DNA of 45,148 nucleotides, taken from a virus. The stretch is from positions 1 to 45,148 of the IMG/VR virus record IMGVR_UViG_3300046512_000220, one strand, 5' to 3'. Positions within the stretch are counted from its first letter, which is position 1, and every line of letters begins with the position of its first letter. This document shows, piece by piece, positions 1 to 45,148 of this stretch. A program made the position numbers and the translations under genes. The notes beneath the pieces were generated by a model. It saw only the letters and a program-made list of their open reading frames with translations, was not told the origin of the DNA and ran no database searches.

Positions 1-127
1 CCGACAGCGACCCGATCAACATGGTCAGCGATGGTATCGAAGCCATCCGCGCCAAGATCGGCAAGCGCCCCAACACGGCGGTAATCGGTGCGAAGGTCTT
101 CAAGGCACTGAAGGTCCATCCGCAGAT
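1..127. repeat. Terminal repeat, copy 1 (assembly overlap)
   Basis: Bases 1-127 are identical to bases 45022-45148. The repeat lies inside the capsid coding frame and joins the two ends in frame. A 127-base exact overlap is what a short-read assembler with k=127 leaves on a circular or circularly permuted molecule. It is most likely not a biological terminal repeat. Confidence 0.9.
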
Positions 128-476
128 CCTCGATCGCATCAAGTACACCGGGCGCGATGTGCCGACGCGCGAGCTGCTTGCGTCGCTGTTCGAGATCGAC
201 AAGCTGTTTGTGGGCGAGGCGGTGTTCTCGACCGATGGCAAGACGCTGACGGACGTGTGGGGCGGTGACGTGGTGCTGGCGCATACGGAAATCTCTTCGC
301 TGGCCGATCAGGGCTCCCCTTCGTACGGCTACACCTACCAGCTCGAGGGTTACTCGATCGTCGAGCAGCCGTACTTCGAGCGCAACAGCAAGACCTGGTA
401 CTACCCCGTCACGGACGCGCGCGAGGCCCAGTTGGTTGGCCCGGACGCCGGCTACCTGATCAAGGGCGCCGTCTAA
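1..476 (+). CDS. Major capsid protein, C-terminal part (continues from 44565 across the join)
   Basis: This is the 3' part of the major capsid gene. The reading frame is open from base 3, with no start in the window, and ends at TAA 474-476. The 127 bases that open the window are repeated at 45022-45148, where the same frame is already being read from an ATG at 44565. Joining the two gives a 310-aa protein, the usual size for lambda gpE-type capsid proteins. It follows decoration and protease/scaffold genes and precedes a head-tail joiner, the lambda order. The ATG at 21 is an internal methionine. The family call rests on size, position and the N-terminal half. Confidence 0.85.
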   Translation, partial: DSDPINMVSDGIEAIRAKIGKRPNTAVIGAKVFKALKVHPQILDRIKYTGRDVPTRELLASLFEIDKLFVGEAVFSTDGKTLTDVWGGDVVLAHTEISSLADQGSPSYGYTYQLEGYSIVEQPYFERNSKTWYYPVTDAREAQLVGPDAGYLIKGAV

Positions 477-487
477 GGCACGTAGCG

Positions 488-510
488 GCCGGCCACCTGG
501 TGTGGCCGGC
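488..510 (+). other. Strong RNA hairpin between capsid and head-tail joiner genes
   Basis: A perfect 9-bp stem (GCCGGCCAC 488-496 with GTGGCCGGC 502-510) and a 5-base loop start 11 bases after the capsid stop. No T-run follows, so it is not a typical intrinsic terminator. It may protect the 3' end of the capsid message or dampen expression downstream. A GTG at 502 lies inside the stem, which argues against that codon as the start of the next gene. Confidence 0.5.
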
Positions 511-531
511 TCAACACTCCGGGGAAAAACC

Positions 532-837
532 GTGGAATTTGACGACGACCTCGATGTCTTTCTGGGGGACTTTGGCGTGCCGGTGACGATCGGGGATGAC
601 CCGACCGAGCATCAGGCGATCGTGGACCAGCCCGACATCGACGCGCTGGGCGGGCGGGCCCAGGGCACCGACTACCAGCTCACCGGCCGCGCCGACGTTT
701 TCGGGGCGCTTGACGAGCAGACGCGCCTGGTGGTGAAAAGCGGCCGGTGCGCCGGCAGCTATGTCATCCGGGAGTTGCCCGCCAAGCTCGATGACGGTGC
801 TTTTGTGCTCGTCAGCCTCAGTCGGGAGAAACCATGA
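532..837 (+). CDS. Head-tail joining protein (lambda FII-like)
   Basis: This 101-aa acidic protein begins MEFDDDLDVF and lies between the major capsid and tail terminator genes, the slot of lambda gpFII, which caps the filled head and forms the tail docking surface. Length and beta-rich composition fit that family. I chose the GTG at 532 because GGGG precedes it and because the in-frame GTG at 502 is buried in a hairpin; the longer form would be 111 aa. The gene overlaps the next by ATGA at 834-837, so the two are probably translationally coupled. The call is mainly by synteny. Confidence 0.6.
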   Translation: MEFDDDLDVFLGDFGVPVTIGDDPTEHQAIVDQPDIDALGGRAQGTDYQLTGRADVFGALDEQTRLVVKSGRCAGSYVIRELPAKLDDGAFVLVSLSREKP

Positions 838-1262
838 CGCCCTTCGAGCGCATCCTCGACGCGGTCTCCGACGCGTGCAAGGCGGTCCCGGAGGTGGCGA
901 ACAACGTCTATGTGGAACGCCAGACGAAGCTGGACAGCGCACGCATGCCAGGCGTGATCGTCTGGCCAGGCGCCGTTTCTGCCGGCCGCCTCGGGCACGA
1001 CACCAGCGCGCTGCGCTTCGCCTTCCGGATCGACCTGTTCTGCGCGGGCGAGCGTCCCAGCAGCCAGTTCTACGCGCTGGCCAACGCAGTTCATGGGGCG
1101 CTGCTCGACAGCGCCGTCCTGCCGCAACTCGTGGCCGAGTTGCCGGAGCCGACCCTCGATGAGCCGATCTACGGCGACTTCGACGGCTTCGCCGGCTACG
1201 TGCCCATCCGCTACACCGTGACCGTCGTGACAGACCGTCGCGACCTTACACAACTCACCTGA
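834..1262 (+). CDS. Tail terminator / minor tail protein (lambda Z/U-like)
   Basis: This 142-aa protein sits between the head-tail joiner and the tail tube protein. In lambda-type phages that position holds the proteins that cap the tail tube and set its end (gpZ, gpU). The sequence starts MTPFERILDAVSDACKAVP and has an alternating strand/helix pattern typical of these small completion proteins, but no diagnostic motif. It overlaps the preceding stop by ATGA. The family is inferred from position and size. Confidence 0.55.
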   Translation: MTPFERILDAVSDACKAVPEVANNVYVERQTKLDSARMPGVIVWPGAVSAGRLGHDTSALRFAFRIDLFCAGERPSSQFYALANAVHGALLDSAVLPQLVAELPEPTLDEPIYGDFDGFAGYVPIRYTVTVVTDRRDLTQLT

Positions 1263-1276
1263 TCACAGGAGTTTCC

Positions 1277-2011
1277 ATGTTTCAAAAATCCAACTGGCAT
1301 TTCGGTGCCGGCCAGCTGCTGTTCCGCGCGCAGGGCGCGACCCCTATCCGCGTGGCGACGCTGCAGGGCATCGACGTCGACATTTCCGCCAGCACCAAGG
1401 AACTGATGGGCTCCAGGCAGTTCGCGGAGGCCACCCAGCGCACCGGCATCAAGATTTCCGGGAAGGTCCAGATGGGCCGCTGGGACGGCCGCATCGTGTC
1501 GGAGTTGCTGCTCGGCGCCAAGGAGGCCGATGTCAGCGCCGGTACGGTCGTCGTTGTCGACAACGAGCCCGGCACCGTTCCGGTGGGAGGCGGCGAGGTA
1601 ACGGTCACGAAGGGCGCTACGTTCGATATGGACATGGGCGTGCGCGACGTGGCAACCGCCGGGTTCTATCGCCGTGTCTCCGCCGCTCCCGCGGCCGGCG
1701 AATACACGGTGGATGAGGCCACTGGCGACTATACCTTTGCGGCGGCCGACGCTGGCAAGAAGGTGCAGATCAGCTACGCCTACATCGACCTGGCCAAGGG
1801 CTCGACCACCACGATCTCCAACCAGGAAATGGGGGAGTCGCCGACCTTCGAGCTGGTGACGTACGACTCGGGTCTGTTCATGCAGCTGTACGCCTGCACG
1901 TTCAGCAAGCTGAGCCTGTCGCGCAAGAACGAGGATTTCGTCATTCCGAACATGGAATGGTCGGCCGCGGCCGACGACGTGCGCGGTGTCGGCCGCCTGA
2001 GCGGAGCCTAA
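1277..2011 (+). CDS. Major tail tube protein
   Basis: This 244-aa protein begins MFQKSNWHFGAGQLLFRAQG and is rich in beta strands, Thr and Gly, as expected for the protein that polymerises into the tail tube. Residues 110-170 resemble a surface immunoglobulin-like insertion, with the stretch EYTVDEATGDYTFAAADAGK. Its place, after the tail terminator and before the chaperone pair and tape measure, matches lambda gpV. An AGGAG stands just upstream of the ATG (ACAGGAGTTTCC). Confidence 0.8.
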   Translation: MFQKSNWHFGAGQLLFRAQGATPIRVATLQGIDVDISASTKELMGSRQFAEATQRTGIKISGKVQMGRWDGRIVSELLLGAKEADVSAGTVVVVDNEPGTVPVGGGEVTVTKGATFDMDMGVRDVATAGFYRRVSAAPAAGEYTVDEATGDYTFAAADAGKKVQISYAYIDLAKGSTTTISNQEMGESPTFELVTYDSGLFMQLYACTFSKLSLSRKNEDFVIPNMEWSAAADDVRGVGRLSGA

Positions 2012-2014
2012 GCG

Positions 2015-2377
2015 ATGCCGCAGATCACGATCGATGGCAAGAGCGTAGCTCTGGTCGAGCGTACGCCGGCGCTGCGGCCCGGTATCGAGGTGGTGGTGCA
2101 GGGCGTGGACCTGGTCATGCCAGCGCCGCTGTACGCGCTGCAGCTCCAGCACCTCGAGCAACAGGCGGCCCGCGCGAAAGGCGAGATGAGTCCGGGGGCA
2201 ATCGCCCGGCTCGAGCTGGACGCGTTCGTCAGGACGTTGCGCCGGAACTACCCGGCTCTCCCGGATGCGTGGGTGGCGGAGTGGGACACCGCCGACATCT
2301 GGCGGTTGCGCGCCGCCTATGTCCAGGCCAGCCAGCCGCCGGCGGAGGAAACGTCGGGGGAGCCGGAGAGCCGCTGA
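2015..2377 (+). CDS. Tail assembly chaperone (lambda gpG-like)
   Basis: This 120-aa protein lies between the tail tube and tape measure genes, where nearly all siphoviruses encode a pair of tail assembly chaperones that hold the tape measure during tube polymerisation. It starts only three bases after the tail tube stop. The last codons contain a five-G run at 2356-2360, and a long open frame in the -1 register continues to 2646. That suggests a G/GT arrangement in which some ribosomes slip and make an extended protein. Function is assigned by position and frameshift architecture. Confidence 0.7.
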   Translation: MPQITIDGKSVALVERTPALRPGIEVVVQGVDLVMPAPLYALQLQHLEQQAARAKGEMSPGAIARLELDAFVRTLRRNYPALPDAWVAEWDTADIWRLRAAYVQASQPPAEETSGEPESR

Positions 2378-2646
2378 CCCGCGCGTGGTTCGATGAAACC
2401 GCCATCCACCTCTGCGCGAGCATTTCCGGCTGGACCATGGAATTTATCGAGCAGGAGCTGGATTGGCGGTTGCTTCGGGCGGCCAGCCGCTATCTCGCCA
2501 GAAACCCACCGGTGCATCTGCTGGTGAAGTGGTTCATGGGTATCAAGGGCGATGACCTTCCGGGTGCCACCACGCCGGCCGATGCGCCGGCCCGGAAGCA
2601 AAACTTTGTCGACGCGTTCCGCGCAGCGGGTGGGTCGATTCACTGA
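2359..2646 (+). CDS. Tail assembly chaperone extension (GT-like, by -1 frameshift)
   Basis: This frame is the -1 register of the preceding gene and has no good start codon until an internal ATG at 2437. It reads on from the five-G run at 2356-2360 as GEPLTRAWFDETAIHLC and ends at TGA 2644-2646, eight bases before the tape measure ATG. A -1 slip in the G run would give a fusion of about 210 aa, equivalent to lambda gpGT. Internal initiation at the ATG or at CTG 2374 is the alternative. Confidence 0.6.
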   Translation, partial: GAGEPLTRAWFDETAIHLCASISGWTMEFIEQELDWRLLRAASRYLARNPPVHLLVKWFMGIKGDDLPGATTPADAPARKQNFVDAFRAAGGSIH

Positions 2647-2654
2647 GACGAAAC

Positions 2655-5474
2655 ATGAGCGACGCAAACGTTATCGATTGGGCAATCCGGGCCAATGACT
2701 CCGGATTTTCCAGCGTCATGCGCGGCGTGGTTGACACGCTGACCGGCGTGAAGCGCGGCACCGATGCCGTGAAAACCGGGATGAACGATCTCGGCGCCTC
2801 CGCTTCGACCGCGGCCGGGCAGTGGGCGCGCCACCGGCGCGAACTCGAGGCGCTCTACACCTCCATGGGCGAGCTCCCGTCCAAAGAGGTGGTGGCCGAA
2901 CTCGACAAGATCGAGGCCAAGTACAAGTCGCTCGCCTCGGCGGCCGAAGGGGGCAATGCCGCCGCGGCCGGCGCGATGCGCAACCTGCTCACCCAGGCGC
3001 GCGCCACCGTGACCAAGGACACGATGGCAGACCCGGAGTCCAAGCCGACCGCGCGCGAAAGCCTCACGGAGAAGACGGTCGGTGCCGCCACGAGCAGCCT
3101 CAAGACGGCGATCGCAGGGCTCGGCGCCGCCTTCACGGCGGCGGCGATTGCAACCCATGTGCGCGAGCAGATCGACTTGGCCGACAAGCTGGACGAGAGC
3201 GCGCAGAAGGCGGCGGTATCGGCGCAGTCGCTGTCTACGCTGGCCTATGCCGCCAAGTTCGGCTCTGTCGACATGGATGCGCTGACCGGCGCGCTCGGGA
3301 AGCTGTCGAAAGTCATGTTCGAGGCCGACACCGGCAGCAAGAAGGCCGCGGCGACCTTCACGGCGCTGGGCGTGAGCTTCAAGGATCAGGAAGGAAAGCT
3401 GCGAGCCAGCGACGCGGTGCTGATCGACCTCGCAGAGCGCTTCTCCAGCATGCCCGACAACGCGCAAAAGAGCGCGCTGGCCATGGAACTCTTTGGCAAG
3501 TCGGGCGCCGAGATGCTGCCTTTCCTGAATATGGGCGCGGAGGGTATCGAGAAGCTGCGCGAGGAAGCCCGCCGGATGGGTCTGGAGATCAGCGATGAGG
3601 CGGCCGCAGCTGCCGGCGATCTCAACGACAAGCTCGACAAGATGCATGCCAAGACCGAAGGCGTCTGGCGGCAATTCGCCATGAAGCTGATCCCCACGTT
3701 AAGCGCCGCGGCGGATGGCTTCGGCGAATCGGCGGGGGGCGGTGGGGTTCTCGACGCCGCGATGTCTGCCGTGGACGTGACCCTCAAGGGGCTGATCATC
3801 ACCGGTGCCGCCGTGGGAGCAACTTTCAGGGACATCGGCACCGTCATCGGCGGGGTAGCAGCTGCTGTCATGTCGGCGGCCAGTGGCGACTTCCAAGGGG
3901 CGCGGAACATCCTCGGGATGATGGGCGACGATATCCAGAAGAACGGGAAAGCCTTCGAGGACTATGCGAAAAAGGTCTGGAACGGCCAGACCGACAAGTC
4001 GGACGGGCCCAAGTCCACCAAGCCGGTGGACGTGTCGGCCATCCGCGACGCCAACGCGCCGGCGGCCAAGTCGCGGGTGTCCGAATGGGACAACGAGCTG
4101 GACCGCATGAAGCTGGCGCACCAAAAGATGACCTCGGAAGAGGGCACCTTCATCGAATTCAGCCGCGAGCGCGAGCGCGACTTCTGGAAAGCCAAGCTGG
4201 ACATGACCTCGATGTCCAGCGACGAACGCTACGCGGTCGAGAAGAAATACCTGGCGTCGGTGCAAAGCATCAACAGCGAGGCGTTTAACGCACAAATTGC
4301 GGCCCAGAAGAACCAGATGGCCGAGATGGAAAAGAACTACGTTGCGCAGCTGGCGGTGGCCCAGGACATTGCCGCACGCATGCAACAGGCGTACGGCGTG
4401 GACTCGAAGCAATACGCCGATGCACAGCGAGCGGTCATCACGGTGCAGCGCCAGGCGGACGACCAGCGACGCCAGATCGCGGACCTGGCACTGGCCGAGC
4501 AGCGAAGCGCGTCCACGCAAAGCATTGAACTGGAGCGCCAGCAAAACGATCTGTCGCTCAATCTTGGGCTGATCAACCGGCGCCAGTATCTGGCCATGGA
4601 ACTGGACTTCCAGAGCCAGCTGCAGGAGATCCGGCGGCAGGCGTTGCTGCGCAAGCAGGAGACCACCGACCCGGAAAAGGACCCGGTGGCCTACCAGCAG
4701 ATCCTCAACCAGCTGCTAGAGCAGGAGCGCACCTTCGCGCTGGCCAAGCAAAAACTGACGGCCGACCTCAAGGTGGAATCCGCCGCGCCTGGCTCGGGCG
4801 TCTTCTCGACGCTGGAAAGCTCGTTCTCCAGCGCCGCGGACGGCATGCTCAATCGGGCGCAGAGCTGGCGCTCGAGCATGGCCGGCATCTTTACCAGTGT
4901 CGGCACCGCGTTTGTCCAGGAGATGGCCGTCAAGCCGCTGGCCGCATACGTGGCCTCGATGGCAAAACGTCTGTTTCTGACCTCGAGCACGGCGACCACA
5001 GAGACAGGTATCGAGACGGCCGCGGCCGGCGCCAAGATGGCCGCGTCGTCGTCTGCGTCCACCGTGGCGGTGGCTAACAACGCCGTGGTGGCCGGCTCTG
5101 GCGCCGCGGCGTCGCAGGCCTCCATCCCATATGTGGGTCCGGCGCTGGCGGCAGTGGCCATGGCCGCGATGCTGGCCACGGTGATGGGCATGAGCAGCTC
5201 GATCAAGTCGGCGCGTGGCGGCTACGACATCCCGGCCGGCATCAACCCGATGACGCAACTGCACGAAGAGGAAATGGTCCTGCCTGCTCGCTATGCAAAC
5301 GTCATTCGGGGCCTGGCCAGCGCGGGCGACCCGCAGCCGGCAGGGCAGGGGTTCGTCTACGCGCCGCAGATCACCGCCATGGACGGCAAGAGCGTGCGCC
5401 GGGTGCTTAACGAGCACTCGCAGGTTCTGGTCGACATCATGAAATCCCAACAGAGGCAAATGAGCCGTGGGTAA
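2655..5474 (+). CDS. Tape measure protein
   Basis: At 939 aa this protein sets tail length and is probably ejected with the DNA. It follows the chaperone pair and precedes the tip genes. It is Ala/Lys/Glu-rich with long predicted helices and coiled coil, notably residues 470-710 with many Gln and Arg. Hydrophobic Ala/Gly/Met-rich stretches occur near residues 150-175, 375-410 and 830-855 and could span the host membrane. The C-terminus is short and soluble, ending QQRQMSRG. The end overlaps the next gene by eight bases. Confidence 0.9.
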   Translation: MSDANVIDWAIRANDSGFSSVMRGVVDTLTGVKRGTDAVKTGMNDLGASASTAAGQWARHRRELEALYTSMGELPSKEVVAELDKIEAKYKSLASAAEGGNAAAAGAMRNLLTQARATVTKDTMADPESKPTARESLTEKTVGAATSSLKTAIAGLGAAFTAAAIATHVREQIDLADKLDESAQKAAVSAQSLSTLAYAAKFGSVDMDALTGALGKLSKVMFEADTGSKKAAATFTALGVSFKDQEGKLRASDAVLIDLAERFSSMPDNAQKSALAMELFGKSGAEMLPFLNMGAEGIEKLREEARRMGLEISDEAAAAAGDLNDKLDKMHAKTEGVWRQFAMKLIPTLSAAADGFGESAGGGGVLDAAMSAVDVTLKGLIITGAAVGATFRDIGTVIGGVAAAVMSAASGDFQGARNILGMMGDDIQKNGKAFEDYAKKVWNGQTDKSDGPKSTKPVDVSAIRDANAPAAKSRVSEWDNELDRMKLAHQKMTSEEGTFIEFSRERERDFWKAKLDMTSMSSDERYAVEKKYLASVQSINSEAFNAQIAAQKNQMAEMEKNYVAQLAVAQDIAARMQQAYGVDSKQYADAQRAVITVQRQADDQRRQIADLALAEQRSASTQSIELERQQNDLSLNLGLINRRQYLAMELDFQSQLQEIRRQALLRKQETTDPEKDPVAYQQILNQLLEQERTFALAKQKLTADLKVESAAPGSGVFSTLESSFSSAADGMLNRAQSWRSSMAGIFTSVGTAFVQEMAVKPLAAYVASMAKRLFLTSSTATTETGIETAAAGAKMAASSSASTVAVANNAVVAGSGAAASQASIPYVGPALAAVAMAAMLATVMGMSSSIKSARGGYDIPAGINPMTQLHEEEMVLPARYANVIRGLASAGDPQPAGQGFVYAPQITAMDGKSVRRVLNEHSQVLVDIMKSQQRQMSRG

Positions 5475-6075
5475 CGCAATTTTCCCGAGCCTGCCCGGCC
5501 TGAAGGCCGAGCGCGGGCGGCTGGTGCGATTCAAGACCGAGATCCTCACCGCCAACAGCGGAAAGGAATTCCGCGCCGGCCGGATGGCCAATCCCATTTA
5601 CGAGTTCTCCCTGCCGCATGAATTCCTGCGGGAGACCGGTGGCAGGACGGAGCTGCGCACGCTCGAGGGCTTCTTCCTCGCGCGGCGCGGCGCCCTGGAC
5701 AGCTTCCTCTACACCTGTCCGCATGACTGCGAGACGGTCGAGGAAACCTTCGGGGTGGGGGATGGCCAGCGCAACGCGTTCCAGCTGATGCGCTCCTATG
5801 GCGAGTTCATCGAGCCGGTGCAGAACATTTCCGAGATCCGCAGCATCCGTCGCGGTGGCCAGCTGCTCAACCTCGGCACCGACTACACCGTCAGCGCCAC
5901 CGGGATGGTGGTGTTCAACACGGTGGTGCCGGCAGGCGCAGAGCTGCGTTGGAGCGGCCTGTTTTTCTTCCGCTGCCGGTTCAAGCAGGACGATGCGACG
6001 TTCGATCGCTTCGCCCTGAACCTCTACAAGGCCAGCCGCGTGGAGTTCATTGGAACATTGGGAGTGAAGATATGA
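5467..6075 (+). CDS. Tail tip/distal tail protein, DUF2460-like
   Basis: This 202-aa protein starts at a GTG inside the tape measure stop region (MGNAIFPSLPGLKAERGR). Its size and its position before a DUF2163 protein, an NlpC/P60 protein and a hub protein match the DUF2460 family, the distal tail (Dit-like) ring of gene-transfer-agent-type tails. Typical stretches are FSLPHEFLRETGG and the aromatic FFFRCRFKQDD near the C-terminus. It ends in an ATGA overlap with the next gene. The family call comes from recognised order and partial sequence resemblance. Confidence 0.75.
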   Translation: MGNAIFPSLPGLKAERGRLVRFKTEILTANSGKEFRAGRMANPIYEFSLPHEFLRETGGRTELRTLEGFFLARRGALDSFLYTCPHDCETVEETFGVGDGQRNAFQLMRSYGEFIEPVQNISEIRSIRRGGQLLNLGTDYTVSATGMVVFNTVVPAGAELRWSGLFFFRCRFKQDDATFDRFALNLYKASRVEFIGTLGVKI

Positions 6076-6929
6076 GGGCAGCAACACAGGCGCTCATGGA
6101 CCTTTTGTCGGGCAACACCGTACTTCGCTGCAACCTGTTCACGTTGCGCCTGAAAACCGGCCACGAGTTCCGTTACACCGACGCGGATCTCGCCATCGTC
6201 TGGGGCGGCAACACCTACCAGCATGATGGGCCGGAGTTCAGTGGCGCCCGCATGCGCCAGGTGCGCGGCTTCGAGGTCGATACGCAGAGCCTGCGCGTGT
6301 ACGTGAAGCCCGAGCACCAGCTGCTGGGCGTGCCATGGCTGACGGCCGTGCGCTCCGGCGCGCTGGATGGTGCGGAAGTCGTCATCCACAAGGCTTTCAT
6401 GCGGCAGTGGACCGATGCGCCGCAGACCCTCGAATGGTTCCGCGGCGAGGTCACTGAGTCCGGGCATACGGATCAGACGGTCACGCTCAAGGTGGAGAGC
6501 GACGCAAGCAAGTTCGATCAGTCGCTGCCCCGCAACCTGTTCAGTCCAGGCTGCGTGCACGATCTTTTCAGCAGCGGCTGCGGGCTGTCGCGTGCCGCGT
6601 ACCAGGTGACCGGCGCCGTCAACGCGGCCAGCACGCTGGGGCGCCTCTTCACCACGCTCGGGCAGGCCAACGGGTGGTTTTCGTACGGCTACCTGATCTT
6701 CACTAGCGGCGCGAATGCCGGCGTGAGCCGGTCCATCCGAACCTATACCCAGGCGGGCGGGATGCTGGAGTTGTCGGCGCCGCTGGCCTTCTCACCCGCG
6801 CTCGGGGATGCCTTTGTGATCTACCCAGGCTGCGACAAGGCGAAAACGACATGCGAAAGCGCAAAGTTCAACAATCTCGTGCATTTCAAGGCGATGCCGT
6901 TCGTGCCAAAGCCGGAGACGGTGGTGTAG
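6072..6929 (+). CDS. DUF2163/BR0599-type tail hub protein
   Basis: This 285-aa protein resembles the DUF2163 plus BR0599 family, found next to DUF2460 and NlpC/P60 proteins in gene transfer agents and related phages. The C-terminal half has the usual Cys-rich signature: NLFSPGCVHDLFSSGCG and later YPGCDKAKTTC. In gene transfer agents the homologue is a baseplate hub protein that may bind iron or cell-wall components. The chosen start at 6072 overlaps the previous stop as ATGA. An upstream in-frame ATG would reach far into the previous gene and is unlikely. Confidence 0.8.
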   Translation: MRAATQALMDLLSGNTVLRCNLFTLRLKTGHEFRYTDADLAIVWGGNTYQHDGPEFSGARMRQVRGFEVDTQSLRVYVKPEHQLLGVPWLTAVRSGALDGAEVVIHKAFMRQWTDAPQTLEWFRGEVTESGHTDQTVTLKVESDASKFDQSLPRNLFSPGCVHDLFSSGCGLSRAAYQVTGAVNAASTLGRLFTTLGQANGWFSYGYLIFTSGANAGVSRSIRTYTQAGGMLELSAPLAFSPALGDAFVIYPGCDKAKTTCESAKFNNLVHFKAMPFVPKPETVV

Positions 6930-7357
6930 CGCAAAAGCGCGCCGCCATCGTTGCCGAGGCCCTCAGCTGGCTGAAGACGCCGTATCACCACCAGGGGCGC
7001 GTCAAGGGAGCCGGCGTGGACTGCGCCATGTTGCTGGCGGAGGTCTACGGCGCGGTGGGGTTGATACCTCTCCTGGACCCCAAGCCGTACCCGGCCGACT
7101 GGCACATGCACCGCGACGTTGAGCGATACCTGCAGCAGGTGCTTGAGTACGCGGTACCGACCGGCACACCGCTGCCGGGCGACGTGGTCCTGTATCGCTT
7201 CGGCCGCTGCGTCAGCCACGGCGCGATCGTCATCGAATGGCCGATGGTGATTCACGCGTTCATGCGCGAGGGTGCTGTCGTATTGTCCGATGCGTCGCGC
7301 CAGGCTGATCTGATCCAATCGGGCCGCTTCGCCGGCGCCTACACACTTTTCCGATAG
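6851..7357 (+). CDS. NlpC/P60-family tail tip peptidase
   Basis: This 168-aa protein has the NlpC/P60 fold used by tail tip proteins to open peptidoglycan or process tail parts. The domain starts near residue 32 (IVAEALSWLKTPYHHQGR). The probable catalytic Cys58 is in GAGVDCAMLL, His123 in CVSHGAIVIE, and His135 is the likely third polar residue. The ATG at 6851 overlaps the previous gene by 79 bases, and the first 30 residues look non-conserved. No better in-frame start is evident, so the N-terminus is uncertain. Confidence 0.8.
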   Translation: MRKRKVQQSRAFQGDAVRAKAGDGGVAQKRAAIVAEALSWLKTPYHHQGRVKGAGVDCAMLLAEVYGAVGLIPLLDPKPYPADWHMHRDVERYLQQVLEYAVPTGTPLPGDVVLYRFGRCVSHGAIVIEWPMVIHAFMREGAVVLSDASRQADLIQSGRFAGAYTLFR

Positions 7358-7361
7358 AGCT

Positions 7362-10300
7362 ATGGCATTCCTCTTTGGCGCGCCCAAGGTCACCAATAAC
7401 GCTCCGGTCATCAGCTCCATGCGTGTGCAGACCAGCTGCTACGGCAGGCCGGTGCCGCTGGTCTACGGGCGCACGCGGGTGGCGCCTAACGTCATCTGGT
7501 ACAACGACTTCCAGTCGCATCCGCACACGTCCAGCGCGGCCGGCGGGAAGGGCGGCGGCGGCTCGCAGAGCACGACCGAGTACACCTACACCGCCGCACT
7601 GATCATGGCGATGTGCGAGGGGCAGATCATCGACGTGCCGCGCGTGTGGCGCGGAAAGGAAATCCTGAACCCGGCGACGCTCGGGCTCGATGTCTACGGC
7701 GGCACGGCCGACCAGCCGGTGTTCCCGCCGGTGGCCAGCAAGTATCCCGCCGAGGCGCTCAACTATCCGGGTATCGCGTTCCTGGCGTCTGGCGCCTACG
7801 ACCTCGGCTCCAGCGCGACGCTGGAGAATCACAACGCGGAGGTGCAGAGCGAGTTCCGGATCTCCGAAGCGATTCCCGACGCCGATCCAAGCCAGGTGCT
7901 GGTCGACCTGGTCACCAGCCCCGTCCGCGGCCTTGGGTTCTCGGCGGACAGCCTGGGCGACCTTGGGCCGTTCTGGGCATTCTGCCGCGCCAACGGGCTG
8001 TGGATTTCCCCGGCCTACACCGATCAGCAGCCGGCGCGCGACATGATTAAGCGGCTGGTGGAGATCGGCTTCTCGGACGTCCTGTACAGCGAGAACAAGC
8101 TCAAGATCATCCCGTACTCGGACGTCGCCGCGACCGACTACGGCGCCAACTACGTGCCGTCGCGCAATCCAACGTACGAGCTGACGGCCGACGACTTCAT
8201 TACGGAAGGCGCAGATCCGCCGATTGATGTGTCGCGCAAGTCGCTTGGGGAGGCTTACAACCACGTCCAGGTGAAGTACTACGACCGGGCGAACGACTAC
8301 AACGAGCAGGTGGCCGAAGCCAAGGACGCGGCCGACATCGACCTGCACGGGCTGCGTTCCATGCCGGTGGTCGAGGCGAAGGAAATTTGCGACGGCCGCG
8401 TGGCCGCCAAGCTGGCCGATTTCCACCTGCGCCGCTCGCTCAACGTCCGCAATACCTATAGGTTCACGCTGGGCTGGAAACACGTCCTGCTGGAGCCTAC
8501 CGACATTGTTCTGTTGACCCATCCGGCGGAGGGCTTCGCCTCGGACCCGGTGATGATCACCAAGATCGAGGAGGACGAAGAGTCGGGCGAGCTGCAGATC
8601 GAGGCCGAAGACTATCCGATGGGCACCACCAAGGTGGCCTTGATCCCTGCGCCGGTATCGGACGGCTACACCACAGACTTCAGCGCGGCGCCCGGCAACG
8701 CGAATGTGCCGGTGATGTTCGAGCCGCCTTTCGCACTGACCGACAACCGGCCGGAGCTGTGGCTGGCCACCGCCGGCGGCCCGCAGTGGGGCGGGGCGCA
8801 GGTGTGGGTCTCGCTGGACAACGCCAGCTATCGCCAGGTGGGTCAGATCGGCAACCCCTCGCGGTACGGGTCGCTGTCGGCCACGCTGCCCGCCGGCGCC
8901 GCGATCGATACGGCGCACCTGCTGTCCGTCGATATGTCGGCCTCGCGCGGCGTGCTGCGTGGAGGCACCGAGGATGACGCGCGGTCGCTCACAACGATCT
9001 GCTACGTCGACGGCGAGTACATCGCCTACGCGGATGCAACCCTCACGGGGGTGAATACCTACAACCTCGGCTACCTGGTGCGCGGCAACTACGGGTCCGA
9101 CAACCTGCAGCACGCGGCGGGCCGGCCGTTCGTGCGTCTCGACGGAGGCCTGTTCCGATACGGCTATCCCAAGGAATGGCTGGGCAAGGCCGTGTGGGTC
9201 AAGCTGGTCAGCTACAACCGGTACGGCGCGGCGCTACAGAGCCTGGCCGAAGTGCCGGCCTACCAAACCACGCTCGAGGGCGCACCGCTGCCGGCCGTAT
9301 CGGGGCTGCGCTTCGAGCAACCGTGGACTGGCCGCGACGCGAAGATCGTATGGGAGCCGCTCGATGGGGCCGTGGACTATGAGGTCCAGGTGCTGGCCGG
9401 CGACCCGGTGAACGTGGTGGGGTCGGTGTCTGGCCTGGGTAGCACGCAGTATGCGTACGGCGCTGGCGACATGGCGTCCGCCGGCGGGCCGTGGCGCTCG
9501 CTGGTGCTGAAGGTGCGCGGCCGGTCAGTGACGGGCAAGCGTGGCCCGTGGGCGCAGCTGCTGGCGTTCAACCCGCAGGTGGCGGCCCTCACGGGCATCG
9601 AGATCACGGGCGGCTTCAAGCAGGCGTTTTTCAAGTGCCAGACGCCGGCGGAGGGTGACTTCGCCGGCATCCGCGTCTGGGTCAGCGATACGGCAGGCAC
9701 GCCGCCCTCGGACGCCACGCTGGTGTATGACGGGCCCGGCACGCTGGCGCCGATATCGCAGCTCTCGGACGGCACGCCGCTGCAGTCGGCGCGGCAGTAC
9801 TACCTGCGCGCGGCCGGTTACGATGATTTCGGCAAGGATGCGCTGAACGTGTCGAGCGAGCTGGCGTTCTCGATCATCGGCATGATTTCGGAAACCGAGA
9901 TCCTGCCGGGCTCGATCAAGACGCCGTCGCTGGCGGCCAACGTGGTCACGGCCGAGAAAATCGATTTCGACTCGATGATCGGCCGCCTGGCGCAGTTCCA
10001 GTTCGTCGAGGCTACGATGCTCAAAGCGGGCTCCGTTACGGCTGATGCGCTGTCGGTGGGCTCGTCGGCCAACATGCTGACCGATCCCGGCTTCGAGGCC
10101 GATGCCTATGGCTGGACCTTCAGCTCGCCCGTGGCGACCACCAGTGCAGGCTACGGCGCGCCAGGGACGTCCAGCTGGTATCTCGCCAACACCTCCAACA
10201 AAACGCTATACGTGTCGCATGGCGTGGGCGGGAGCCCGGACGCCAACGCGGCCACCTTGACGCAGGACATCGCGATCGAGGCGTCGCGCACCTACATGGC

Positions 10301-10856
10301 ATCGGCCTACATCGGCGCCCATCGGTGCGCCGCTGGGGTGTGGATCGACTACTTCGACGCGGTCGGCAACCTGCTGGCGGGCGTGAACACGCTTGGGGAT
10401 GCCATCAACAACGAGTTGGCCGCCGGCGGCAGCTTCCTGGCTAACTACAAGCGCGTCTGGTGGCGGTCGAGGGCGCCGGCCAACGCGGTGCGGGCCCGCT
10501 TCACGCTGCTCAAGCGCGGCACGAAGGCTGGCCAGCCGGATTCGTACATGTTCGCGGTGCGGCCTTACTTCGGCGAGGTGCTGCCGAACCAGACCGACGT
10601 GCCGCCGTGGGACGCGGCGGGCGCAACCATCATCGGGCCGGGCAGCATCAAGACCGGCACCCTGTCGGCGATTTCCGCCGACTTGGGCTCGGTGACGGCG
10701 GGGTCGCTGAATATCGCCAACCGATTCATCGTGGACCGCAATGGCAACCTCCTGGTTCGCAATACAACAGGGGGCAACCAATTCCAGTTGGATAACAACG
10801 GATTCCGAAGCTATGACGCCAACGGCCAGCTGCGGATGCGCGGAGGATTCTGGTAA
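7362..10856 (+). CDS. Tail tip attachment / host specificity protein (gpJ-like hub)
   Basis: At 1164 aa this is the largest gene and the central tail tip protein. The N-terminus has the hub signature (SCYGRPVPLVYGRTRVAPN) with a glycine-rich loop around residue 65. Residues 200-420 form the conserved tail region. Residues 600-830 look like fibronectin-type strands, and residues 900-1060 resemble a carbohydrate-binding beta sandwich, starting MLTDPGFEADAYGW. The C-terminal part should contact the receptor. It follows the NlpC/P60 gene by four bases. Domain limits are estimates by eye. Confidence 0.85.
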   Translation: MAFLFGAPKVTNNAPVISSMRVQTSCYGRPVPLVYGRTRVAPNVIWYNDFQSHPHTSSAAGGKGGGGSQSTTEYTYTAALIMAMCEGQIIDVPRVWRGKEILNPATLGLDVYGGTADQPVFPPVASKYPAEALNYPGIAFLASGAYDLGSSATLENHNAEVQSEFRISEAIPDADPSQVLVDLVTSPVRGLGFSADSLGDLGPFWAFCRANGLWISPAYTDQQPARDMIKRLVEIGFSDVLYSENKLKIIPYSDVAATDYGANYVPSRNPTYELTADDFITEGADPPIDVSRKSLGEAYNHVQVKYYDRANDYNEQVAEAKDAADIDLHGLRSMPVVEAKEICDGRVAAKLADFHLRRSLNVRNTYRFTLGWKHVLLEPTDIVLLTHPAEGFASDPVMITKIEEDEESGELQIEAEDYPMGTTKVALIPAPVSDGYTTDFSAAPGNANVPVMFEPPFALTDNRPELWLATAGGPQWGGAQVWVSLDNASYRQVGQIGNPSRYGSLSATLPAGAAIDTAHLLSVDMSASRGVLRGGTEDDARSLTTICYVDGEYIAYADATLTGVNTYNLGYLVRGNYGSDNLQHAAGRPFVRLDGGLFRYGYPKEWLGKAVWVKLVSYNRYGAALQSLAEVPAYQTTLEGAPLPAVSGLRFEQPWTGRDAKIVWEPLDGAVDYEVQVLAGDPVNVVGSVSGLGSTQYAYGAGDMASAGGPWRSLVLKVRGRSVTGKRGPWAQLLAFNPQVAALTGIEITGGFKQAFFKCQTPAEGDFAGIRVWVSDTAGTPPSDATLVYDGPGTLAPISQLSDGTPLQSARQYYLRAAGYDDFGKDALNVSSELAFSIIGMISETEILPGSIKTPSLAANVVTAEKIDFDSMIGRLAQFQFVEATMLKAGSVTADALSVGSSANMLTDPGFEADAYGWTFSSPVATTSAGYGAPGTSSWYLANTSNKTLYVSHGVGGSPDANAATLTQDIAIEASRTYMASAYIGAHRCAAGVWIDYFDAVGNLLAGVNTLGDAINNELAAGGSFLANYKRVWWRSRAPANAVRARFTLLKRGTKAGQPDSYMFAVRPYFGEVLPNQTDVPPWDAAGATIIGPGSIKTGTLSAISADLGSVTAGSLNIANRFIVDRNGNLLVRNTTGGNQFQLDNNGFRSYDANGQLRMRGGFW

Positions 10857-11149
10857 TGCCAGTGGGATTTCAAGTATTCGATGCGGCGGGGAACCTCAAG
10901 CTGTCATTGGGGGACCGCATCGCCCGCTTCACCGGGGCGGTGGTGACTGGCGGCGCAGACGGCGCGGTGGCGGTGGCCGGGGCCGATACCGGGGAGCCGT
11001 TCTTCAGTCTCACAGCACTGGAGAACCCGCTGGGGTTCTTTTCGCCGCCTAAAGTAACCATCAACGGCAATGTCATCTCCTGGGTCTACCTGCCAACGCC
11101 GGCCAACCCGCAGAGGATCAATTGCCTGCTGCGCTATGGAGTCCGCTAG
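10856..11149 (+). CDS. Small tail-associated protein
   Basis: This 97-aa protein starts on the last base of the hub gene stop (TAATG), so translation is probably coupled. It is beta-rich and Gly/Ala-rich (GAVVTGGADGAVAVAGAD) with no recognised domain. The place between hub and tail fibre genes suggests a minor tail tip component. No function is proposed beyond that. Confidence 0.6.
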   Translation: MPVGFQVFDAAGNLKLSLGDRIARFTGAVVTGGADGAVAVAGADTGEPFFSLTALENPLGFFSPPKVTINGNVISWVYLPTPANPQRINCLLRYGVR

Positions 11150-11797
11150 ATGCCTGCTGGATTCGCTGTCTACAACGACTGGGGGACGGTTCAGATCGAC
11201 GAGAACTGGCCCGCCATGTCGCATCGGTTGAAGTTGGTGGCGAACATCACCACGCCGGCCGGTGACAGTGGCTACTACACCGATCTACGCTTTACCGCGG
11301 CGGCGCCCATGGTCTTCTGGAAGTCTGGCGCGCCCATCTACGTGATCTCCTCGGTGAGCAACGGGGACGGCACCTGGACGTACCGCCTGAAATCGTGGAG
11401 TGCCACGACGGCAACCGTCTACATCTTCGACACTCCGCAATGGTTTCCGCAGTCGAGCGGGCTGGAAGTGTTCAACGCGAGCGGCGTCAAGGTCTTTGGG
11501 GACCAGCTGTCGCCCCTGAAGCTCGCCGCTGTCGTGCCGGTGTCCGGCGTCCCGATGACCTGGAACGGGCTGGCTCCCGGCACCTACGCCATTTGCACCA
11601 GCGATCCGGGATTCACCTGCGAGACGTACTTCGCCGACATCCAACGCACACAGTCCCTGTCAGTGGGCGCTCGAGATCTCTCTCAGGGCTTCACGCTCGA
11701 CTGGGTGGTATCGCAGAGCGGGTTCCCATTCGAAGTCAACAACCCGCCGCAATTCCCGCCTCAGTTCGTGTTGATCGCGGATGTGGCCGGGCTCTGA
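11150..11797 (+). CDS. Predicted tail tip protein of unknown function
   Basis: This 215-aa protein begins immediately after the preceding stop (TAGATG). It starts MPAGFAVYNDWGTVQIDENW, as in small tip proteins that follow gpJ-like hubs in phages of Burkholderia and Pseudomonas type hosts. It is strand-rich with many Trp and Tyr, consistent with a surface-exposed tip or receptor-binding accessory. It is the last gene before an intrinsic terminator at 11820. I do not recognise a catalytic motif. Confidence 0.6.
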   Translation: MPAGFAVYNDWGTVQIDENWPAMSHRLKLVANITTPAGDSGYYTDLRFTAAAPMVFWKSGAPIYVISSVSNGDGTWTYRLKSWSATTATVYIFDTPQWFPQSSGLEVFNASGVKVFGDQLSPLKLAAVVPVSGVPMTWNGLAPGTYAICTSDPGFTCETYFADIQRTQSLSVGARDLSQGFTLDWVVSQSGFPFEVNNPPQFPPQFVLIADVAGL

Positions 11798-11819
11798 GGC
11801 CCGATACAACTAACCCGAA

Positions 11820-11846
11820 GCCCCGCTCGAGCGGGGCTTTCTCTTT
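11820..11846 (+). terminator. Intrinsic terminator after the tail tip genes
   Basis: An 18-base perfect palindrome (GCCCCGCTCGAGCGGGGC, 11820-11837) is followed by TTTCTCTTT. It lies 22 bases after a stop codon and before the tail fibre group, so it can end or attenuate the tail transcript. Confidence 0.85.
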
Positions 11847-11858
11847 GGAGTTACCGAA

Positions 11859-12209
11859 ATGGCATTGAACAAAGAAATCGAGATCGCGGCCTATGGTGTG
11901 GTGGCCAGCCACCACGTGGTGGCTGGCTATGGCGTGGATCTGCGCTTGGTCCAGTGCGTGGTCAGCGTTGAGTGCTACGCCAGCGTCGAGGCCTGCTTGG
12001 CCGGCAAGAATCCTCTCGCGCGTGAGAGCATCACGATCAACGAACGGCCGCCGGCGGATGCACCAACGCTCGCGTGGGTCGAAGACAAGCTCTGTGAGGC
12101 CGAGACAGCGCCGTCGACGGTGGTGGGAGAAATCCAGCCGGGCATGGCGATGCCCCAGATGTTCGTGTCTCCCAATCGCTGGCTGTTCTCGGGCGCCGTG
12201 CGGGTGTAA
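11859..12209 (+). CDS. Unknown protein of the tail fibre group
   Basis: This 116-aa protein starts after a GGAG eight bases upstream of its ATG. It contains SHHVVAGYGVDLR and four cysteines, and ends NRWLFSGAVRV. It opens a short group with a 130-aa protein, the tail fibre and a fibre partner, separated from the tail tip genes by a terminator. I recognise no domain; a small structural protein of the fibre is the simplest guess. Confidence 0.55.
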   Translation: MALNKEIEIAAYGVVASHHVVAGYGVDLRLVQCVVSVECYASVEACLAGKNPLARESITINERPPADAPTLAWVEDKLCEAETAPSTVVGEIQPGMAMPQMFVSPNRWLFSGAVRV

Positions 12210-12216
12210 GCGACGC

Positions 12217-12609
12217 ATGCAAAGCGTTCCGTACGACATCACGATCCAGCAAGGCGTGGACTGGGAGCTGAGTTTCCGATGGCTGACCACGGATGGCGTG
12301 GTCGACCTGGCCGGCTACGGCGCCCAGATGCAGGTGCGGTCCGATGCGTCGAGCGAAGCGGTCCTCTTGGATCTGGCCACGGGCGGGAAGGGCATTGTCA
12401 TCAATGAGCAGACCGGACGCGTCACCGTGTCGATCACCCCGGCCAAGCTCAATGCCATCCGCTATCCAGGGGCGCGCGACAAGATCTGGGCGGCGCGCCA
12501 GCAGCTGGTGCATCTGGGCGACTATGACTTGCACCTCATTTCAGAACAAGGCACCCGCACCCGAATGATCGGCGGACGGGTGTATCTCTCTCCGGGGGTT
12601 ACACGATGA
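12217..12609 (+). CDS. Conserved phage protein upstream of tail fibre
   Basis: This 130-aa protein begins MQSVPYDITIQQGVDWELSF. It resembles small beta-rich proteins (ligand-like motif DLAGYGAQMQVR) commonly found directly before collagen-like tail fibres in phages and prophages; some are attachment or adaptor domains of baseplates. Its last codons overlap the fibre gene by ATGA at 12606-12609. An in-frame start farther upstream would cover most of the previous gene, so ATG 12217, seven bases after that stop, is preferred. Confidence 0.65.
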   Translation: MQSVPYDITIQQGVDWELSFRWLTTDGVVDLAGYGAQMQVRSDASSEAVLLDLATGGKGIVINEQTGRVTVSITPAKLNAIRYPGARDKIWAARQQLVHLGDYDLHLISEQGTRTRMIGGRVYLSPGVTR

Positions 12610-14390
12610 GCGGACAGTCGCTCGAAATCATCGAGCAGGGCCAGGTGACGGTGGTGGAGATCGGCCTGCCTGGCGTGCCCGGCACGAAAGGGGCACCTGG
12701 CACCAGCTGGATCGACGGCTATGGCGAGCCGCTCCCAGCCCAAGGTCTGGAGCGTGATCACTATCTCGATCACGCAAGCGGAGACGTCTGGGCGAAGGGG
12801 CCAGCCGGCTGGGCGAAGACCGGTGGAAACTTGACCGGCCCACGTGGGCTGCAGGGGCTGCAAGGCATAAAGGGCGACACGGGCGACATCACTCCGGAGT
12901 TGCAGGCGGCACGCGATGATGCTGTCGCTGCCTCAGCCAATGCCACGCAGAAGGCGGCCGAAGCCGTGGCAAGCGCTACGGCCGCCGGCAATGCAGCGAC
13001 AGCTGCTCATCAGGATGCGCTGTCCACGGACGCCTGGAAGACGGTGGCGACAGAGGCCGCACAAAGCGCTTCCGGCAGTGCGGCCGCTGCGTCACAGTCG
13101 TCGCTTGGAGCTGCCGCGAGCGCCGCCTCGGCCGGCGACGCCGAGGCCGCCGCCGCTGGCTCCGCGACCGCGGCGGCGACATCCGCTAGCGCGGCGGGCG
13201 ATTCCGCGGCGGCAGCCGCTGCAGCGGCTGCGGCGGCTGATGGCTCCCGAGCCAGCAGCGCGCAATCCGCAGCCCAGGCGCTGGCGAGTGCCACAGCGGC
13301 AGTGGAGTCTGAGGCAACAGTGGAAGACCTGGCCGCCGCTGCTGATGCCGCGAAGTCAGCGGCCGAAACGGCGCGCGACCAGGCTGGCGCTTCGGCGTCA
13401 GCTGCCGCTGCTTCCGCCACGGCCGCCAGCGCCTCGGCGACGGCCGCAGGTCAGGCGAAGACCGCAGCCGAAGCCGCTCGGGATCGGGCGGAGGCAGCGG
13501 CAGGGAACACCGCCAACCCCGTCTTTTCGACGGTGAAGGTAAAGCCCGCCGCTGGGGACGCCCCTATCGTTCTCGTCCCTTACGACGCCGCCAGCGGCGC
13601 CAAGTTGTCCAGCACCAAGCCGGACGGGGAAACGAAACGATGGGAGGTCGATCTCGCTGTTGGCGCAACCGACGACTTCCAGCTCAACCGCTTTAGCGAC
13701 GCCGGGGCGGTGGTTGATGCGCCTCTGGCGGTCAAGCGCGCTACTGGAGAGGTGACGATAACCGGGGCTGTCACGGTAAAGGCCGTGGCGGGTGCGGCAA
13801 CGAACAAGCTCTCTTTGGATCGTCCTGCCCTCGCCGGTCAAGATAACGTCATCCTGTCGTCTGTCGCCGGAAAGGCGCTTTGGTCCATCGTGATGGGCAA
13901 CACGGCGGGCGGCGCCTATGCAATGTCCTTCGCGCGGTACAGCAGTGCTGATGGCTCGTACGTTGACACGCCGATCACCATCAACAACACCAACGGGGTG
14001 GTGGTTATCCCGAAGCTCGCGGTGGGGGCAAATAGCGGCGATGTTGGCTCCGCGTGGGAGTACTACTCGTGCCCCATGGATGTGACGGCGGGCTCCCTGA
14101 GTACTTGGGCGGCCACGCTGTACTACAAGATCATGGGCAAGGTGGCGTTTCTGACGCTGGAGATTTACATCGGCTCGGGGAATCCAACTGGCGCGTACCG
14201 GGTGTACCTGCCCTTTAATGCGGCCTACAACCAGACCCTGAGTGGTCGAGAAAACTCCCTCAACGGGAGGCAACTTCAGGCGTGGATTGCGGCAAACGGG
14301 AACGTCCTCACAATCTTCGACTACGCCAACAGCAACCCAGGCGGAGTAGGCGCCCGCCTGCTTCTGACAGGTTCGATCTCCATCCTATGA
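12606..14390 (+). CDS. Tail fibre protein with collagen-like and Ala-rich coiled-coil shaft
   Basis: This 594-aa protein has short collagen-like Gly-X-Y stretches (LPGVPGTKGAPG near residue 20; GPRGLQGLQGIKGDTGD near 80). Residues 100-300 are dominated by Ala with Ser, Thr, Glu and Lys, typical of trimeric phage fibre shafts. The C-terminal 290 residues are beta-rich and end in a distinct distal domain that should bind the host receptor. It is translationally coupled to the genes on both sides by ATGA. The Ala-rich region is low complexity and likely to recombine. Confidence 0.85.
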   Translation: MSGQSLEIIEQGQVTVVEIGLPGVPGTKGAPGTSWIDGYGEPLPAQGLERDHYLDHASGDVWAKGPAGWAKTGGNLTGPRGLQGLQGIKGDTGDITPELQAARDDAVAASANATQKAAEAVASATAAGNAATAAHQDALSTDAWKTVATEAAQSASGSAAAASQSSLGAAASAASAGDAEAAAAGSATAAATSASAAGDSAAAAAAAAAAADGSRASSAQSAAQALASATAAVESEATVEDLAAAADAAKSAAETARDQAGASASAAAASATAASASATAAGQAKTAAEAARDRAEAAAGNTANPVFSTVKVKPAAGDAPIVLVPYDAASGAKLSSTKPDGETKRWEVDLAVGATDDFQLNRFSDAGAVVDAPLAVKRATGEVTITGAVTVKAVAGAATNKLSLDRPALAGQDNVILSSVAGKALWSIVMGNTAGGAYAMSFARYSSADGSYVDTPITINNTNGVVVIPKLAVGANSGDVGSAWEYYSCPMDVTAGSLSTWAATLYYKIMGKVAFLTLEIYIGSGNPTGAYRVYLPFNAAYNQTLSGRENSLNGRQLQAWIAANGNVLTIFDYANSNPGGVGARLLLTGSISIL

Positions 14391-14845
14391 CTGCTGATAC
14401 CCCTCCCCAGCTCACGCCACAAAAATACCTGATCCTCGCGGACGCGGTAATTTTCCTGGACACCAATGAGGTGGTTCCCAAGGATATCTCGGACCCTCGG
14501 TATGCCGCTTACCTTGACGATGCCTTTCCTTCGCCGCAGGTCTCGACGGTGGTGTCGGTGTTCCAGCAGATCATGGATACCCAGGCCCGCCAGCTCGGCT
14601 ACGACGACATCAGGACGGCTGTGACCTACGCAGACGAGCCTGTGGTGCCCCGCTTCCAGGCGGAGGGCATAGCGTTCCGCAAGTGGCGGTCTCAAGTCTG
14701 GGGCCTCGCGTACATGCACCTGGATCAGCTCACGTCGGCAGGCGTGCCCGTACCTAAGTTTTCCGAATTGCTGCCGCTGATCCCGAGCCTCGAGCTGGAT
14801 GCGGCAGCAGAAGACCAGGGGGCGCCGACGGCGCCCGATCCATAG
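14387..14845 (+). CDS. Putative tail fibre assembly protein
   Basis: This 152-aa protein starts in ATGA overlap with the tail fibre stop. Genes in this position usually encode chaperones or short partners of the fibre. The central part, QLGYDDIRTAVTYADEP followed by FRKWRSQVW, is typical of the DUF4376/XkdW-like proteins paired with phage fibres. Two tandem terminators stand downstream. The role is inferred from context and resemblance. Confidence 0.6.
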   Translation: MTADTPPQLTPQKYLILADAVIFLDTNEVVPKDISDPRYAAYLDDAFPSPQVSTVVSVFQQIMDTQARQLGYDDIRTAVTYADEPVVPRFQAEGIAFRKWRSQVWGLAYMHLDQLTSAGVPVPKFSELLPLIPSLELDAAAEDQGAPTAPDP

Positions 14846-14889
14846 GAGGTGCCGCCCGTGTAGACCGAAAAGGAAACAAGCATCGAGAT

Positions 14890-14911
14890 CCGCCGACAGG
14901 CGGTTTTTTTT
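14890..14911 (+). terminator. Intrinsic terminator after tail fibre genes
   Basis: The stem CCGCC/GGCGG (14890-14894 with 14899-14903), loop GACA, is followed by eight T. It lies 44 bases after the fibre assembly stop and just before a second hairpin. Confidence 0.85.
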
Positions 14912-14912
14912 C

Positions 14913-14935
14913 GCCCGCTTCATGCGGGCATTTTT
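14913..14935 (+). terminator. Second tandem terminator before lysis genes
   Basis: The stem GCCCGC/GCGGGC (14913-14918 with 14924-14929) is followed by ATTTTTC. With the hairpin at 14890 it makes a double terminator directly upstream of the endolysin ATG. This makes late readthrough or antitermination likely for lysis gene expression. Confidence 0.7.
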
Positions 14936-14945
14936 CATTGGGGTC

Positions 14946-15584
14946 ATGGATAAAACAACCTTTCAGAAGGCGGCGGGCATCAGCTCGGCGTTGGCCGACC
15001 GTTGGTGGCCACACGTTGACGCCGCGCTATTCGAGTTCGGCATCCTGCTTCCCCACCGGGTGGCGGCCTGGATTTCCCAGGTCGGCCATGAATCGAAGGG
15101 CTTCTCCTCACTGGCGGAGTCCTTCGATTACTCGGTGGAGGGGCTGGTGCAGACCTTCGATCGCCTGCCGCGAGATCTCGCCGCCAAGCTCGGCCGCCAG
15201 CAGGGCGAGCGCATGGTCCCGATCGAGCGCCAGGAACGCATCGCCAGCATCGTCTACGCGGGCCGGTACGGCAACGGATCAGCGGCCACGGGGGACGGCT
15301 GGCGATATCGCGGGCGCGGTCTCAAGCAGATCACGTTTCCGGACAACTACGGGCCGTGCGGGCATGCCCTTGGTGTGGATCTGTTGGCCAATCCGGATCT
15401 GCTGGCAACGGATGACCGGCTGGCGGCGCGCTCGGCGGCCTGGTTCTGGTTCGACAAGAGCTGCAACCAGCTGGCGGACGCCGGCGACCAGCGCGCGCTC
15501 ACGAGGCGCATCAATGGTGGCCTGAATGGTCTAGAAGACCGCATGCAGCGCTACGTACGCGCGCGGCAATACATCAACGGGTAA
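14946..15584 (+). CDS. Endolysin, GH19 chitinase/lysozyme type
   Basis: This 212-aa endolysin cleaves glycan strands of peptidoglycan at lysis. It has the GH19 layout: Glu49 in QVGHESKGF and Glu58 in LAESFDYS as probable catalytic acids, followed by DGWRYRGRGLKQIT, the substrate-binding motif. There is no signal peptide or transmembrane start, so it should need the holin for export. I chose ATG 14946 with GGGG at -5; an in-frame ATG at 14922 would start inside the terminator hairpin. It opens the lysis cassette of endolysin, holin, Rz and Rz1. Confidence 0.9.
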   Translation: MDKTTFQKAAGISSALADRWWPHVDAALFEFGILLPHRVAAWISQVGHESKGFSSLAESFDYSVEGLVQTFDRLPRDLAAKLGRQQGERMVPIERQERIASIVYAGRYGNGSAATGDGWRYRGRGLKQITFPDNYGPCGHALGVDLLANPDLLATDDRLAARSAAWFWFDKSCNQLADAGDQRALTRRINGGLNGLEDRMQRYVRARQYING

Positions 15585-15593
15585 AGGGGCGAA

Positions 15594-15890
15594 ATGCAAG
15601 AGCACGAACGAAATCTGTACATGCTGGCCATCCTGGGGGCGATGGTCGGGCTGGGGAAGCTGCTGGCCAGCGATGAGCACATCACCGTGCGCCTGGTGCT
15701 GGCCAGGGCCATGATGGGCTCGGCCACCTCCATGGTGGCCGGCGTGGCGCTAATCCAGTTCCCCGACCTCAATCCGGTGGCGCTGCTGGGGCTGGGCAGC
15801 GCCCTCGGCATTGTTGGGGCGCAGGCGCTGGAGGCCTACTTCAAGCGTCGAATGCGGGAAGGCGAGCGCCGGAATGGCAAAGGTGCTTGA
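15594..15890 (+). CDS. Holin
   Basis: This 98-aa protein has three hydrophobic segments, at about residues 9-25, 38-56 and 60-80, with a basic C-terminus (KRRMREGERRNGKGA). It follows the endolysin by nine bases and overlaps the Rz start. Size, membrane pattern and position identify a small class I-like holin, similar to the LydA/holin_3 group. It would form membrane lesions that release the endolysin. Confidence 0.8.
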   Translation: MQEHERNLYMLAILGAMVGLGKLLASDEHITVRLVLARAMMGSATSMVAGVALIQFPDLNPVALLGLGSALGIVGAQALEAYFKRRMREGERRNGKGA

Positions 15891-16431
15891 GATCCTCGCC
15901 GCATGGAAGGGCCGCCTGGTGGCGGCCTTTTTCATTGCGATGGCCGGCGCCCTGGCCGGTGGGGCCTTCGCCTGGTGGGCGCAAGGCAATCGATATGAAG
16001 CCCAACTTCAGCGGCTGCGGGCCGACAGTGCGGCGGCGGCCGCTGCTGCCTCGGCGCGGTACGGCCAGCTGGAGTCGCGGTACCGCAAGCTCGAAGGCGA
16101 TGCCCGCGATGCGGTTGCGGCCGTTTGGGAGAAAGCTCAAAAGGAGAGAGAAATTGAAAGCGCTGCTGCAGCTGCCGCTCGTGCTGAGTATCTTGCTGGC
16201 ACTCGCCGGCTGTCCCTCGCCGTCCGTTCCTGTTCGACTGGACCCGCCGGCTCGGCCGCAGATCCCGCCATTGCCGCCCCACCTGGTGAAGCGCGAGCCG
16301 AACTTGCGCCAGAGACTGGAGCAGCTCTCGATGCCATCGTCCGCGATGGCGATCAAGGCATCCGCGACGCCAACGCCTGTATCGACCTCTACAACGGGGT
16401 CCGAGGCGCGTTGAACGCCGGCGATCAGTAA
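15874..16431 (+). CDS. Rz-like i-spanin
   Basis: This 185-aa protein has an N-terminal membrane anchor at about residues 14-35 (VAAFFIAMAGALAGGAFAWW), then an Ala/Arg/Glu-rich coiled-coil periplasmic region, the standard i-spanin plan. It starts inside the 3' end of the holin gene and contains the Rz1 gene in another frame. It would join with Rz1 to fuse inner and outer membranes in the final step of lysis. ATG 15874 gives the anchor the right position. Confidence 0.85.
   Translation: MAKVLEILAAWKGRLVAAFFIAMAGALAGGAFAWWAQGNRYEAQLQRLRADSAAAAAAASARYGQLESRYRKLEGDARDAVAAVWEKAQKEREIESAAAAAARAEYLAGTRRLSLAVRSCSTGPAGSAADPAIAAPPGEARAELAPETGAALDAIVRDGDQGIRDANACIDLYNGVRGALNAGDQ
16154..16414 (+). CDS. 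Rz1-like o-spanin lipoprotein, nested in Rz
   Basis: This 86-aa protein lies wholly within Rz in a different frame. It starts with TTG 16154, preceded by a near-perfect ribosome site AAGGAGAG at 16141-16148. The product has a lipoprotein signal, MKALLQLPLVLSILLALAGC, with lipobox LAGC, so the mature protein begins at Cys20. It then continues with the Pro-rich stretch typical of Rz1 (RLDPPARPQIPPLPPH). It would be an outer membrane lipoprotein that pairs with Rz. The nested layout matches lambda and many other phages. Confidence 0.85.
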   Translation: MKALLQLPLVLSILLALAGCPSPSVPVRLDPPARPQIPPLPPHLVKREPNLRQRLEQLSMPSSAMAIKASATPTPVSTSTTGSEAR

Positions 16432-16540
16432 AGACAGGGCGGCCACCGCCGGCGCGCGAACGCCGATGGTGGCCACCGAATCACTGATGCACCAGTGAGC
16501 CCAGCCAAGGCCCTGCCGCCATCCATGGAGGCGGGCGAAT

Positions 16541-16556
16541 ATTACCAAAAAGTAAG
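16541..16556. promoter_or_regulatory. Candidate repressor operator before the dam-like gene
   Basis: ATTACC-AAAA-AGTAAG matches the ATTACC-N4-GGTAAT operator form seen at 32140 and in the cI/cro region, with one half perfect and the other at 4 of 6. It ends 12 bases before the methyltransferase ATG. It suggests that the prophage repressor also acts on this gene. Confidence 0.5.
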
Positions 16557-16568
16557 AAGGCTCACAGA

Positions 16569-17360
16569 ATGGCAAATCCCATCATCCCGTGGATCGGCGG
16601 CAAGCGTCGCCTCGCGGATATCCTCCTGCCGCGGTTCCCTGCGCACAAGTGCTATGTGGAAGTATTCGCGGGCGGAGCGGCTCTCTTCTTCCTGCGGCCG
16701 CCGGCGGACGTGGAAGTCGTCAATGACATCAACGGCGAGCTGGTGAACCTCTACCGCGTGGTGCAGAACCACATGGAAGAGTTTGTGCGGCAGTTCAAAT
16801 GGGCGCTCACCAGTCGAACCGTGTTCCAGTGGCTCAAGGACACGCGGCCGGAGACGCTAACGGATATTCAACGCGCGGCGCGGTTCTACTACCTACAGCA
16901 GAATTGCTTCGGCGGAAAGCTGGAAGGGCAGACCTTCGGGACGGCCACGACGACGCCCCCAGGGCTGAACCTGCTCCGCCTCGAGGAAAATCTGTCTGCC
17001 GCGCACCTGCGGCTGTCGAGCGCATTTGTCGAGAACCTCGATTGGGCGGATTGCATCGGCCGCTACGATCGACCGCACACTCTCTTCTACCTGGACCCGC
17101 CATATTGGGAGACGGAGGGCTATGGCGTTGACTTTCCCTTTGAGCAGTACGAGCGCATGGCCGAGATGATGGCTGGCATTCAGGGTAAGGCGATCATCAG
17201 CCTGAACGATCATCCGGAGATCCGCCGCGTGTTCGGGCGCTTCGAGATGGAAACGCTCGATATCAAATACACGGTCGGCGGCGGCGGAGCTGGGGCCCAG
17301 CGGAAGGAGGTCGTTATCTACAGCTGGGACCGTGGTCAGGAGCCGGCCGGGCTGTTCTGA
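16569..17360 (+). CDS. dam: DNA adenine methyltransferase (Dam/D12 class)
   Basis: This 263-aa protein is a D12-class N6-adenine methyltransferase. Motif X is PWIGGKRRLA (residues 7-16), motif I for SAM binding is EVFAGGAALF (31-40), and the catalytic motif IV DPPY is at 176-179. Length and motif order fit Dam-like phage enzymes, whose usual target is GATC; the target is not visible from sequence. It is the last + strand gene of the late region, after the lysis cassette, and has its own candidate repressor operator. It may protect phage DNA from restriction or mark replicated DNA. Confidence 0.85.
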   Translation: MANPIIPWIGGKRRLADILLPRFPAHKCYVEVFAGGAALFFLRPPADVEVVNDINGELVNLYRVVQNHMEEFVRQFKWALTSRTVFQWLKDTRPETLTDIQRAARFYYLQQNCFGGKLEGQTFGTATTTPPGLNLLRLEENLSAAHLRLSSAFVENLDWADCIGRYDRPHTLFYLDPPYWETEGYGVDFPFEQYERMAEMMAGIQGKAIISLNDHPEIRRVFGRFEMETLDIKYTVGGGGAGAQRKEVVIYSWDRGQEPAGLF

Positions 17361-17382
17361 CCGCGATATAAGGGGCGGGGCT

Positions 17383-17661
17383 TCAGAACGAGGACGGAAT
17401 GGTGGGTAGGCCTACCACCTTCTGGTCCTTGAGGACAAAGGTCACAGATTTATGGCTTCCGGTGAAGCCGTTTGCCTGGGAGTACACCCAGATCGTCTGA
17501 TCCCCCCGCGTGGTGACCATATACGGCTCGCCCATGATCTTCTGTAGCTCCTCGGCCGTCATGCCTTCTTTGATGGCGCGCGCCTGGTTCCAGTTAAAAG
17601 CGGTCCCGGCGCAGGCAGTCAGGGCAACTGCGGCGAGCAATGCGGCAAAGGTGTGTCTCAT
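17383..17661 (-). CDS. Small lipoprotein with SmpA/OmlA (BamE-like) domain
   Basis: This 92-aa protein has a lipoprotein signal peptide, MRHTFAALLAAVALTACAG, with lipobox LTAC. The mature part contains IKEGMTAEELQKIMGEPY, the start of the SmpA/OmlA/BamE-like fold. The family sits in the outer membrane or periplasm. As a single - strand gene convergent with dam it looks like a lysogenic conversion gene (moron), perhaps altering the envelope. I chose the ATG at 17661 because it places the signal peptide at the N-terminus; a start at 17727 would add 22 residues. Confidence 0.75.
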   Translation of the reverse strand: MRHTFAALLAAVALTACAGTAFNWNQARAIKEGMTAEELQKIMGEPYMVTTRGDQTIWVYSQANGFTGSHKSVTFVLKDQKVVGLPTIPSSF

Positions 17662-17729
17662 GACCCGGTAACAGAGTTGTTTGGCACGGAACGATACACA
17701 TTTTGTGGCCCTTCCCGCCAGCCCCAACG

Positions 17730-17754
17730 AAAAAAAGCCGGCGCGAGGCCGGCT
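17730..17754 (-). terminator. Terminator of the antitoxin-toxin transcript
   Basis: On the - strand AGCCGGC-N5-GCCGGC(T) forms a seven-pair stem followed by seven T (A7 at 17730-17736 on the + strand). It lies 24 bases beyond the antitoxin stop. Confidence 0.85.
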
Positions 17755-17777
17755 GTCAATGGAACGTAGCGCTGCGG

Positions 17778-18116
17778 TCAGTCGATGACGTCGAGCTGGC
17801 CGGGGGTAATGCCCAGCGCGGCGGCGATCTTCTCGCGGGTGGCCTGGCGCATCTTCCCCTCGCTGTTCTCCAGCTGGGCGTACGACGGCTGGCTGATGCC
17901 CATGCGCTCGGCCACTTCCTTCTGGGTCAGTTTCAGGTGCTCGCGCCAGGCGCGGGCCGGGCTAAGGCCGTCCACCATGAGGCGGCGCGCGACCTCGTGC
18001 GGCACCAGGTCGCGGTCCTCGGCGCGCTGCGCCACGTAGTCAGCGTACGGGATGACGACGAAAGCGGGATGGCCCTGCGCGTCGTTGATGATCTGAATGT
18101 GTTGCGGTGTGTCCAT
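17778..18116 (-). CDS. XRE-family antitoxin
   Basis: This 112-aa protein has a Cro/C1-type helix-turn-helix at residues 63-103 (LTQKEVAERMGISQPSYAQL) after an N-terminal part that should bind the toxin (PAFVVIPYADYVAQR). It is downstream of a RelE-like toxin on the same strand, as in HigBA-type order, and followed by a strong terminator. Such antitoxins neutralise the toxin and repress their own promoter. A stabilisation role fits the plasmid lifestyle. Confidence 0.8.
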   Translation of the reverse strand: MDTPQHIQIINDAQGHPAFVVIPYADYVAQRAEDRDLVPHEVARRLMVDGLSPARAWREHLKLTQKEVAERMGISQPSYAQLENSEGKMRQATREKIAAALGITPGQLDVID

Positions 18117-18177
18117 TGTGTGCCTCTGTTCGTTGAGGTGAATTCGGTTGGGGCCGGTTTCCAGCCGGCCCCTTCGG

Positions 18178-18435
18178 TTAGTAGGTGTTTCCGTTTCGGA
18201 CCTTCACCTCTTGCACTTCAATCACCCTGATCCCGCCATCCCAGTCAAACAACACTCTGTAGTTTCCAACTCGGAGGCGGTAGCCGTATTCGTGTCCGAC
18301 TAGCGCTTTGACGTTCCTTGTATTCGGCATCTCCTTGAGTTCGTCTACTGCCGTGAAGATCTTTGTTTGAGTCTGCCGGTCTAGCCGACTCGCCTGTTTC
18401 AGGGCTTTTTTCGCCCAGTGGATCGCGTTGTCCAT
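18178..18435 (-). CDS. RelE/ParE-superfamily toxin
   Basis: This 85-aa protein has the RelE fold signature: an N-terminal helix pair (HWAKKALKQASRLDRQ), LVGHEYGYRLRVGNYRVLFD, then a last strand with VIEVQEVKVRNGNTY. RelE-like toxins cleave ribosome-bound mRNA; ParE-like ones hit gyrase, and the sequence alone does not decide. ATG 18435 lies seven bases after a perfect -10 box, so the message may be leaderless. An antitoxin follows 61 bases downstream. An ATG 120 bases further up would read through the promoter and is rejected. Confidence 0.8.
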   Translation of the reverse strand: MDNAIHWAKKALKQASRLDRQTQTKIFTAVDELKEMPNTRNVKALVGHEYGYRLRVGNYRVLFDWDGGIRVIEVQEVKVRNGNTY

Positions 18436-18442
18436 GAGCAGA

Positions 18443-18471
18443 ATTATAGGACAAATATAGGAAACAGGCAA
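18443..18471 (-). promoter_or_regulatory. Sigma70 promoter of the toxin-antitoxin operon
   Basis: On the - strand TTGCCT (18466-18471), a 17-base spacer and a perfect TATAAT (18443-18448) precede the toxin ATG by only seven bases. The sequence around it holds repeated CCTATA/TTTCCTAT elements up to 18495, which may be antitoxin operators. Confidence 0.75.
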
Positions 18472-18506
18472 GCAGAAATAGGAAAAATTATAGGTCATCG
18501 GGGACC

Positions 18507-18587
18507 AAGTGGCACTTGCTGCCACCATGTGCCACTTCGGGGGACGTGGTGCCACATGGTGTCACCCGGTGCCAGTTGGTGGCACTT
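18507..18587. repeat. Cluster of TGGCAC/GTGCCA elements
   Basis: Within 81 bases the core TGGCAC or its complement recurs about five times in both directions, for example AAGTGGCACTT at 18507, ATGTGCCACTT at 18527, GTGGTGCCACATGG from 18546 and GTTGGTGGCACTTCG near 18573. The block is non-coding, between the toxin promoter and the ligase stop. It looks like a protein-binding array; its function is unknown. Confidence 0.55.
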
Positions 18588-18597
18588 CGAACCGAAG

Positions 18598-18745
18598 TGT
18601 CCGCTTCGGACATGTCCGCACTACGGTCTATTTTCACAAATCGCCCGCAAACGGCGTGCCGTCGCCGTGTCCGCCGTCCTCACTATCCGCACCTGTCCGG
18701 GCGCGGACACTCGGTCTCAGGGCCGGACACTATCCGGCGCGGACA
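18598..18745. repeat. Array of TGTCCG/CGGACA elements
   Basis: Eight copies of TGTCCG or CGGACA occur in 148 bases (18598, 18607, 18613, 18668, 18694, 18704, 18724, 18740). The first two form the palindrome TGTCCG-CTT-CGGACA, and the last ends at the ligase stop codon. No long open frame here looks genuine. Regulatory, replication or partition binding sites are possible. Together with 18436-18597 this fills the 310-base gap between genes. Confidence 0.55.
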
Positions 18746-19381
18746 TCATCGTTCGAATCGTTGGGGCGGAATGGCGCCGGGCCGCTTCACCTTGATCCAG
18801 TCGGGTGATCGGGCGCCGGACTGGTAAGTCGAGCCGGCGCGCTTGCCGACCACGCCCTCGAGCTGGAGCGGCCCGAGCGCCTGGCTGTAGAGCCATGCGC
18901 CATCGTCGATGGCCTGCACCCGCAGAAAATGGGCGGGCCGCTTGGCGAACAGTTTGGCCAGCGCGGCGCGGCGCTGCTCGATGGGCTCGGCGCGCAGATC
19001 CTGGCCGCCGGTGGCCAGCTGGTCGAAGGTGCAGTACGTCACGAGGTCGGCGCCGGCGTACCAGCGGCGCCGCCGCGCCCTAGCGTGGACGCGCTCGAAG
19101 TCGCTGCGGCCCAGCTCGTCCAGGACGCAGATCTCGCCGTCCAGGATCACGCCGGCCGGCAAGGTGGCCAGCGTGGCGACGATCTCTGGAAACCAGCCGG
19201 TGGCGTCGGCGCCATTGCGCGTGCGCAGCTGCGGCGCCGGCCCGGTGCTGGCCAGCATGCGATAGCCGTCGTACTTGATCTCCCACGTCCAGTCGGGCGC
19301 CGCCGGGATGGCGTGGCGCTCGATGAGCAGCATGGGCGAGAGCTGGGCCAGCGGCGGGGCGGGTGGCCGCTGGCGGGGCAT
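18746..19381 (-). CDS. ATP-dependent DNA ligase, adenylation domain only
   Basis: This 211-aa protein has the nucleotidyltransferase motifs of ATP-dependent DNA ligases: motif I EIKYDGYR with adenylated Lys36, motif III ILDGEICVLD at 79-88, motif IV EGVVGK at 175-180, and motif V WIKVK at 195-199. It ends twelve residues after motif V, so the C-terminal OB-fold is missing. It is closest to the LigD ligase-domain group. It starts four bases after the DUF2188 stop on the same strand; an upstream ATG at 19447 would overlap that gene. A LexA-type box lies upstream of the pair. Confidence 0.8.
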   Translation of the reverse strand: MPRQRPPAPPLAQLSPMLLIERHAIPAAPDWTWEIKYDGYRMLASTGPAPQLRTRNGADATGWFPEIVATLATLPAGVILDGEICVLDELGRSDFERVHARARRRRWYAGADLVTYCTFDQLATGGQDLRAEPIEQRRAALAKLFAKRPAHFLRVQAIDDGAWLYSQALGPLQLEGVVGKRAGSTYQSGARSPDWIKVKRPGAIPPQRFER

Positions 19382-19385
19382 GGCT

Positions 19386-19604
19386 TCAGCCGGGAACGTT
19401 GCGCGGATCGTTGCCGAAGGAATTGCGCTCGCGGATCTGTCCGTCACGGCCGTGGATCAGCAGCTCTACCTTGTCGCGCTGCGCGCGGCTGGTGCCGGCC
19501 TTGATCGCTTCCTCTTGCGTCGCGTGGGTGGTGCGCTGGCCGCCGCCGGCGGCTTCGACTGCCCAGCTGTCGCCGGCGGGCACTACGTGGATATTGGCGG
19601 CCAT
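19386..19604 (-). CDS. DUF2188 family protein
   Basis: This 72-aa protein matches the DUF2188 pattern: IHVVPAGDSWAVEAAGG, a central ATQEEAIKAG helix, and a C-terminal ELLIHGRDGQIRERNSFG. The family is small and of unknown role, often found near stress and DNA repair genes. AGGAG is well placed before its ATG. It is the first gene of a two-gene unit with the ligase and is divergent from the 67-aa gene at 19716. Confidence 0.75.
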   Translation of the reverse strand: MAANIHVVPAGDSWAVEAAGGGQRTTHATQEEAIKAGTSRAQRDKVELLIHGRDGQIRERNSFGNDPRNVPG

Positions 19605-19687
19605 GGTCGTCTCCTGTGTCGGGTATGGCGCCAGTGTTCCGCGCGTGCGGCCGCCTCGGTATCGGCCCGCGTCCTACACTAGCGATA

Positions 19688-19707
19688 TACTGTACGGATA
19701 TACAGGT
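19688..19707. promoter_or_regulatory. LexA-type SOS box
   Basis: TACTGTACGGATATACAGGT contains CTGT-N8-ACAG, the core of the LexA operator used in most beta- and gamma-proteobacteria, and agrees with the E. coli consensus at most positions. It overlaps TATACT (19686-19691), a possible -10 box, nine bases before the ATG at 19716. The opposite gene pair (DUF2188, ligase) starts 84 bases to the left. Confidence 0.7.
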
Positions 19708-19715
19708 ATCACGCC

Positions 19716-19919
19716 ATGTCATCGGGATTTCGCTTGCCGGCGGAGACACCGCCCACCTACGCCATCGAGGATTTTCCCTGCTACCGCTGCTCGCGGCCGC
19801 GCCTGTACGTGGTGAACGAATACCCCTATGACCGGCTGAAGTTCGACTGTCCGGTCAGCCAGTACGCGCCATTCGTGGGGAATTGCCCGCAGTTTTCGCG
19901 AGAGCCGGGCGTGGACTGA
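19716..19919 (+). CDS. Small Cys-containing protein under an SOS box
   Basis: This 67-aa protein carries two Cys pairs, CYRC near residue 22 and single Cys at about 44 and 57 (FDCPV, GNCPQF), which could bind zinc. I do not recognise the family. The ATG is nine bases after a LexA-type box, so it should be induced by DNA damage. It stands alone on the + strand, ahead of the kfrA promoter region. Confidence 0.55.
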   Translation: MSSGFRLPAETPPTYAIEDFPCYRCSRPRLYVVNEYPYDRLKFDCPVSQYAPFVGNCPQFSREPGVD

Positions 19920-20027
19920 TCCAACCCCTAGCCCCCTTTACCCGCGAGCCTGACGGTTCGCTCGCGTGACCCCACAGCCGTGCAGCTGTATTCCCCCTTT
20001 ACCCCCTATACGTTGTGCGCTCGGCGC

Positions 20028-20056
20028 TTGCACAATCGTTTTTCATAACATACTAT
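20028..20056 (+). promoter_or_regulatory. Promoter of the kfrA-like gene with repeated CATAACA sites
   Basis: TTGCAC (20028-20033), a 17-base spacer and TACTAT (20051-20056) form a good sigma70 promoter. CATAACA occurs at 20044 and 20058, and CCATAACA (20057-20064) is mirrored by TGTTATGG at 20088-20095 over the start codon. KfrA proteins repress their own promoter by binding such sites, so autoregulation is likely. CCCCCTTTACCC is repeated upstream at 19932 and 19993. Confidence 0.6.
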
Positions 20057-20091
20057 CCATAACATAACGTAACGAAACAAGGATGGTTGTT

Positions 20092-20976
20092 ATGGCACGG
20101 GAAGCAAACATCACGCAGGAACAGGTCAACGCCGCCGCCGATGCGCTGCGCGCGGCCGGCACCAAGCCCACGGTGCGCGCCGTACGCGAGCGCCTCGGCA
20201 CCGGCTCCAACGCCACGGTGATGCGTCTGCTGGAAAACTGGAAAGCGGGGCAGGTCCGCGTGGCCGAGGCGCCCGTCACGCTGCCGGCGCCGCTGCAGCG
20301 CGCCCTGGTGGACTACCTCACGCAGGCCGTGGCCGAGCAGAAGCAGGAGCTGGGCGCCGAGCTGGCCGAGCAGAAGCAGCTCAATGCGGATCTGGGCATT
20401 GAGAACGAGCGCCAGGCCGACGACATCGAGGGGCTGCAGGCCCAGCTGGAGGCCATGCGTTCGGAGCGCGACGCGATGACGGGCCGCGTGGTGCAGCTCG
20501 ATGCGGATCTGCGCCGGGTCACCGCCGAGGCCGAGCAGGAGCGCGTGGCGGCCGAGGGGGTGCGCACCGAGCTGGCCAAGGCGCAGCTGCGCCTCGAAGC
20601 GCTCCCGCGTCTGGAGGAGGATCTGGCCGCTGCGCGCGCCGATCTCGCGCGGGAGCGTGCCGGCCGGGCGGAAGACCATGACCGCGAGCGGTCGGCGCGT
20701 GCAGCGGCCGAGCAGGCGGCGGCGGTGGCGGTGGCCCGGCAGGAGGGGGAAGCCAAGGCGCGCGAGCGCCTGGAGGCAGATCTGGCGGCTGCGTCGGCGA
20801 GGGAGGCTGCGGTGGCCGACCAGGTGAAGGATCTGACCCATCGCCTCGCCGAGGAACGCATGGCCCACGTCAAGACCGGCCGGGATCTCAAGGTCGCCAA
20901 CGAGCAGCTGCAGGGCTTGCGTCGCACGAAGCTGGCTGGCCGCAAGCCATTCAACGCGCCGCCGGCGGACAAATAA
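20092..20976 (+). CDS. kfrA: KfrA-like plasmid DNA-binding coiled-coil protein
   Basis: This 294-aa protein has an N-terminal helix-turn-helix typical of KfrA_N (ITQEQVNAAADALRAAG, then GTGSNATVMRLLENWK), followed from residue 75 by some 190 residues of almost continuous coiled coil rich in Ala, Glu, Arg and Gln. KfrA is a plasmid protein that forms nucleoid-like fibres and helps stable partition, best known from IncP plasmids. ATG 20092 is preferred because AAGGA (20079-20083) is eight bases away; an in-frame ATG at 20083 touches that site. Its presence supports the plasmid state of the prophage. Confidence 0.85.
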   Translation: MAREANITQEQVNAAADALRAAGTKPTVRAVRERLGTGSNATVMRLLENWKAGQVRVAEAPVTLPAPLQRALVDYLTQAVAEQKQELGAELAEQKQLNADLGIENERQADDIEGLQAQLEAMRSERDAMTGRVVQLDADLRRVTAEAEQERVAAEGVRTELAKAQLRLEALPRLEEDLAAARADLARERAGRAEDHDRERSARAAAEQAAAVAVARQEGEAKARERLEADLAAASAREAAVADQVKDLTHRLAEERMAHVKTGRDLKVANEQLQGLRRTKLAGRKPFNAPPADK

Positions 20977-20982
20977 TTTGCA

Positions 20983-21000
20983 TTGCCGGCGGGCCGGCAA
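20983..21000. terminator. Hairpin between convergent kfrA and the small gene at 21011
   Basis: TTGCCGGC and GCCGGCAA form a perfect eight-pair stem with a two-base loop, seven bases after the kfrA stop. Only short T or A runs flank it. Its place between convergent genes suggests a bidirectional terminator. Confidence 0.55.
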
Positions 21001-21010
21001 AATGAGCCGG

Positions 21011-21259
21011 TCAGCCCGTGAGGCTGTTGCCCCGCGCCCGCAGCACGGTGCCGGCAGCGTCCTGGTCGTCGTCAGCCGTCAACAGCACGACAGTCCCTGC
21101 AAAGGCCTGGATTACTTCTACGGCGCGCACCGGGCCGGTGTGATCGCCGCCCACCAGCACCTCGGCCGGCACCTTGCCAAAGCCATCGTAAGAGGCCTTT
21201 TGCAGCGCTGCGATTAACTGGTCGACGGTCAGTCCGACAGTTTCAAGAATCTTTGCCAT
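21011..21259 (-). CDS. Unknown small protein downstream of repA
   Basis: This 82-aa protein begins MAKILETVGLTVDQLIAALQ and includes VPAEVLVGGDHTGPVRAVEV. An AAGGAT-like stretch is near the start on the + strand only, so its ribosome site is unclear. It lies 56 bases beyond the repA stop, and one copy of the 18-bp palindrome is in that gap. It may be expressed with repA or from its own promoter. I do not recognise the family; a role in plasmid maintenance is suggested by context only. Confidence 0.5.
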   Translation of the reverse strand: MAKILETVGLTVDQLIAALQKASYDGFGKVPAEVLVGGDHTGPVRAVEVIQAFAGTVVLLTADDDQDAAGTVLRARGNSLTG

Positions 21260-21296
21260 TTGACATAAGGATCATTATGTGTCTTTTTGGGCACAT

Positions 21297-21314
21297 GTGT
21301 CCCAAGTGGGACAC
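21297..21314. promoter_or_regulatory. 18-bp palindrome, copy 1 (candidate parS/ParB or regulator site)
   Basis: GTGTCCCAAGTGGGACAC has perfect 8-bp arms around AG. It lies one base beyond the repA stop, between repA and the next - strand gene. The same sequence occurs at 22748 (inverse centre) and 24565. Confidence 0.7.
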
Positions 21315-21315
21315 T

Positions 21316-22326
21316 CTAGGCCCAGTCCTTCACGCGCTTTGGTACGCTGGTCAGCGACGGCTCCATGAATAGGCCGGCCGGCTTCGGTGCAGCCTTGGCC
21401 TGTGGGTAGACCGTCAGTACCTTCTTGAGCGCCGGCAGGAAGTTCTCTCGAAACTTCTTCACGGTCTTGTATTCGCTGCCGAATTGCTGATACAGCGCAT
21501 CCCACGGTACCGTGGTCGGCCTGGTCAGGGAAAAGTTGCGATAGGTCATCCAGCAGTAAAGGTCGAGTGCCATTGGCGACGATCGGAGCGCACGCAGCGC
21601 TCGAAGGTCGACCGGCACAGGATTGGCCTTGGTTTCCTCGAAGAACTGCTCGCCCAGGACAATGTTTGACTGCCATAGCCCCGCCTGGCCGGGGTTGCTG
21701 GAGGACCACCAGAGGTTGGCGTTTTTCACCACGTCCAGCTTTTGCACGCGGAGATTCTCATCGACGGAGGCGCCGCCAATCTGCGCCGAGATATCGGCGA
21801 GAAACAATCGCATCATCTGGTCCCTAAGACGAGTTCGAGCGCCGTTTTTCCCGCCGCTGCGATGCTCGCCAATGCCCAGCTCGGCCATGAAGGCGGCAAG
21901 GCTATCGCCGAGGATGATGGTGCGCTCGTTCGTGCGAACGATTTCCGCCCCAATCCATGCGAGCATTAAGCGGGGGTAGGACCCGTAAGGGTAGCCAACG
22001 CGATCCCACTCCCCTGCCCTATTTTTGGCGTGCCCCTGTTTGATGATCAGGCTGGTTTCGCCGACTTTCCGCTCCCAGACCTCAAGGGACCGCAGCGGCT
22101 CCCGATACGGCAAGGTCGCCTGTACCAGGGTGCGGCCCATGTAGCCCGTCATGCCGGCCCGGAAAGCGTCCTCTGCTTCAATGGCGCGGGCTTCTTCCGA
22201 GAGGCGATTGTCGATGACAGGCGATACCGCATTGCGGGGCGTGTAGCTGCGCCTGCGCTTCGGTTTGGCGGGCGCCTCTGCAGGCGTCGGCGTCAACTCA
22301 AATGCGCCGAATTCCTTCTCGTCCAT
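21316..22326 (-). CDS. repA: Plasmid replication initiator RepA
   Basis: This 336-aa protein resembles the plasmid RepA family (PF04796-type). Recognisable parts are GYPYGSYPRLMLAWIGAEIV near residue 110, then TIILGDSLAAFMAELG, and a C-terminal region with PMALDLYCWMTYRNFSL and VPWDALYQQFG. The first 50 residues are basic and unstructured (KPKRRRSYTPRN). Such proteins bind iterons, melt the origin and recruit host helicase. The gene faces away from an array of six iterons 260 bases upstream, with a further inverted iteron 60 bases before the ATG that can serve for autorepression. Confidence 0.85.
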   Translation of the reverse strand: MDEKEFGAFELTPTPAEAPAKPKRRRSYTPRNAVSPVIDNRLSEEARAIEAEDAFRAGMTGYMGRTLVQATLPYREPLRSLEVWERKVGETSLIIKQGHAKNRAGEWDRVGYPYGSYPRLMLAWIGAEIVRTNERTIILGDSLAAFMAELGIGEHRSGGKNGARTRLRDQMMRLFLADISAQIGGASVDENLRVQKLDVVKNANLWWSSSNPGQAGLWQSNIVLGEQFFEETKANPVPVDLRALRALRSSPMALDLYCWMTYRNFSLTRPTTVPWDALYQQFGSEYKTVKKFRENFLPALKKVLTVYPQAKAAPKPAGLFMEPSLTSVPKRVKDWA

Positions 22327-22386
22327 CGCTCGCGCCCTTCCCTTTTGGTATCGAACGGAAACATAGCATGCGTTGTGTACCCCCTT

Positions 22387-22402
22387 CGCATAAGTGGGGG
22401 CG
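22387..22402 (-). promoter_or_regulatory. Inverted iteron upstream of repA (probable autorepression site)
   Basis: CGCATAAGTGGGGGCG is the complement of CGCCCCCACTTATGCG, one base different from the origin iteron CGCCCCCACATATGCG. It lies in opposite orientation to the six iterons and 61 bases upstream of the repA ATG, the usual place for an operator of a Rep gene. Confidence 0.65.
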
Positions 22403-22502
22403 CACTGTTTTGATGTTCAGGTTTGTCATCAGCTCGTCGAGCGCATCGCGAAATGTGGGCAACCGGAGGTTGTCCACTGTAGCGATGTGCCCTACTAGCA
22501 AA

Positions 22503-22556
22503 GCTAAAAGTAAACCTACTGCTAAAAGCAAAAACTAGATGCCGGATTTTTGTGTG
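22503..22556. other. AT-rich segment with GCTAAAAG repeats (candidate unwinding element)
   Basis: GCTAAAAG occurs at 22503 and 22521 in a stretch much richer in A and T than its neighbours, ending near the iteron array at 22584. Plasmid origins have such an easily melted region beside the iterons. It may also contain the repA promoter on the - strand. Confidence 0.5.
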
Positions 22557-22583
22557 TTTCGTCAATGGCTTAGGTGCAATCTC

Positions 22584-22744
22584 CGCCCCCACATATGCGC
22601 GAGCCGCCCCCACGCATGCGAAAAATCGCCCCCACATATGCGGCACTGTCGCCCCCACATATGCGCGGAGCCGCCCCCACATATGCGGGGAAAAGTGACG
22701 CTATCCACAGGCCTTGTCCACAGCCATGCGCCCCCACATATGCG
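22584..22744 (+). other. Plasmid replication origin: six iterons with DnaA-box-like sites
   Basis: Six copies of the 16-mer CGCCCCCACATATGCG start at 22584, 22605, 22627, 22650, 22672 and 22729; only the second differs (CACGCATGCG). Spacings of 21-23 bases place the first five on one DNA face, at about two helical turns. Between copies five and six are CTATCCACA (22701-22709) and TTGTCCACA (22714-22722), each one base from the DnaA box TTATCCACA. The array lies between parB and repA. With the AT-rich segment and RepA gene it makes a typical theta-type oriV. Confidence 0.9.
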
Positions 22745-22747
22745 AAA

Positions 22748-22765
22748 GTGTCCCACTTGGGACAC
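22748..22765. promoter_or_regulatory. 18-bp palindrome, copy 2
   Basis: GTGTCCCACTTGGGACAC is the complement of copies 1 and 3. It lies three bases after the last iteron and four bases before the parB stop codon. The position beside the origin favours a centromere role, or a switch linking partition and replication. Confidence 0.7.
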
Positions 22766-22769
22766 CTCG

Positions 22770-23660
22770 TCAGGCGCCCTCTTCCAGCAGCTCGCGCAGG
22801 AATGTCTGGAGCCTTTCGGCCTTCTCCTGCGGCAGCGCTTTGTGCGAGACCTTGATGATCAGGTCGGTCGGAGTCCGGGCGATTGTGCCGATACGGGCTT
22901 TTCCCTGGGTCAGGATGATCGGCTTGGCTGCTTCGCTCTTGCTAGCCGGTTTCTCGGCCGGTTGCTGGAGGAATGCAACCGCCCTACCCTGCTCTAGCTT
23001 GCCGGCCTCGATCAGATCCAGGGCCTCATTCAGACGATCTGCCGAGGCGGGCGAATCTTTCAGTGCTTGAGCGATGTCGCTGGCCGCCCTTCTTCCGATC
23101 AGGTCTGGCGCCTTGCGCAGACGCTCAATCGCTGCTGGTGGCAGATCCCGGAATGCCAGGTAGCGATACAGCTCGGAGCGTGCGAGATTCAGGGCCTTGG
23201 CTAAGTGGCTGCGCTTGGGAAACTTCTCTTCCAGCTGGAGAATGCCTTCTGCTACCTCGAAGTCCGTCAGACCTTCGCGGTCGATGTTCTCGGACAGCGC
23301 CATGGCAGCGGCTTGGCCGTCGTCCGCATCAACTACGATAGCCTCGATGGTTGGCTTGTTCAGTAGGCGGTGCGCTCGGAGGCGTCGCTCGCCGGCGATC
23401 AGCTCGTAGTCGTCGCCGTGCGCGCGGACGGTGATGGGCTGCGTCAGGCCTATCTGTGCGATGGATTTTGCCAAGGCTTGGATGCCCTCTTCCGCGAACG
23501 TGATCCGGGGCTGGAAGCGATTTGGCATGATCCGGTCGAGGTGGATCTTCGTGTGTTGGCGCCCTACGTCGAACACCTCTTCGTAGTCAGCTTCACGGTG
23601 CTGCTGGATGTTGGCTGCGGCCTGCTGCGCTAGCAGTGCCGCCTTGACGCTCTTGCTCAC
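22770..23660 (-). CDS. parB: Partition protein ParB
   Basis: This 296-aa ParB has the canonical layout. The N-terminal CTPase domain includes NRFQPR (48-52 area) and box II GERRLRAH (90-97). ENIDREGLTDFEVAEG follows at 124-139, then a helix-turn-helix near 148-170 (KRSHLAKALNLARSELYRYL). The C-terminal dimerisation part ends LQTFLRELLEEGA. It starts in ATGA overlap with parA, so the two are one operon. It should bind a centromere, for which the 18-bp palindromes at 21297, 22748 and 24565 are candidates, and is probably the plasmid segregation protein. Confidence 0.9.
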   Translation of the reverse strand: MSKSVKAALLAQQAAANIQQHREADYEEVFDVGRQHTKIHLDRIMPNRFQPRITFAEEGIQALAKSIAQIGLTQPITVRAHGDDYELIAGERRLRAHRLLNKPTIEAIVVDADDGQAAAMALSENIDREGLTDFEVAEGILQLEEKFPKRSHLAKALNLARSELYRYLAFRDLPPAAIERLRKAPDLIGRRAASDIAQALKDSPASADRLNEALDLIEAGKLEQGRAVAFLQQPAEKPASKSEAAKPIILTQGKARIGTIARTPTDLIIKVSHKALPQEKAERLQTFLRELLEEGA

Positions 23661-24487
23661 GCTGCGCCCTCCTCTTCCAGGACATTGTCGGTCAGCTTCA
23701 GCTTGAGCGACTTGGCCAGTGCGGCAGCGAGCTGGCGGAACTGGCGCGCGGGCTTCGAGCTGCGATCGATGCCGTGGGCGCTGGTCTTCATGACCACTGC
23801 CTGGCGCACGGCGGTGCCCTGCGAAATCTTCTCAGGCAGTAGCTTGCCGAAAGTGTTCTCGGCCTGGCCGGCGAGCAGCTTGCAAATGGTCTGACGGTCG
23901 TCGTACTTGATGAGCAGCGCGCCGAGCATTTCCAGATTCGGGTTGATGCGGCGGATCTGCGCTACTTTTTTCAGCAGATCCTCGGCGCCATAGAGGCCAT
24001 ATTGATCGCCTGCTTCCACAGGCACGATGACGTGCGTGGCGGCTGCAAGCGCATTGCTCGCCAGCAGCTTCAGGCTCGGCGGGCAGTCGATCAGGATGAC
24101 GTCGAACACGGAGTCAGCCGGCAGTAGCTTGCTGCGCAGCTCTTCGTTCGGTCGCGGCGAGAGGTCCTTAAGCTCGTCCTCGGCCTTGCCCAAGGCGAGG
24201 CTGCCGGAGATCAGGCAGACGCCCTCGATGGTGGTTTCTTCCTGTACGGCGGCGGCTAGGAGCGAGTGATCGCCGGTCAGCAGCTCGGCGGCCGAGACGT
24301 CGACCTGGGCGGGGTGGATCTTGCCGATGTGAAGGGAAGCGTTGGCTTGAGGGTCGAGATCCACGACCAGGACCCGATTGCCTTGGCGGGCGAACTCGCT
24401 GGCCAAGTTGATGGTGGAGGTCGTTTTGCCGCAGCCGCCTTTGTGATTGACGATGGCGATGACTTTCGCGTGTTTGAACTCGCTCAT
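23657..24487 (-). CDS. parA: Partition ATPase ParA
   Basis: This 276-aa ATPase has deviant Walker A KGGCGKTT (16-23), Walker A' VVDLDPQANAS (41-51) and Walker B VILIDCPPS. It lacks the long N-terminal helix-turn-helix of type Ia plasmid ParA, so it is close to Soj-like or short ParA. It would form DNA-bound gradients that move the ParB-centromere complex. ATG 24487 is preferred because MSEFKHAKVIAIVNHKGG is the usual start; an upstream ATG at 24553 would add 22 non-conserved residues. One 18-bp palindrome lies 78 bases upstream, near its promoter. Confidence 0.9.
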   Translation of the reverse strand: MSEFKHAKVIAIVNHKGGCGKTTSTINLASEFARQGNRVLVVDLDPQANASLHIGKIHPAQVDVSAAELLTGDHSLLAAAVQEETTIEGVCLISGSLALGKAEDELKDLSPRPNEELRSKLLPADSVFDVILIDCPPSLKLLASNALAAATHVIVPVEAGDQYGLYGAEDLLKKVAQIRRINPNLEMLGALLIKYDDRQTICKLLAGQAENTFGKLLPEKISQGTAVRQAVVMKTSAHGIDRSSKPARQFRQLAAALAKSLKLKLTDNVLEEEGAA

Positions 24488-24564
24488 GTGTCCGTGTGCG
24501 TTGTTGTTAATGTTCGTGAACGATATACGGCGTTCGCGAGGATGACAAGGCACAAAACAAAAAA

Positions 24565-24582
24565 GTGTCCCAAGTGGGACAC
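24565..24582. promoter_or_regulatory. 18-bp palindrome, copy 3, upstream of parA
   Basis: GTGTCCCAAGTGGGACAC, identical to copy 1, stands 78 bases before the parA ATG, inside the 131-base gap between parA and the gene at 24619. It may be the parAB operator as well as a ParB site. Confidence 0.7.
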
Positions 24583-24618
24583 TCTTTTGGGTGGCGTTGC
24601 GAGCGCGCTACGGCGTAC

Positions 24619-24903
24619 CTAGTGGGGGCCGGCTCGCCAAGTACTGAAGGGCAGGCCGATCAGGCAGTTGTAGCGCTGGCGGGCCTCTGTGTCGGAATCC
24701 AATTCTTTGCGTGATTGAATCCCGCAGGTTTCACGGACGACATTTGCGGCTCGCTGGGGCCCGGGCAGGGTTGCGTGTCGATCCCAGGTGCCTGCGTACT
24801 GATGCGACAGGAAGCGGTGGAACTCCGGATTGCTGCATAGGATGGCCGCCGTGCGTGCGAGGGTAGGGCGGGTCGTCCTCGTCGATCTCAGCTTCTCACT
24901 CAT
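24619..24903 (-). CDS. Conserved phage protein, unknown function
   Basis: This 94-aa protein starts MSEKLRSTRTTRPTLARTAA and contains CGIQSRKELDSDTEARQRYN. It is the last gene of the left early operon and overlaps the preceding gene by eight bases. The central EFHRFLSHQYAGTW and the short acidic SRKEL motif look like a compact helical protein of phage origin. I do not assign a function. The ATG at 24903 is used instead of one at 24945, which lies deep inside the upstream gene. Confidence 0.6.
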   Translation of the reverse strand: MSEKLRSTRTTRPTLARTAAILCSNPEFHRFLSHQYAGTWDRHATLPGPQRAANVVRETCGIQSRKELDSDTEARQRYNCLIGLPFSTWRAGPH

Positions 24904-25210
24904 TCTTCGCGCCCTCCGATTCGGTGCGCGCCATGACCGCCTCATACGCTTCGTCGCCCCACGCCTCTTGAGCGTGGGTCGCGGGCCACGCTCCGCGCGT
25001 GCCTTTCGGGACGTGGTCGTAGAAGCAGGTATAGCCAGGGTCGCGCGATGGGCGAGTCTTCATCCAGATATGCTGGGGCACGCCGAGCGGCCAGTCATAG
25101 CCTTCCTCGCGCACCTTCGCCATGAAGTGGTGGATGTCGTGATGCCCTCGGGACATGAGGACGTAGACATCCTCTCCGATGTTTTCGACCTCGAGCGGGT
25201 ACTTAGCCAC
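24896..25210 (-). CDS. Conserved phage protein, unknown function
   Basis: This 104-aa protein uses a GTG start at 25210 within the end of the upstream gene (eight-base overlap). It contains VYVLMSRGHHDIHHFMAKVR and HIWMKTRPSRDPGYTCFYD, His/Trp/Tyr-rich parts seen in small early phage proteins. An ATG far upstream would give 163 aa but overlap the large gene by 180 bases. No domain is recognised. It is part of the leftward early operon. Confidence 0.55.
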   Translation of the reverse strand: MAKYPLEVENIGEDVYVLMSRGHHDIHHFMAKVREEGYDWPLGVPQHIWMKTRPSRDPGYTCFYDHVPKGTRGAWPATHAQEAWGDEAYEAVMARTESEGAKNE

Positions 25211-26882
25211 GATCCGCCCCCTGTTGCCGCTCGCGTTGGAATGCTGGCTCATAAACCTTCTGAACGCTGACGCCGCCAATTTCGAAGTGGGTCGACCACT
25301 CCCACGCATCACCCTCACGCACCCATTGCTCTTGCATATCTTGCAGCGCGTCATCCAACGAATTCGTGCCGTCATCGTGGGTTTCATCGGCAGAACCGAG
25401 CCACTCTGCGATCAGGAAAGTCCGAACCCCATCCAGATCCGTGACCATGGCTGCTGCTGGCAAATCAGTCTCGCCCCACGCCTTGCACAGATAGAGGTTG
25501 CCGCCCGCATCCCTTTTGTCCGCCGCGCTCGCCGCGTCTGCCCGATCCTCGCCGCCATACGCTTCGTTGTGCAAATCCGTTATGCAGGCTTCAAGGCGCG
25601 ATGCAAGCGCATCACCCGGTGCGTGGCACTCCGCAAAATGCTCCGCCCATTCGCGCGCTTCCATCAAATCGACAGCAGCTTGGACAACGGCGCGTATAGG
25701 ATCGCTCGCCGCGTCTGCCGGGGTGGCGATCTTGTCCAGCGCATCAGAGATGGTGCAGCCAGGTTCGATCCCGTGCAGCTTGCACAGTTTCTTAAACAGG
25801 TAGCGGCTGGTGGGATGCGCGATAGTGTTCGCATCCACCACTGCCCCTATCGGGTGAACCGGGCACGGATGCCGCAGTGAGCCGTTCCCGGACGGGCAGG
25901 TGCATTCGGGCGGGGTGGCGGATTGCTGCGAAAGCACGAATTCACGCGCTTCGTGCTGGAAGTCCACCGTATGACCGTTGGCGTATCGAATCGCCGCGTC
26001 GTGCATAGCACTTGCTAGACCATCCATATCCGCTTGCGCAGCGGGTGCCGGGGCTGCATCGTCATAATCGCGGCCATCGATGCTGAAAGGCTCGGTCTGC
26101 GCTGGTGCGACATAGCCGCTATGCTTGTTCGCGTCGTAGTCGAGAATGTTCGGGCTCTCCGTCAACTCACCAAGCAAGTAGCGCACACGGTCAGCCTCAT
26201 AACGAACACGGTCCGGATATTCCGACCGTTCAATAGTGATGCCGTCAGCCAAGTCCAGCACGTCATTCCCGTTGTCCCGGTACAGGATGACTGTGTAGTT
26301 GTGCTTGCCGTTGGATTCCGGCATCGGACCATAAAACACGCGCAGCTTCGGCGCTGGCGCGGCGGGCGCTTCGTCAATGATCGCCGCATAGATGTCTGCC
26401 ATGTCCAACTTGCCAATCAAGTCATGGCCTACTTGCTGGTCGAATAGCGCCGATGAGATCGCCGATTGAATCTCCGGTGTGGATTGGACCGGCACTAACT
26501 TCCATCCCGCAGGCTCGCTCGCTGGTGCGGCGGGCGCGGCGAGTATGGCGCGGATTCGGCCAGCGACGCCATCCCACGATTTCTGATCCCGCTTTGCGAC
26601 TTCGTGCGAGGCGTCGTCGGAGGTCCGAATCTTGCGAATGATCAACGCCTCGCAGATGCGCTTGTCATGATCCAGCACGGCTTGCAACACGCCGCGCACT
26701 TCATCCGCCTGCGCAGCGGGTCCCGGGGCTGGTGGTGCAGTCGCTTCCAGCGCCTTCATCGCTTCATAGAGGAGGAGGGATGCCGTGTTCTCTCCTGCGT
26801 ACTTGCCAAGCCACTCGCGAATTCTCTGCGCGGCGTATGCGGGCGAGCCATAGCCTGTATTAGCTTTCCGTGTCGCGGTCAT
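25203..26882 (-). CDS. Large mosaic phage protein (Ea22-like early protein)
   Basis: This 559-aa protein appears to be built from blocks joined by Ala/Pro linkers such as APAAPASEPAGWKLVPV and APAPAAQADMDG. The block GWKLVPVQSTPEIQSAISSA is a common module of early proteins in lambda-like phages (Ea22/Ead type). Another block, LRVFYGPMPESNGKHNYTVI, looks like an independent beta-rich module, and CTCPSGNGSLRHPCPVHP may bind a metal. ATG 26882 overlaps the previous stop as ATGA. Function is unknown; non-essential early proteins of this type are fast evolving. Confidence 0.65.
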   Translation of the reverse strand: MTATRKANTGYGSPAYAAQRIREWLGKYAGENTASLLLYEAMKALEATAPPAPGPAAQADEVRGVLQAVLDHDKRICEALIIRKIRTSDDASHEVAKRDQKSWDGVAGRIRAILAAPAAPASEPAGWKLVPVQSTPEIQSAISSALFDQQVGHDLIGKLDMADIYAAIIDEAPAAPAPKLRVFYGPMPESNGKHNYTVILYRDNGNDVLDLADGITIERSEYPDRVRYEADRVRYLLGELTESPNILDYDANKHSGYVAPAQTEPFSIDGRDYDDAAPAPAAQADMDGLASAMHDAAIRYANGHTVDFQHEAREFVLSQQSATPPECTCPSGNGSLRHPCPVHPIGAVVDANTIAHPTSRYLFKKLCKLHGIEPGCTISDALDKIATPADAASDPIRAVVQAAVDLMEAREWAEHFAECHAPGDALASRLEACITDLHNEAYGGEDRADAASAADKRDAGGNLYLCKAWGETDLPAAAMVTDLDGVRTFLIAEWLGSADETHDDGTNSLDDALQDMQEQWVREGDAWEWSTHFEIGGVSVQKVYEPAFQRERQQGADRG

Positions 26883-27157
26883 TGCTGTGCCTCCCGTGTC
26901 TCGATAGCGGCGGCACTGATCTCGTTGTAGGCGGCGATCTGCTTCGCGCATTGGGCTTCATCTGATTCCACCATATCGGTGTTTTCGATCTTGGCGACCC
27001 CGCAAGCAATGACTTCTCTCAGCGCATCGAGGCGGGACTTGTCCGGGGTGGCCGTCTCGGCGTGGGGCTGCGCTACTGCGGTTGCGACATCATCGGCGCC
27101 GAACACAAATGCGTACGCCTGCAGGGCGAGGATTGCGGCAAGCAATGGAAAGAACAT
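26879..27157 (-). CDS. Small secreted or membrane-anchored protein
   Basis: This 92-aa protein starts MFFPLLAAILALQAYAFVFG, a signal peptide or membrane anchor, followed by a polar region with two Cys (VIACGVAK and EAQCAKQI) and a long Ala/Glu-rich helix. It would be placed in the inner membrane or periplasm. It shares the leftward early transcript and overlaps the next gene by ATGA. Candidate roles include superinfection exclusion, but nothing in the sequence proves it. Confidence 0.6.
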   Translation of the reverse strand: MFFPLLAAILALQAYAFVFGADDVATAVAQPHAETATPDKSRLDALREVIACGVAKIENTDMVESDEAQCAKQIAAYNEISAAAIETREAQQ

Positions 27158-27185
27158 GAGGTTGTCCGTTTTTGTGGTGGAGTGG

Positions 27186-27935
27186 TTATTCGGTGGTGGT
27201 GGCGTGGCGCGCCTTCGCTTCGGCGTAGTGCTGATCGCTGCAAAAGCCCTGCTTCATCCACAAAATGTGAGACGGGCGACCGCAGAAGCACTGAGGCATG
27301 GGCTCCGACTGATTGGCGTCGAACCAGGCCTGCGCCTCCTTTCCGTAGGGGGCGTTTTCGTCCGGGATGAACCCTGGGCCGCAGAGCGTGTTGTGAATCC
27401 ACGCCATGGCATCCTCGGCGCCTTTGCCGTGCTGCCATTCGATCCAGGCGGCCTGCATGACAACGCAGTGGTCGTGGACGATGTTGGAGAGGGACTTGGC
27501 TAATTCCTCCCAGCGCGCAGCTGCAGCTGCAGCTGCGTCGGAGCTGCCCCGCAGGAAGGAGCGGCTGGCATGCTCGGACACTGTTGTGTTGAGCGCCTTG
27601 CGTGCGTGGAGCATCGCGCAGACGTTGGCCGCCTCTATGTAGTCGCCTTGGCACAAGGCCTCCGCGAGCATCTGTGAGAGGCGCTCGACGGAGAATTTGC
27701 GCACGTCGTCCCATTCGCGGCGTCGCTTCACGCGATCCGTGGCCATGCGCGCCTTCTGTGCGACGGAGAGCGCCTCGATGGCCAAGTCGTCGGCATTCGT
27801 GCGCGGGGGTGCGGTGCGTGGGCCTGGTGATGTGGCGGCCAGCAGCAGGCCGCGCTGGTTGGAGGGCAGGCGGGAGCCGATGCTGTTCATGGAGGCGGCC
27901 GGGGAGTGTTGTTTGGGCAGGCGTGGGCGTGTCAT
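27186..27935 (-). CDS. Conserved phage protein with C-terminal Cys motif, unknown function
   Basis: This 249-aa protein begins with a disordered basic region (MTRPRLPKQHSPAASMNSIG) followed by helices rich in Arg, Ala and Glu. The last 40 residues hold CFCGRPSHILW and a further Cys-His (FCSDQHYAEA), a pattern like a small zinc ribbon. ATG 27935 is 20 bases after the stop of the ParB-like gene; farther upstream starts would overlap that gene by up to 430 bases. I recognise no function; a nucleic-acid-binding role is possible. Confidence 0.55.
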   Translation of the reverse strand: MTRPRLPKQHSPAASMNSIGSRLPSNQRGLLLAATSPGPRTAPPRTNADDLAIEALSVAQKARMATDRVKRRREWDDVRKFSVERLSQMLAEALCQGDYIEAANVCAMLHARKALNTTVSEHASRSFLRGSSDAAAAAAARWEELAKSLSNIVHDHCVVMQAAWIEWQHGKGAEDAMAWIHNTLCGPGFIPDENAPYGKEAQAWFDANQSEPMPQCFCGRPSHILWMKQGFCSDQHYAEAKARHATTTE

Positions 27936-27955
27936 GTTTGACCCCAAGAGAAGTG

Positions 27956-30061
27956 TTATTGGGCGAGAAGCGAAGCGAGGCTCTTGCCTTCTGCAATGGC
28001 ATTCGAAACCCAAGCAGGCCGTTTGCCGCGACCCGTCCAAGTGTTGCCCTTGTCGTCGCGATAGCGAACGTGGATCGATGCCGGGCGCTTCGTGGTAGGC
28101 GTGACCTTCTTTGCCTGGATCGCTTTGGGCTTCGGCGCTGCCTTGGTGGCGTGCGTGCGCGCTGCGGTCGGCTTCGTGGTTTTCTTTGGGCTGGTCGGGC
28201 CGCGGAGGATCTTCGGCAGCCAGCCCGTGCCGCCGAGCTTCACGGCGGCCGCTTTCGCGAGCTGGTCCTTCTTCATCGTGGCCAGCGACTCCGCGTCCTT
28301 CTTGCTCGTGGCCTCGACAACCGCCTCGACGGCCAGGGCCTTCGAAACGTGGTTTAGGTAGCTGGCAGGGGTGGCGGTCCACCACTGCGCCATGTCCAGC
28401 TCGACCGCCTCGGCAACAGCATCAGCAGCGTGCGGTAGCGCGGCAGTCTGTACGGCGCTCGTGCCCGTGGCGGTGCAAAGTGCGAGCAGCTGCAGGAGAT
28501 CCTGCTGGGGGAGGGCAATGAGGTGCGGAAGCAGATCCTTCTCGGACTTGGGCAGGCCTGCCAGGATCTCGCCGCGTGCCTTCTGCAGCTTCTTCCACGC
28601 GTCGGTGTCCTTGAGGTCGTCGGCGATCGAGGGCAGGGGCTCCATCTTGTTCTCGACCTGCGCGTGCACAGCACTCCCCGCGCCGGCGTAGTGCTGCCCC
28701 TTGCGGAACAGCCGGCTGACAAGGCTGTGCACCAGCACCGCGAGGGCGATGTGCGGTTGCTCCACCAGGTGCAGCTGCAAGGCGGCCGTCCGGTGTGCCG
28801 TGAGTCGTCGCGCGAGGCTTTCGGACAGCGCCGGCTTCTTGGGCTTCGCTTCCTTGGCGGTGCCCGAGGCCGCCGAGGCGCCGCCAGGCGATGCGGCTTT
28901 TTGCACGAGGCCGCGAAAAATCTGCGGCGTGCCGCTGTCATCGACGGATACGATGGCGCCGGCCTTGGCCTTGTCGGCGTCCGCCCACGTGCGGAAAGAC
29001 GTGTTGAGTGCCGTGATTTTCCCCTGGATGGCATCAAGCTGTTCGTCCTGCTCGGTCCAGGCCTCGCTGTCCTCGAGCCCGTTGCTCTCTAGGGCGTCCA
29101 TGGCTGCGACGCATGCGTCGCGCTCGCGTTGCAGGGCGTCCAGCTCCTTCTTCTGGGCCTTGGTTGGCTGGTCATTGGCCGGCATCACGGAGCCGTATCG
29201 ATACGTGTGATAGCTGCGGAACTCGTGATCCACTTCCACCCAGGACCAGCCTTCGCTGCGCACTTCGGATGCAATCGCCTCGAGCTTGGCGTCCGCGAGC
29301 TGCTGCAGCAGCGTCTGGTCGGAGAGATAGCCATTGCCGGCATCGCTGAAAAGGTCGCGCTCGACGCGGCCGCCGGCGGCCTCATAGGCCTCAATGCCGA
29401 CGAGCTTTGCCAGGGAGCTACCGCGTACCTCTACCTCGCCTTTAGCGAGCAGGCGGCGCAGGCTTTCCGGCTTGCGCTGCCACGGGGTCGGGTTTTCTTT
29501 CCAGACCCGCTCCTGGGCCTTGTGGTCGTCCGTGATGGCCATCGCCATGAGCTGCTCGAGCGAGGCTTCGCCGGCGCGATAGATCTGGATCATCTTCGGC
29601 GATACGTTGGCCAGCTTCAGGCGGCGCAGCACCACGAGTGGGGTTACGCCGAATCGTGCGGCGACGTCCTCCACCTGGACGCCCTGGTCCACCATCTCTT
29701 TGAATGCTTCGAACTCGTCCGCCGGATGCATCGGCTCGCGCATGGTGTTCTCGGCCACGCTGTCTTCGAGTGCCGTGGCGTTGTCGCGTACCAGGCAGGG
29801 GGTGGGGTAGTCCTCGGCAAAGGCGCCGCGTTCCACGTTGATCTTGATAGCGCGCCACCGGCGGCCGCCGGCGTTCACTTCAAAGCGACCGGTTGCGGCG
29901 CCGTCGACCAGCTCCGGCGTCACCACCAAGTTTTGCAGGATGCCGGAGTGGAGAATCGACGCCGCCATCGCTTCGAGATGCGAGGGCTTTGTCTTGCGTG
30001 CGTTTCGCGGGGAGAGAAACAGGCTCGAGAAGGGAATAAGTTGGTGATGGCTAGTGGTCAT
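27956..30061 (-). CDS. ParB-like protein with C-terminal H-NS DNA-binding motif
   Basis: This 701-aa protein has a ParB/Srx-type N-terminal domain: RNARKT at 19-24, GGRRWRA at 65-71 in place of GERRxRA, and AENTMREPMHPADEFEAF at 103-120. A helix-turn-helix follows near 129-150. The middle is helical and unlike classic ParB. A Lys/Pro/Ala linker at about 610-660 leads to a C-terminus that matches the H-NS DNA-binding motif, TWTGRGKRPAWV at 674-685. It is separate from the true ParB at 22770 and belongs to the leftward early operon. A role in early gene control or DNA organisation is inferred. Confidence 0.8.
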   Translation of the reverse strand: MTTSHHQLIPFSSLFLSPRNARKTKPSHLEAMAASILHSGILQNLVVTPELVDGAATGRFEVNAGGRRWRAIKINVERGAFAEDYPTPCLVRDNATALEDSVAENTMREPMHPADEFEAFKEMVDQGVQVEDVAARFGVTPLVVLRRLKLANVSPKMIQIYRAGEASLEQLMAMAITDDHKAQERVWKENPTPWQRKPESLRRLLAKGEVEVRGSSLAKLVGIEAYEAAGGRVERDLFSDAGNGYLSDQTLLQQLADAKLEAIASEVRSEGWSWVEVDHEFRSYHTYRYGSVMPANDQPTKAQKKELDALQRERDACVAAMDALESNGLEDSEAWTEQDEQLDAIQGKITALNTSFRTWADADKAKAGAIVSVDDSGTPQIFRGLVQKAASPGGASAASGTAKEAKPKKPALSESLARRLTAHRTAALQLHLVEQPHIALAVLVHSLVSRLFRKGQHYAGAGSAVHAQVENKMEPLPSIADDLKDTDAWKKLQKARGEILAGLPKSEKDLLPHLIALPQQDLLQLLALCTATGTSAVQTAALPHAADAVAEAVELDMAQWWTATPASYLNHVSKALAVEAVVEATSKKDAESLATMKKDQLAKAAAVKLGGTGWLPKILRGPTSPKKTTKPTAARTHATKAAPKPKAIQAKKVTPTTKRPASIHVRYRDDKGNTWTGRGKRPAWVSNAIAEGKSLASLLAQ

Positions 30062-30087
30062 GATGCGTTGTCTTTGGTTGTTATTGG

Positions 30088-30951
30088 TCAGGCGGTCAGG
30101 CGCGCGCGAATGTCTTGCAGCTCGTGGCGCAGCAAATCGATCTCGGCGTGTAGCGCGCCGATATGCTTCGCGCCCCGGCGAGCCTCGCGGCTGCGCAGAT
30201 TGCGAGGCACTTCGCCTTTTGCTTCGGCGTAGCGCGTCAGCGCGTCGAGTTCGTCCAGGACGTCGGCGATCGTGGATTGGTAGCCGCGGATGGTGTCCTC
30301 GCGGTGCTGGGCGAGGCGGATTTGCTCCTGCACTTCGGTGTCGGTCATTGGTCGGACAAACAGCGCGTGGGGGCCTTCCTCGGTGTCGTAGATCTCCAGC
30401 AGGTTCCACCCATCGCCTTGAGGCGGCGTGGGTTCCCATGCGAGGCAGCTGGTGCCTTCATCGAAGACCTTCTCGACCAGTGCTTGGTCTGCGCAATCGG
30501 TCTCCATGGAAACGAAGGCGGCACGGAATCCGAGGCCTCGCAGAACAAGGTCGAGATCGGTTCCTTCTGGAAAGCTCGGAAGGGCAGGGTGGATGCAAAA
30601 CCCGTCCGCATCGCGCGGGTTGGTCGGGCGCATCAGATCCTTCCGGATGCTGTCGAGGTCCACGGGGACTGGCTCCGATCGCGGAAAGTTCGCCTCCGCG
30701 TCGAGTTCAGTGCGGATGGCTTGGCCGTCAAACGGCAGACCGTTTGCCAGTTTGCTGGCGACGAAGCGCAGTGCGGCCGCGCTCTCGGGATGTGTGGTGC
30801 CGAGTGGCATGGTGCATGCCAGCAGGCGCGCTGCGATGGCTGTCTGGCGATCACGGCACAGGCGGTGTGCCTTGCGGCGGGCGCGCGCAATGGTGGCAAC
30901 CGCGATGGCGGCGAGTGCGATGAAAACAAACAGGGAGGATAGGGAGGACAT
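30088..30951 (-). CDS. Membrane-anchored coiled-coil protein, unknown function
   Basis: This 287-aa protein has one N-terminal membrane helix (SSLFVFIALAAIAVATIARA), then a soluble region with several acidic patches and a C-terminal coiled coil (DALTRYAEAKGEVP to the end, LLRHELQDIRARL). The topology suggests a cytoplasmic domain tied to the inner membrane. It is read after the 141-aa gene in the leftward operon. I do not recognise the family. Confidence 0.6.
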   Translation of the reverse strand: MSSLSSLFVFIALAAIAVATIARARRKAHRLCRDRQTAIAARLLACTMPLGTTHPESAAALRFVASKLANGLPFDGQAIRTELDAEANFPRSEPVPVDLDSIRKDLMRPTNPRDADGFCIHPALPSFPEGTDLDLVLRGLGFRAAFVSMETDCADQALVEKVFDEGTSCLAWEPTPPQGDGWNLLEIYDTEEGPHALFVRPMTDTEVQEQIRLAQHREDTIRGYQSTIADVLDELDALTRYAEAKGEVPRNLRSREARRGAKHIGALHAEIDLLRHELQDIRARLTA

Positions 30952-30966
30952 GGCGGCTCCAGGTGG

Positions 30967-31392
30967 TTACTTGTTGATGACGGAAATGCCCTGGGCGGTG
31001 GCCATTGCATTGGCTCGCTCCTGGGCGATGCGGAATGTGTCCAGCCGCATGAGGAGGATCGCCTCATCGATGGACGGGGCGGCGGAGTGGAGGGCGGCGA
31101 CGTTGTCTGGTGTGACAAGCACGGTCCCGGTCGTCTTCCAGCGCTCGAAGATGTCGTCCAGGGCCTTTCTGAAGACCTCGAGCTGGGGCGCGAAGTCCGG
31201 GATGCGCTGGAGTGCCATTGCCCAGTCCACGACGCGGATCATCTTGGTCAGGTTGATATGCGCTGCGGCGCAGGGCTCGGTGATCAGGCAGTCGAGCGCC
31301 TCGTAGAAGTGCAGCTCGATCAGCCGGCGGCCCGCCGCGGCCATCGGGATGGCGGCGAGGCGGGGGCGATAAGGCTTCGCGCGGCGGCTCAT
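30967..31392 (-). CDS. Conserved early phage protein, unknown function
   Basis: This 141-aa protein begins with a basic stretch (MSRRAKPYRPRLAAIPMAAA), then helices such as ALDCLITEPCAAAHINLTKM and DDIFERWKTTGTVLVTPDN. It starts in ATGA overlap with the P-loop-like gene upstream. Similar small helical proteins are frequent in early operons of Burkholderia and Pseudomonas phages, without known function. Confidence 0.6.
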   Translation of the reverse strand: MSRRAKPYRPRLAAIPMAAAGRRLIELHFYEALDCLITEPCAAAHINLTKMIRVVDWAMALQRIPDFAPQLEVFRKALDDIFERWKTTGTVLVTPDNVAALHSAAPSIDEAILLMRLDTFRIAQERANAMATAQGISVINK

Positions 31393-31742
31393 GGCGCCAC
31401 CACCGTCATGAGCGTGTCGAGTTCGTCGTACAGCGAGAACACCTTGGGCCCGACCACAAGCTCGCGGTCCACGTCCTGAAGAGGAACCAGTGGGTCCGGG
31501 CCGAGGTCAGGGGCATGGGCGTTGATCAGGTGTACGAGAAAACCTCCGCTGTCATGCACCAGGCCGGCGGCCTCGGGCGTTTCGACATCAGGGATCACGA
31601 CGAGCGGCATTTGCCCGGCCGCAGCGTCGGGTTGCGAGAGCGCAGCATCTGCTCGAACGACGGCAAAGCCGTGGGTGTTGGCCAGGTAGTCGGCGGCCGC
31701 CGACTGGCCGGCGCCGGGGCGCCCGGTGAAACCGATCAGCAT
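31389..31742 (-). CDS. Degenerate P-loop protein (dNMP kinase-like)
   Basis: This 117-aa protein starts MLIGFTGRPGAGQSAAADYL, the beginning of a P-loop kinase of the deoxynucleoside monophosphate or dephospho-CoA kinase type. However, the Walker A lysine is replaced by Gln13 (GRPGAGQS). It is also shorter than active members, which are about 180-240 aa. It may bind a nucleotide without catalysis or be a decayed enzyme. ATGA overlap with the next gene shows operon coupling. Confidence 0.6.
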   Translation of the reverse strand: MLIGFTGRPGAGQSAAADYLANTHGFAVVRADAALSQPDAAAGQMPLVVIPDVETPEAAGLVHDSGGFLVHLINAHAPDLGPDPLVPLQDVDRELVVGPKVFSLYDELDTLMTVVAP

Positions 31743-31748
31743 GGGATA

Positions 31749-31964
31749 TCAGTCGATGTCGTTGGCTTGCCGGCGCTTGTAGTCGTCGGCAGGGCGGCGG
31801 GGGGTGGGGGTCTTGCGCTCGGCCTGCCGCTGCGACTTGATCGACGCAACGAGGGCAAGGCGCGTCCGCTTGTCACGGATGGCGTCTTCAGGCCGGCCGC
31901 TGCCCTTGATGCGCTTGAATTCAGCGATCAGAGCGGCATTGGAGAAGGGCCGCGGCCGGGCCAT
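31749..31964 (-). CDS. Small basic protein
   Basis: This 71-aa protein is rich in Arg and Lys (MARPRPFSNAALIAEFKRIK, later PTPRRPADDYKRRQ) and could bind nucleic acid. Its ATG overlaps the stop of the 43-aa gene upstream (TGATG), so the two are probably coupled. A longer in-frame start at 32198 would cross the leftward promoter and is unlikely. Confidence 0.6.
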   Translation of the reverse strand: MARPRPFSNAALIAEFKRIKGSGRPEDAIRDKRTRLALVASIKSQRQAERKTPTPRRPADDYKRRQANDID

Positions 31965-32095
31965 CAGACGTGGTAGGCCGTGGCCTGGAACTGAGCCTCG
32001 TGGTCCTTCATGGCGGCATAGGCATGCGCACCGATGACAATCACGATCACGGCTGCGGTGGTGGCCCATGTCCTGAAGCGGGTATTCCGGTTCAT
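31964..32095 (-). CDS. 43-aa single-span membrane protein, first gene of the left early operon
   Basis: This short gene begins at ATG 32095 behind an excellent ribosome site (GAGGAGAAC, five bases away) and ends at TGA 31964-31966. The product MNRNTRFRTWATTAAVIVIV continues with IGAHAYAAMKDHEAQ and has one hydrophobic span at residues 11-28. It is the first gene after the leftward promoter. Ribosome site, overlap with the next start and membrane pattern support a real gene. Function is unknown. Confidence 0.65.
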   Translation of the reverse strand: MNRNTRFRTWATTAAVIVIVIGAHAYAAMKDHEAQFQATAYHV

Positions 32096-32137
32096 TGCTG
32101 TTCTCCTCGCGTCGCGCCGGCGGCACGAAACGGGCAG

Positions 32138-32167
32138 AAATTACCAGAAGGTAATATTTCAGGTCAA
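32138..32167 (-). promoter_or_regulatory. Leftward early promoter (PL-like)
   Basis: On the - strand TTGACC (32162-32167) and TAATTT (32138-32143) are 18 bases apart and point to the 43-aa gene. Repressor operators overlap both elements (32140-32155 and 32166-32181), so this promoter should be silent in the lysogen. Confidence 0.65.
32140..32155. promoter_or_regulatory. Repressor operator OL1
   Basis: ATTACC-AGAA-GGTAAT has perfect six-base arms and is the best copy of the operator. It overlaps the -10 box of the leftward promoter. Confidence 0.75.
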
Positions 32168-32181
32168 TACCATTTGGTGAT
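32166..32181. promoter_or_regulatory. Repressor operator OL2
   Basis: AATACC-ATTT-GGTGAT keeps ten of twelve arm positions. Its centre is 26 bases from OL1 and it touches the -35 box of the leftward promoter. The rest of the gap up to the cI stop (32182-32342) has a short hairpin near 32239 (CGGTCGCTCCCCGACCG) and nothing else I can identify. Confidence 0.65.
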
Positions 32182-32342
32182 ATTTGCGCGCGCGCCACGT
32201 CCTGGAGGGCTGCGCTCCATGATCAGACGGTAATCGGTCGCTCCCCGACCGAGGCCGAATTAGTGGTGTGAGGTGCCCCGCGGCCGCTCTCCGGCGGTCA
32301 GGTGCGAGGCGAAAATGGAGGGGCGCCAGCCCCGGTGCGTGC

Positions 32343-33062
32343 TTACAGTTCCAGCGTGGCTGTCACGATGATGCCGCAGATGCGGTCGTCTTTGTGCACG
32401 CGCAAGAATCGGTTCGGCCACTCAGGATTGAGCGCTTCCAGGAAGGGCTCGCCGTCGACCAAAACCAGCTTTTTGAACGTTGCCTCGTTGCCGTTGCGGC
32501 GAACGATGACGAACTTTCCAGGCTGTGCCTCGAGGTCCGGATTAACGAACAGCAGCATGCCTTCTGGGAACGACGGCGAGATCCCTGCGGGCGCCGTCAT
32601 GGAATAGCCTTTGACCCTTAAAACGAAGCCACGAGGTCCCAGTTCCTTGTGGCAGTAGTGATACGCCTGCGCTGTTGCAGGTTCGAAGTTATCTGCGATT
32701 TCTGTCCACATCCCCGCTTGTACCCATGAAATCTCGGGGTAAGACCGCGGCCTCATGTCAGGCCCGGCTTCGAAGTTGTCCCCGGATGTCGGGAAATTGT
32801 AAGGGTCGGACTCGATGTGTGCCGCCCCCTGCGAAAGAGGGGCATCGTCCGCATCATGGGCACGATCGAGCCATCCCGCCGGTGTCTGGGTCAGCTCTTC
32901 TATTCGGCGGGCCTTCTTCTCACCAAAGCTTTTGCTGCCTCTGGTGAGGCCTGAGATCTCGCCCTGGTTCATGCCCGTCTGGCGCACGAACTCAGCCTGC
33001 GTGCCGTACTTCTGGGTGATCAGGAGTTGGAGGCGCTTGCGCCGGTTTTCAGCGATGGTCAT
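32343..33062 (-). CDS. LexA/CI-type prophage repressor
   Basis: This 239-aa repressor has an N-terminal helix-turn-helix (TQAEFVRQTGMNQGEISGL, 21-39) and a C-terminal S24 peptidase domain. The self-cleavage site is Ala116-Gly117 (WVQAGMW), the nucleophile Ser154 in VKGYSM, and the general base Lys197 in ATFKKL. RecA filaments should therefore trigger its cleavage, making the prophage inducible by DNA damage. It is divergent from the cro/ydaS gene with three operators between. It likely controls the leftward and rightward early promoters and perhaps dam. Confidence 0.9.
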   Translation of the reverse strand: MTIAENRRKRLQLLITQKYGTQAEFVRQTGMNQGEISGLTRGSKSFGEKKARRIEELTQTPAGWLDRAHDADDAPLSQGAAHIESDPYNFPTSGDNFEAGPDMRPRSYPEISWVQAGMWTEIADNFEPATAQAYHYCHKELGPRGFVLRVKGYSMTAPAGISPSFPEGMLLFVNPDLEAQPGKFVIVRRNGNEATFKKLVLVDGEPFLEALNPEWPNRFLRVHKDDRICGIIVTATLEL

Positions 33063-33070
33063 AGCCTCGG

Positions 33071-33099
33071 ATTATCCCAATCAATTACTTTTAGGTAAA
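33071..33099 (-). promoter_or_regulatory. Candidate repressor maintenance promoter (PRM-like)
   Basis: On the - strand TTTACC (33094-33099), a 17-base spacer and GATAAT (33071-33076) lead to the repressor ATG only eight bases later. The -35 box is one half of operator O1, so bound repressor could modulate its own synthesis. Confidence 0.5.
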
Positions 33100-33138
33100 A
33101 CACCAAAGGGTATTGAGGAGGGATTACTTTATGGTAAT
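33084..33138. promoter_or_regulatory. Three repressor operators between cI and cro/ydaS
   Basis: Copies are ATTACT-TTTA-GGTAAA (33084-33099), AACACC-AAAG-GGTATT (33099-33114) and ATTACT-TTAT-GGTAAT (33123-33138). They cover both divergent promoters, as in the lambda OR region. Differences between the arms could give graded affinity. Confidence 0.75.
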
Positions 33139-33140
33139 AT
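33113..33140 (+). promoter_or_regulatory. Rightward early promoter (PR-like)
   Basis: TTGAGG (33113-33118), a 16-base spacer and TAATAT (33135-33140) precede the ATG at 33150 by nine bases. The third operator covers the -10 box. No ribosome site lies between, so the first message may be leaderless. Confidence 0.65.
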
Positions 33141-33149
33141 CCCGCCGCA

Positions 33150-33434
33150 ATGGATGAGCTACTGGACTACCTCAACAGCCTGGACAAGGCGCAGCGGACA
33201 GCCTTCTGCATCGCGGTCGGGACCACGGAAGGCTACCTGCGTAAGTCGATCAGTTCGGGCGGACGCTTCAAAAGCGAGCTTTGCGTGCTGATCGAGCGCC
33301 ACGCGGAGGGCAGGGTCACGCGCAAGGATCTACGTCCCGATTGGGCGCGGGCATGGCCGGAGCTGTACTACACGGAGCCGGGACTGTGGCGGATACCGCA
33401 GCCCGAGTGGGAACGGATTCGGGCCGCAACATAG
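33150..33434 (+). CDS. Cro-like regulator (YdaS family)
   Basis: This 94-aa protein is the first gene of the rightward operon. It has a short helix-turn-helix (LDKAQRTAFCIAVGTTEGYL) and the tail VTRKDLRPDWARAWPELY, typical of YdaS/Cro-type regulators. YdaS proteins act like Cro, shifting expression to the lytic programme. The product starts MDELLDYLNSL at the first ATG after the promoter. The next gene, a YdaT-like protein, completes the YdaST pair. Confidence 0.8.
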   Translation: MDELLDYLNSLDKAQRTAFCIAVGTTEGYLRKSISSGGRFKSELCVLIERHAEGRVTRKDLRPDWARAWPELYYTEPGLWRIPQPEWERIRAAT

Positions 33435-33621
33435 CGGCATAGCGGGTGGCGTGGAAACGCGCTGCGCGACCTCGGGTGGCACTTCGCCGCCGCTCGAGGG
33501 GAGTCATGCGGCGAAGAAATTTCGGCTTGGGTTGAAACACAGATTTCTCCTAAGGTCCGCGGCGCACTCGTTGGTGTGCAGCGATTTGTAAGGCACTTTA
33601 GTCACCGGGGATGTAGAAGAC

Positions 33622-34212
33622 ATGCGAATCAATTCGCAACAGACTTTGATCGGCCTGCTGCGCGACACTGTCACCACCTGGCGCACGCGCATGGGGTGGA
33701 GTCGCGAGACCGTGGTGCAGGAGATTGTCGCCGCGCATGAGCAGCTGGGCGTCCAGGACCGGATCGGCATTCGATTTGATCCGCAGACGCGAGACCCATA
33801 TGACCGCTGCAAGGTCAACGCCGATCGGGTATTCCGTTGGCTCGATGACGAGTCCAAGGATAACGCGCTCCTTCCCACGAACTTCATTCCTTCGCTGCTG
33901 GCCGCGCTGCCGGCCGATCTGCGGCTGCAGCTCGTCGAGGCGCTGCTGGCTCCGTTTGGCCTGGTGGTTCGCACATTGAACTCCGAAGCGGCCGGTGTGC
34001 TGCAGGTGCCGACGGCGTTGGCCAGCGTGCTGAAGGAGGACTCGGAATCGCACCTCGCGCTCACCGGGCTCATGCACAACGGATCGGCCGATGCCTTGCG
34101 ACGGGCCTTCCGCGAAGTCAGCGAATCGGTGACCGCCAAGCAGGCAATCCTCCGCGACATCGAGGGCGCTCTCGCCGCCATCGAACCCACAACGGAAGCG
34201 CGAACAGCATGA
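33622..34212 (+). CDS. YdaT-like protein (CII-like regulator)
   Basis: This 196-aa protein begins MRINSQQTLIGLLRDTVTTW, followed by RMGWSRETVVQEIVAAHEQL, the signature of YdaT proteins. YdaT was first described as a toxin and later as a phage regulator in the position of CII; it binds DNA as a tetramer. The gene follows the YdaS-like gene after a 187-base gap in which I see no gene. It overlaps the next gene by ATGA. Overproduction of related proteins harms the host. Confidence 0.75.
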   Translation: MRINSQQTLIGLLRDTVTTWRTRMGWSRETVVQEIVAAHEQLGVQDRIGIRFDPQTRDPYDRCKVNADRVFRWLDDESKDNALLPTNFIPSLLAALPADLRLQLVEALLAPFGLVVRTLNSEAAGVLQVPTALASVLKEDSESHLALTGLMHNGSADALRRAFREVSESVTAKQAILRDIEGALAAIEPTTEARTA

Positions 34213-34559
34213 GCCGAATCGATCTATTGCCGGGCCTCCCCACTCGGGCGCCCGTGGCTCACGCTCGCATGCCTGAGCTGCGCAAGCGCATGCCGTTGAC
34301 CAAGCGCGAACTGGATTCCGTATTCAAACGGGTCATGGATCGGTTGCTCAAGCAGGGCAGTGCAGGGCCGTTCGCGGTCTTCGTCATTCGCCGCGGCCGC
34401 GGGCGCGTATTCCAGTTGATCGGCATCAAGTCGCCCGACCTCGAGGTGCAGATGCGCCGCAACCGTGTGTTGCAGCACTGGATCGGCACCTATGACGGCA
34501 AGGCCGACCCCAATGCCATCTGGGAAGACCTGTGCAGCTTCGATAAGCCCGCGAAGTGA
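34209..34559 (+). CDS. Small early protein, unknown function
   Basis: This 116-aa protein contains MPLTKRELDSVFKRVMDRLL and FAVFVIRRGRGRVFQLIGIK. It is basic in the middle, suggesting nucleic-acid contact. ATGA overlap upstream and GTGA overlap downstream show tight coupling within the rightward operon. No domain is recognised. Confidence 0.55.
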   Translation: MSRIDLLPGLPTRAPVAHARMPELRKRMPLTKRELDSVFKRVMDRLLKQGSAGPFAVFVIRRGRGRVFQLIGIKSPDLEVQMRRNRVLQHWIGTYDGKADPNAIWEDLCSFDKPAK

Positions 34560-34936
34560 TTGCCGAGATCTCCTTCCAGCGCAACATGACCTGCTGCAAG
34601 GCGGGGCGTGTGTCGGTGGGACTCGATTGCAAGCCGGCGTATCAATGGTGTTGCGCCTGGCACCACATCGGCCTTCATGTGAAGCCCAAGGGCATGAAAG
34701 CGCTGCAAGCCTTCGCCGAGCATCTCCTCGGCTTTTGGCCGTTGCATGCTGTGCATTGGGTGTTCAACGCCGCCGGCGAAACCTCGGCGCTCGCCCTTGT
34801 ATGCGTGCGCCATTTCATGGCGTTGTCGACTCAGGATGAGCGCAATGCGTACCAGGCTGAAGTGAGCACGTCGACGTCGCCTGAATTCCTTTCCTGTTTC
34901 CACGTTCTCTGTGAGGCCGCCTCGAGGCGGCCGTAA
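34556..34936 (+). CDS. Cys-rich early protein, unknown function
   Basis: This 126-aa protein starts at GTG 34556 in GTGA overlap with the previous stop. It has many Cys and aromatic residues (NMTCCKAGRVSVGLDCKP, YQWCCAWHHIGLHV), possibly a metal site, and a short hydrophobic segment near residues 66-76. It lies between two other unassigned early genes. I do not recognise the family. Confidence 0.5.
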   Translation: MIAEISFQRNMTCCKAGRVSVGLDCKPAYQWCCAWHHIGLHVKPKGMKALQAFAEHLLGFWPLHAVHWVFNAAGETSALALVCVRHFMALSTQDERNAYQAEVSTSTSPEFLSCFHVLCEAASRRP

Positions 34937-34944
34937 GGATCACC

Positions 34945-35244
34945 ATGGACCTACCTATCCAATCGATCGAGGCGTTGCGCGCTGCTGGCCAGGAGGCGGC
35001 CAAGGCAGGGGGCAGCGTAGACGCGAGTCCATACCCACGCGATGGTGCGCATCATGCGTACTGGGTGGTGGGCTATTACTGGGCCGCGAAGAAGCTGGAA
35101 GACTTGGAGCCGGCGATGGTTGCGCTGGCCAGCTCGCGCGCGGATGCGCTGCCGAGCGGCGTCACGATCGCCATCAGCACGCCAGGTGGTGTGGACCTGC
35201 CTCGCCTCGTCCGAGGGGCGCGTGTCTACATGGGGGGGCGCTGA
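34945..35244 (+). CDS. Small early protein, unknown function
   Basis: This 99-aa protein starts eight bases after the previous stop with AAGGAT upstream. It contains DGAHHAYWVVGYYWAAKKLE, an aromatic-rich core helix, and a C-terminal strand with PGGVDLPRLVRGARVYMGGR. It overlaps the replication gene by one base (TGATG). It could be an accessory of replication, but only its position suggests that. Confidence 0.5.
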   Translation: MDLPIQSIEALRAAGQEAAKAGGSVDASPYPRDGAHHAYWVVGYYWAAKKLEDLEPAMVALASSRADALPSGVTIAISTPGGVDLPRLVRGARVYMGGR

Positions 35245-36356
35245 TGCCAGCCTTCCGAATCAACGATGCTGAACTGGATGCGCTGCTGGGGGAGGGCGCG
35301 GACCTGTTCCAGCTCTACGTGGGCGCCTTGAGGCCGCGTATGGATTTCAAGACGGGGGTGGTGGGTCGCCGCGTTCGCATCTCCTACCAGGCGCTGAAGG
35401 AGTGGACGGAGCGCGCTGGTAGGTCTGGGGTGCGCTTCCTGGCCCACGACAAGAGCAAGCTGCAGCGCATGCTGGCGCGCCTCCAGCACCTCGGCCTGCT
35501 GCGCAAGATGGGCGGCCCGTATAGCCTCGTTTTTGCGTGTCCGCTCGCCGATACGGATAACTGCGACCAAAAACAGGCCAATACGAACTCGATACAGTTG
35601 CCGAAGCCCGCCAAACCAAGGCGCAGCAAGCCCTCAGGGAACTTATCCACATCAGCCCAAAACGCCGAGGCCGCCACGCATCAGGAGTCCGGTAAAACCT
35701 TAAAACCTCCACCCCCTACCCCCTCAGGCCTGCGGCCCGAGGAGGATGGTCATATCGACCCTCCCGCGCCTGCGGCGCAGGAGGCGGACAACCCCCAAAG
35801 CGACGAAACACCGATCGATTCGCACGGGCAGCGGCTCTCAGAGCAACGCCACGAGCATGGGAACGACGGTGGGGAGCAGCGGCCTACGGCCGGGCGATCA
35901 GATGAGGGGGCGAAGCCAGGGGTTTCGTGGGAAGCGCACCTCGACTGGCCGACCGGCATCAGTGACCGCCAGCGGGCCTACATCGCACGATCGACCAGCG
36001 GTCTATCGAAAACGCTCGCGCAGCGCATCCTGGACGAATGGCACGGCGCTACGCTCGCCGGCGTCGCAAAGAAGCCGTGGCCGTACTTCAACGGATTATT
36101 GCGGAATGCGAAAAAGCAGGGCGAGGCGTGGGAGACCATCTTTGCCCAGGAGATCGCCGAGAACCGCGCGGCTGCGAAGGAACGCCAAGCCCAGCATGAG
36201 GCGCGAGAGCGTGCCCACGCCGCGCGGATCGAAGCACAGGTGGTGGCCAGCGCCGGCGCGCCGGTGGGCCGGCCGCGCAAGCCAGGCGAGATCGTTGCAT
36301 TCCAACGCCAACGCGCCGCCGAGGGGCTCGCCAAGAATGCGGGGCGTCGAGCATGA
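35244..36356 (+). CDS. Winged-helix phage replication protein (O-like)
   Basis: This 370-aa protein has an N-terminal winged helix domain, residues 15-105 (LYVGALRPRMDFKTGVVG, then LQRMLARLQHLGLLRKMGG). A Pro/Ser/Gln-rich linker covers 115-235, and the C-terminal region has DWPTGISDRQRAYIARSTS and KKPWPYFNGLLRNAKKQG. This plan resembles lambda O/DnaT-like replication starters that bind an origin within or near their gene and recruit helicase. It is in the expected place in the rightward operon. The start chosen overlaps the previous stop; a farther in-frame ATG at 34911 would cover the whole previous gene. Confidence 0.65.
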   Translation: MPAFRINDAELDALLGEGADLFQLYVGALRPRMDFKTGVVGRRVRISYQALKEWTERAGRSGVRFLAHDKSKLQRMLARLQHLGLLRKMGGPYSLVFACPLADTDNCDQKQANTNSIQLPKPAKPRRSKPSGNLSTSAQNAEAATHQESGKTLKPPPPTPSGLRPEEDGHIDPPAPAAQEADNPQSDETPIDSHGQRLSEQRHEHGNDGGEQRPTAGRSDEGAKPGVSWEAHLDWPTGISDRQRAYIARSTSGLSKTLAQRILDEWHGATLAGVAKKPWPYFNGLLRNAKKQGEAWETIFAQEIAENRAAAKERQAQHEARERAHAARIEAQVVASAGAPVGRPRKPGEIVAFQRQRAAEGLAKNAGRRA

Positions 36357-36682
36357 CCGGGGCCAGCCAGAGCGCCGAGATCGCATTCGCCGAAGCTGTG
36401 GAGCAGCTGCAGATGCGGGCGGTGCGCCGCGACAGGTGGAGTTCGCGCGCCGTGTTCTGGACGGCGGTGCGGTTCGGCGTCGACCGCGTGCTCGCGTGCC
36501 CGTGGGAACAGGCGCGAGACCGCTGGCAACGTCTGTGGGACGTCGCGGTCCGTGAACACCTGCCGCCGATTCCGGGTATTCCGGAGGCGGAAAACATGCC
36601 GGAGACCGCCACGGTGGCGGAAAAGGGCATCGCCAGCCTACGCGCGATGGTCGCGCGGCCGAAAGGGAGAGACCGATGGTAG
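36353..36682 (+). CDS. Small early protein, unknown function
   Basis: This 109-aa protein begins MTGASQSAEIAFAEAVEQLQ and holds two aromatic-rich helices (DRWSSRAVFWTAVRFGVDR, WEQARDRWQRLWDVAVREH). ATGA overlap with the replication gene and a seven-base overlap with the putative Q gene place it in a replication/late-control unit, where helicase loaders or Q partners are common. No direct evidence for either. Confidence 0.55.
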   Translation: MTGASQSAEIAFAEAVEQLQMRAVRRDRWSSRAVFWTAVRFGVDRVLACPWEQARDRWQRLWDVAVREHLPPIPGIPEAENMPETATVAEKGIASLRAMVARPKGRDRW

Positions 36683-37071
36683 CGCCGCAATCGAGCAGCT
36701 GGGTGCACGACCGCCTGGTGTCGTGGGCGGAATGGTTGCGCAAGGACCCAACCGGCCGGGGGTACGGCCAGAGTTCGTTGACGTTGGATGAGTATCGGAC
36801 GTTGCCAGTGCGCGCCTTTGTGCCGACCTTCGAGCACGAGTGTGAGCAGGTGCAGCGTGCCGTCCTGAAGCTGCCCATGGACATGCGGAAGGTAGCAATG
36901 GGCTTCTACGTAGACCAGATTACCGGGCTCGAAGTAGGTCGCCGCATCAATGTCAGTCGTGCGCAGGCCTTCCATATGCGAAAGACGTTGCATGTGATGG
37001 TGCGATATTGTCTTGAAAATCAGCACGTTAAAGACCCCCCTTGGCATTTGCTATTGAAAGTCCTGAACTGA
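36676..37071 (+). CDS. Putative Q-like late antiterminator
   Basis: This 131-aa protein is the last gene of the rightward operon, directly before a candidate late promoter and tandem terminators, the place of lambdoid Q. It has a sigma4-like helix-turn-helix near the C-terminus: VDQITGLEVGRRINVSRAQAF with FHMRKTLHVMVRY after it. The N-terminal part includes LTLDEYRTLPVRAFVPTFEH. Q proteins load on RNA polymerase at the late promoter and let it ignore terminators. The call rests on context plus domain pattern. Confidence 0.65.
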   Translation: MVAPQSSSWVHDRLVSWAEWLRKDPTGRGYGQSSLTLDEYRTLPVRAFVPTFEHECEQVQRAVLKLPMDMRKVAMGFYVDQITGLEVGRRINVSRAQAFHMRKTLHVMVRYCLENQHVKDPPWHLLLKVLN

Positions 37072-37082
37072 GCCAGTACATT
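37054..37082 (+). promoter_or_regulatory. Candidate late promoter (PR'-like)
   Basis: TTGAAA (37054-37059), a 17-base spacer and TACATT (37077-37082) overlap the stop of the putative Q gene. Two terminators follow within 200 bases, before the late genes. This layout matches Q-controlled late promoters. Confidence 0.6.
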
Positions 37083-37121
37083 TCGGCTACGCTGTGCGCT
37101 CGGTGCGTGCAGTGAAGATGA

Positions 37122-37155
37122 AGCCCGGCTCGGTCCATTCCGCGCCGGGCTTTTT
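37122..37155 (+). terminator. Terminator tR'-like, first copy
   Basis: AGCCCGGC (37122-37129) and GCCGGGCT (37144-37151) form an eight-pair stem followed by a T-run. It starts about 40 bases after the candidate late promoter. Confidence 0.8.
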
Positions 37156-37243
37156 CATTGCTGCTCGTAATGCGCTACGCAGAATCGGGTACGCCGTGGT
37201 GCAGGGTTGCAGTTGTCTCCTCGCCCGTGAAAACGGGCTTTCG

Positions 37244-37283
37244 CGGGGCAGTGTCGGGATGGCGGCACTGCCCCGTTTTCTTT
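37244..37283 (+). terminator. Second terminator before the late genes
   Basis: CGGGGCAGTG (37244-37253) and CACTGCCCCG (37266-37275) make a perfect ten-pair stem with a 12-base loop, followed by TTTTCTTT. It ends ten bases before the next ATG. Without antitermination little transcription should pass. Confidence 0.85.
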
Positions 37284-37292
37284 CGGGCACAC

Positions 37293-38078
37293 ATGGCCGA
37301 CTTCGACATCACGTCCACCATCGACCAGGCGCTAGGCTTCGCCGCGAAGCTGTACGCGGACCAGATGCCGTATGCAACGGCGCGCGCGCTGACCAAGACG
37401 CAGCAGGCAGTGAAGGGCGCGCTCGAGGCTGAAATGCCGCGCGCCTTCGAGAATCCCACGCCGTACACCCTCGGCGCATTGCGACTGCAATCGGCAACGA
37501 AACAGAACCTGTTCTCGCGCGTCTGGCTGAAGGACGACACGTTCAAGGGCACGCCGGCGACCAAGTACCTGGGGCCGCAGGTCGATGGCGGAGAGCGCAG
37601 CCTGAAGCGCTTCGAGCGCGCGCTGCAGGCGCGGGGCATCCTGCCCAAGGGCAAGGTGGCCGTGCCGGGATCTGCTGCGCAGACAGACCAATACGGGAAT
37701 GTCGAGCGCGGGCAGATCGTCCAGATCCTCTCCTACTTCGATGCGTTCCCCCAGCAGGGCTACCGCGCCAACATGACCCAGCGCAGGCGCGACAACCTGG
37801 CCAAGGGAAAGCAGGGCGCGCGCGGCTTCAGCTACTTCGCACTCAGCCAGCCCGAGGGGAAGCTGCCCGCAGGCATCTACCTGCGCAAGAACTACGGCAA
37901 CGACCAGCGCGTGGCGCATCTCGCGCGCGGCGGGGCGAAACCGGTGTTCATCTTCGTGAGCATGCCGACCTACCGGATGCGCCTGGACTTCTACGGCGTG
38001 GCCAAGCGCATCACCGAGGCCGAGTTCCCACGGAACCTACGCGAATCGTTCGACCAGGCCGTCAAGACGGCGCGGTAG
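37293..38078 (+). CDS. Conserved phage protein upstream of terminase, possible morphogenesis protein
   Basis: This 261-aa protein is the first late gene. It contains PYATARALTKTQQAVKGALE, PTPYTLGALRLQSATKQNLF, and later VPGSAAQTDQYGNVERGQIV, a family widely found just before terminase genes in phages of Burkholderia, Pseudomonas and relatives. No catalytic motif is visible. I suspect a role in head or tail assembly. ATG 37293 directly follows the terminator; a longer start at 37158 would read through that hairpin. Confidence 0.65.
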   Translation: MADFDITSTIDQALGFAAKLYADQMPYATARALTKTQQAVKGALEAEMPRAFENPTPYTLGALRLQSATKQNLFSRVWLKDDTFKGTPATKYLGPQVDGGERSLKRFERALQARGILPKGKVAVPGSAAQTDQYGNVERGQIVQILSYFDAFPQQGYRANMTQRRRDNLAKGKQGARGFSYFALSQPEGKLPAGIYLRKNYGNDQRVAHLARGGAKPVFIFVSMPTYRMRLDFYGVAKRITEAEFPRNLRESFDQAVKTAR

Positions 38079-38158
38079 GTGAGGCGGCGGCCACCCGGCG
38101 CCACCAGCTGCAACGGGTCCTCCCAGGGACCTCGTCTCACGGGTAATTCGAACCACGT

Positions 38159-38215
38159 AATCGCTGTGATTTCAGCGATTTTTCAGGGTAGTCACTAGGG
38201 GTAGTCAGGTAGTCA
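38159..38215. other. Hairpin and GGTAGTCA repeats upstream of terminase (candidate cos/terminase-binding region)
   Basis: AATCGCTG (38159-38166) pairs perfectly with CAGCGATT (38173-38180), followed by TTT. Then GGTAGTCA occurs three times in direct orientation at 38187, 38200 and 38208. The 165-base gap lies just before the terminase small subunit gene, where lambda-type phages have cosN and cosB. The repeats could be the small subunit binding sites. The hairpin may be a terminator instead. Confidence 0.45.
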
Positions 38216-38243
38216 CCCCGACAAACAAACAGGATCAGCGGTC

Positions 38244-38840
38244 ATGGCATTGATGGGGCAGCGCGAGTTCGCGCGACACATGGATGTGTCCCTTGGGGCG
38301 GTCCAGAAGGCCATCAAGTCCGGCCGCATCACCGTGGACGAGCACGGCAAGATCGACAGCGAGCGCGCGGCACGGGACTGGGTGCGCAACACTGACGAAG
38401 GTCGGAAGTCGTTCACGGATCTATCCCGCCGCCGGCAGGTAGGCAATGGCATCGGCGCTGTCTCCGGGGAGGATGACGACGATATGCCGGCGGCGGGGGC
38501 GGAGGGCGGTGAAGATCCCGACGTGCAGCGGTACCGGAAGGCCCGCGCCGAGCGCGAGGAGATCCGTGCGCAGCGCGAGCGCCACGAGCTGGCCCTCCAG
38601 GAGGGCTCGCTGCTCGAGCTGGAGGACGCCAGCCGAATGGTGTTCACCGCGTTCCGCACGCTGCGCGACGCCATGATGAACATGGCGGTGCGCATCAAGG
38701 CGCAATGTGCGGCCGAGACCGACGAGGGCCGGGTAGAGCGCCTGCTCACGGCAGAGATCGAGTCCGCCCTCGGCGCGATCGATATCGCCAAGGTGCTCCG
38801 CGACGCGGAAGACGAGGAGGACGACGATGGGGGCGCGTGA
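38244..38840 (+). CDS. terS: Terminase small subunit (Nu1-like)
   Basis: This 198-aa protein has an N-terminal winged helix-turn-helix (GQREFARHMDVSLGAVQKAI) that recognises the packaging site. A long charged helix follows (YRKARAEREEIRAQRERHEL), then a C-terminal part ending DAEDEEDDDGGA that contacts the large subunit. Length and layout match lambda Nu1-type small subunits. It overlaps the large subunit gene by 14 bases. Triple GGTAGTCA repeats upstream are its candidate targets. Confidence 0.85.
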   Translation: MALMGQREFARHMDVSLGAVQKAIKSGRITVDEHGKIDSERAARDWVRNTDEGRKSFTDLSRRRQVGNGIGAVSGEDDDDMPAAGAEGGEDPDVQRYRKARAEREEIRAQRERHELALQEGSLLELEDASRMVFTAFRTLRDAMMNMAVRIKAQCAAETDEGRVERLLTAEIESALGAIDIAKVLRDAEDEEDDDGGA

Positions 38841-40899
38841 CGCTTTCATCGCCACCATCGCCAGGGCGCTGCGGCCCGACCAGCGCGTCACGATTGCAGA
38901 GTGGGCAGAGCAGTATCGGGTGCTGCCGGCCGACTCGCCCGAGCCGGGCAAGTGGCGGAACGAGCGTACGCCATACCTGGTCGGCATCATGGATGCGCTG
39001 TGCGGCGCTGTCAGCGAGGTCACGCGCTACGCGCACGATGACCCCCAGCCGTTCGATAACCGGCGTGTGCGCTTCATCGACTTCATGAAGGGCCACCAGA
39101 TCGGTGGCTCGGCGGCCGGCGAGAACTTCATCGGCCATGCCATCACCACGGCGGCTGGCAACATCCTCGCGGTGTTTCCGACAAACGAGCTGGCCGAGAA
39201 GTGGGAAACCAATCGCTTCGAGCCGATGCGCACCTCGACCCCCGAGCTGCGCCGCCGGGTGCGTGACCCGAACCGCAAGGGCGCATCCAACACCAAGCGC
39301 CGCAAGAAGTTCCCAGGCGGCATGCTGCTGCTGGTCAACGCCCTCAAGCCGAGCGGCCTCAAGTCGACCACCGTGCGCTATGTGCTGCTCGAGGAGGTGG
39401 ATGAGTTCGCCCTGAACATCAAGGACCAGGGCAACCCGATCGACCTGGCGGTGAACCGCACCTCCAACTTCGGCAGCCGGGCGAAGATCTTCGCCAACAG
39501 CACGCCGACGCTCGACGGTTCCTCACAGATCCAGATGGGCTACGAGGCCGGCGACCAGCGGCGCTACTTCGTCCGGTGCCCGTGCTGTAGCGAGCCGCAG
39601 TACTTCGACTGGAAGAGCATGAAGTGGCCCGCCGGCGACTACGACCAGGTGGTGTACCACTGCGTCAAGTGCGGGGTCGGCAGCGCCGAGCATGAATGGA
39701 AGACCAAAGGCTACGAGGGCGCCTACTGGATGCCAACGGCGCAGGGTGCGGATGACCGCCGCGCCAGCTTCCACCTCTCCAGCTTGTACGCGCCGATCGG
39801 CTGGCGCCCGTGGTCGGAGCTAGCCCGCGATTGGGACAAAGCCCAAAGCGATACCGAAAAGCTCATCAAGTTCACGAACAATGAGCTGGGGTTGCCCTAC
39901 AAGGAAACCTCCGGGACCGAAGTAAAGGCCGAGGTGCTCCAGGCGCGGGCGGAGAACTACCTGCCGATGACATGCCCCATGGGCGGCCTCATTGCCGTGG
40001 CCGGCGTGGATACACAGGACAACCGCCTGGCGGTGACCATCCGGGCCTACGGCCGGGGCGAGGAAAGCTGGGGCTTATTCTGGGACGAGGTCTACGGTAG
40101 CCCCAGCGATCCTGCAACCTGGAAGAAGCTCGAGGACATCCTTCTCTTGCCGATCCGGCACGAAAGCGGCCAGATCATGCGCGTGGAGGCGGCCGCGATA
40201 GACACCGGCGGCCACCACGCGCACGACGTGTACGCATTCTGCAAGACGGCGAACATGCGCGGCCGCCACTGGCTGGCCATCAAGGGCGCCAAGCCGGTGG
40301 ACGCGCCGCTTCTGGGCAAGCCGAAGACGCAGCAATTTAACTACCAGGGCCAGCCGGTACCGGGTGGTTGCCAGCTGCGCCAGGTGGGCACGCAGGCGAT
40401 CAAGACGCGCATCGACTATCGGCTGCGGGAGATCCCGAAGCCGGGCCCCGGCTTTATGCATACGCCGATGGCCTACCCGGCGGAGTACTACCAGCAGATG
40501 CGCGCGGAAAAGCAGATCTGGCGCAAGGACACCAGCGGCCGCCGCGCGCGGGTGTGGGATCACGACGGCAAGGTGCGCAACGAAGCGTGGGATTGCGAGG
40601 TGTATTGCTACGCGGCCTTCACGTATGTCACGGCAAGCAACCCGGATGTGCAGTTTCGGCTGCGCGAGAAGGTCTTCGGGATGGTGCAGGCCGATCTGTT
40701 CGCCCAGGCGCAGGCCAGTAGCTCGGCCGACGACCAGGCGCCGCCGGAACCTGCTGACGAAGAGGACACGGCGGACGTGGCTGCACCGCTGCAGGAGGTG
40801 CCGGCGCCAATCCTGCCAGATCGCTCTCCGCTTTCTCCCCTCAACCCATTCGGCGGATCTCGCCGTCGCGGCATGCGCTCGCGCGGCCTGTCCGGATAA
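38827..40899 (+). CDS. terL: Terminase large subunit (GpA-like)
   Basis: This 690-aa protein is the DNA packaging motor and nuclease of the lambda GpA family. The N-terminal ATPase shows the adenine-binding region KGHQIGGSAAGENF (88-101) and Walker B-like VRYVLLEEVDEF (183-194). A Cys pattern RCPCCSEP with CVKCG farther on looks like a zinc ribbon near 250-285. The nuclease part includes the acidic VAGVDTQDNRLAV. The Ala/Pro-rich C-terminus should bind the portal. GpA-type terminases cut at cos sites, which supports a cos phage. Confidence 0.9.
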   Translation: MGARDAFIATIARALRPDQRVTIAEWAEQYRVLPADSPEPGKWRNERTPYLVGIMDALCGAVSEVTRYAHDDPQPFDNRRVRFIDFMKGHQIGGSAAGENFIGHAITTAAGNILAVFPTNELAEKWETNRFEPMRTSTPELRRRVRDPNRKGASNTKRRKKFPGGMLLLVNALKPSGLKSTTVRYVLLEEVDEFALNIKDQGNPIDLAVNRTSNFGSRAKIFANSTPTLDGSSQIQMGYEAGDQRRYFVRCPCCSEPQYFDWKSMKWPAGDYDQVVYHCVKCGVGSAEHEWKTKGYEGAYWMPTAQGADDRRASFHLSSLYAPIGWRPWSELARDWDKAQSDTEKLIKFTNNELGLPYKETSGTEVKAEVLQARAENYLPMTCPMGGLIAVAGVDTQDNRLAVTIRAYGRGEESWGLFWDEVYGSPSDPATWKKLEDILLLPIRHESGQIMRVEAAAIDTGGHHAHDVYAFCKTANMRGRHWLAIKGAKPVDAPLLGKPKTQQFNYQGQPVPGGCQLRQVGTQAIKTRIDYRLREIPKPGPGFMHTPMAYPAEYYQQMRAEKQIWRKDTSGRRARVWDHDGKVRNEAWDCEVYCYAAFTYVTASNPDVQFRLREKVFGMVQADLFAQAQASSSADDQAPPEPADEEDTADVAAPLQEVPAPILPDRSPLSPLNPFGGSRRRGMRSRGLSG

Positions 40900-40910
40900 A
40901 AGGAAACCAC

Positions 40911-41150
40911 ATGGCAGGGATCACACTCGAACAAGCGCAGCAGCAGCTGCAGGCCTGGCTGCAGGCCAGCATGAAGGTCGCCTCCAACCAATCCTATGAG
41001 ATCGGCGGCCGCAAGCTGACGCGCGCCGATGCAGCGGACATCCAGACGCAGATCAAGTTCTGGGACGACAAGGCCAAAGCGCTCACGCGCGCGGCCAAGG
41101 GCAAGCCCGGCATGCGCGTGCGGTACGGCACGCCGCGAGGGGGCTGGTGA
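40911..41150 (+). CDS. gpW-like head completion protein
   Basis: This 79-aa protein lies between terminase and portal, as lambda gpW does. It is helical (LEQAQQQLQAWLQASMKVAS, then LTRADAADIQTQIKFWDDKA), with the small beta hairpin YEIGGRKL in between, the gpW/gp16-like fold. A strong AAAGGA stands before the ATG. The protein closes the portal after packaging. Its stop overlaps the portal start by TGATG. Confidence 0.75.
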   Translation: MAGITLEQAQQQLQAWLQASMKVASNQSYEIGGRKLTRADAADIQTQIKFWDDKAKALTRAAKGKPGMRVRYGTPRGGW

Positions 41151-42778
41151 TGGTGAAGCCGCAAATCCGACGCAACATGGTCGACCGCGTGATCGAATAC
41201 GTCGATCCTCTGCGCGGGGCTCGTCGCCTGCAGGCGCGGGCGGCCACGGCGATGCTCGGCGCCACGGGGTACATCGGCGCCGATCGCAGCCGGCGCGCCA
41301 CGAAGCACTGGAACGCTATCGGCGCGTCGCCCGACGTCGACCAGCTGCAGGATCTGCCGACGCTGCGCGCGCGGTCGCGCAGCCTGCTCCGCGATACGCC
41401 GCTGGCGCTGGGTGCGATCAATACGAACGTGACCAGCGTCGTCGGTAGCGGGCTGATGCTCAAATCGACCATCGACGCCGACGCATTGGGTATGTCCGAC
41501 GCGGAAGCCGAGGAATGGCAGCGCGCGGCACAGCGCGAGTTCCGCTCCTGGGCCGAATCGCCTTTCCACTTCGACGTGGAAGCGACGCTCGATTTCTACA
41601 GCATGCAGGCCCTGGCGTTTCGCTCGACGCTGGAGTCTGGCGACACCTTCACGTTGCTGCCGTACCGGATGCGGGTCGGCGGCAACTACGGCACGAAGGT
41701 GCAGCTCCTCGAGGGCGATCGCGTCTGCAACCCCAACAACAAGCCCGACGATCCGGACGGGTTCCGGGCCGGCATCAAGCTCGACGCGGACGGCATGCCG
41801 ATGCTGTGCGCGATCGCCGACCGCCACCCCGGCGACTACCAGCGGCGCCGGAACACCTGGCAGGAATACCGCTTCTACGGGGAGCGAACCGGCCGCCGCA
41901 ACGTTATCCACCTGTTCGAGAAGATCCGGCCTGGCCAGCGGCGCGGCATGCCTTATCTCGCGCCGGTGATCGAGCCGCTCAAGCAGCTGGCGCAGTACTC
42001 CGAGGCTGAAATCATGGCGGCGGTGATTAGCGGCATGTTCACCGTCTTCATCAAGCGCGCGGAGGGCGGCGACCCGGACGTGCAGATCGGCGGCGAAGCG
42101 GACGGCGCCGACATGGAGCTGGGGTACGGCGCCATCGGAGATCTCGGCCCCGGCGAGGAGGTCCAGTTCGCCAATCCGGGCCGGCCGAACGCGTCGTTCG
42201 ATCCGTTCGTGAAGGCCATCCTGCAGCAGGTCGGCGTCGGACTGCAGATCCCGATGGAGGTGCTGATCAAGCACTTCTCGTCGAGCTACAGCGCGGCGCG
42301 CGCGGCGCTGCTCGAGGCGTGGCGATTCTTCAAGGTGCGCCGGCAATGGCTGGCCTCGTCCTACTGCCAGCCGATCTACGAAGTGTGGCTGGCCGAGGCG
42401 GTTTCGAGCGGGCGCCTGAGCGCGCCGGGCTTCTTCAAGGATGCCGCGATCCGCGCCGCGTATAGCCGGGCGGAATGGATGGGCGACGGCCCCGGATCGA
42501 TCGACCCGCAGAAGGAAGTCACGGCGATCAAGGAACGTATCGGGCTGGGGCTCACCACGCTGGAGAAGGAGGCCGCGCAGTACGACGGCTCGGACTGGCG
42601 CGACAACGTCATGCAGCGCGGCAAAGAGGTGGCGCTCATGAAGGAGCAGGGCGTTACGGCGGCAGCGCCTTCGCCCAGCGAGCCGCCCAACGCGCCGGCG
42701 GACCCCGCGGCCGACGATGAGGAGGGTGATGACGACTCACCGCCGGGCGCTCCGCCGAAGCCGGGAAATGATGAATAA
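41150..42778 (+). CDS. Portal protein (lambda gpB-like)
   Basis: This 542-aa protein follows the gpW-like gene and precedes the protease/scaffold gene. It has portal-family features: an early ARSRSLLRDTPLALGAINTN, a central RFYGERTGRRNVIHLFEKIR, and the stem segment SSYSAARAALLEAWRFFKVR. Twelve copies form the DNA channel of the head. GTG 41147 could also start it, adding one residue. The C-terminal tail is acidic and Pro-rich (SEPPNAPADPAADDEEGDDD). Confidence 0.9.
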   Translation: MVKPQIRRNMVDRVIEYVDPLRGARRLQARAATAMLGATGYIGADRSRRATKHWNAIGASPDVDQLQDLPTLRARSRSLLRDTPLALGAINTNVTSVVGSGLMLKSTIDADALGMSDAEAEEWQRAAQREFRSWAESPFHFDVEATLDFYSMQALAFRSTLESGDTFTLLPYRMRVGGNYGTKVQLLEGDRVCNPNNKPDDPDGFRAGIKLDADGMPMLCAIADRHPGDYQRRRNTWQEYRFYGERTGRRNVIHLFEKIRPGQRRGMPYLAPVIEPLKQLAQYSEAEIMAAVISGMFTVFIKRAEGGDPDVQIGGEADGADMELGYGAIGDLGPGEEVQFANPGRPNASFDPFVKAILQQVGVGLQIPMEVLIKHFSSSYSAARAALLEAWRFFKVRRQWLASSYCQPIYEVWLAEAVSSGRLSAPGFFKDAAIRAAYSRAEWMGDGPGSIDPQKEVTAIKERIGLGLTTLEKEAAQYDGSDWRDNVMQRGKEVALMKEQGVTAAAPSPSEPPNAPADPAADDEEGDDDSPPGAPPKPGNDE

Positions 42779-42780
42779 CG

Positions 42781-42809
42781 AGGCCTGCTCTGCAGGCCTT
42801 TTCCTTTTT
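42781..42809 (+). terminator. Hairpin terminator between portal and protease genes
   Basis: AGGCCTGC (42781-42788) and GCAGGCCT (42792-42799) form a perfect stem, followed by TTTCCTTTTT. It starts three bases after the portal stop. Inside a late operon it would act as an attenuator unless antitermination is active. Confidence 0.8.
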
Positions 42810-42819
42810 GGGGAGAGCA

Positions 42820-44115
42820 ATGGCACTGATTGACGTTGTGGCGGCGCCCTGGGCGCTGCTGCCGGAGACGCTGCACGAGATTCGCACGGTCTACGAGACG
42901 CACCTGCGCGGCGAAAGGATCGACGTGCAGAGCGTGGAGGCGCGGATCGGGAGGCCGCTCTCCAACGAGCCGGCGCCCTACAAGGTGGTGAGCGGCGTGG
43001 CCGTCGTGCCGATGGTCGGCGTGGTGGCCAAGCGAGCCAGCCTGTTCATGGAGGTATCGGGCGGCGTCTCGACACAGATCGTCCAGCAGCACCTCCTGAT
43101 GGCCATGGAAGACCCCGCGGTGCATAGCGTGATCCTCCAGATCGACTCTCCCGGCGGGACGGTCGACGGCGTGCAGCAGTTGGCCGACACCGTGCGAACG
43201 GTCCGCGAGCAGAAACCAGTGGTCACGTTGGCGGACGGAGTGATGGCCTCGGGCGGCTACTGGGTTGGCTGTGCGGCGGACCAGGTGTACGTCGCGGATC
43301 GCACCACGATGGTGGGATCTATCGGCGTGGTGGCCACGCACGTCGACATTTCCCGCCGGGAAGAGCAGGCGGGCGTGAAAACCACGGAGATCACGGCGGG
43401 CAAGTTCAAGCGGATCTCCAGCAACTACGCGCCGCTCTCGCCAGAGGGGCGCCAGACCATGCAGGAGATGGTCGACCAGCTTTACACCGTGTTTGTGGAG
43501 GCCGTCGCAGAGAACCGCGGCGCCTCCGTCGAGCAGGTGCTCTCCGACATGGCGGACGGCCGTGTCTTCGTTGGGCAGCAGGCGATCGACGCGGGGCTGG
43601 TGGACGGCATTTCCACCCTCGACGCGTTGGTCGCCCAGCTGGCCGAAACCAATGGCCGCGGCAGCTCCGCGCGCACCACCTCTACTCAACCGAAAGGCAA
43701 ATCCATGGATCAAAAGCAGCTCCAGGCCGAACACCCGGCCCTGTTCGAAGCAATCACGTCCGCCGCGCGCGACGAAGGCCATAAGGCCGGCCTGGCGGCC
43801 GGCGCGACTGCAGAACGCGAACGCATTCTCGGCATCGAGGCCAACGCGCTGCCGGGCCACGAAAAGCTGGTCGCAGAACTGAAGGCGGACGGCAAGACCA
43901 CTCCTGACCAGGCCGCCGCACGCATCGTGGCGGCCGAGCGCGGCGCGCTCACGGCCGCCGGCAAGGATCTCAAGGCGGATGCACCCGAGCCCGCTCCGGC
44001 AGCGGACGCCCCGAACGCGGGCCCCTCGGGCGATCTGCCCGCGCAGGCCCGGGAACTGGCCGCCAAGGAAGGCATCTCGCTCGTTGCCGCCTTCAAGCGC
44101 CTCGGCGTGAAGTAA
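42820..44115 (+). CDS. Head maturation protease (S49) with C-terminal scaffold
   Basis: This 431-aa protein combines a ClpP/SppA-like S49 protease (residues 50-285) with a scaffolding tail, as in lambda gpC. The protease shows DSPGG at 109-113 and nucleophile Ser144 in VMASGGYW. The Ala/Glu/Lys-rich C-terminal part from residue 296 is helical and has AAARIVAAERGALTAAGKDL. It cuts head proteins during maturation. An internal start at 43705 would give the scaffold alone. GGAGAG precedes its ATG. Confidence 0.9.
   Translation: MALIDVVAAPWALLPETLHEIRTVYETHLRGERIDVQSVEARIGRPLSNEPAPYKVVSGVAVVPMVGVVAKRASLFMEVSGGVSTQIVQQHLLMAMEDPAVHSVILQIDSPGGTVDGVQQLADTVRTVREQKPVVTLADGVMASGGYWVGCAADQVYVADRTTMVGSIGVVATHVDISRREEQAGVKTTEITAGKFKRISSNYAPLSPEGRQTMQEMVDQLYTVFVEAVAENRGASVEQVLSDMADGRVFVGQQAIDAGLVDGISTLDALVAQLAETNGRGSSARTTSTQPKGKSMDQKQLQAEHPALFEAITSAARDEGHKAGLAAGATAERERILGIEANALPGHEKLVAELKADGKTTPDQAAARIVAAERGALTAAGKDLKADAPEPAPAADAPNAGPSGDLPAQARELAAKEGISLVAAFKRLGVK
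43705..44115 (+). CDS. Scaffold protein, nested in-frame (Nu3-like)
   Basis: ATG 43705 lies in the same frame as the protease gene with GAAAGG 13-8 bases upstream, and would give a 136-aa helical protein starting MDQKQLQAEHPALFEAITSA. In lambda, Nu3 is made this way from the 3' part of C. The Thr/Ser-rich linker just before (SSARTTSTQPKGKS) marks the domain boundary. Translation from this start is predicted, not shown. Confidence 0.6.
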   Translation: MDQKQLQAEHPALFEAITSAARDEGHKAGLAAGATAERERILGIEANALPGHEKLVAELKADGKTTPDQAAARIVAAERGALTAAGKDLKADAPEPAPAADAPNAGPSGDLPAQARELAAKEGISLVAAFKRLGVK

Positions 44116-44118
44116 GCC

Positions 44119-44144
44119 GCGACCCGTTCCGGCGTCGCTTTTTT
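44119..44144 (+). terminator. Weak terminator before the decoration gene
   Basis: GCGAC (44119-44123) and GTCGC (44134-44138) pair over a ten-base loop, followed by six T and ATCT. The short stem makes it weak. Confidence 0.55.
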
Positions 44145-44170
44145 ATCTCTTCGCACTCAAGGAATCAACC

Positions 44171-44509
44171 ATGCAAAACGGTTTCGTAGCGCTCCTGACT
44201 ACCAACTTCACGGCCACGGCCGTGGTGCTGGCCGCCCGCTTCATTGGCGCCGATGGCCAGCACGCCGACGCCGGCGCCAACGCCATCGGCGTCGCTCGCA
44301 GCGACGGCGAGATCGGCGACGTGGTGCCGCTCGACGTCCTCGGCACCACGCTGGTGGAAGCCGGCAACGTCGTCGGTGACTGGGATCTCGTCCAGGTCGG
44401 CGCGGACGGCAAGGCCGTTCCCAAGACCGACGGCATCGCTGTCGGGCGCGTGCAGGGCGCCGGGGGCACCGCCGGCACCCTGCTCGAAGTTCTGCTGATC
44501 CCGAACTAA
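44171..44509 (+). CDS. Head decoration protein (gpD-like)
   Basis: This 112-aa protein lies between scaffold and major capsid, the position of lambda gpD, which trimerises on the expanded head. Size, Gly/Ala/Val richness and a beta-rich pattern fit (VVGDWDLVQVGADGKAVPK). AAGGA precedes the ATG. The family call is by position and composition. Confidence 0.75.
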   Translation: MQNGFVALLTTNFTATAVVLAARFIGADGQHADAGANAIGVARSDGEIGDVVPLDVLGTTLVEAGNVVGDWDLVQVGADGKAVPKTDGIAVGRVQGAGGTAGTLLEVLLIPN

Positions 44510-44564
44510 GCCGCGCGGCCTTTCGCGCTGCCCGCACCTTTCATCCTTCTAGGAAAAACATCCA

Positions 44565-45148
44565 ATGTCGCAACAAAGCCTCCGCGCTGCGCGCGTGATT
44601 GACCCGATCCTGACCGCTGTGGCGCAGGGTTACACCAACAACGAGATGGTCGGCCTGAACCTCTTCCCGACCGTTTCGGTGGCCGCCCGTGCCGGCACCG
44701 TGATCAAGTTCGGTAAGGAAGATTTCCTGCTGTACAACACCCGCCGCGCGCCGGGCCAGAACACCAAGCGCGTCCAGTTCGGCCGTGGCGAGGGCAAGTT
44801 CTCCCTGGCCGACTACAGCCTCGAGGGCGCGGTGCCCATCGAAATCGAGGAGGAATCCAACGCCGTACCGGGCATCGATGAGGGTTCGCGCGCTGTTCGC
44901 AAGGTGCAGAACATCATGGCGCTGGGTGTTGAGTATGAGCAGGCCTCGCTCGCCCGTGACGCTTCCCAGTACGGTGCCGACAACAAGCTGACCGTGCAGG
45001 CGGCGGACAAGTGGTCCGCCGCCGACAGCGACCCGATCAACATGGTCAGCGATGGTATCGAAGCCATCCGCGCCAAGATCGGCAAGCGCCCCAACACGGC
45101 GGTAATCGGTGCGAAGGTCTTCAAGGCACTGAAGGTCCATCCGCAGAT
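44565..45148 (+). CDS. Major capsid protein, N-terminal part (continues at base 1)
   Basis: ATG 44565 starts the major capsid gene, MSQQSLRAARVIDPILTAVA, followed by NNEMVGLNLFPTVSVAARAG and an E-loop-like basic stretch (YNTRRAPGQNTKRVQFGRGE). The frame runs open to the window end. After base 45021 it repeats bases 1-127, so the gene is completed at 476, 310 aa in all. This matches gpE-type capsid proteins that form the shell together with the decoration protein. AGGAAAA precedes the start. Confidence 0.9.
   Translation, partial: MSQQSLRAARVIDPILTAVAQGYTNNEMVGLNLFPTVSVAARAGTVIKFGKEDFLLYNTRRAPGQNTKRVQFGRGEGKFSLADYSLEGAVPIEIEEESNAVPGIDEGSRAVRKVQNIMALGVEYEQASLARDASQYGADNKLTVQAADKWSAADSDPINMVSDGIEAIRAKIGKRPNTAVIGAKVFKALKVHPQ
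45022..45148. repeat. Terminal repeat, copy 2 (assembly overlap)
   Basis: Identical to bases 1-127; see the copy at the window start. The capsid frame runs through it without a break, so the molecule is circular or circularly permuted. Confidence 0.9.

Follow-up and report, generated by a model that had tools for sequence, protein, structure and literature searches.

A putative circular phage-plasmid lineage with different virion cassettes on a common plasmid chassis

Gene content and circularity of the element

The window analysed here (the whole 45,148-nucleotide viral DNA IMGVR_UViG_3300046512_000220) carries plasmid replication and partition genes together with genes for a tailed phage particle, which raises the question whether this phage lives in its host as a plasmid. 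Profile matches and a repeat count confirmed KfrA, RepA, iterons, ParB and ParA between positions 20028 and 24582, as an earlier note made from the sequence had stated, and the head, tail and lysis genes named there are present outside this region (Table 1). The description of the tail tip as gene-transfer-agent-like is borne out by a match to Rcc01698_C (PF23666) in the tail tip protein. The virion set of the window, with a lambda-type head and a siphovirus tail, looks complete. The contig has identical ends of 127 bp and closes as a circle of 45,021 bp, and the major capsid protein is a 310-amino acid reading frame on the circularised sequence. The same 127-bp terminal overlap was found in one relative (G001), and in both it matches the expectation for the assembler k-mer overlap of closed circles. 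The assembly of another relative (G003) is not circular. Circularity, the RelE-type toxin with its HTH antitoxin and the three-copy 18-bp inverted repeat were absent from the earlier note.

Table 1. Features of the window, in order of position
Feature	Coordinates	Strand	Evidence
Tail tape measure protein	2655..5474	+	phrog_2854 5.6e-42
Tail tip protein, gene-transfer-agent-like C-terminal domain	7362..10856	+	PF13550 2.3e-31; PF23666 Rcc01698_C 1.3e-13
GH19 endolysin, lysis, chassis left edge	14799..15584	+	PF00182 1e-14; 68-72% identical in 3/3 relatives
Holin	15594..15890	+	phrog_175 5.8e-35; 60-64% identical in relatives
Third gene of lysis cassette, spanin-like solely from its position	15887..16414	+	kept 3' of holin in two relatives
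D12-class adenine DNA methyltransferase, cargo	16569..17360	+	PF02086 1e-24
HTH antitoxin, type II toxin-antitoxin pair	17778..18116	-	HTH_3 3.1e-12
RelE/ParE-type toxin, addiction module	18178..18435	-	phrog_1213 RelE-like 8.1e-20; ParE_toxin PF05016 4.3e-6
KfrA-like DNA-binding protein	20083..20976	+	PF11740 1.8e-17
Repeat copy 1, candidate parS, downstream of repA	21297..21314	.	syntenic in G001, G003
RepA plasmid replication initiator, RepA_C family	21316..22326	-	PF04796 1.3e-27; 86/83/86% identical in three relatives
Inverted iteron upstream of repA, probable autoregulatory site	22387..22400	-	199 bp from first array iteron in 4/4 elements
Origin: five iterons, 21-23 bp spacing, sixth 57 bp beyond	22586..22744	+	geometry almost identical in 4/4
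Repeat copy 2, candidate parS, between iterons and parB	22748..22765	.	syntenic in 3/3 relatives
ParB	22770..23660	-	PF02195 (ParB_N) 1.6e-22; 65-78% identical in relatives
ParA-type ATPase	23657..24553	-	AAA_31 7e-44; 80-87% identical in relatives
Repeat copy 3, candidate parS, terminator-like, upstream of parA	24565..24582	.	syntenic in 3/3 relatives
CI-type repressor, S24/UmuD-like C-terminal part	32343..33062	-	phrog_4 4.3e-29; 58-66% over 152-190 aa in relatives
Cro/YdaS-like repressor	33150..33434	+	phrog_35 3.8e-9; relative annotated YdaS
CII-like activator	33622..34212	+	phrog_163 1.4e-20
Probable second replication protein	35244..36356	+	36-40% identical in all relatives
Q-like late regulator	36676..37071	+	kept in 4/4 elements
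Promoter-like TTGAAA-N17-TACATT then terminator hairpin, pR'/tR'-like; chassis right edge	37054..37155	+	alignment
Terminase small subunit	38244..38840	+	phrog_57 4.2e-30
Lambda GpA-type large terminase	38827..40899	+	phrog_15 2.6e-198; 26% to N15 TerL
Lambda-type portal	41147..42778	+	phrog_21 2e-123; 26% to N15
Head maturation protease	42808..44115	+	phrog_53 5e-96; 30% to N15
Decoration/scaffold-type head protein, gpD position	44171..44509	+	phrog_673 2.5e-19
Major capsid protein, across circular join	44565..45148 + 1-476	+	phrog_1005 4e-47

Phage-plasmids are described as carrying the genes of temperate dsDNA tailed phages, usually without an integrase, together with plasmid replication and partition genes, and as being both episomal and infectious (PMC12977533). 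The window has head, tail, lysis, CI and CII genes, no match to PF00589 or PF00239, and RepA, iterons and ParAB, and one of its relatives is a circular plasmid. The reported lack of an integrase held up, as Phage_integrase, Resolvase and ResT-TelK profiles gave no match in the window and the controls were positive; tyrosine integrases (PF00589) and serine recombinases (PF00239) were absent from the window and its three relatives alike in profile searches. A single scan of bacterial genomes returned no integrated copy of the element and two distant RepA matches only (39-41%), on 5-kb contigs, and megablast of the 17-27 kb region against known phages gave no match.

The circular contig, the lack of a detectable integrase and the fact that Cupriavidus oxalaticus X32 has the same module on a plasmid that is complete and circular together give good support to the extrachromosomal maintenance that had been proposed. 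A circular contig could also come from replicating phage DNA. Alternatively, the element could be an ordinary integrating lambdoid phage, with an integrase that escaped detection or belongs to an unknown type, and with RepA and ParAB serving lytic replication only. Its CI, Cro and CII control region is of the type found in integrating lambdoids, and three relatives of its virion module (G005, G011 and G013) have integrases. However, we consider this very improbable, as none of the four elements has a tyrosine or serine recombinase, one relative was deposited as a complete circular plasmid, and an integrated prophage would have little use for an addiction pair or for ParAB and its conserved flanking sites. 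We are highly confident that the window represents a whole temperate phage-plasmid in circular form, for which we propose the mechanism below. Its host is probably a member of the Burkholderiaceae, in which it very probably lives as a small circular plasmid.

Replication and partition functions

The IncP-like KfrA/RepA module suggested earlier was recovered in part: KfrA is present (PF11740), whereas an IncP assignment of RepA was rejected, as this protein matches PF04796 only and no TrfA match was returned. KfrA itself is not diagnostic of IncP, because kfrA also adjoins a RepA-type initiator on pYKBM023, the RepA of which is 43% identical to that of the window. KfrA is 72% identical in G001 and 56% in G003, and the C. 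oxalaticus plasmid gives a short match only. The nearest plasmid relatives of the window RepA are other Burkholderiales RepA plasmids (55-57% for Burkholderia and Paraburkholderia). When 50,697 phage records were searched by tblastn with RepA, the only match was a 3.9-kb record of a Salmonella phage, and no initiator shared with the P1, SSU5-related and AB groups was seen, as far as these groups are represented there.

The iteron CCCCCACNNATGCG is present in seven copies, of which one is inverted (at 22387) and six are direct (a group of five at 22586-22687 and a further one at 22731), compared to 0.03 copies in whole-genome base shuffles. The product of a second gene (35244..36356) probably serves replication in lytic growth. 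It matched no named family, and its AlphaFold2 model, which is of low confidence (pLDDT 52), has an N-terminal helix-helix-wing pattern. A lytic origin in the form of repeats within this gene was searched for and not found.

Judging from where the gene starts in the relatives, ParA more probably begins near 24498 than at the annotated position. Exactly three copies of an 18-bp inverted repeat, GTGTCCCAAGTGGGACAC, are present in the window, flanking repA and parAB, and they would most likely be the site for segregation by ParAB. T-runs at some copies suggest that the repeat may act in termination and not as parS. In that case the copies would be bidirectional transcription terminators and not a centromere, a reading which concerns the repeat alone and not the phage-plasmid assignment. 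The copies are located at the 3' ends of repA, parB and the early operons, and the copy at 24565 has A and T runs on its flanks and a positive terminator score. The copy at 21297, however, lacks a T-run immediately 3' of the stem on both strands, the repeat is conserved between elements in sequence and not in the stem alone, and each genome has two or three copies, with none outside these positions. We regard a terminator function as possible but rather doubtful, and retain the repeat as candidate parS.

Chassis and virion cassettes in four related elements

The region from 14.9 to 37.2 kb, comprising replication, partition, immunity, late switch and lysis, is common to the window and three relatives: G001, G002 (the C. 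oxalaticus X32 plasmid) and G003. Its occurrence in these relatives is the decisive support for the phage-plasmid reading. When viral contigs were scanned with ParB and RepA profiles, the same three relatives and no further members were returned. At the left edge of this chassis, blastn homology starts at 14913-14924, within the endolysin gene; at the other side the swap border lies directly 3' of the Q-like gene and coincides with a conserved element made up of a promoter-like sequence and a terminator. This element is present once per genome in all four and is absent from N15, and the hairpin after the late promoter has z-scores of -3.0 to -4.0. Of the four Q-like homologues, that of G003 alone matched Phage_antitermQ (PF06530), at 2e-4 and 21.7 bits, below the cut-off of 26. 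The third gene of the lysis cassette matched no family, and no homologue of the D12-class methyltransferase was found in any of the three relatives.

The virion genes, on the other hand, are not common to the four elements. Cassettes of three kinds sit between the late promoter and the lysis genes: the window has a lambda-type siphovirus cassette, two relatives are contractile-tailed (a sheath gene is present in G001 and G002, and not in G003), and the third has an HK97-type siphovirus cassette. As the four have the plasmid, control and lysis half in common and differ in their particle genes, one plasmid chassis seems to serve several particle types. The element is placed in an unnamed circular phage-plasmid lineage. 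We think it likely that in this lineage a fixed chassis acts as a socket, into which siphovirus or contractile virion cassettes with lambda- or HK97-type heads are plugged between the late terminator and the endolysin, and that the plasmid lineage is consequently independent of particle type. Such swapping would be a stronger novelty than what the earlier note had pointed out, and is invisible from the window alone.

The four elements also bear on whether the window could be a plasmid with an integrated or decayed prophage, in which two separate elements, RepA/ParAB and the phage genes, came together by chance. In favour of this, initiators of the RepA family are common on conjugative plasmids, and phage-derived plasmids are known. 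Yet all four elements keep RepA-ParAB together with CI, CII, the lysis genes and the Q-like gene, and the window has no recognised conjugation gene, no integrase and a virion set without apparent gaps, so that we give this explanation very little credence. The view that the chassis is a resident plasmid into which a prophage has inserted was likewise rejected, because RepA-ParAB is accompanied by the genes for immunity, late switch and lysis.

Proposed life cycle and comparison with known systems

For the phage-plasmid, the following regulatory and segregation steps are predicted from sequence. In the lysogen, CI would silence the lytic genes, while RepA would fire the iteron origin and limit itself via the inverted iteron upstream of repA. 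Segregation of the circle would fall to ParAB, with the three copies of the inverted repeat as its most likely site of action, and the RelE-type pair would punish plasmid loss. Upon induction, the Q-like protein would read through the terminator 3' of the conserved late promoter, and this read-through would switch on whichever virion cassette lies downstream.

If the chassis carries several particle types, it would be a model of an episomal prophage that changes its particle and keeps its replication and immunity. Since the usual typing of phage-plasmids relies on their entire gene content, a plasmid lineage with several particles would be split into unrelated singletons; the conserved iteron geometry, the three-copy repeat and the late promoter-terminator could serve as marks by which to recognise it. 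Well-related phage-plasmid types are mostly from Enterobacterales (PMC12977533). The present lineage lies outside this order and extends the phage-plasmid field.

The closest known system is plasmid unnamed3 of the environmental isolate C. oxalaticus X32 (NZ_CP038638.1), a complete circular molecule of 37,950 bp recorded as a separate replicon, for which a literature search found no dedicated publication. It shares with the window RepA (86%), ParA (87%), ParB (78%), CI, Cro/YdaS, CII, the Q-like gene, endolysin, holin, iteron geometry and the late promoter, but has a contractile-tailed cassette and a different head, and is annotated as a plasmid only. The other RepA plasmids examined, including pYKBM023, are conjugative or have conjugation genes; in the regions read, neither a virion set nor the iteron and 18-bp inverted repeat of the window was seen. 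Conversely, G005, G011 and G013 resemble the window in the type of their portal (43-50%) or tail tip (45%), but carry a tyrosine integrase and lack RepA_C. Integrating lambdoid phages likewise have a site-specific integrase, and none was found in the window.

The telomere phages VP882 and phiHAP-1, taken beside the N15 cluster, are a precedent for a single plasmid-maintenance strategy that is found with siphovirus as well as putative contractile virions (PMC12042878). They are linear with a protelomerase, whereas the present lineage is iteron-based and circular where closed. N15 (AF064539) resembles the window in its plasmid prophage, CI/Cro/Q-type control, ParAB and Dam. It is a linear plasmid that has a protelomerase, and its RepA is large and multifunctional; the window contig is circular without a ResT-TelK match, its RepA is unrelated to that of N15 (no blastp match), and ParA similarity is distant (26%). 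The earlier note argued for novelty from a combination that includes the lambda-type head, which was correct in part only, as N15 has the lambda head gene order, with TerL, portal and protease 26-30% identical to those of the window, remote but in the same order. The lambda head on a phage-plasmid is thus already known from N15, and what is novel here are the unrelated virion cassettes on one plasmid chassis.

Gene content and circular form

The first and last 127 bases of the window (45,148 bases, an IMG/VR virus record) are identical, so the genome closes into a circle of 45,021 bp. The same 127-base overlap is present in a related element (G001), which suggests that the repeat is a k-mer overlap left by the assembler in a closed circle rather than a terminal repeat of biological origin. 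The major capsid gene is continuous over the circular join as a single 310-codon frame. The window encodes head and packaging proteins (small and large terminase, portal, protease, a decoration-type protein and capsid), tail proteins (tape measure and a tail tip whose Rcc01698_C domain is gene-transfer-agent-like), lysis proteins (endolysin and holin), and CI-, Cro/YdaS- and CII-like control proteins. The earlier note had described phage and plasmid gene sets together and no integrase; Pfam matches confirmed the plasmid module next to the virion and lysis genes, and searches of the window for a tyrosine integrase, a serine recombinase or a protelomerase were negative. Coordinates are listed in the table.

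The nearest RepA (86%) is encoded on plasmid unnamed3 of Cupriavidus oxalaticus X32, a complete circular replicon of 37,950 bp with virion genes aboard. IMG/VR contains this element along with two others, G001 (36,365 bp, circular) and G003 (38,838 bp); none of these three showed an integrase. To the extent that sequence allows, these relatives settle the question of lifestyle: the proposed extrachromosomal maintenance is well supported by the circular window, the lack of an integrase and the RepA relative on a complete circular plasmid.

Coordinates of features in the window and in relatives (L005, C. oxalaticus plasmid; L012, G003)
Feature	Sequence	Coordinates (strand)	Observation
RelE-type toxin and HTH antitoxin	window	17778-18435 (-)	no match in the three relatives
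ATP-dependent DNA ligase domain protein	window	18746-19447 (-)	in the cargo region that separates kfrA from the lysis genes
KfrA_N, RepA_C, ParB_N, ParA-type ATPase	window	20083-24553	Pfam matches
Conserved chassis early gene	window	27186-28385 (-)	short C-terminal match to PADLOC DpdH profile and phrog_18739; start overlaps the ParB/H-NS gene, so true start probably at a lower coordinate
ParB_N-type and H-NS-type C-terminal DNA-binding domain protein	window	27956-30439 (-)	827 residues; separate from the partition ParB; no counterpart found in the three relatives
Patchy nucleotide homology	window	~14,913-37,163	endolysin to just past Q-like gene
KfrA	L005	957-1379	seemingly truncated, only ~65 residues align; full length in window, G001 and G003
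ParA	L005	4784-5617	98.6% identical to ParA of G003
ParA	L012	10791-11867	

Origin and partition region

The iteron CCCCCACNNATGCG occurs seven times in the window, against 0.03 expected from base shuffles. All four elements have an inverted iteron 199 bp away from the first member of an array of five, whose spacing is 21-23 bp, and a sixth follows 57-58 bp on; this comparison indicates that the origin is under strong constraint. In iteron plasmids an inverted iteron copy upstream of repA is the site of RepA self-repression, and by analogy the copy found here would be a putative autorepression site.

An inverted repeat of 18-19 bp (GTGTCCC, 4-5 bases, GGGACAC) is located after repA, between the iterons and parB, and upstream of parA. 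The window, G001 and G003 have three copies each and the C. oxalaticus plasmid has two, with none elsewhere in these four genomes. Because position and number suit parS, we somewhat favor the repeat as a candidate parS; some copies resemble terminators, and the repeats may instead have that role. Most other chassis genes, i.e., those of the half common to the four elements, are 45-89% identical between G003 and the C. oxalaticus plasmid, which, given their nearly identical ParA, suggests that parA alone was exchanged recently.

Shared chassis and probable exchange of virion genes

No nucleotide homology to any of the three relatives was found outside the patchy stretch. Proteins common to the four elements are endolysin, holin, KfrA, RepA, ParB, ParA and several early gene products, together with CI, Cro, CII-region proteins, a putative replication protein and the Q-like regulator. 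Outside this half, the only match between the window and the C. oxalaticus element is protease-type (40% over 204 residues). A tail sheath is present in the C. oxalaticus element and G001, whose tail genes are 49-77% identical and whose terminase and portal are only 32-33% identical. G003 has no tail sheath match and carries an HK97-type capsid, portal, terminase and a tape measure of 1,468 residues. Judged from these differences, one chassis carries three virion kinds, and head genes differ even within the contractile pair.

The window portal is 50 and 43% identical to those of G005 and G011, respectively, and its tail tip 45% to that of G013. Each of these three has a tyrosine integrase and lacks RepA_C, which fits transfer of a virion cassette, in either direction, between phages that integrate and the plasmid chassis. 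Most other relatives of the virion genes are short fragments, uninformative on lifestyle.

Where the Q-like gene (so assigned from a single, sub-threshold Pfam match) ends, each genome has exactly one promoter-like TTGAA[A/T]-N17-TA[N]ATTTC, together with a conserved segment, ACGCTGTG...GTGCGT, and a stable hairpin that has a T-run, resembling the pR'-tR' layout of the lambda late switch. Whatever virion operon was inserted downstream would be governed by this one switch, suggesting why cassettes can be exchanged at this border.

Comparison with known phage-plasmids

The window shows the sequence-based features of phage-plasmids, and it fitted none of the types tested; types in use are AB, P1, N15, SSU5-related and cp32 (PMC12977533). 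Searched against 50,697 phage records, its RepA gave one match, to a short record. Among the open-access papers searched, none names the C. oxalaticus element or describes this combination; the element could be listed elsewhere as a singleton. A lambda-type head on a phage-plasmid, part of the novelty put forward in the earlier note, is already known from N15, which differs from the window in having a protelomerase and its own type of RepA. A better reason for novelty is the lineage: the window very probably belongs to a group of circular phage-plasmids whose virion genes can be exchanged. Telomere phages, with one siphovirus cluster and one putative contractile cluster, provide a linear precedent for varied virions around one maintenance strategy (PMC12042878).

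Follow-up and report, generated by a model that had tools for sequence, protein, structure and literature searches.

ParB-HNS, a 701-residue protein of what appears to be a temperate phage lineage, brings together the ParB clamp and the minor-groove domain of H-NS, both well-studied DNA-binding modules, in one conserved early phage protein. Its gene lies in a 45,148-nucleotide stretch of viral DNA (the whole of IMG/VR record IMGVR_UViG_3300046512_000220), hereafter called the window.

ParB-HNS is a ParB body ending in an H-NS DNA-binding domain

The gene is encoded on the minus strand; on the plus strand, the interval 27956-30061 is interrupted by stops. The protein divides as follows.

27956..30061, minus strand: ParB-HNS fusion gene, 701 aa (ORF list, Pfam, PHROG, homologues, model)
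29738..30061, minus strand: residues 1-108, ParB CTPase fold with SPRNARK, GGRRWRA and ENTMRE boxes (structure match to 7bm8)
29441..29737, minus strand: residues 109-207, HTH domain of ParB/KorB type, more strongly conserved than the rest of the body (Pfam, structure)
28991..29170, minus strand: residues 298-357, weakly conserved helical hairpin (model, identity comparison)
28202..28840, minus strand: residues 408-620, helical domain common to the whole family (model)
28070..28201, minus strand: residues 621-664, disordered Lys/Pro/Ala-rich linker, varying in length and charge among homologues
27959..28069, minus strand: residues 665-701, H-NS C-terminal DNA-binding domain with TWTGRGKRPAWV (Pfam, structure)

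Pfam identifies ParB_N at residues 21-73 (E 3.7e-6, above the cut-off) and Histone_HNS at residues 666-699 (E 4.3e-13, 49 bits against a cut-off of 25.6), while HTH_ParB at residues 111-188 falls under its cut-off (E 0.0077). The N-terminal oligomerisation domain of H-NS is absent among the four Pfam families that match the protein up to E 1. The model, built from 72 aligned homologues, has a mean pLDDT of 88, and the Lys/Pro linker is disordered in it (pLDDT < 50 at residues 627-664). In structure comparisons, residues 1-207 of the model match KorB (Z 14.5, 200 residues, rmsd 5.6) and Noc (Z 14.3, 196 residues, rmsd 5.1), and the CTP domain of Caulobacter crescentus ParB (7bm8) is matched over 95 residues with an rmsd of 1.7 (Z 13.5). 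Sulfiredoxin and SbnI appear further down the list. An earlier sequence-only reading had noticed a ParB box-like motif, GGRRWRA, and an H-NS minor-groove motif at the C-terminus behind a Lys/Pro linker. Both are found, at residues 65-71 and 674-685 respectively, and domain searches and structure prediction of the two ends agree with that reading: a ParB fold with its HTH is present at the N-terminus and an H-NS-type domain at the C-terminus.

For the helical domain at residues 408-620, Foldseek and VIA-align searches with a model of residues 408-701 list no PDB match, which is no evidence of a new fold. With the same model, only the C-terminal domains of Ler, Salmonella H-NS and Bv3F reach Z >= 2. 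Given their low scores (Z 2.2-3.9) and 35-46 aligned residues, these matches are weak alone, and it is the sequence match that bears the claim. PHROG 7783 (function unknown) matches residues 9-643 over nearly its whole profile (E 4e-83), but stops short of the H-NS domain.

In the window protein, the mapped nucleotide-contact residues are kept and the hydrolysis residues are replaced

The pocket was mapped from sequence onto C. crescentus ParB, via an alignment with Thermus Spo0J and motif spacing. All seven mapped CTP-contact residues are present in the window protein (S74 as S35, G79 as G40, R60 as R22, R103 as R67, R104 as R68, N136 as N105 and R139 as R108), as one would expect if the protein were the CTP switch first suggested. 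According to the mutant descriptions in PMC8367383, loss of any of these residues (class I mutants) abolishes or weakens CTP binding by C. crescentus ParB. In contrast, Q58 and E102, which are linked to hydrolysis, are replaced by N20 and G66. Among the 72 aligned homologues, glutamine occupies the Q58 position in 9 and glutamate the E102 position in 15, where glycine is the commonest letter (42/72). The E102A variant of C. crescentus ParB is described as binding CTP and closing its clamp, with DNA exit about 15-fold slower (PMC8367383). These features suggest that ParB-HNS may bind an NTP and act as a clamp. The survey PMC12704722 states that nucleotide specificity in the ParB-CTPase fold is not reliably predicted by sequence or AlphaFold3, some relatives possibly binding ATP or GTP. 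Moreover, three of the nine H-NS-tailed copies described below have another residue at the R67 position (G in L111, T in L085 and L143), so NTP binding may differ in these copies.

The H-NS tail is under purifying selection

The H-NS tail is conserved better than most of the body. Among H-NS-tailed homologues, its identity to the window copy is 59-73%, to be compared with 26-52% for the CTPase part (26-36% in the six distant copies) and 22-53% for the linker; the HTH part reaches 59-64% in the six distant copies. Residues Y17, R18, D19, G22, W25, G27, R28, G29, K30, P32, W34, A38, G42 and L49 (numbering of the 51-residue query) are invariant in all nine tails. The tail dN/dS is about 0.16-0.38 among the unsaturated pairs listed; one pair was saturated, and L086 was excluded for an insertion. 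Such ratios indicate purifying selection. In both L085 and L086 the region beyond residue 621 carries a net negative charge as a whole and the H-NS domain is still present, which shows that plain positive charge is not the conserved feature.

The fusion is conserved in a mostly viral clade

Nine H-NS-tailed copies were found (the window, L001, L084, L085, L086, L088, L111, L143 and L012). L012 lies in the Cupriavidus numazuensis genome, and the other eight copies are in virus records. The fusion is kept down to about 40% identity. The sequence-only reading had asked whether the fusion is conserved or the tail arose by a chance frameshift; retention in nine diverged loci, together with the dN/dS values above, settles this in favour of conservation.

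Within a set of 122 homologous ORFs with a length of 500 aa or more from viral contigs and species genomes (ORFs below 500 aa and near-duplicates above 88% identity set aside; one scan contributing its best 80 of 167), 8 carry the H-NS tail, window included. Likewise, Pfam finds Histone_HNS in 8 of the 72 aligned homologues. A DNA scan of viral contigs for the tail motif, independent of the body, gave 25 stretches, 11 of which were judged plausible H-NS tails: six ParB fusions, L143 being new, and five short proteins of 89-141 aa. A body match at E <= 1e-20 is present in 24 of 399 sampled Burkholderiales genomes; of these, the Cupriavidus genome alone carries the tail, and its gene is also the only open frame of more than 400 codons with an H-NS domain among the matches listed for these genomes. 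On plasmids, the tail query matches 55 records, none annotated as ParB (some records carry no annotation), and the best 60 of 941 records matching the body all end by residue 621. The annotated phage records include 10 with a body match, which never extends past residue 504, and 6 with a tail match, none annotated as ParB.

In a tree of the body, which left out L120 and L122, both highly divergent, and proteins below 560 aa, the nine copies form two groups (three and six) within a clade of 28 mostly viral rows (SH-aLRT 89). Two separate origins of the tail, indicated by a quick tree, were discarded, since a tree holding all nine together fits better (p-AU 0.873). A single origin is therefore not rejected, and as the operon is shared as well, one domain gain in one phage lineage is the simplest reading.

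Further homologues carry other tails. In the sister phage homologues L106, L116, L103, L104, L117, L092, L115, L099, L107, L101 and L109, Lys/Ala/Pro-rich histone-H1-like tails replace the H-NS domain. Another group (L087, L089, L090, L091, L094 and L019) has a conserved AWPFP motif at its end, preceded by a basic linker. Of 33 non-redundant viral rows, 24 have an H-NS or basic tail, versus 3 of 60 genome rows (Fisher p 7e-12). The idea that a basic tail marks phages was nevertheless rejected: with relatedness taken into account, only six independent pairs are left and a sign test is not significant.

ParB-HNS belongs to a conserved and probably lytic-early operon

The surroundings of the gene are listed below.

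27186..27935, minus strand: 249-aa protein downstream of ParB-HNS, homologue of the L001 195-aa protein
30088..30951, minus strand: 287-aa protein with N-terminal hydrophobic stretch, directly upstream of ParB-HNS
30967..31392, minus strand: 141-aa protein of the conserved early operon
31389..31742, minus strand: 117-aa relative of deoxynucleoside monophosphate kinase-like protein
31749..31964, minus strand: 71-aa product of the conserved early operon, 74 aa long in L001
32140..32167, minus strand: promoter-like TTGACC-N17-GGTAAT heading the early leftward operon (0 expected by chance)
32140..32234, no strand: three operator-like ATTACC-N4-GGTAAT sites (32140-32155 exact; 32166-32181 and 32219-32234 with 2 mismatches)
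32343..33062, minus strand: phage repressor (PHROG 4, transcriptional repressor)
33084..33138, no strand: two more operator-like sites before the repressor gene (33084-33099 and 33123-33138)

In all nine H-NS-tailed loci, a 74-aa gene, a dNMP-kinase-like gene and a gene of about 140 aa precede ParB-HNS, in this order. These three genes occur in none of the 24 basic-tailed and none of the 92 other loci, some of which have short flanks. The same gene follows ParB-HNS in 8 of the 9 loci. Pfam finds DNMK in the L143 copy of the kinase-like protein and not in the shorter window copy.

The promoter and operator patterns were chosen after reading the sequence and then scanned, giving six operator-like sites in the window against 0.34 expected; the stricter promoter scan does not list the site at 32140..32167. 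As repressor-type operators overlap its promoter, the ParB-HNS operon is probably lytic-early, in a placement that resembles the leftward early operon of lambda. This agrees with the early lytic position, apart from parAB, that had been proposed from the sequence: ParB-HNS is not beside parA, which lies about 3.4 kb downstream and adjoins another parB (22770-24553). A lone operator-like site with 2 mismatches (16541-16556) stands just before a putative DNA adenine methylase-like gene at 16569.

In the window, the two lowest-GC 60-bp stretches in the 4.5 kb before ParB-HNS are about 3.1 and 2.1 kb upstream of it, where the control regions of the repressor and the early operon are found, and a low-GC stretch is found at a similar distance in 7 of the other 8 H-NS-tailed loci.

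The window is probably a phage-plasmid with mosaic modules

The window carries replication and partition genes of its own.

21316..22326, minus strand: RepA-type replication initiator
22770..24553, minus strand: separate parA-parB genes of the element, with a canonical GERR box in parB

A plasmid replication origin probably lies upstream of repA, at 22584-22752, where five iteron-like direct repeats with the core CGCCCCCACATATGCG occur. RepA shares 85.7% identity with its counterpart on a 38-kb Cupriavidus oxalaticus phage-plasmid (NZ_CP038638), and the repA-parB-parA block (21316-24553) resembles the same element (3.6 kb, 79% DNA identity). On this basis, the host is probably a Cupriavidus. 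NZ_CP038638 has a sheath-bearing tail module and no annotated ParB-HNS. Since the repA-parAB block thus matches a phage-plasmid with another tail module, the window is probably a phage-plasmid with mosaic modules. A phage integrase is found in four of the nine H-NS-tailed loci, and parA and repA are nearby in the window only. The GC content of the phage is 64%, with few AT-rich islands.

The body resembles orphan ParB proteins of plasmid leading regions

Outside phages, the body matches at least 5000 plasmid records (tblastn). These include the leading-region ParB of conjugative plasmids (parB2, in the order ssb-parB-psiB-psiA), which aligns with residues 9-372 at about 32% identity (E 2e-30, tblastn). 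This relative is on plasmids, not phages, and the match has no H-NS domain. In the one plasmid record examined, the order is ssb-DUF905-parB-psiB-psiA, among antirestriction genes; the leading-region ParB is an entry gene of a mobile element. By sequence similarity, the ParB-HNS body belongs to this orphan ParB family, here in a temperate phage lineage. The ParA-binding motif [LFI]G[KR]G[LFI] occurs in none of 93 family proteins, which is weak evidence because the window's own parB lacks it too.

Possible functions of ParB-HNS

We tentatively favour the view that ParB-HNS is an early-expressed DNA-binding protein, an NTP-gated clamp whose H-NS domain targets AT-rich early DNA and counters host silencing. 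The HTH would load a dimer of the ParB fold onto phage DNA, and NTP binding would shut the clamp, which may reopen slowly because the hydrolysis residues are replaced. The H-NS domain, on its flexible linker, would grip the minor groove of AT-rich early control DNA and so anchor the clamp, which could displace or exclude host H-NS-type silencers at this place, as does the ParB-like VirB in Shigella; an incoming or induced phage could then express its early genes. The proposal draws on the domains present, the early timing and the example of VirB. A narrower version, in which the clamp competes for the exact AT-rich sites of H-NS and, through slow NTP hydrolysis, stays locked during the first minutes of infection, is doubtful. 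Several observations count against an anti-silencing role: H-NS-type sites should be few in a phage of 64% GC; an H-NS-type domain is found, at E <= 1e-5, in only 165 of the 399 sampled Burkholderiales genomes; and deletion of pED208 ParB2, which occupies the same place between ssb and psiB, is described in PMC8406263 as having no effect on mating-induced SOS response or transfer.

Alternatively, the protein could be an architectural or protective coat that spreads on or bridges DNA early, as a nuclease shield or replication organiser, the tail raising non-specific affinity. The Lys/Ala-rich tails of the sister phage homologues, the antirestriction genes around the plasmid relative and the nucleotide-metabolism gene adjoining the early position of ParB-HNS are consistent with such a coat. 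However, the association of tails with viruses comes mostly from one clade, and the H-NS domain is retained where the whole tail is acidic, which makes this explanation rather unlikely. The packing of AT-rich phage DNA, also raised by the sequence-only reading, fits poorly with the GC content and the few AT-rich islands.

It is more distinctly unlikely that ParB-HNS is a transcription regulator or silencer of AT-rich control regions of the phage or of host genes, like a phage xenogeneic silencer and not an opponent of one. The coexistence of a ParB-type HTH and an H-NS domain, the low-GC stretches at early control regions and the presence of KorB, a ParB-fold repressor, among the top structural matches point in this direction. 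On the other hand, Pfam finds no H-NS N-terminal oligomerisation domain, and a gene under a repressor-type promoter is probably not made in lysogeny.

A second partition protein of the phage-plasmid would fit the ParB fold and the presence of repA and parA in the window, but is highly improbable given that the element has its own repA-parAB, with its own parB adjoining parA, that parA and repA were found nearby in none of the other eight H-NS-tailed loci (phage integrase in four of the nine), and that NZ_CP038638 has the same block and no annotated ParB-HNS. It is just as hard to credit an enzyme, nuclease or sulfiredoxin-like, that the tail merely brings to DNA: sulfiredoxin and SbnI share the fold, but ParB, Noc and KorB, HTH included, are the nearest structural matches, and no nuclease family was found by Pfam, PHROG or structure matches.

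Relation to known systems

Ler, H-NS and Bv3F have C-terminal domains with the same fold and motif as the last 37 residues of ParB-HNS, and each has an N-terminal oligomerisation part of its own. In ParB-HNS, unlike these proteins, the ParB body replaces the N-terminal part. To our knowledge, VirB has no H-NS domain; ParB-HNS differs from it in that the silencer's own DNA-binding domain is fused on. Both nevertheless share, on the description of VirB given in PMC10770331, a ParB fold, the loss of a hydrolysis residue (one of two in VirB of Shigella, which counters H-NS) and possibly H-NS antagonism. ParB-HNS may counter host H-NS, with this ParB relative as a functional analogue.

Phage use of H-NS parts is not new, as EPV1 is described as encoding a full-length H-NS (PMC7074111). 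The ParB-CTPase fold fusions described in PMC12704722 likewise join an orphan ParB of a mobile element to a further domain; the main text of this survey, as far as consulted, names no H-NS or PF00816 fusion. Nor is a ParB-HNS fusion named in the titles or abstract openings found by literature search. As far as these searches reach, the joining of an H-NS domain to a ParB body is new.

Orphan ParB proteins of mobile elements are many, mostly without known function. As the tail names a probable DNA target, the function of the leading-region ParB group can be tested directly. The fusion, in a family found in phages of soil bacteria, suggests a route by which a phage may reach DNA kept silent by the host; if true, CTP-type switches would be linked to the contest between phages and host silencing.

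Further sequence features of the H-NS-tailed loci

No binding site of the ParB-HNS HTH was found. The sole palindrome of interest, TGATGGC-N4-GCCATCA within the gene, was rejected since amino acids and codon use explain it (6.38 of 7 pairs versus 5.94 expected, scored in eight H-NS-tailed copies after one without a pattern match was dropped). Downstream of ParB-HNS, a Dam-like methylase gene adjoins a putative ParB-like gene of about 500 aa in L001 (11061-13505) and L143. Finally, a GC-rich dyad, GGCCGC-N6-GCGGCC, is located near the 3' end of an early gene in the window (34915-34932) and in five related loci (6/9 versus 0/9 comparison loci).
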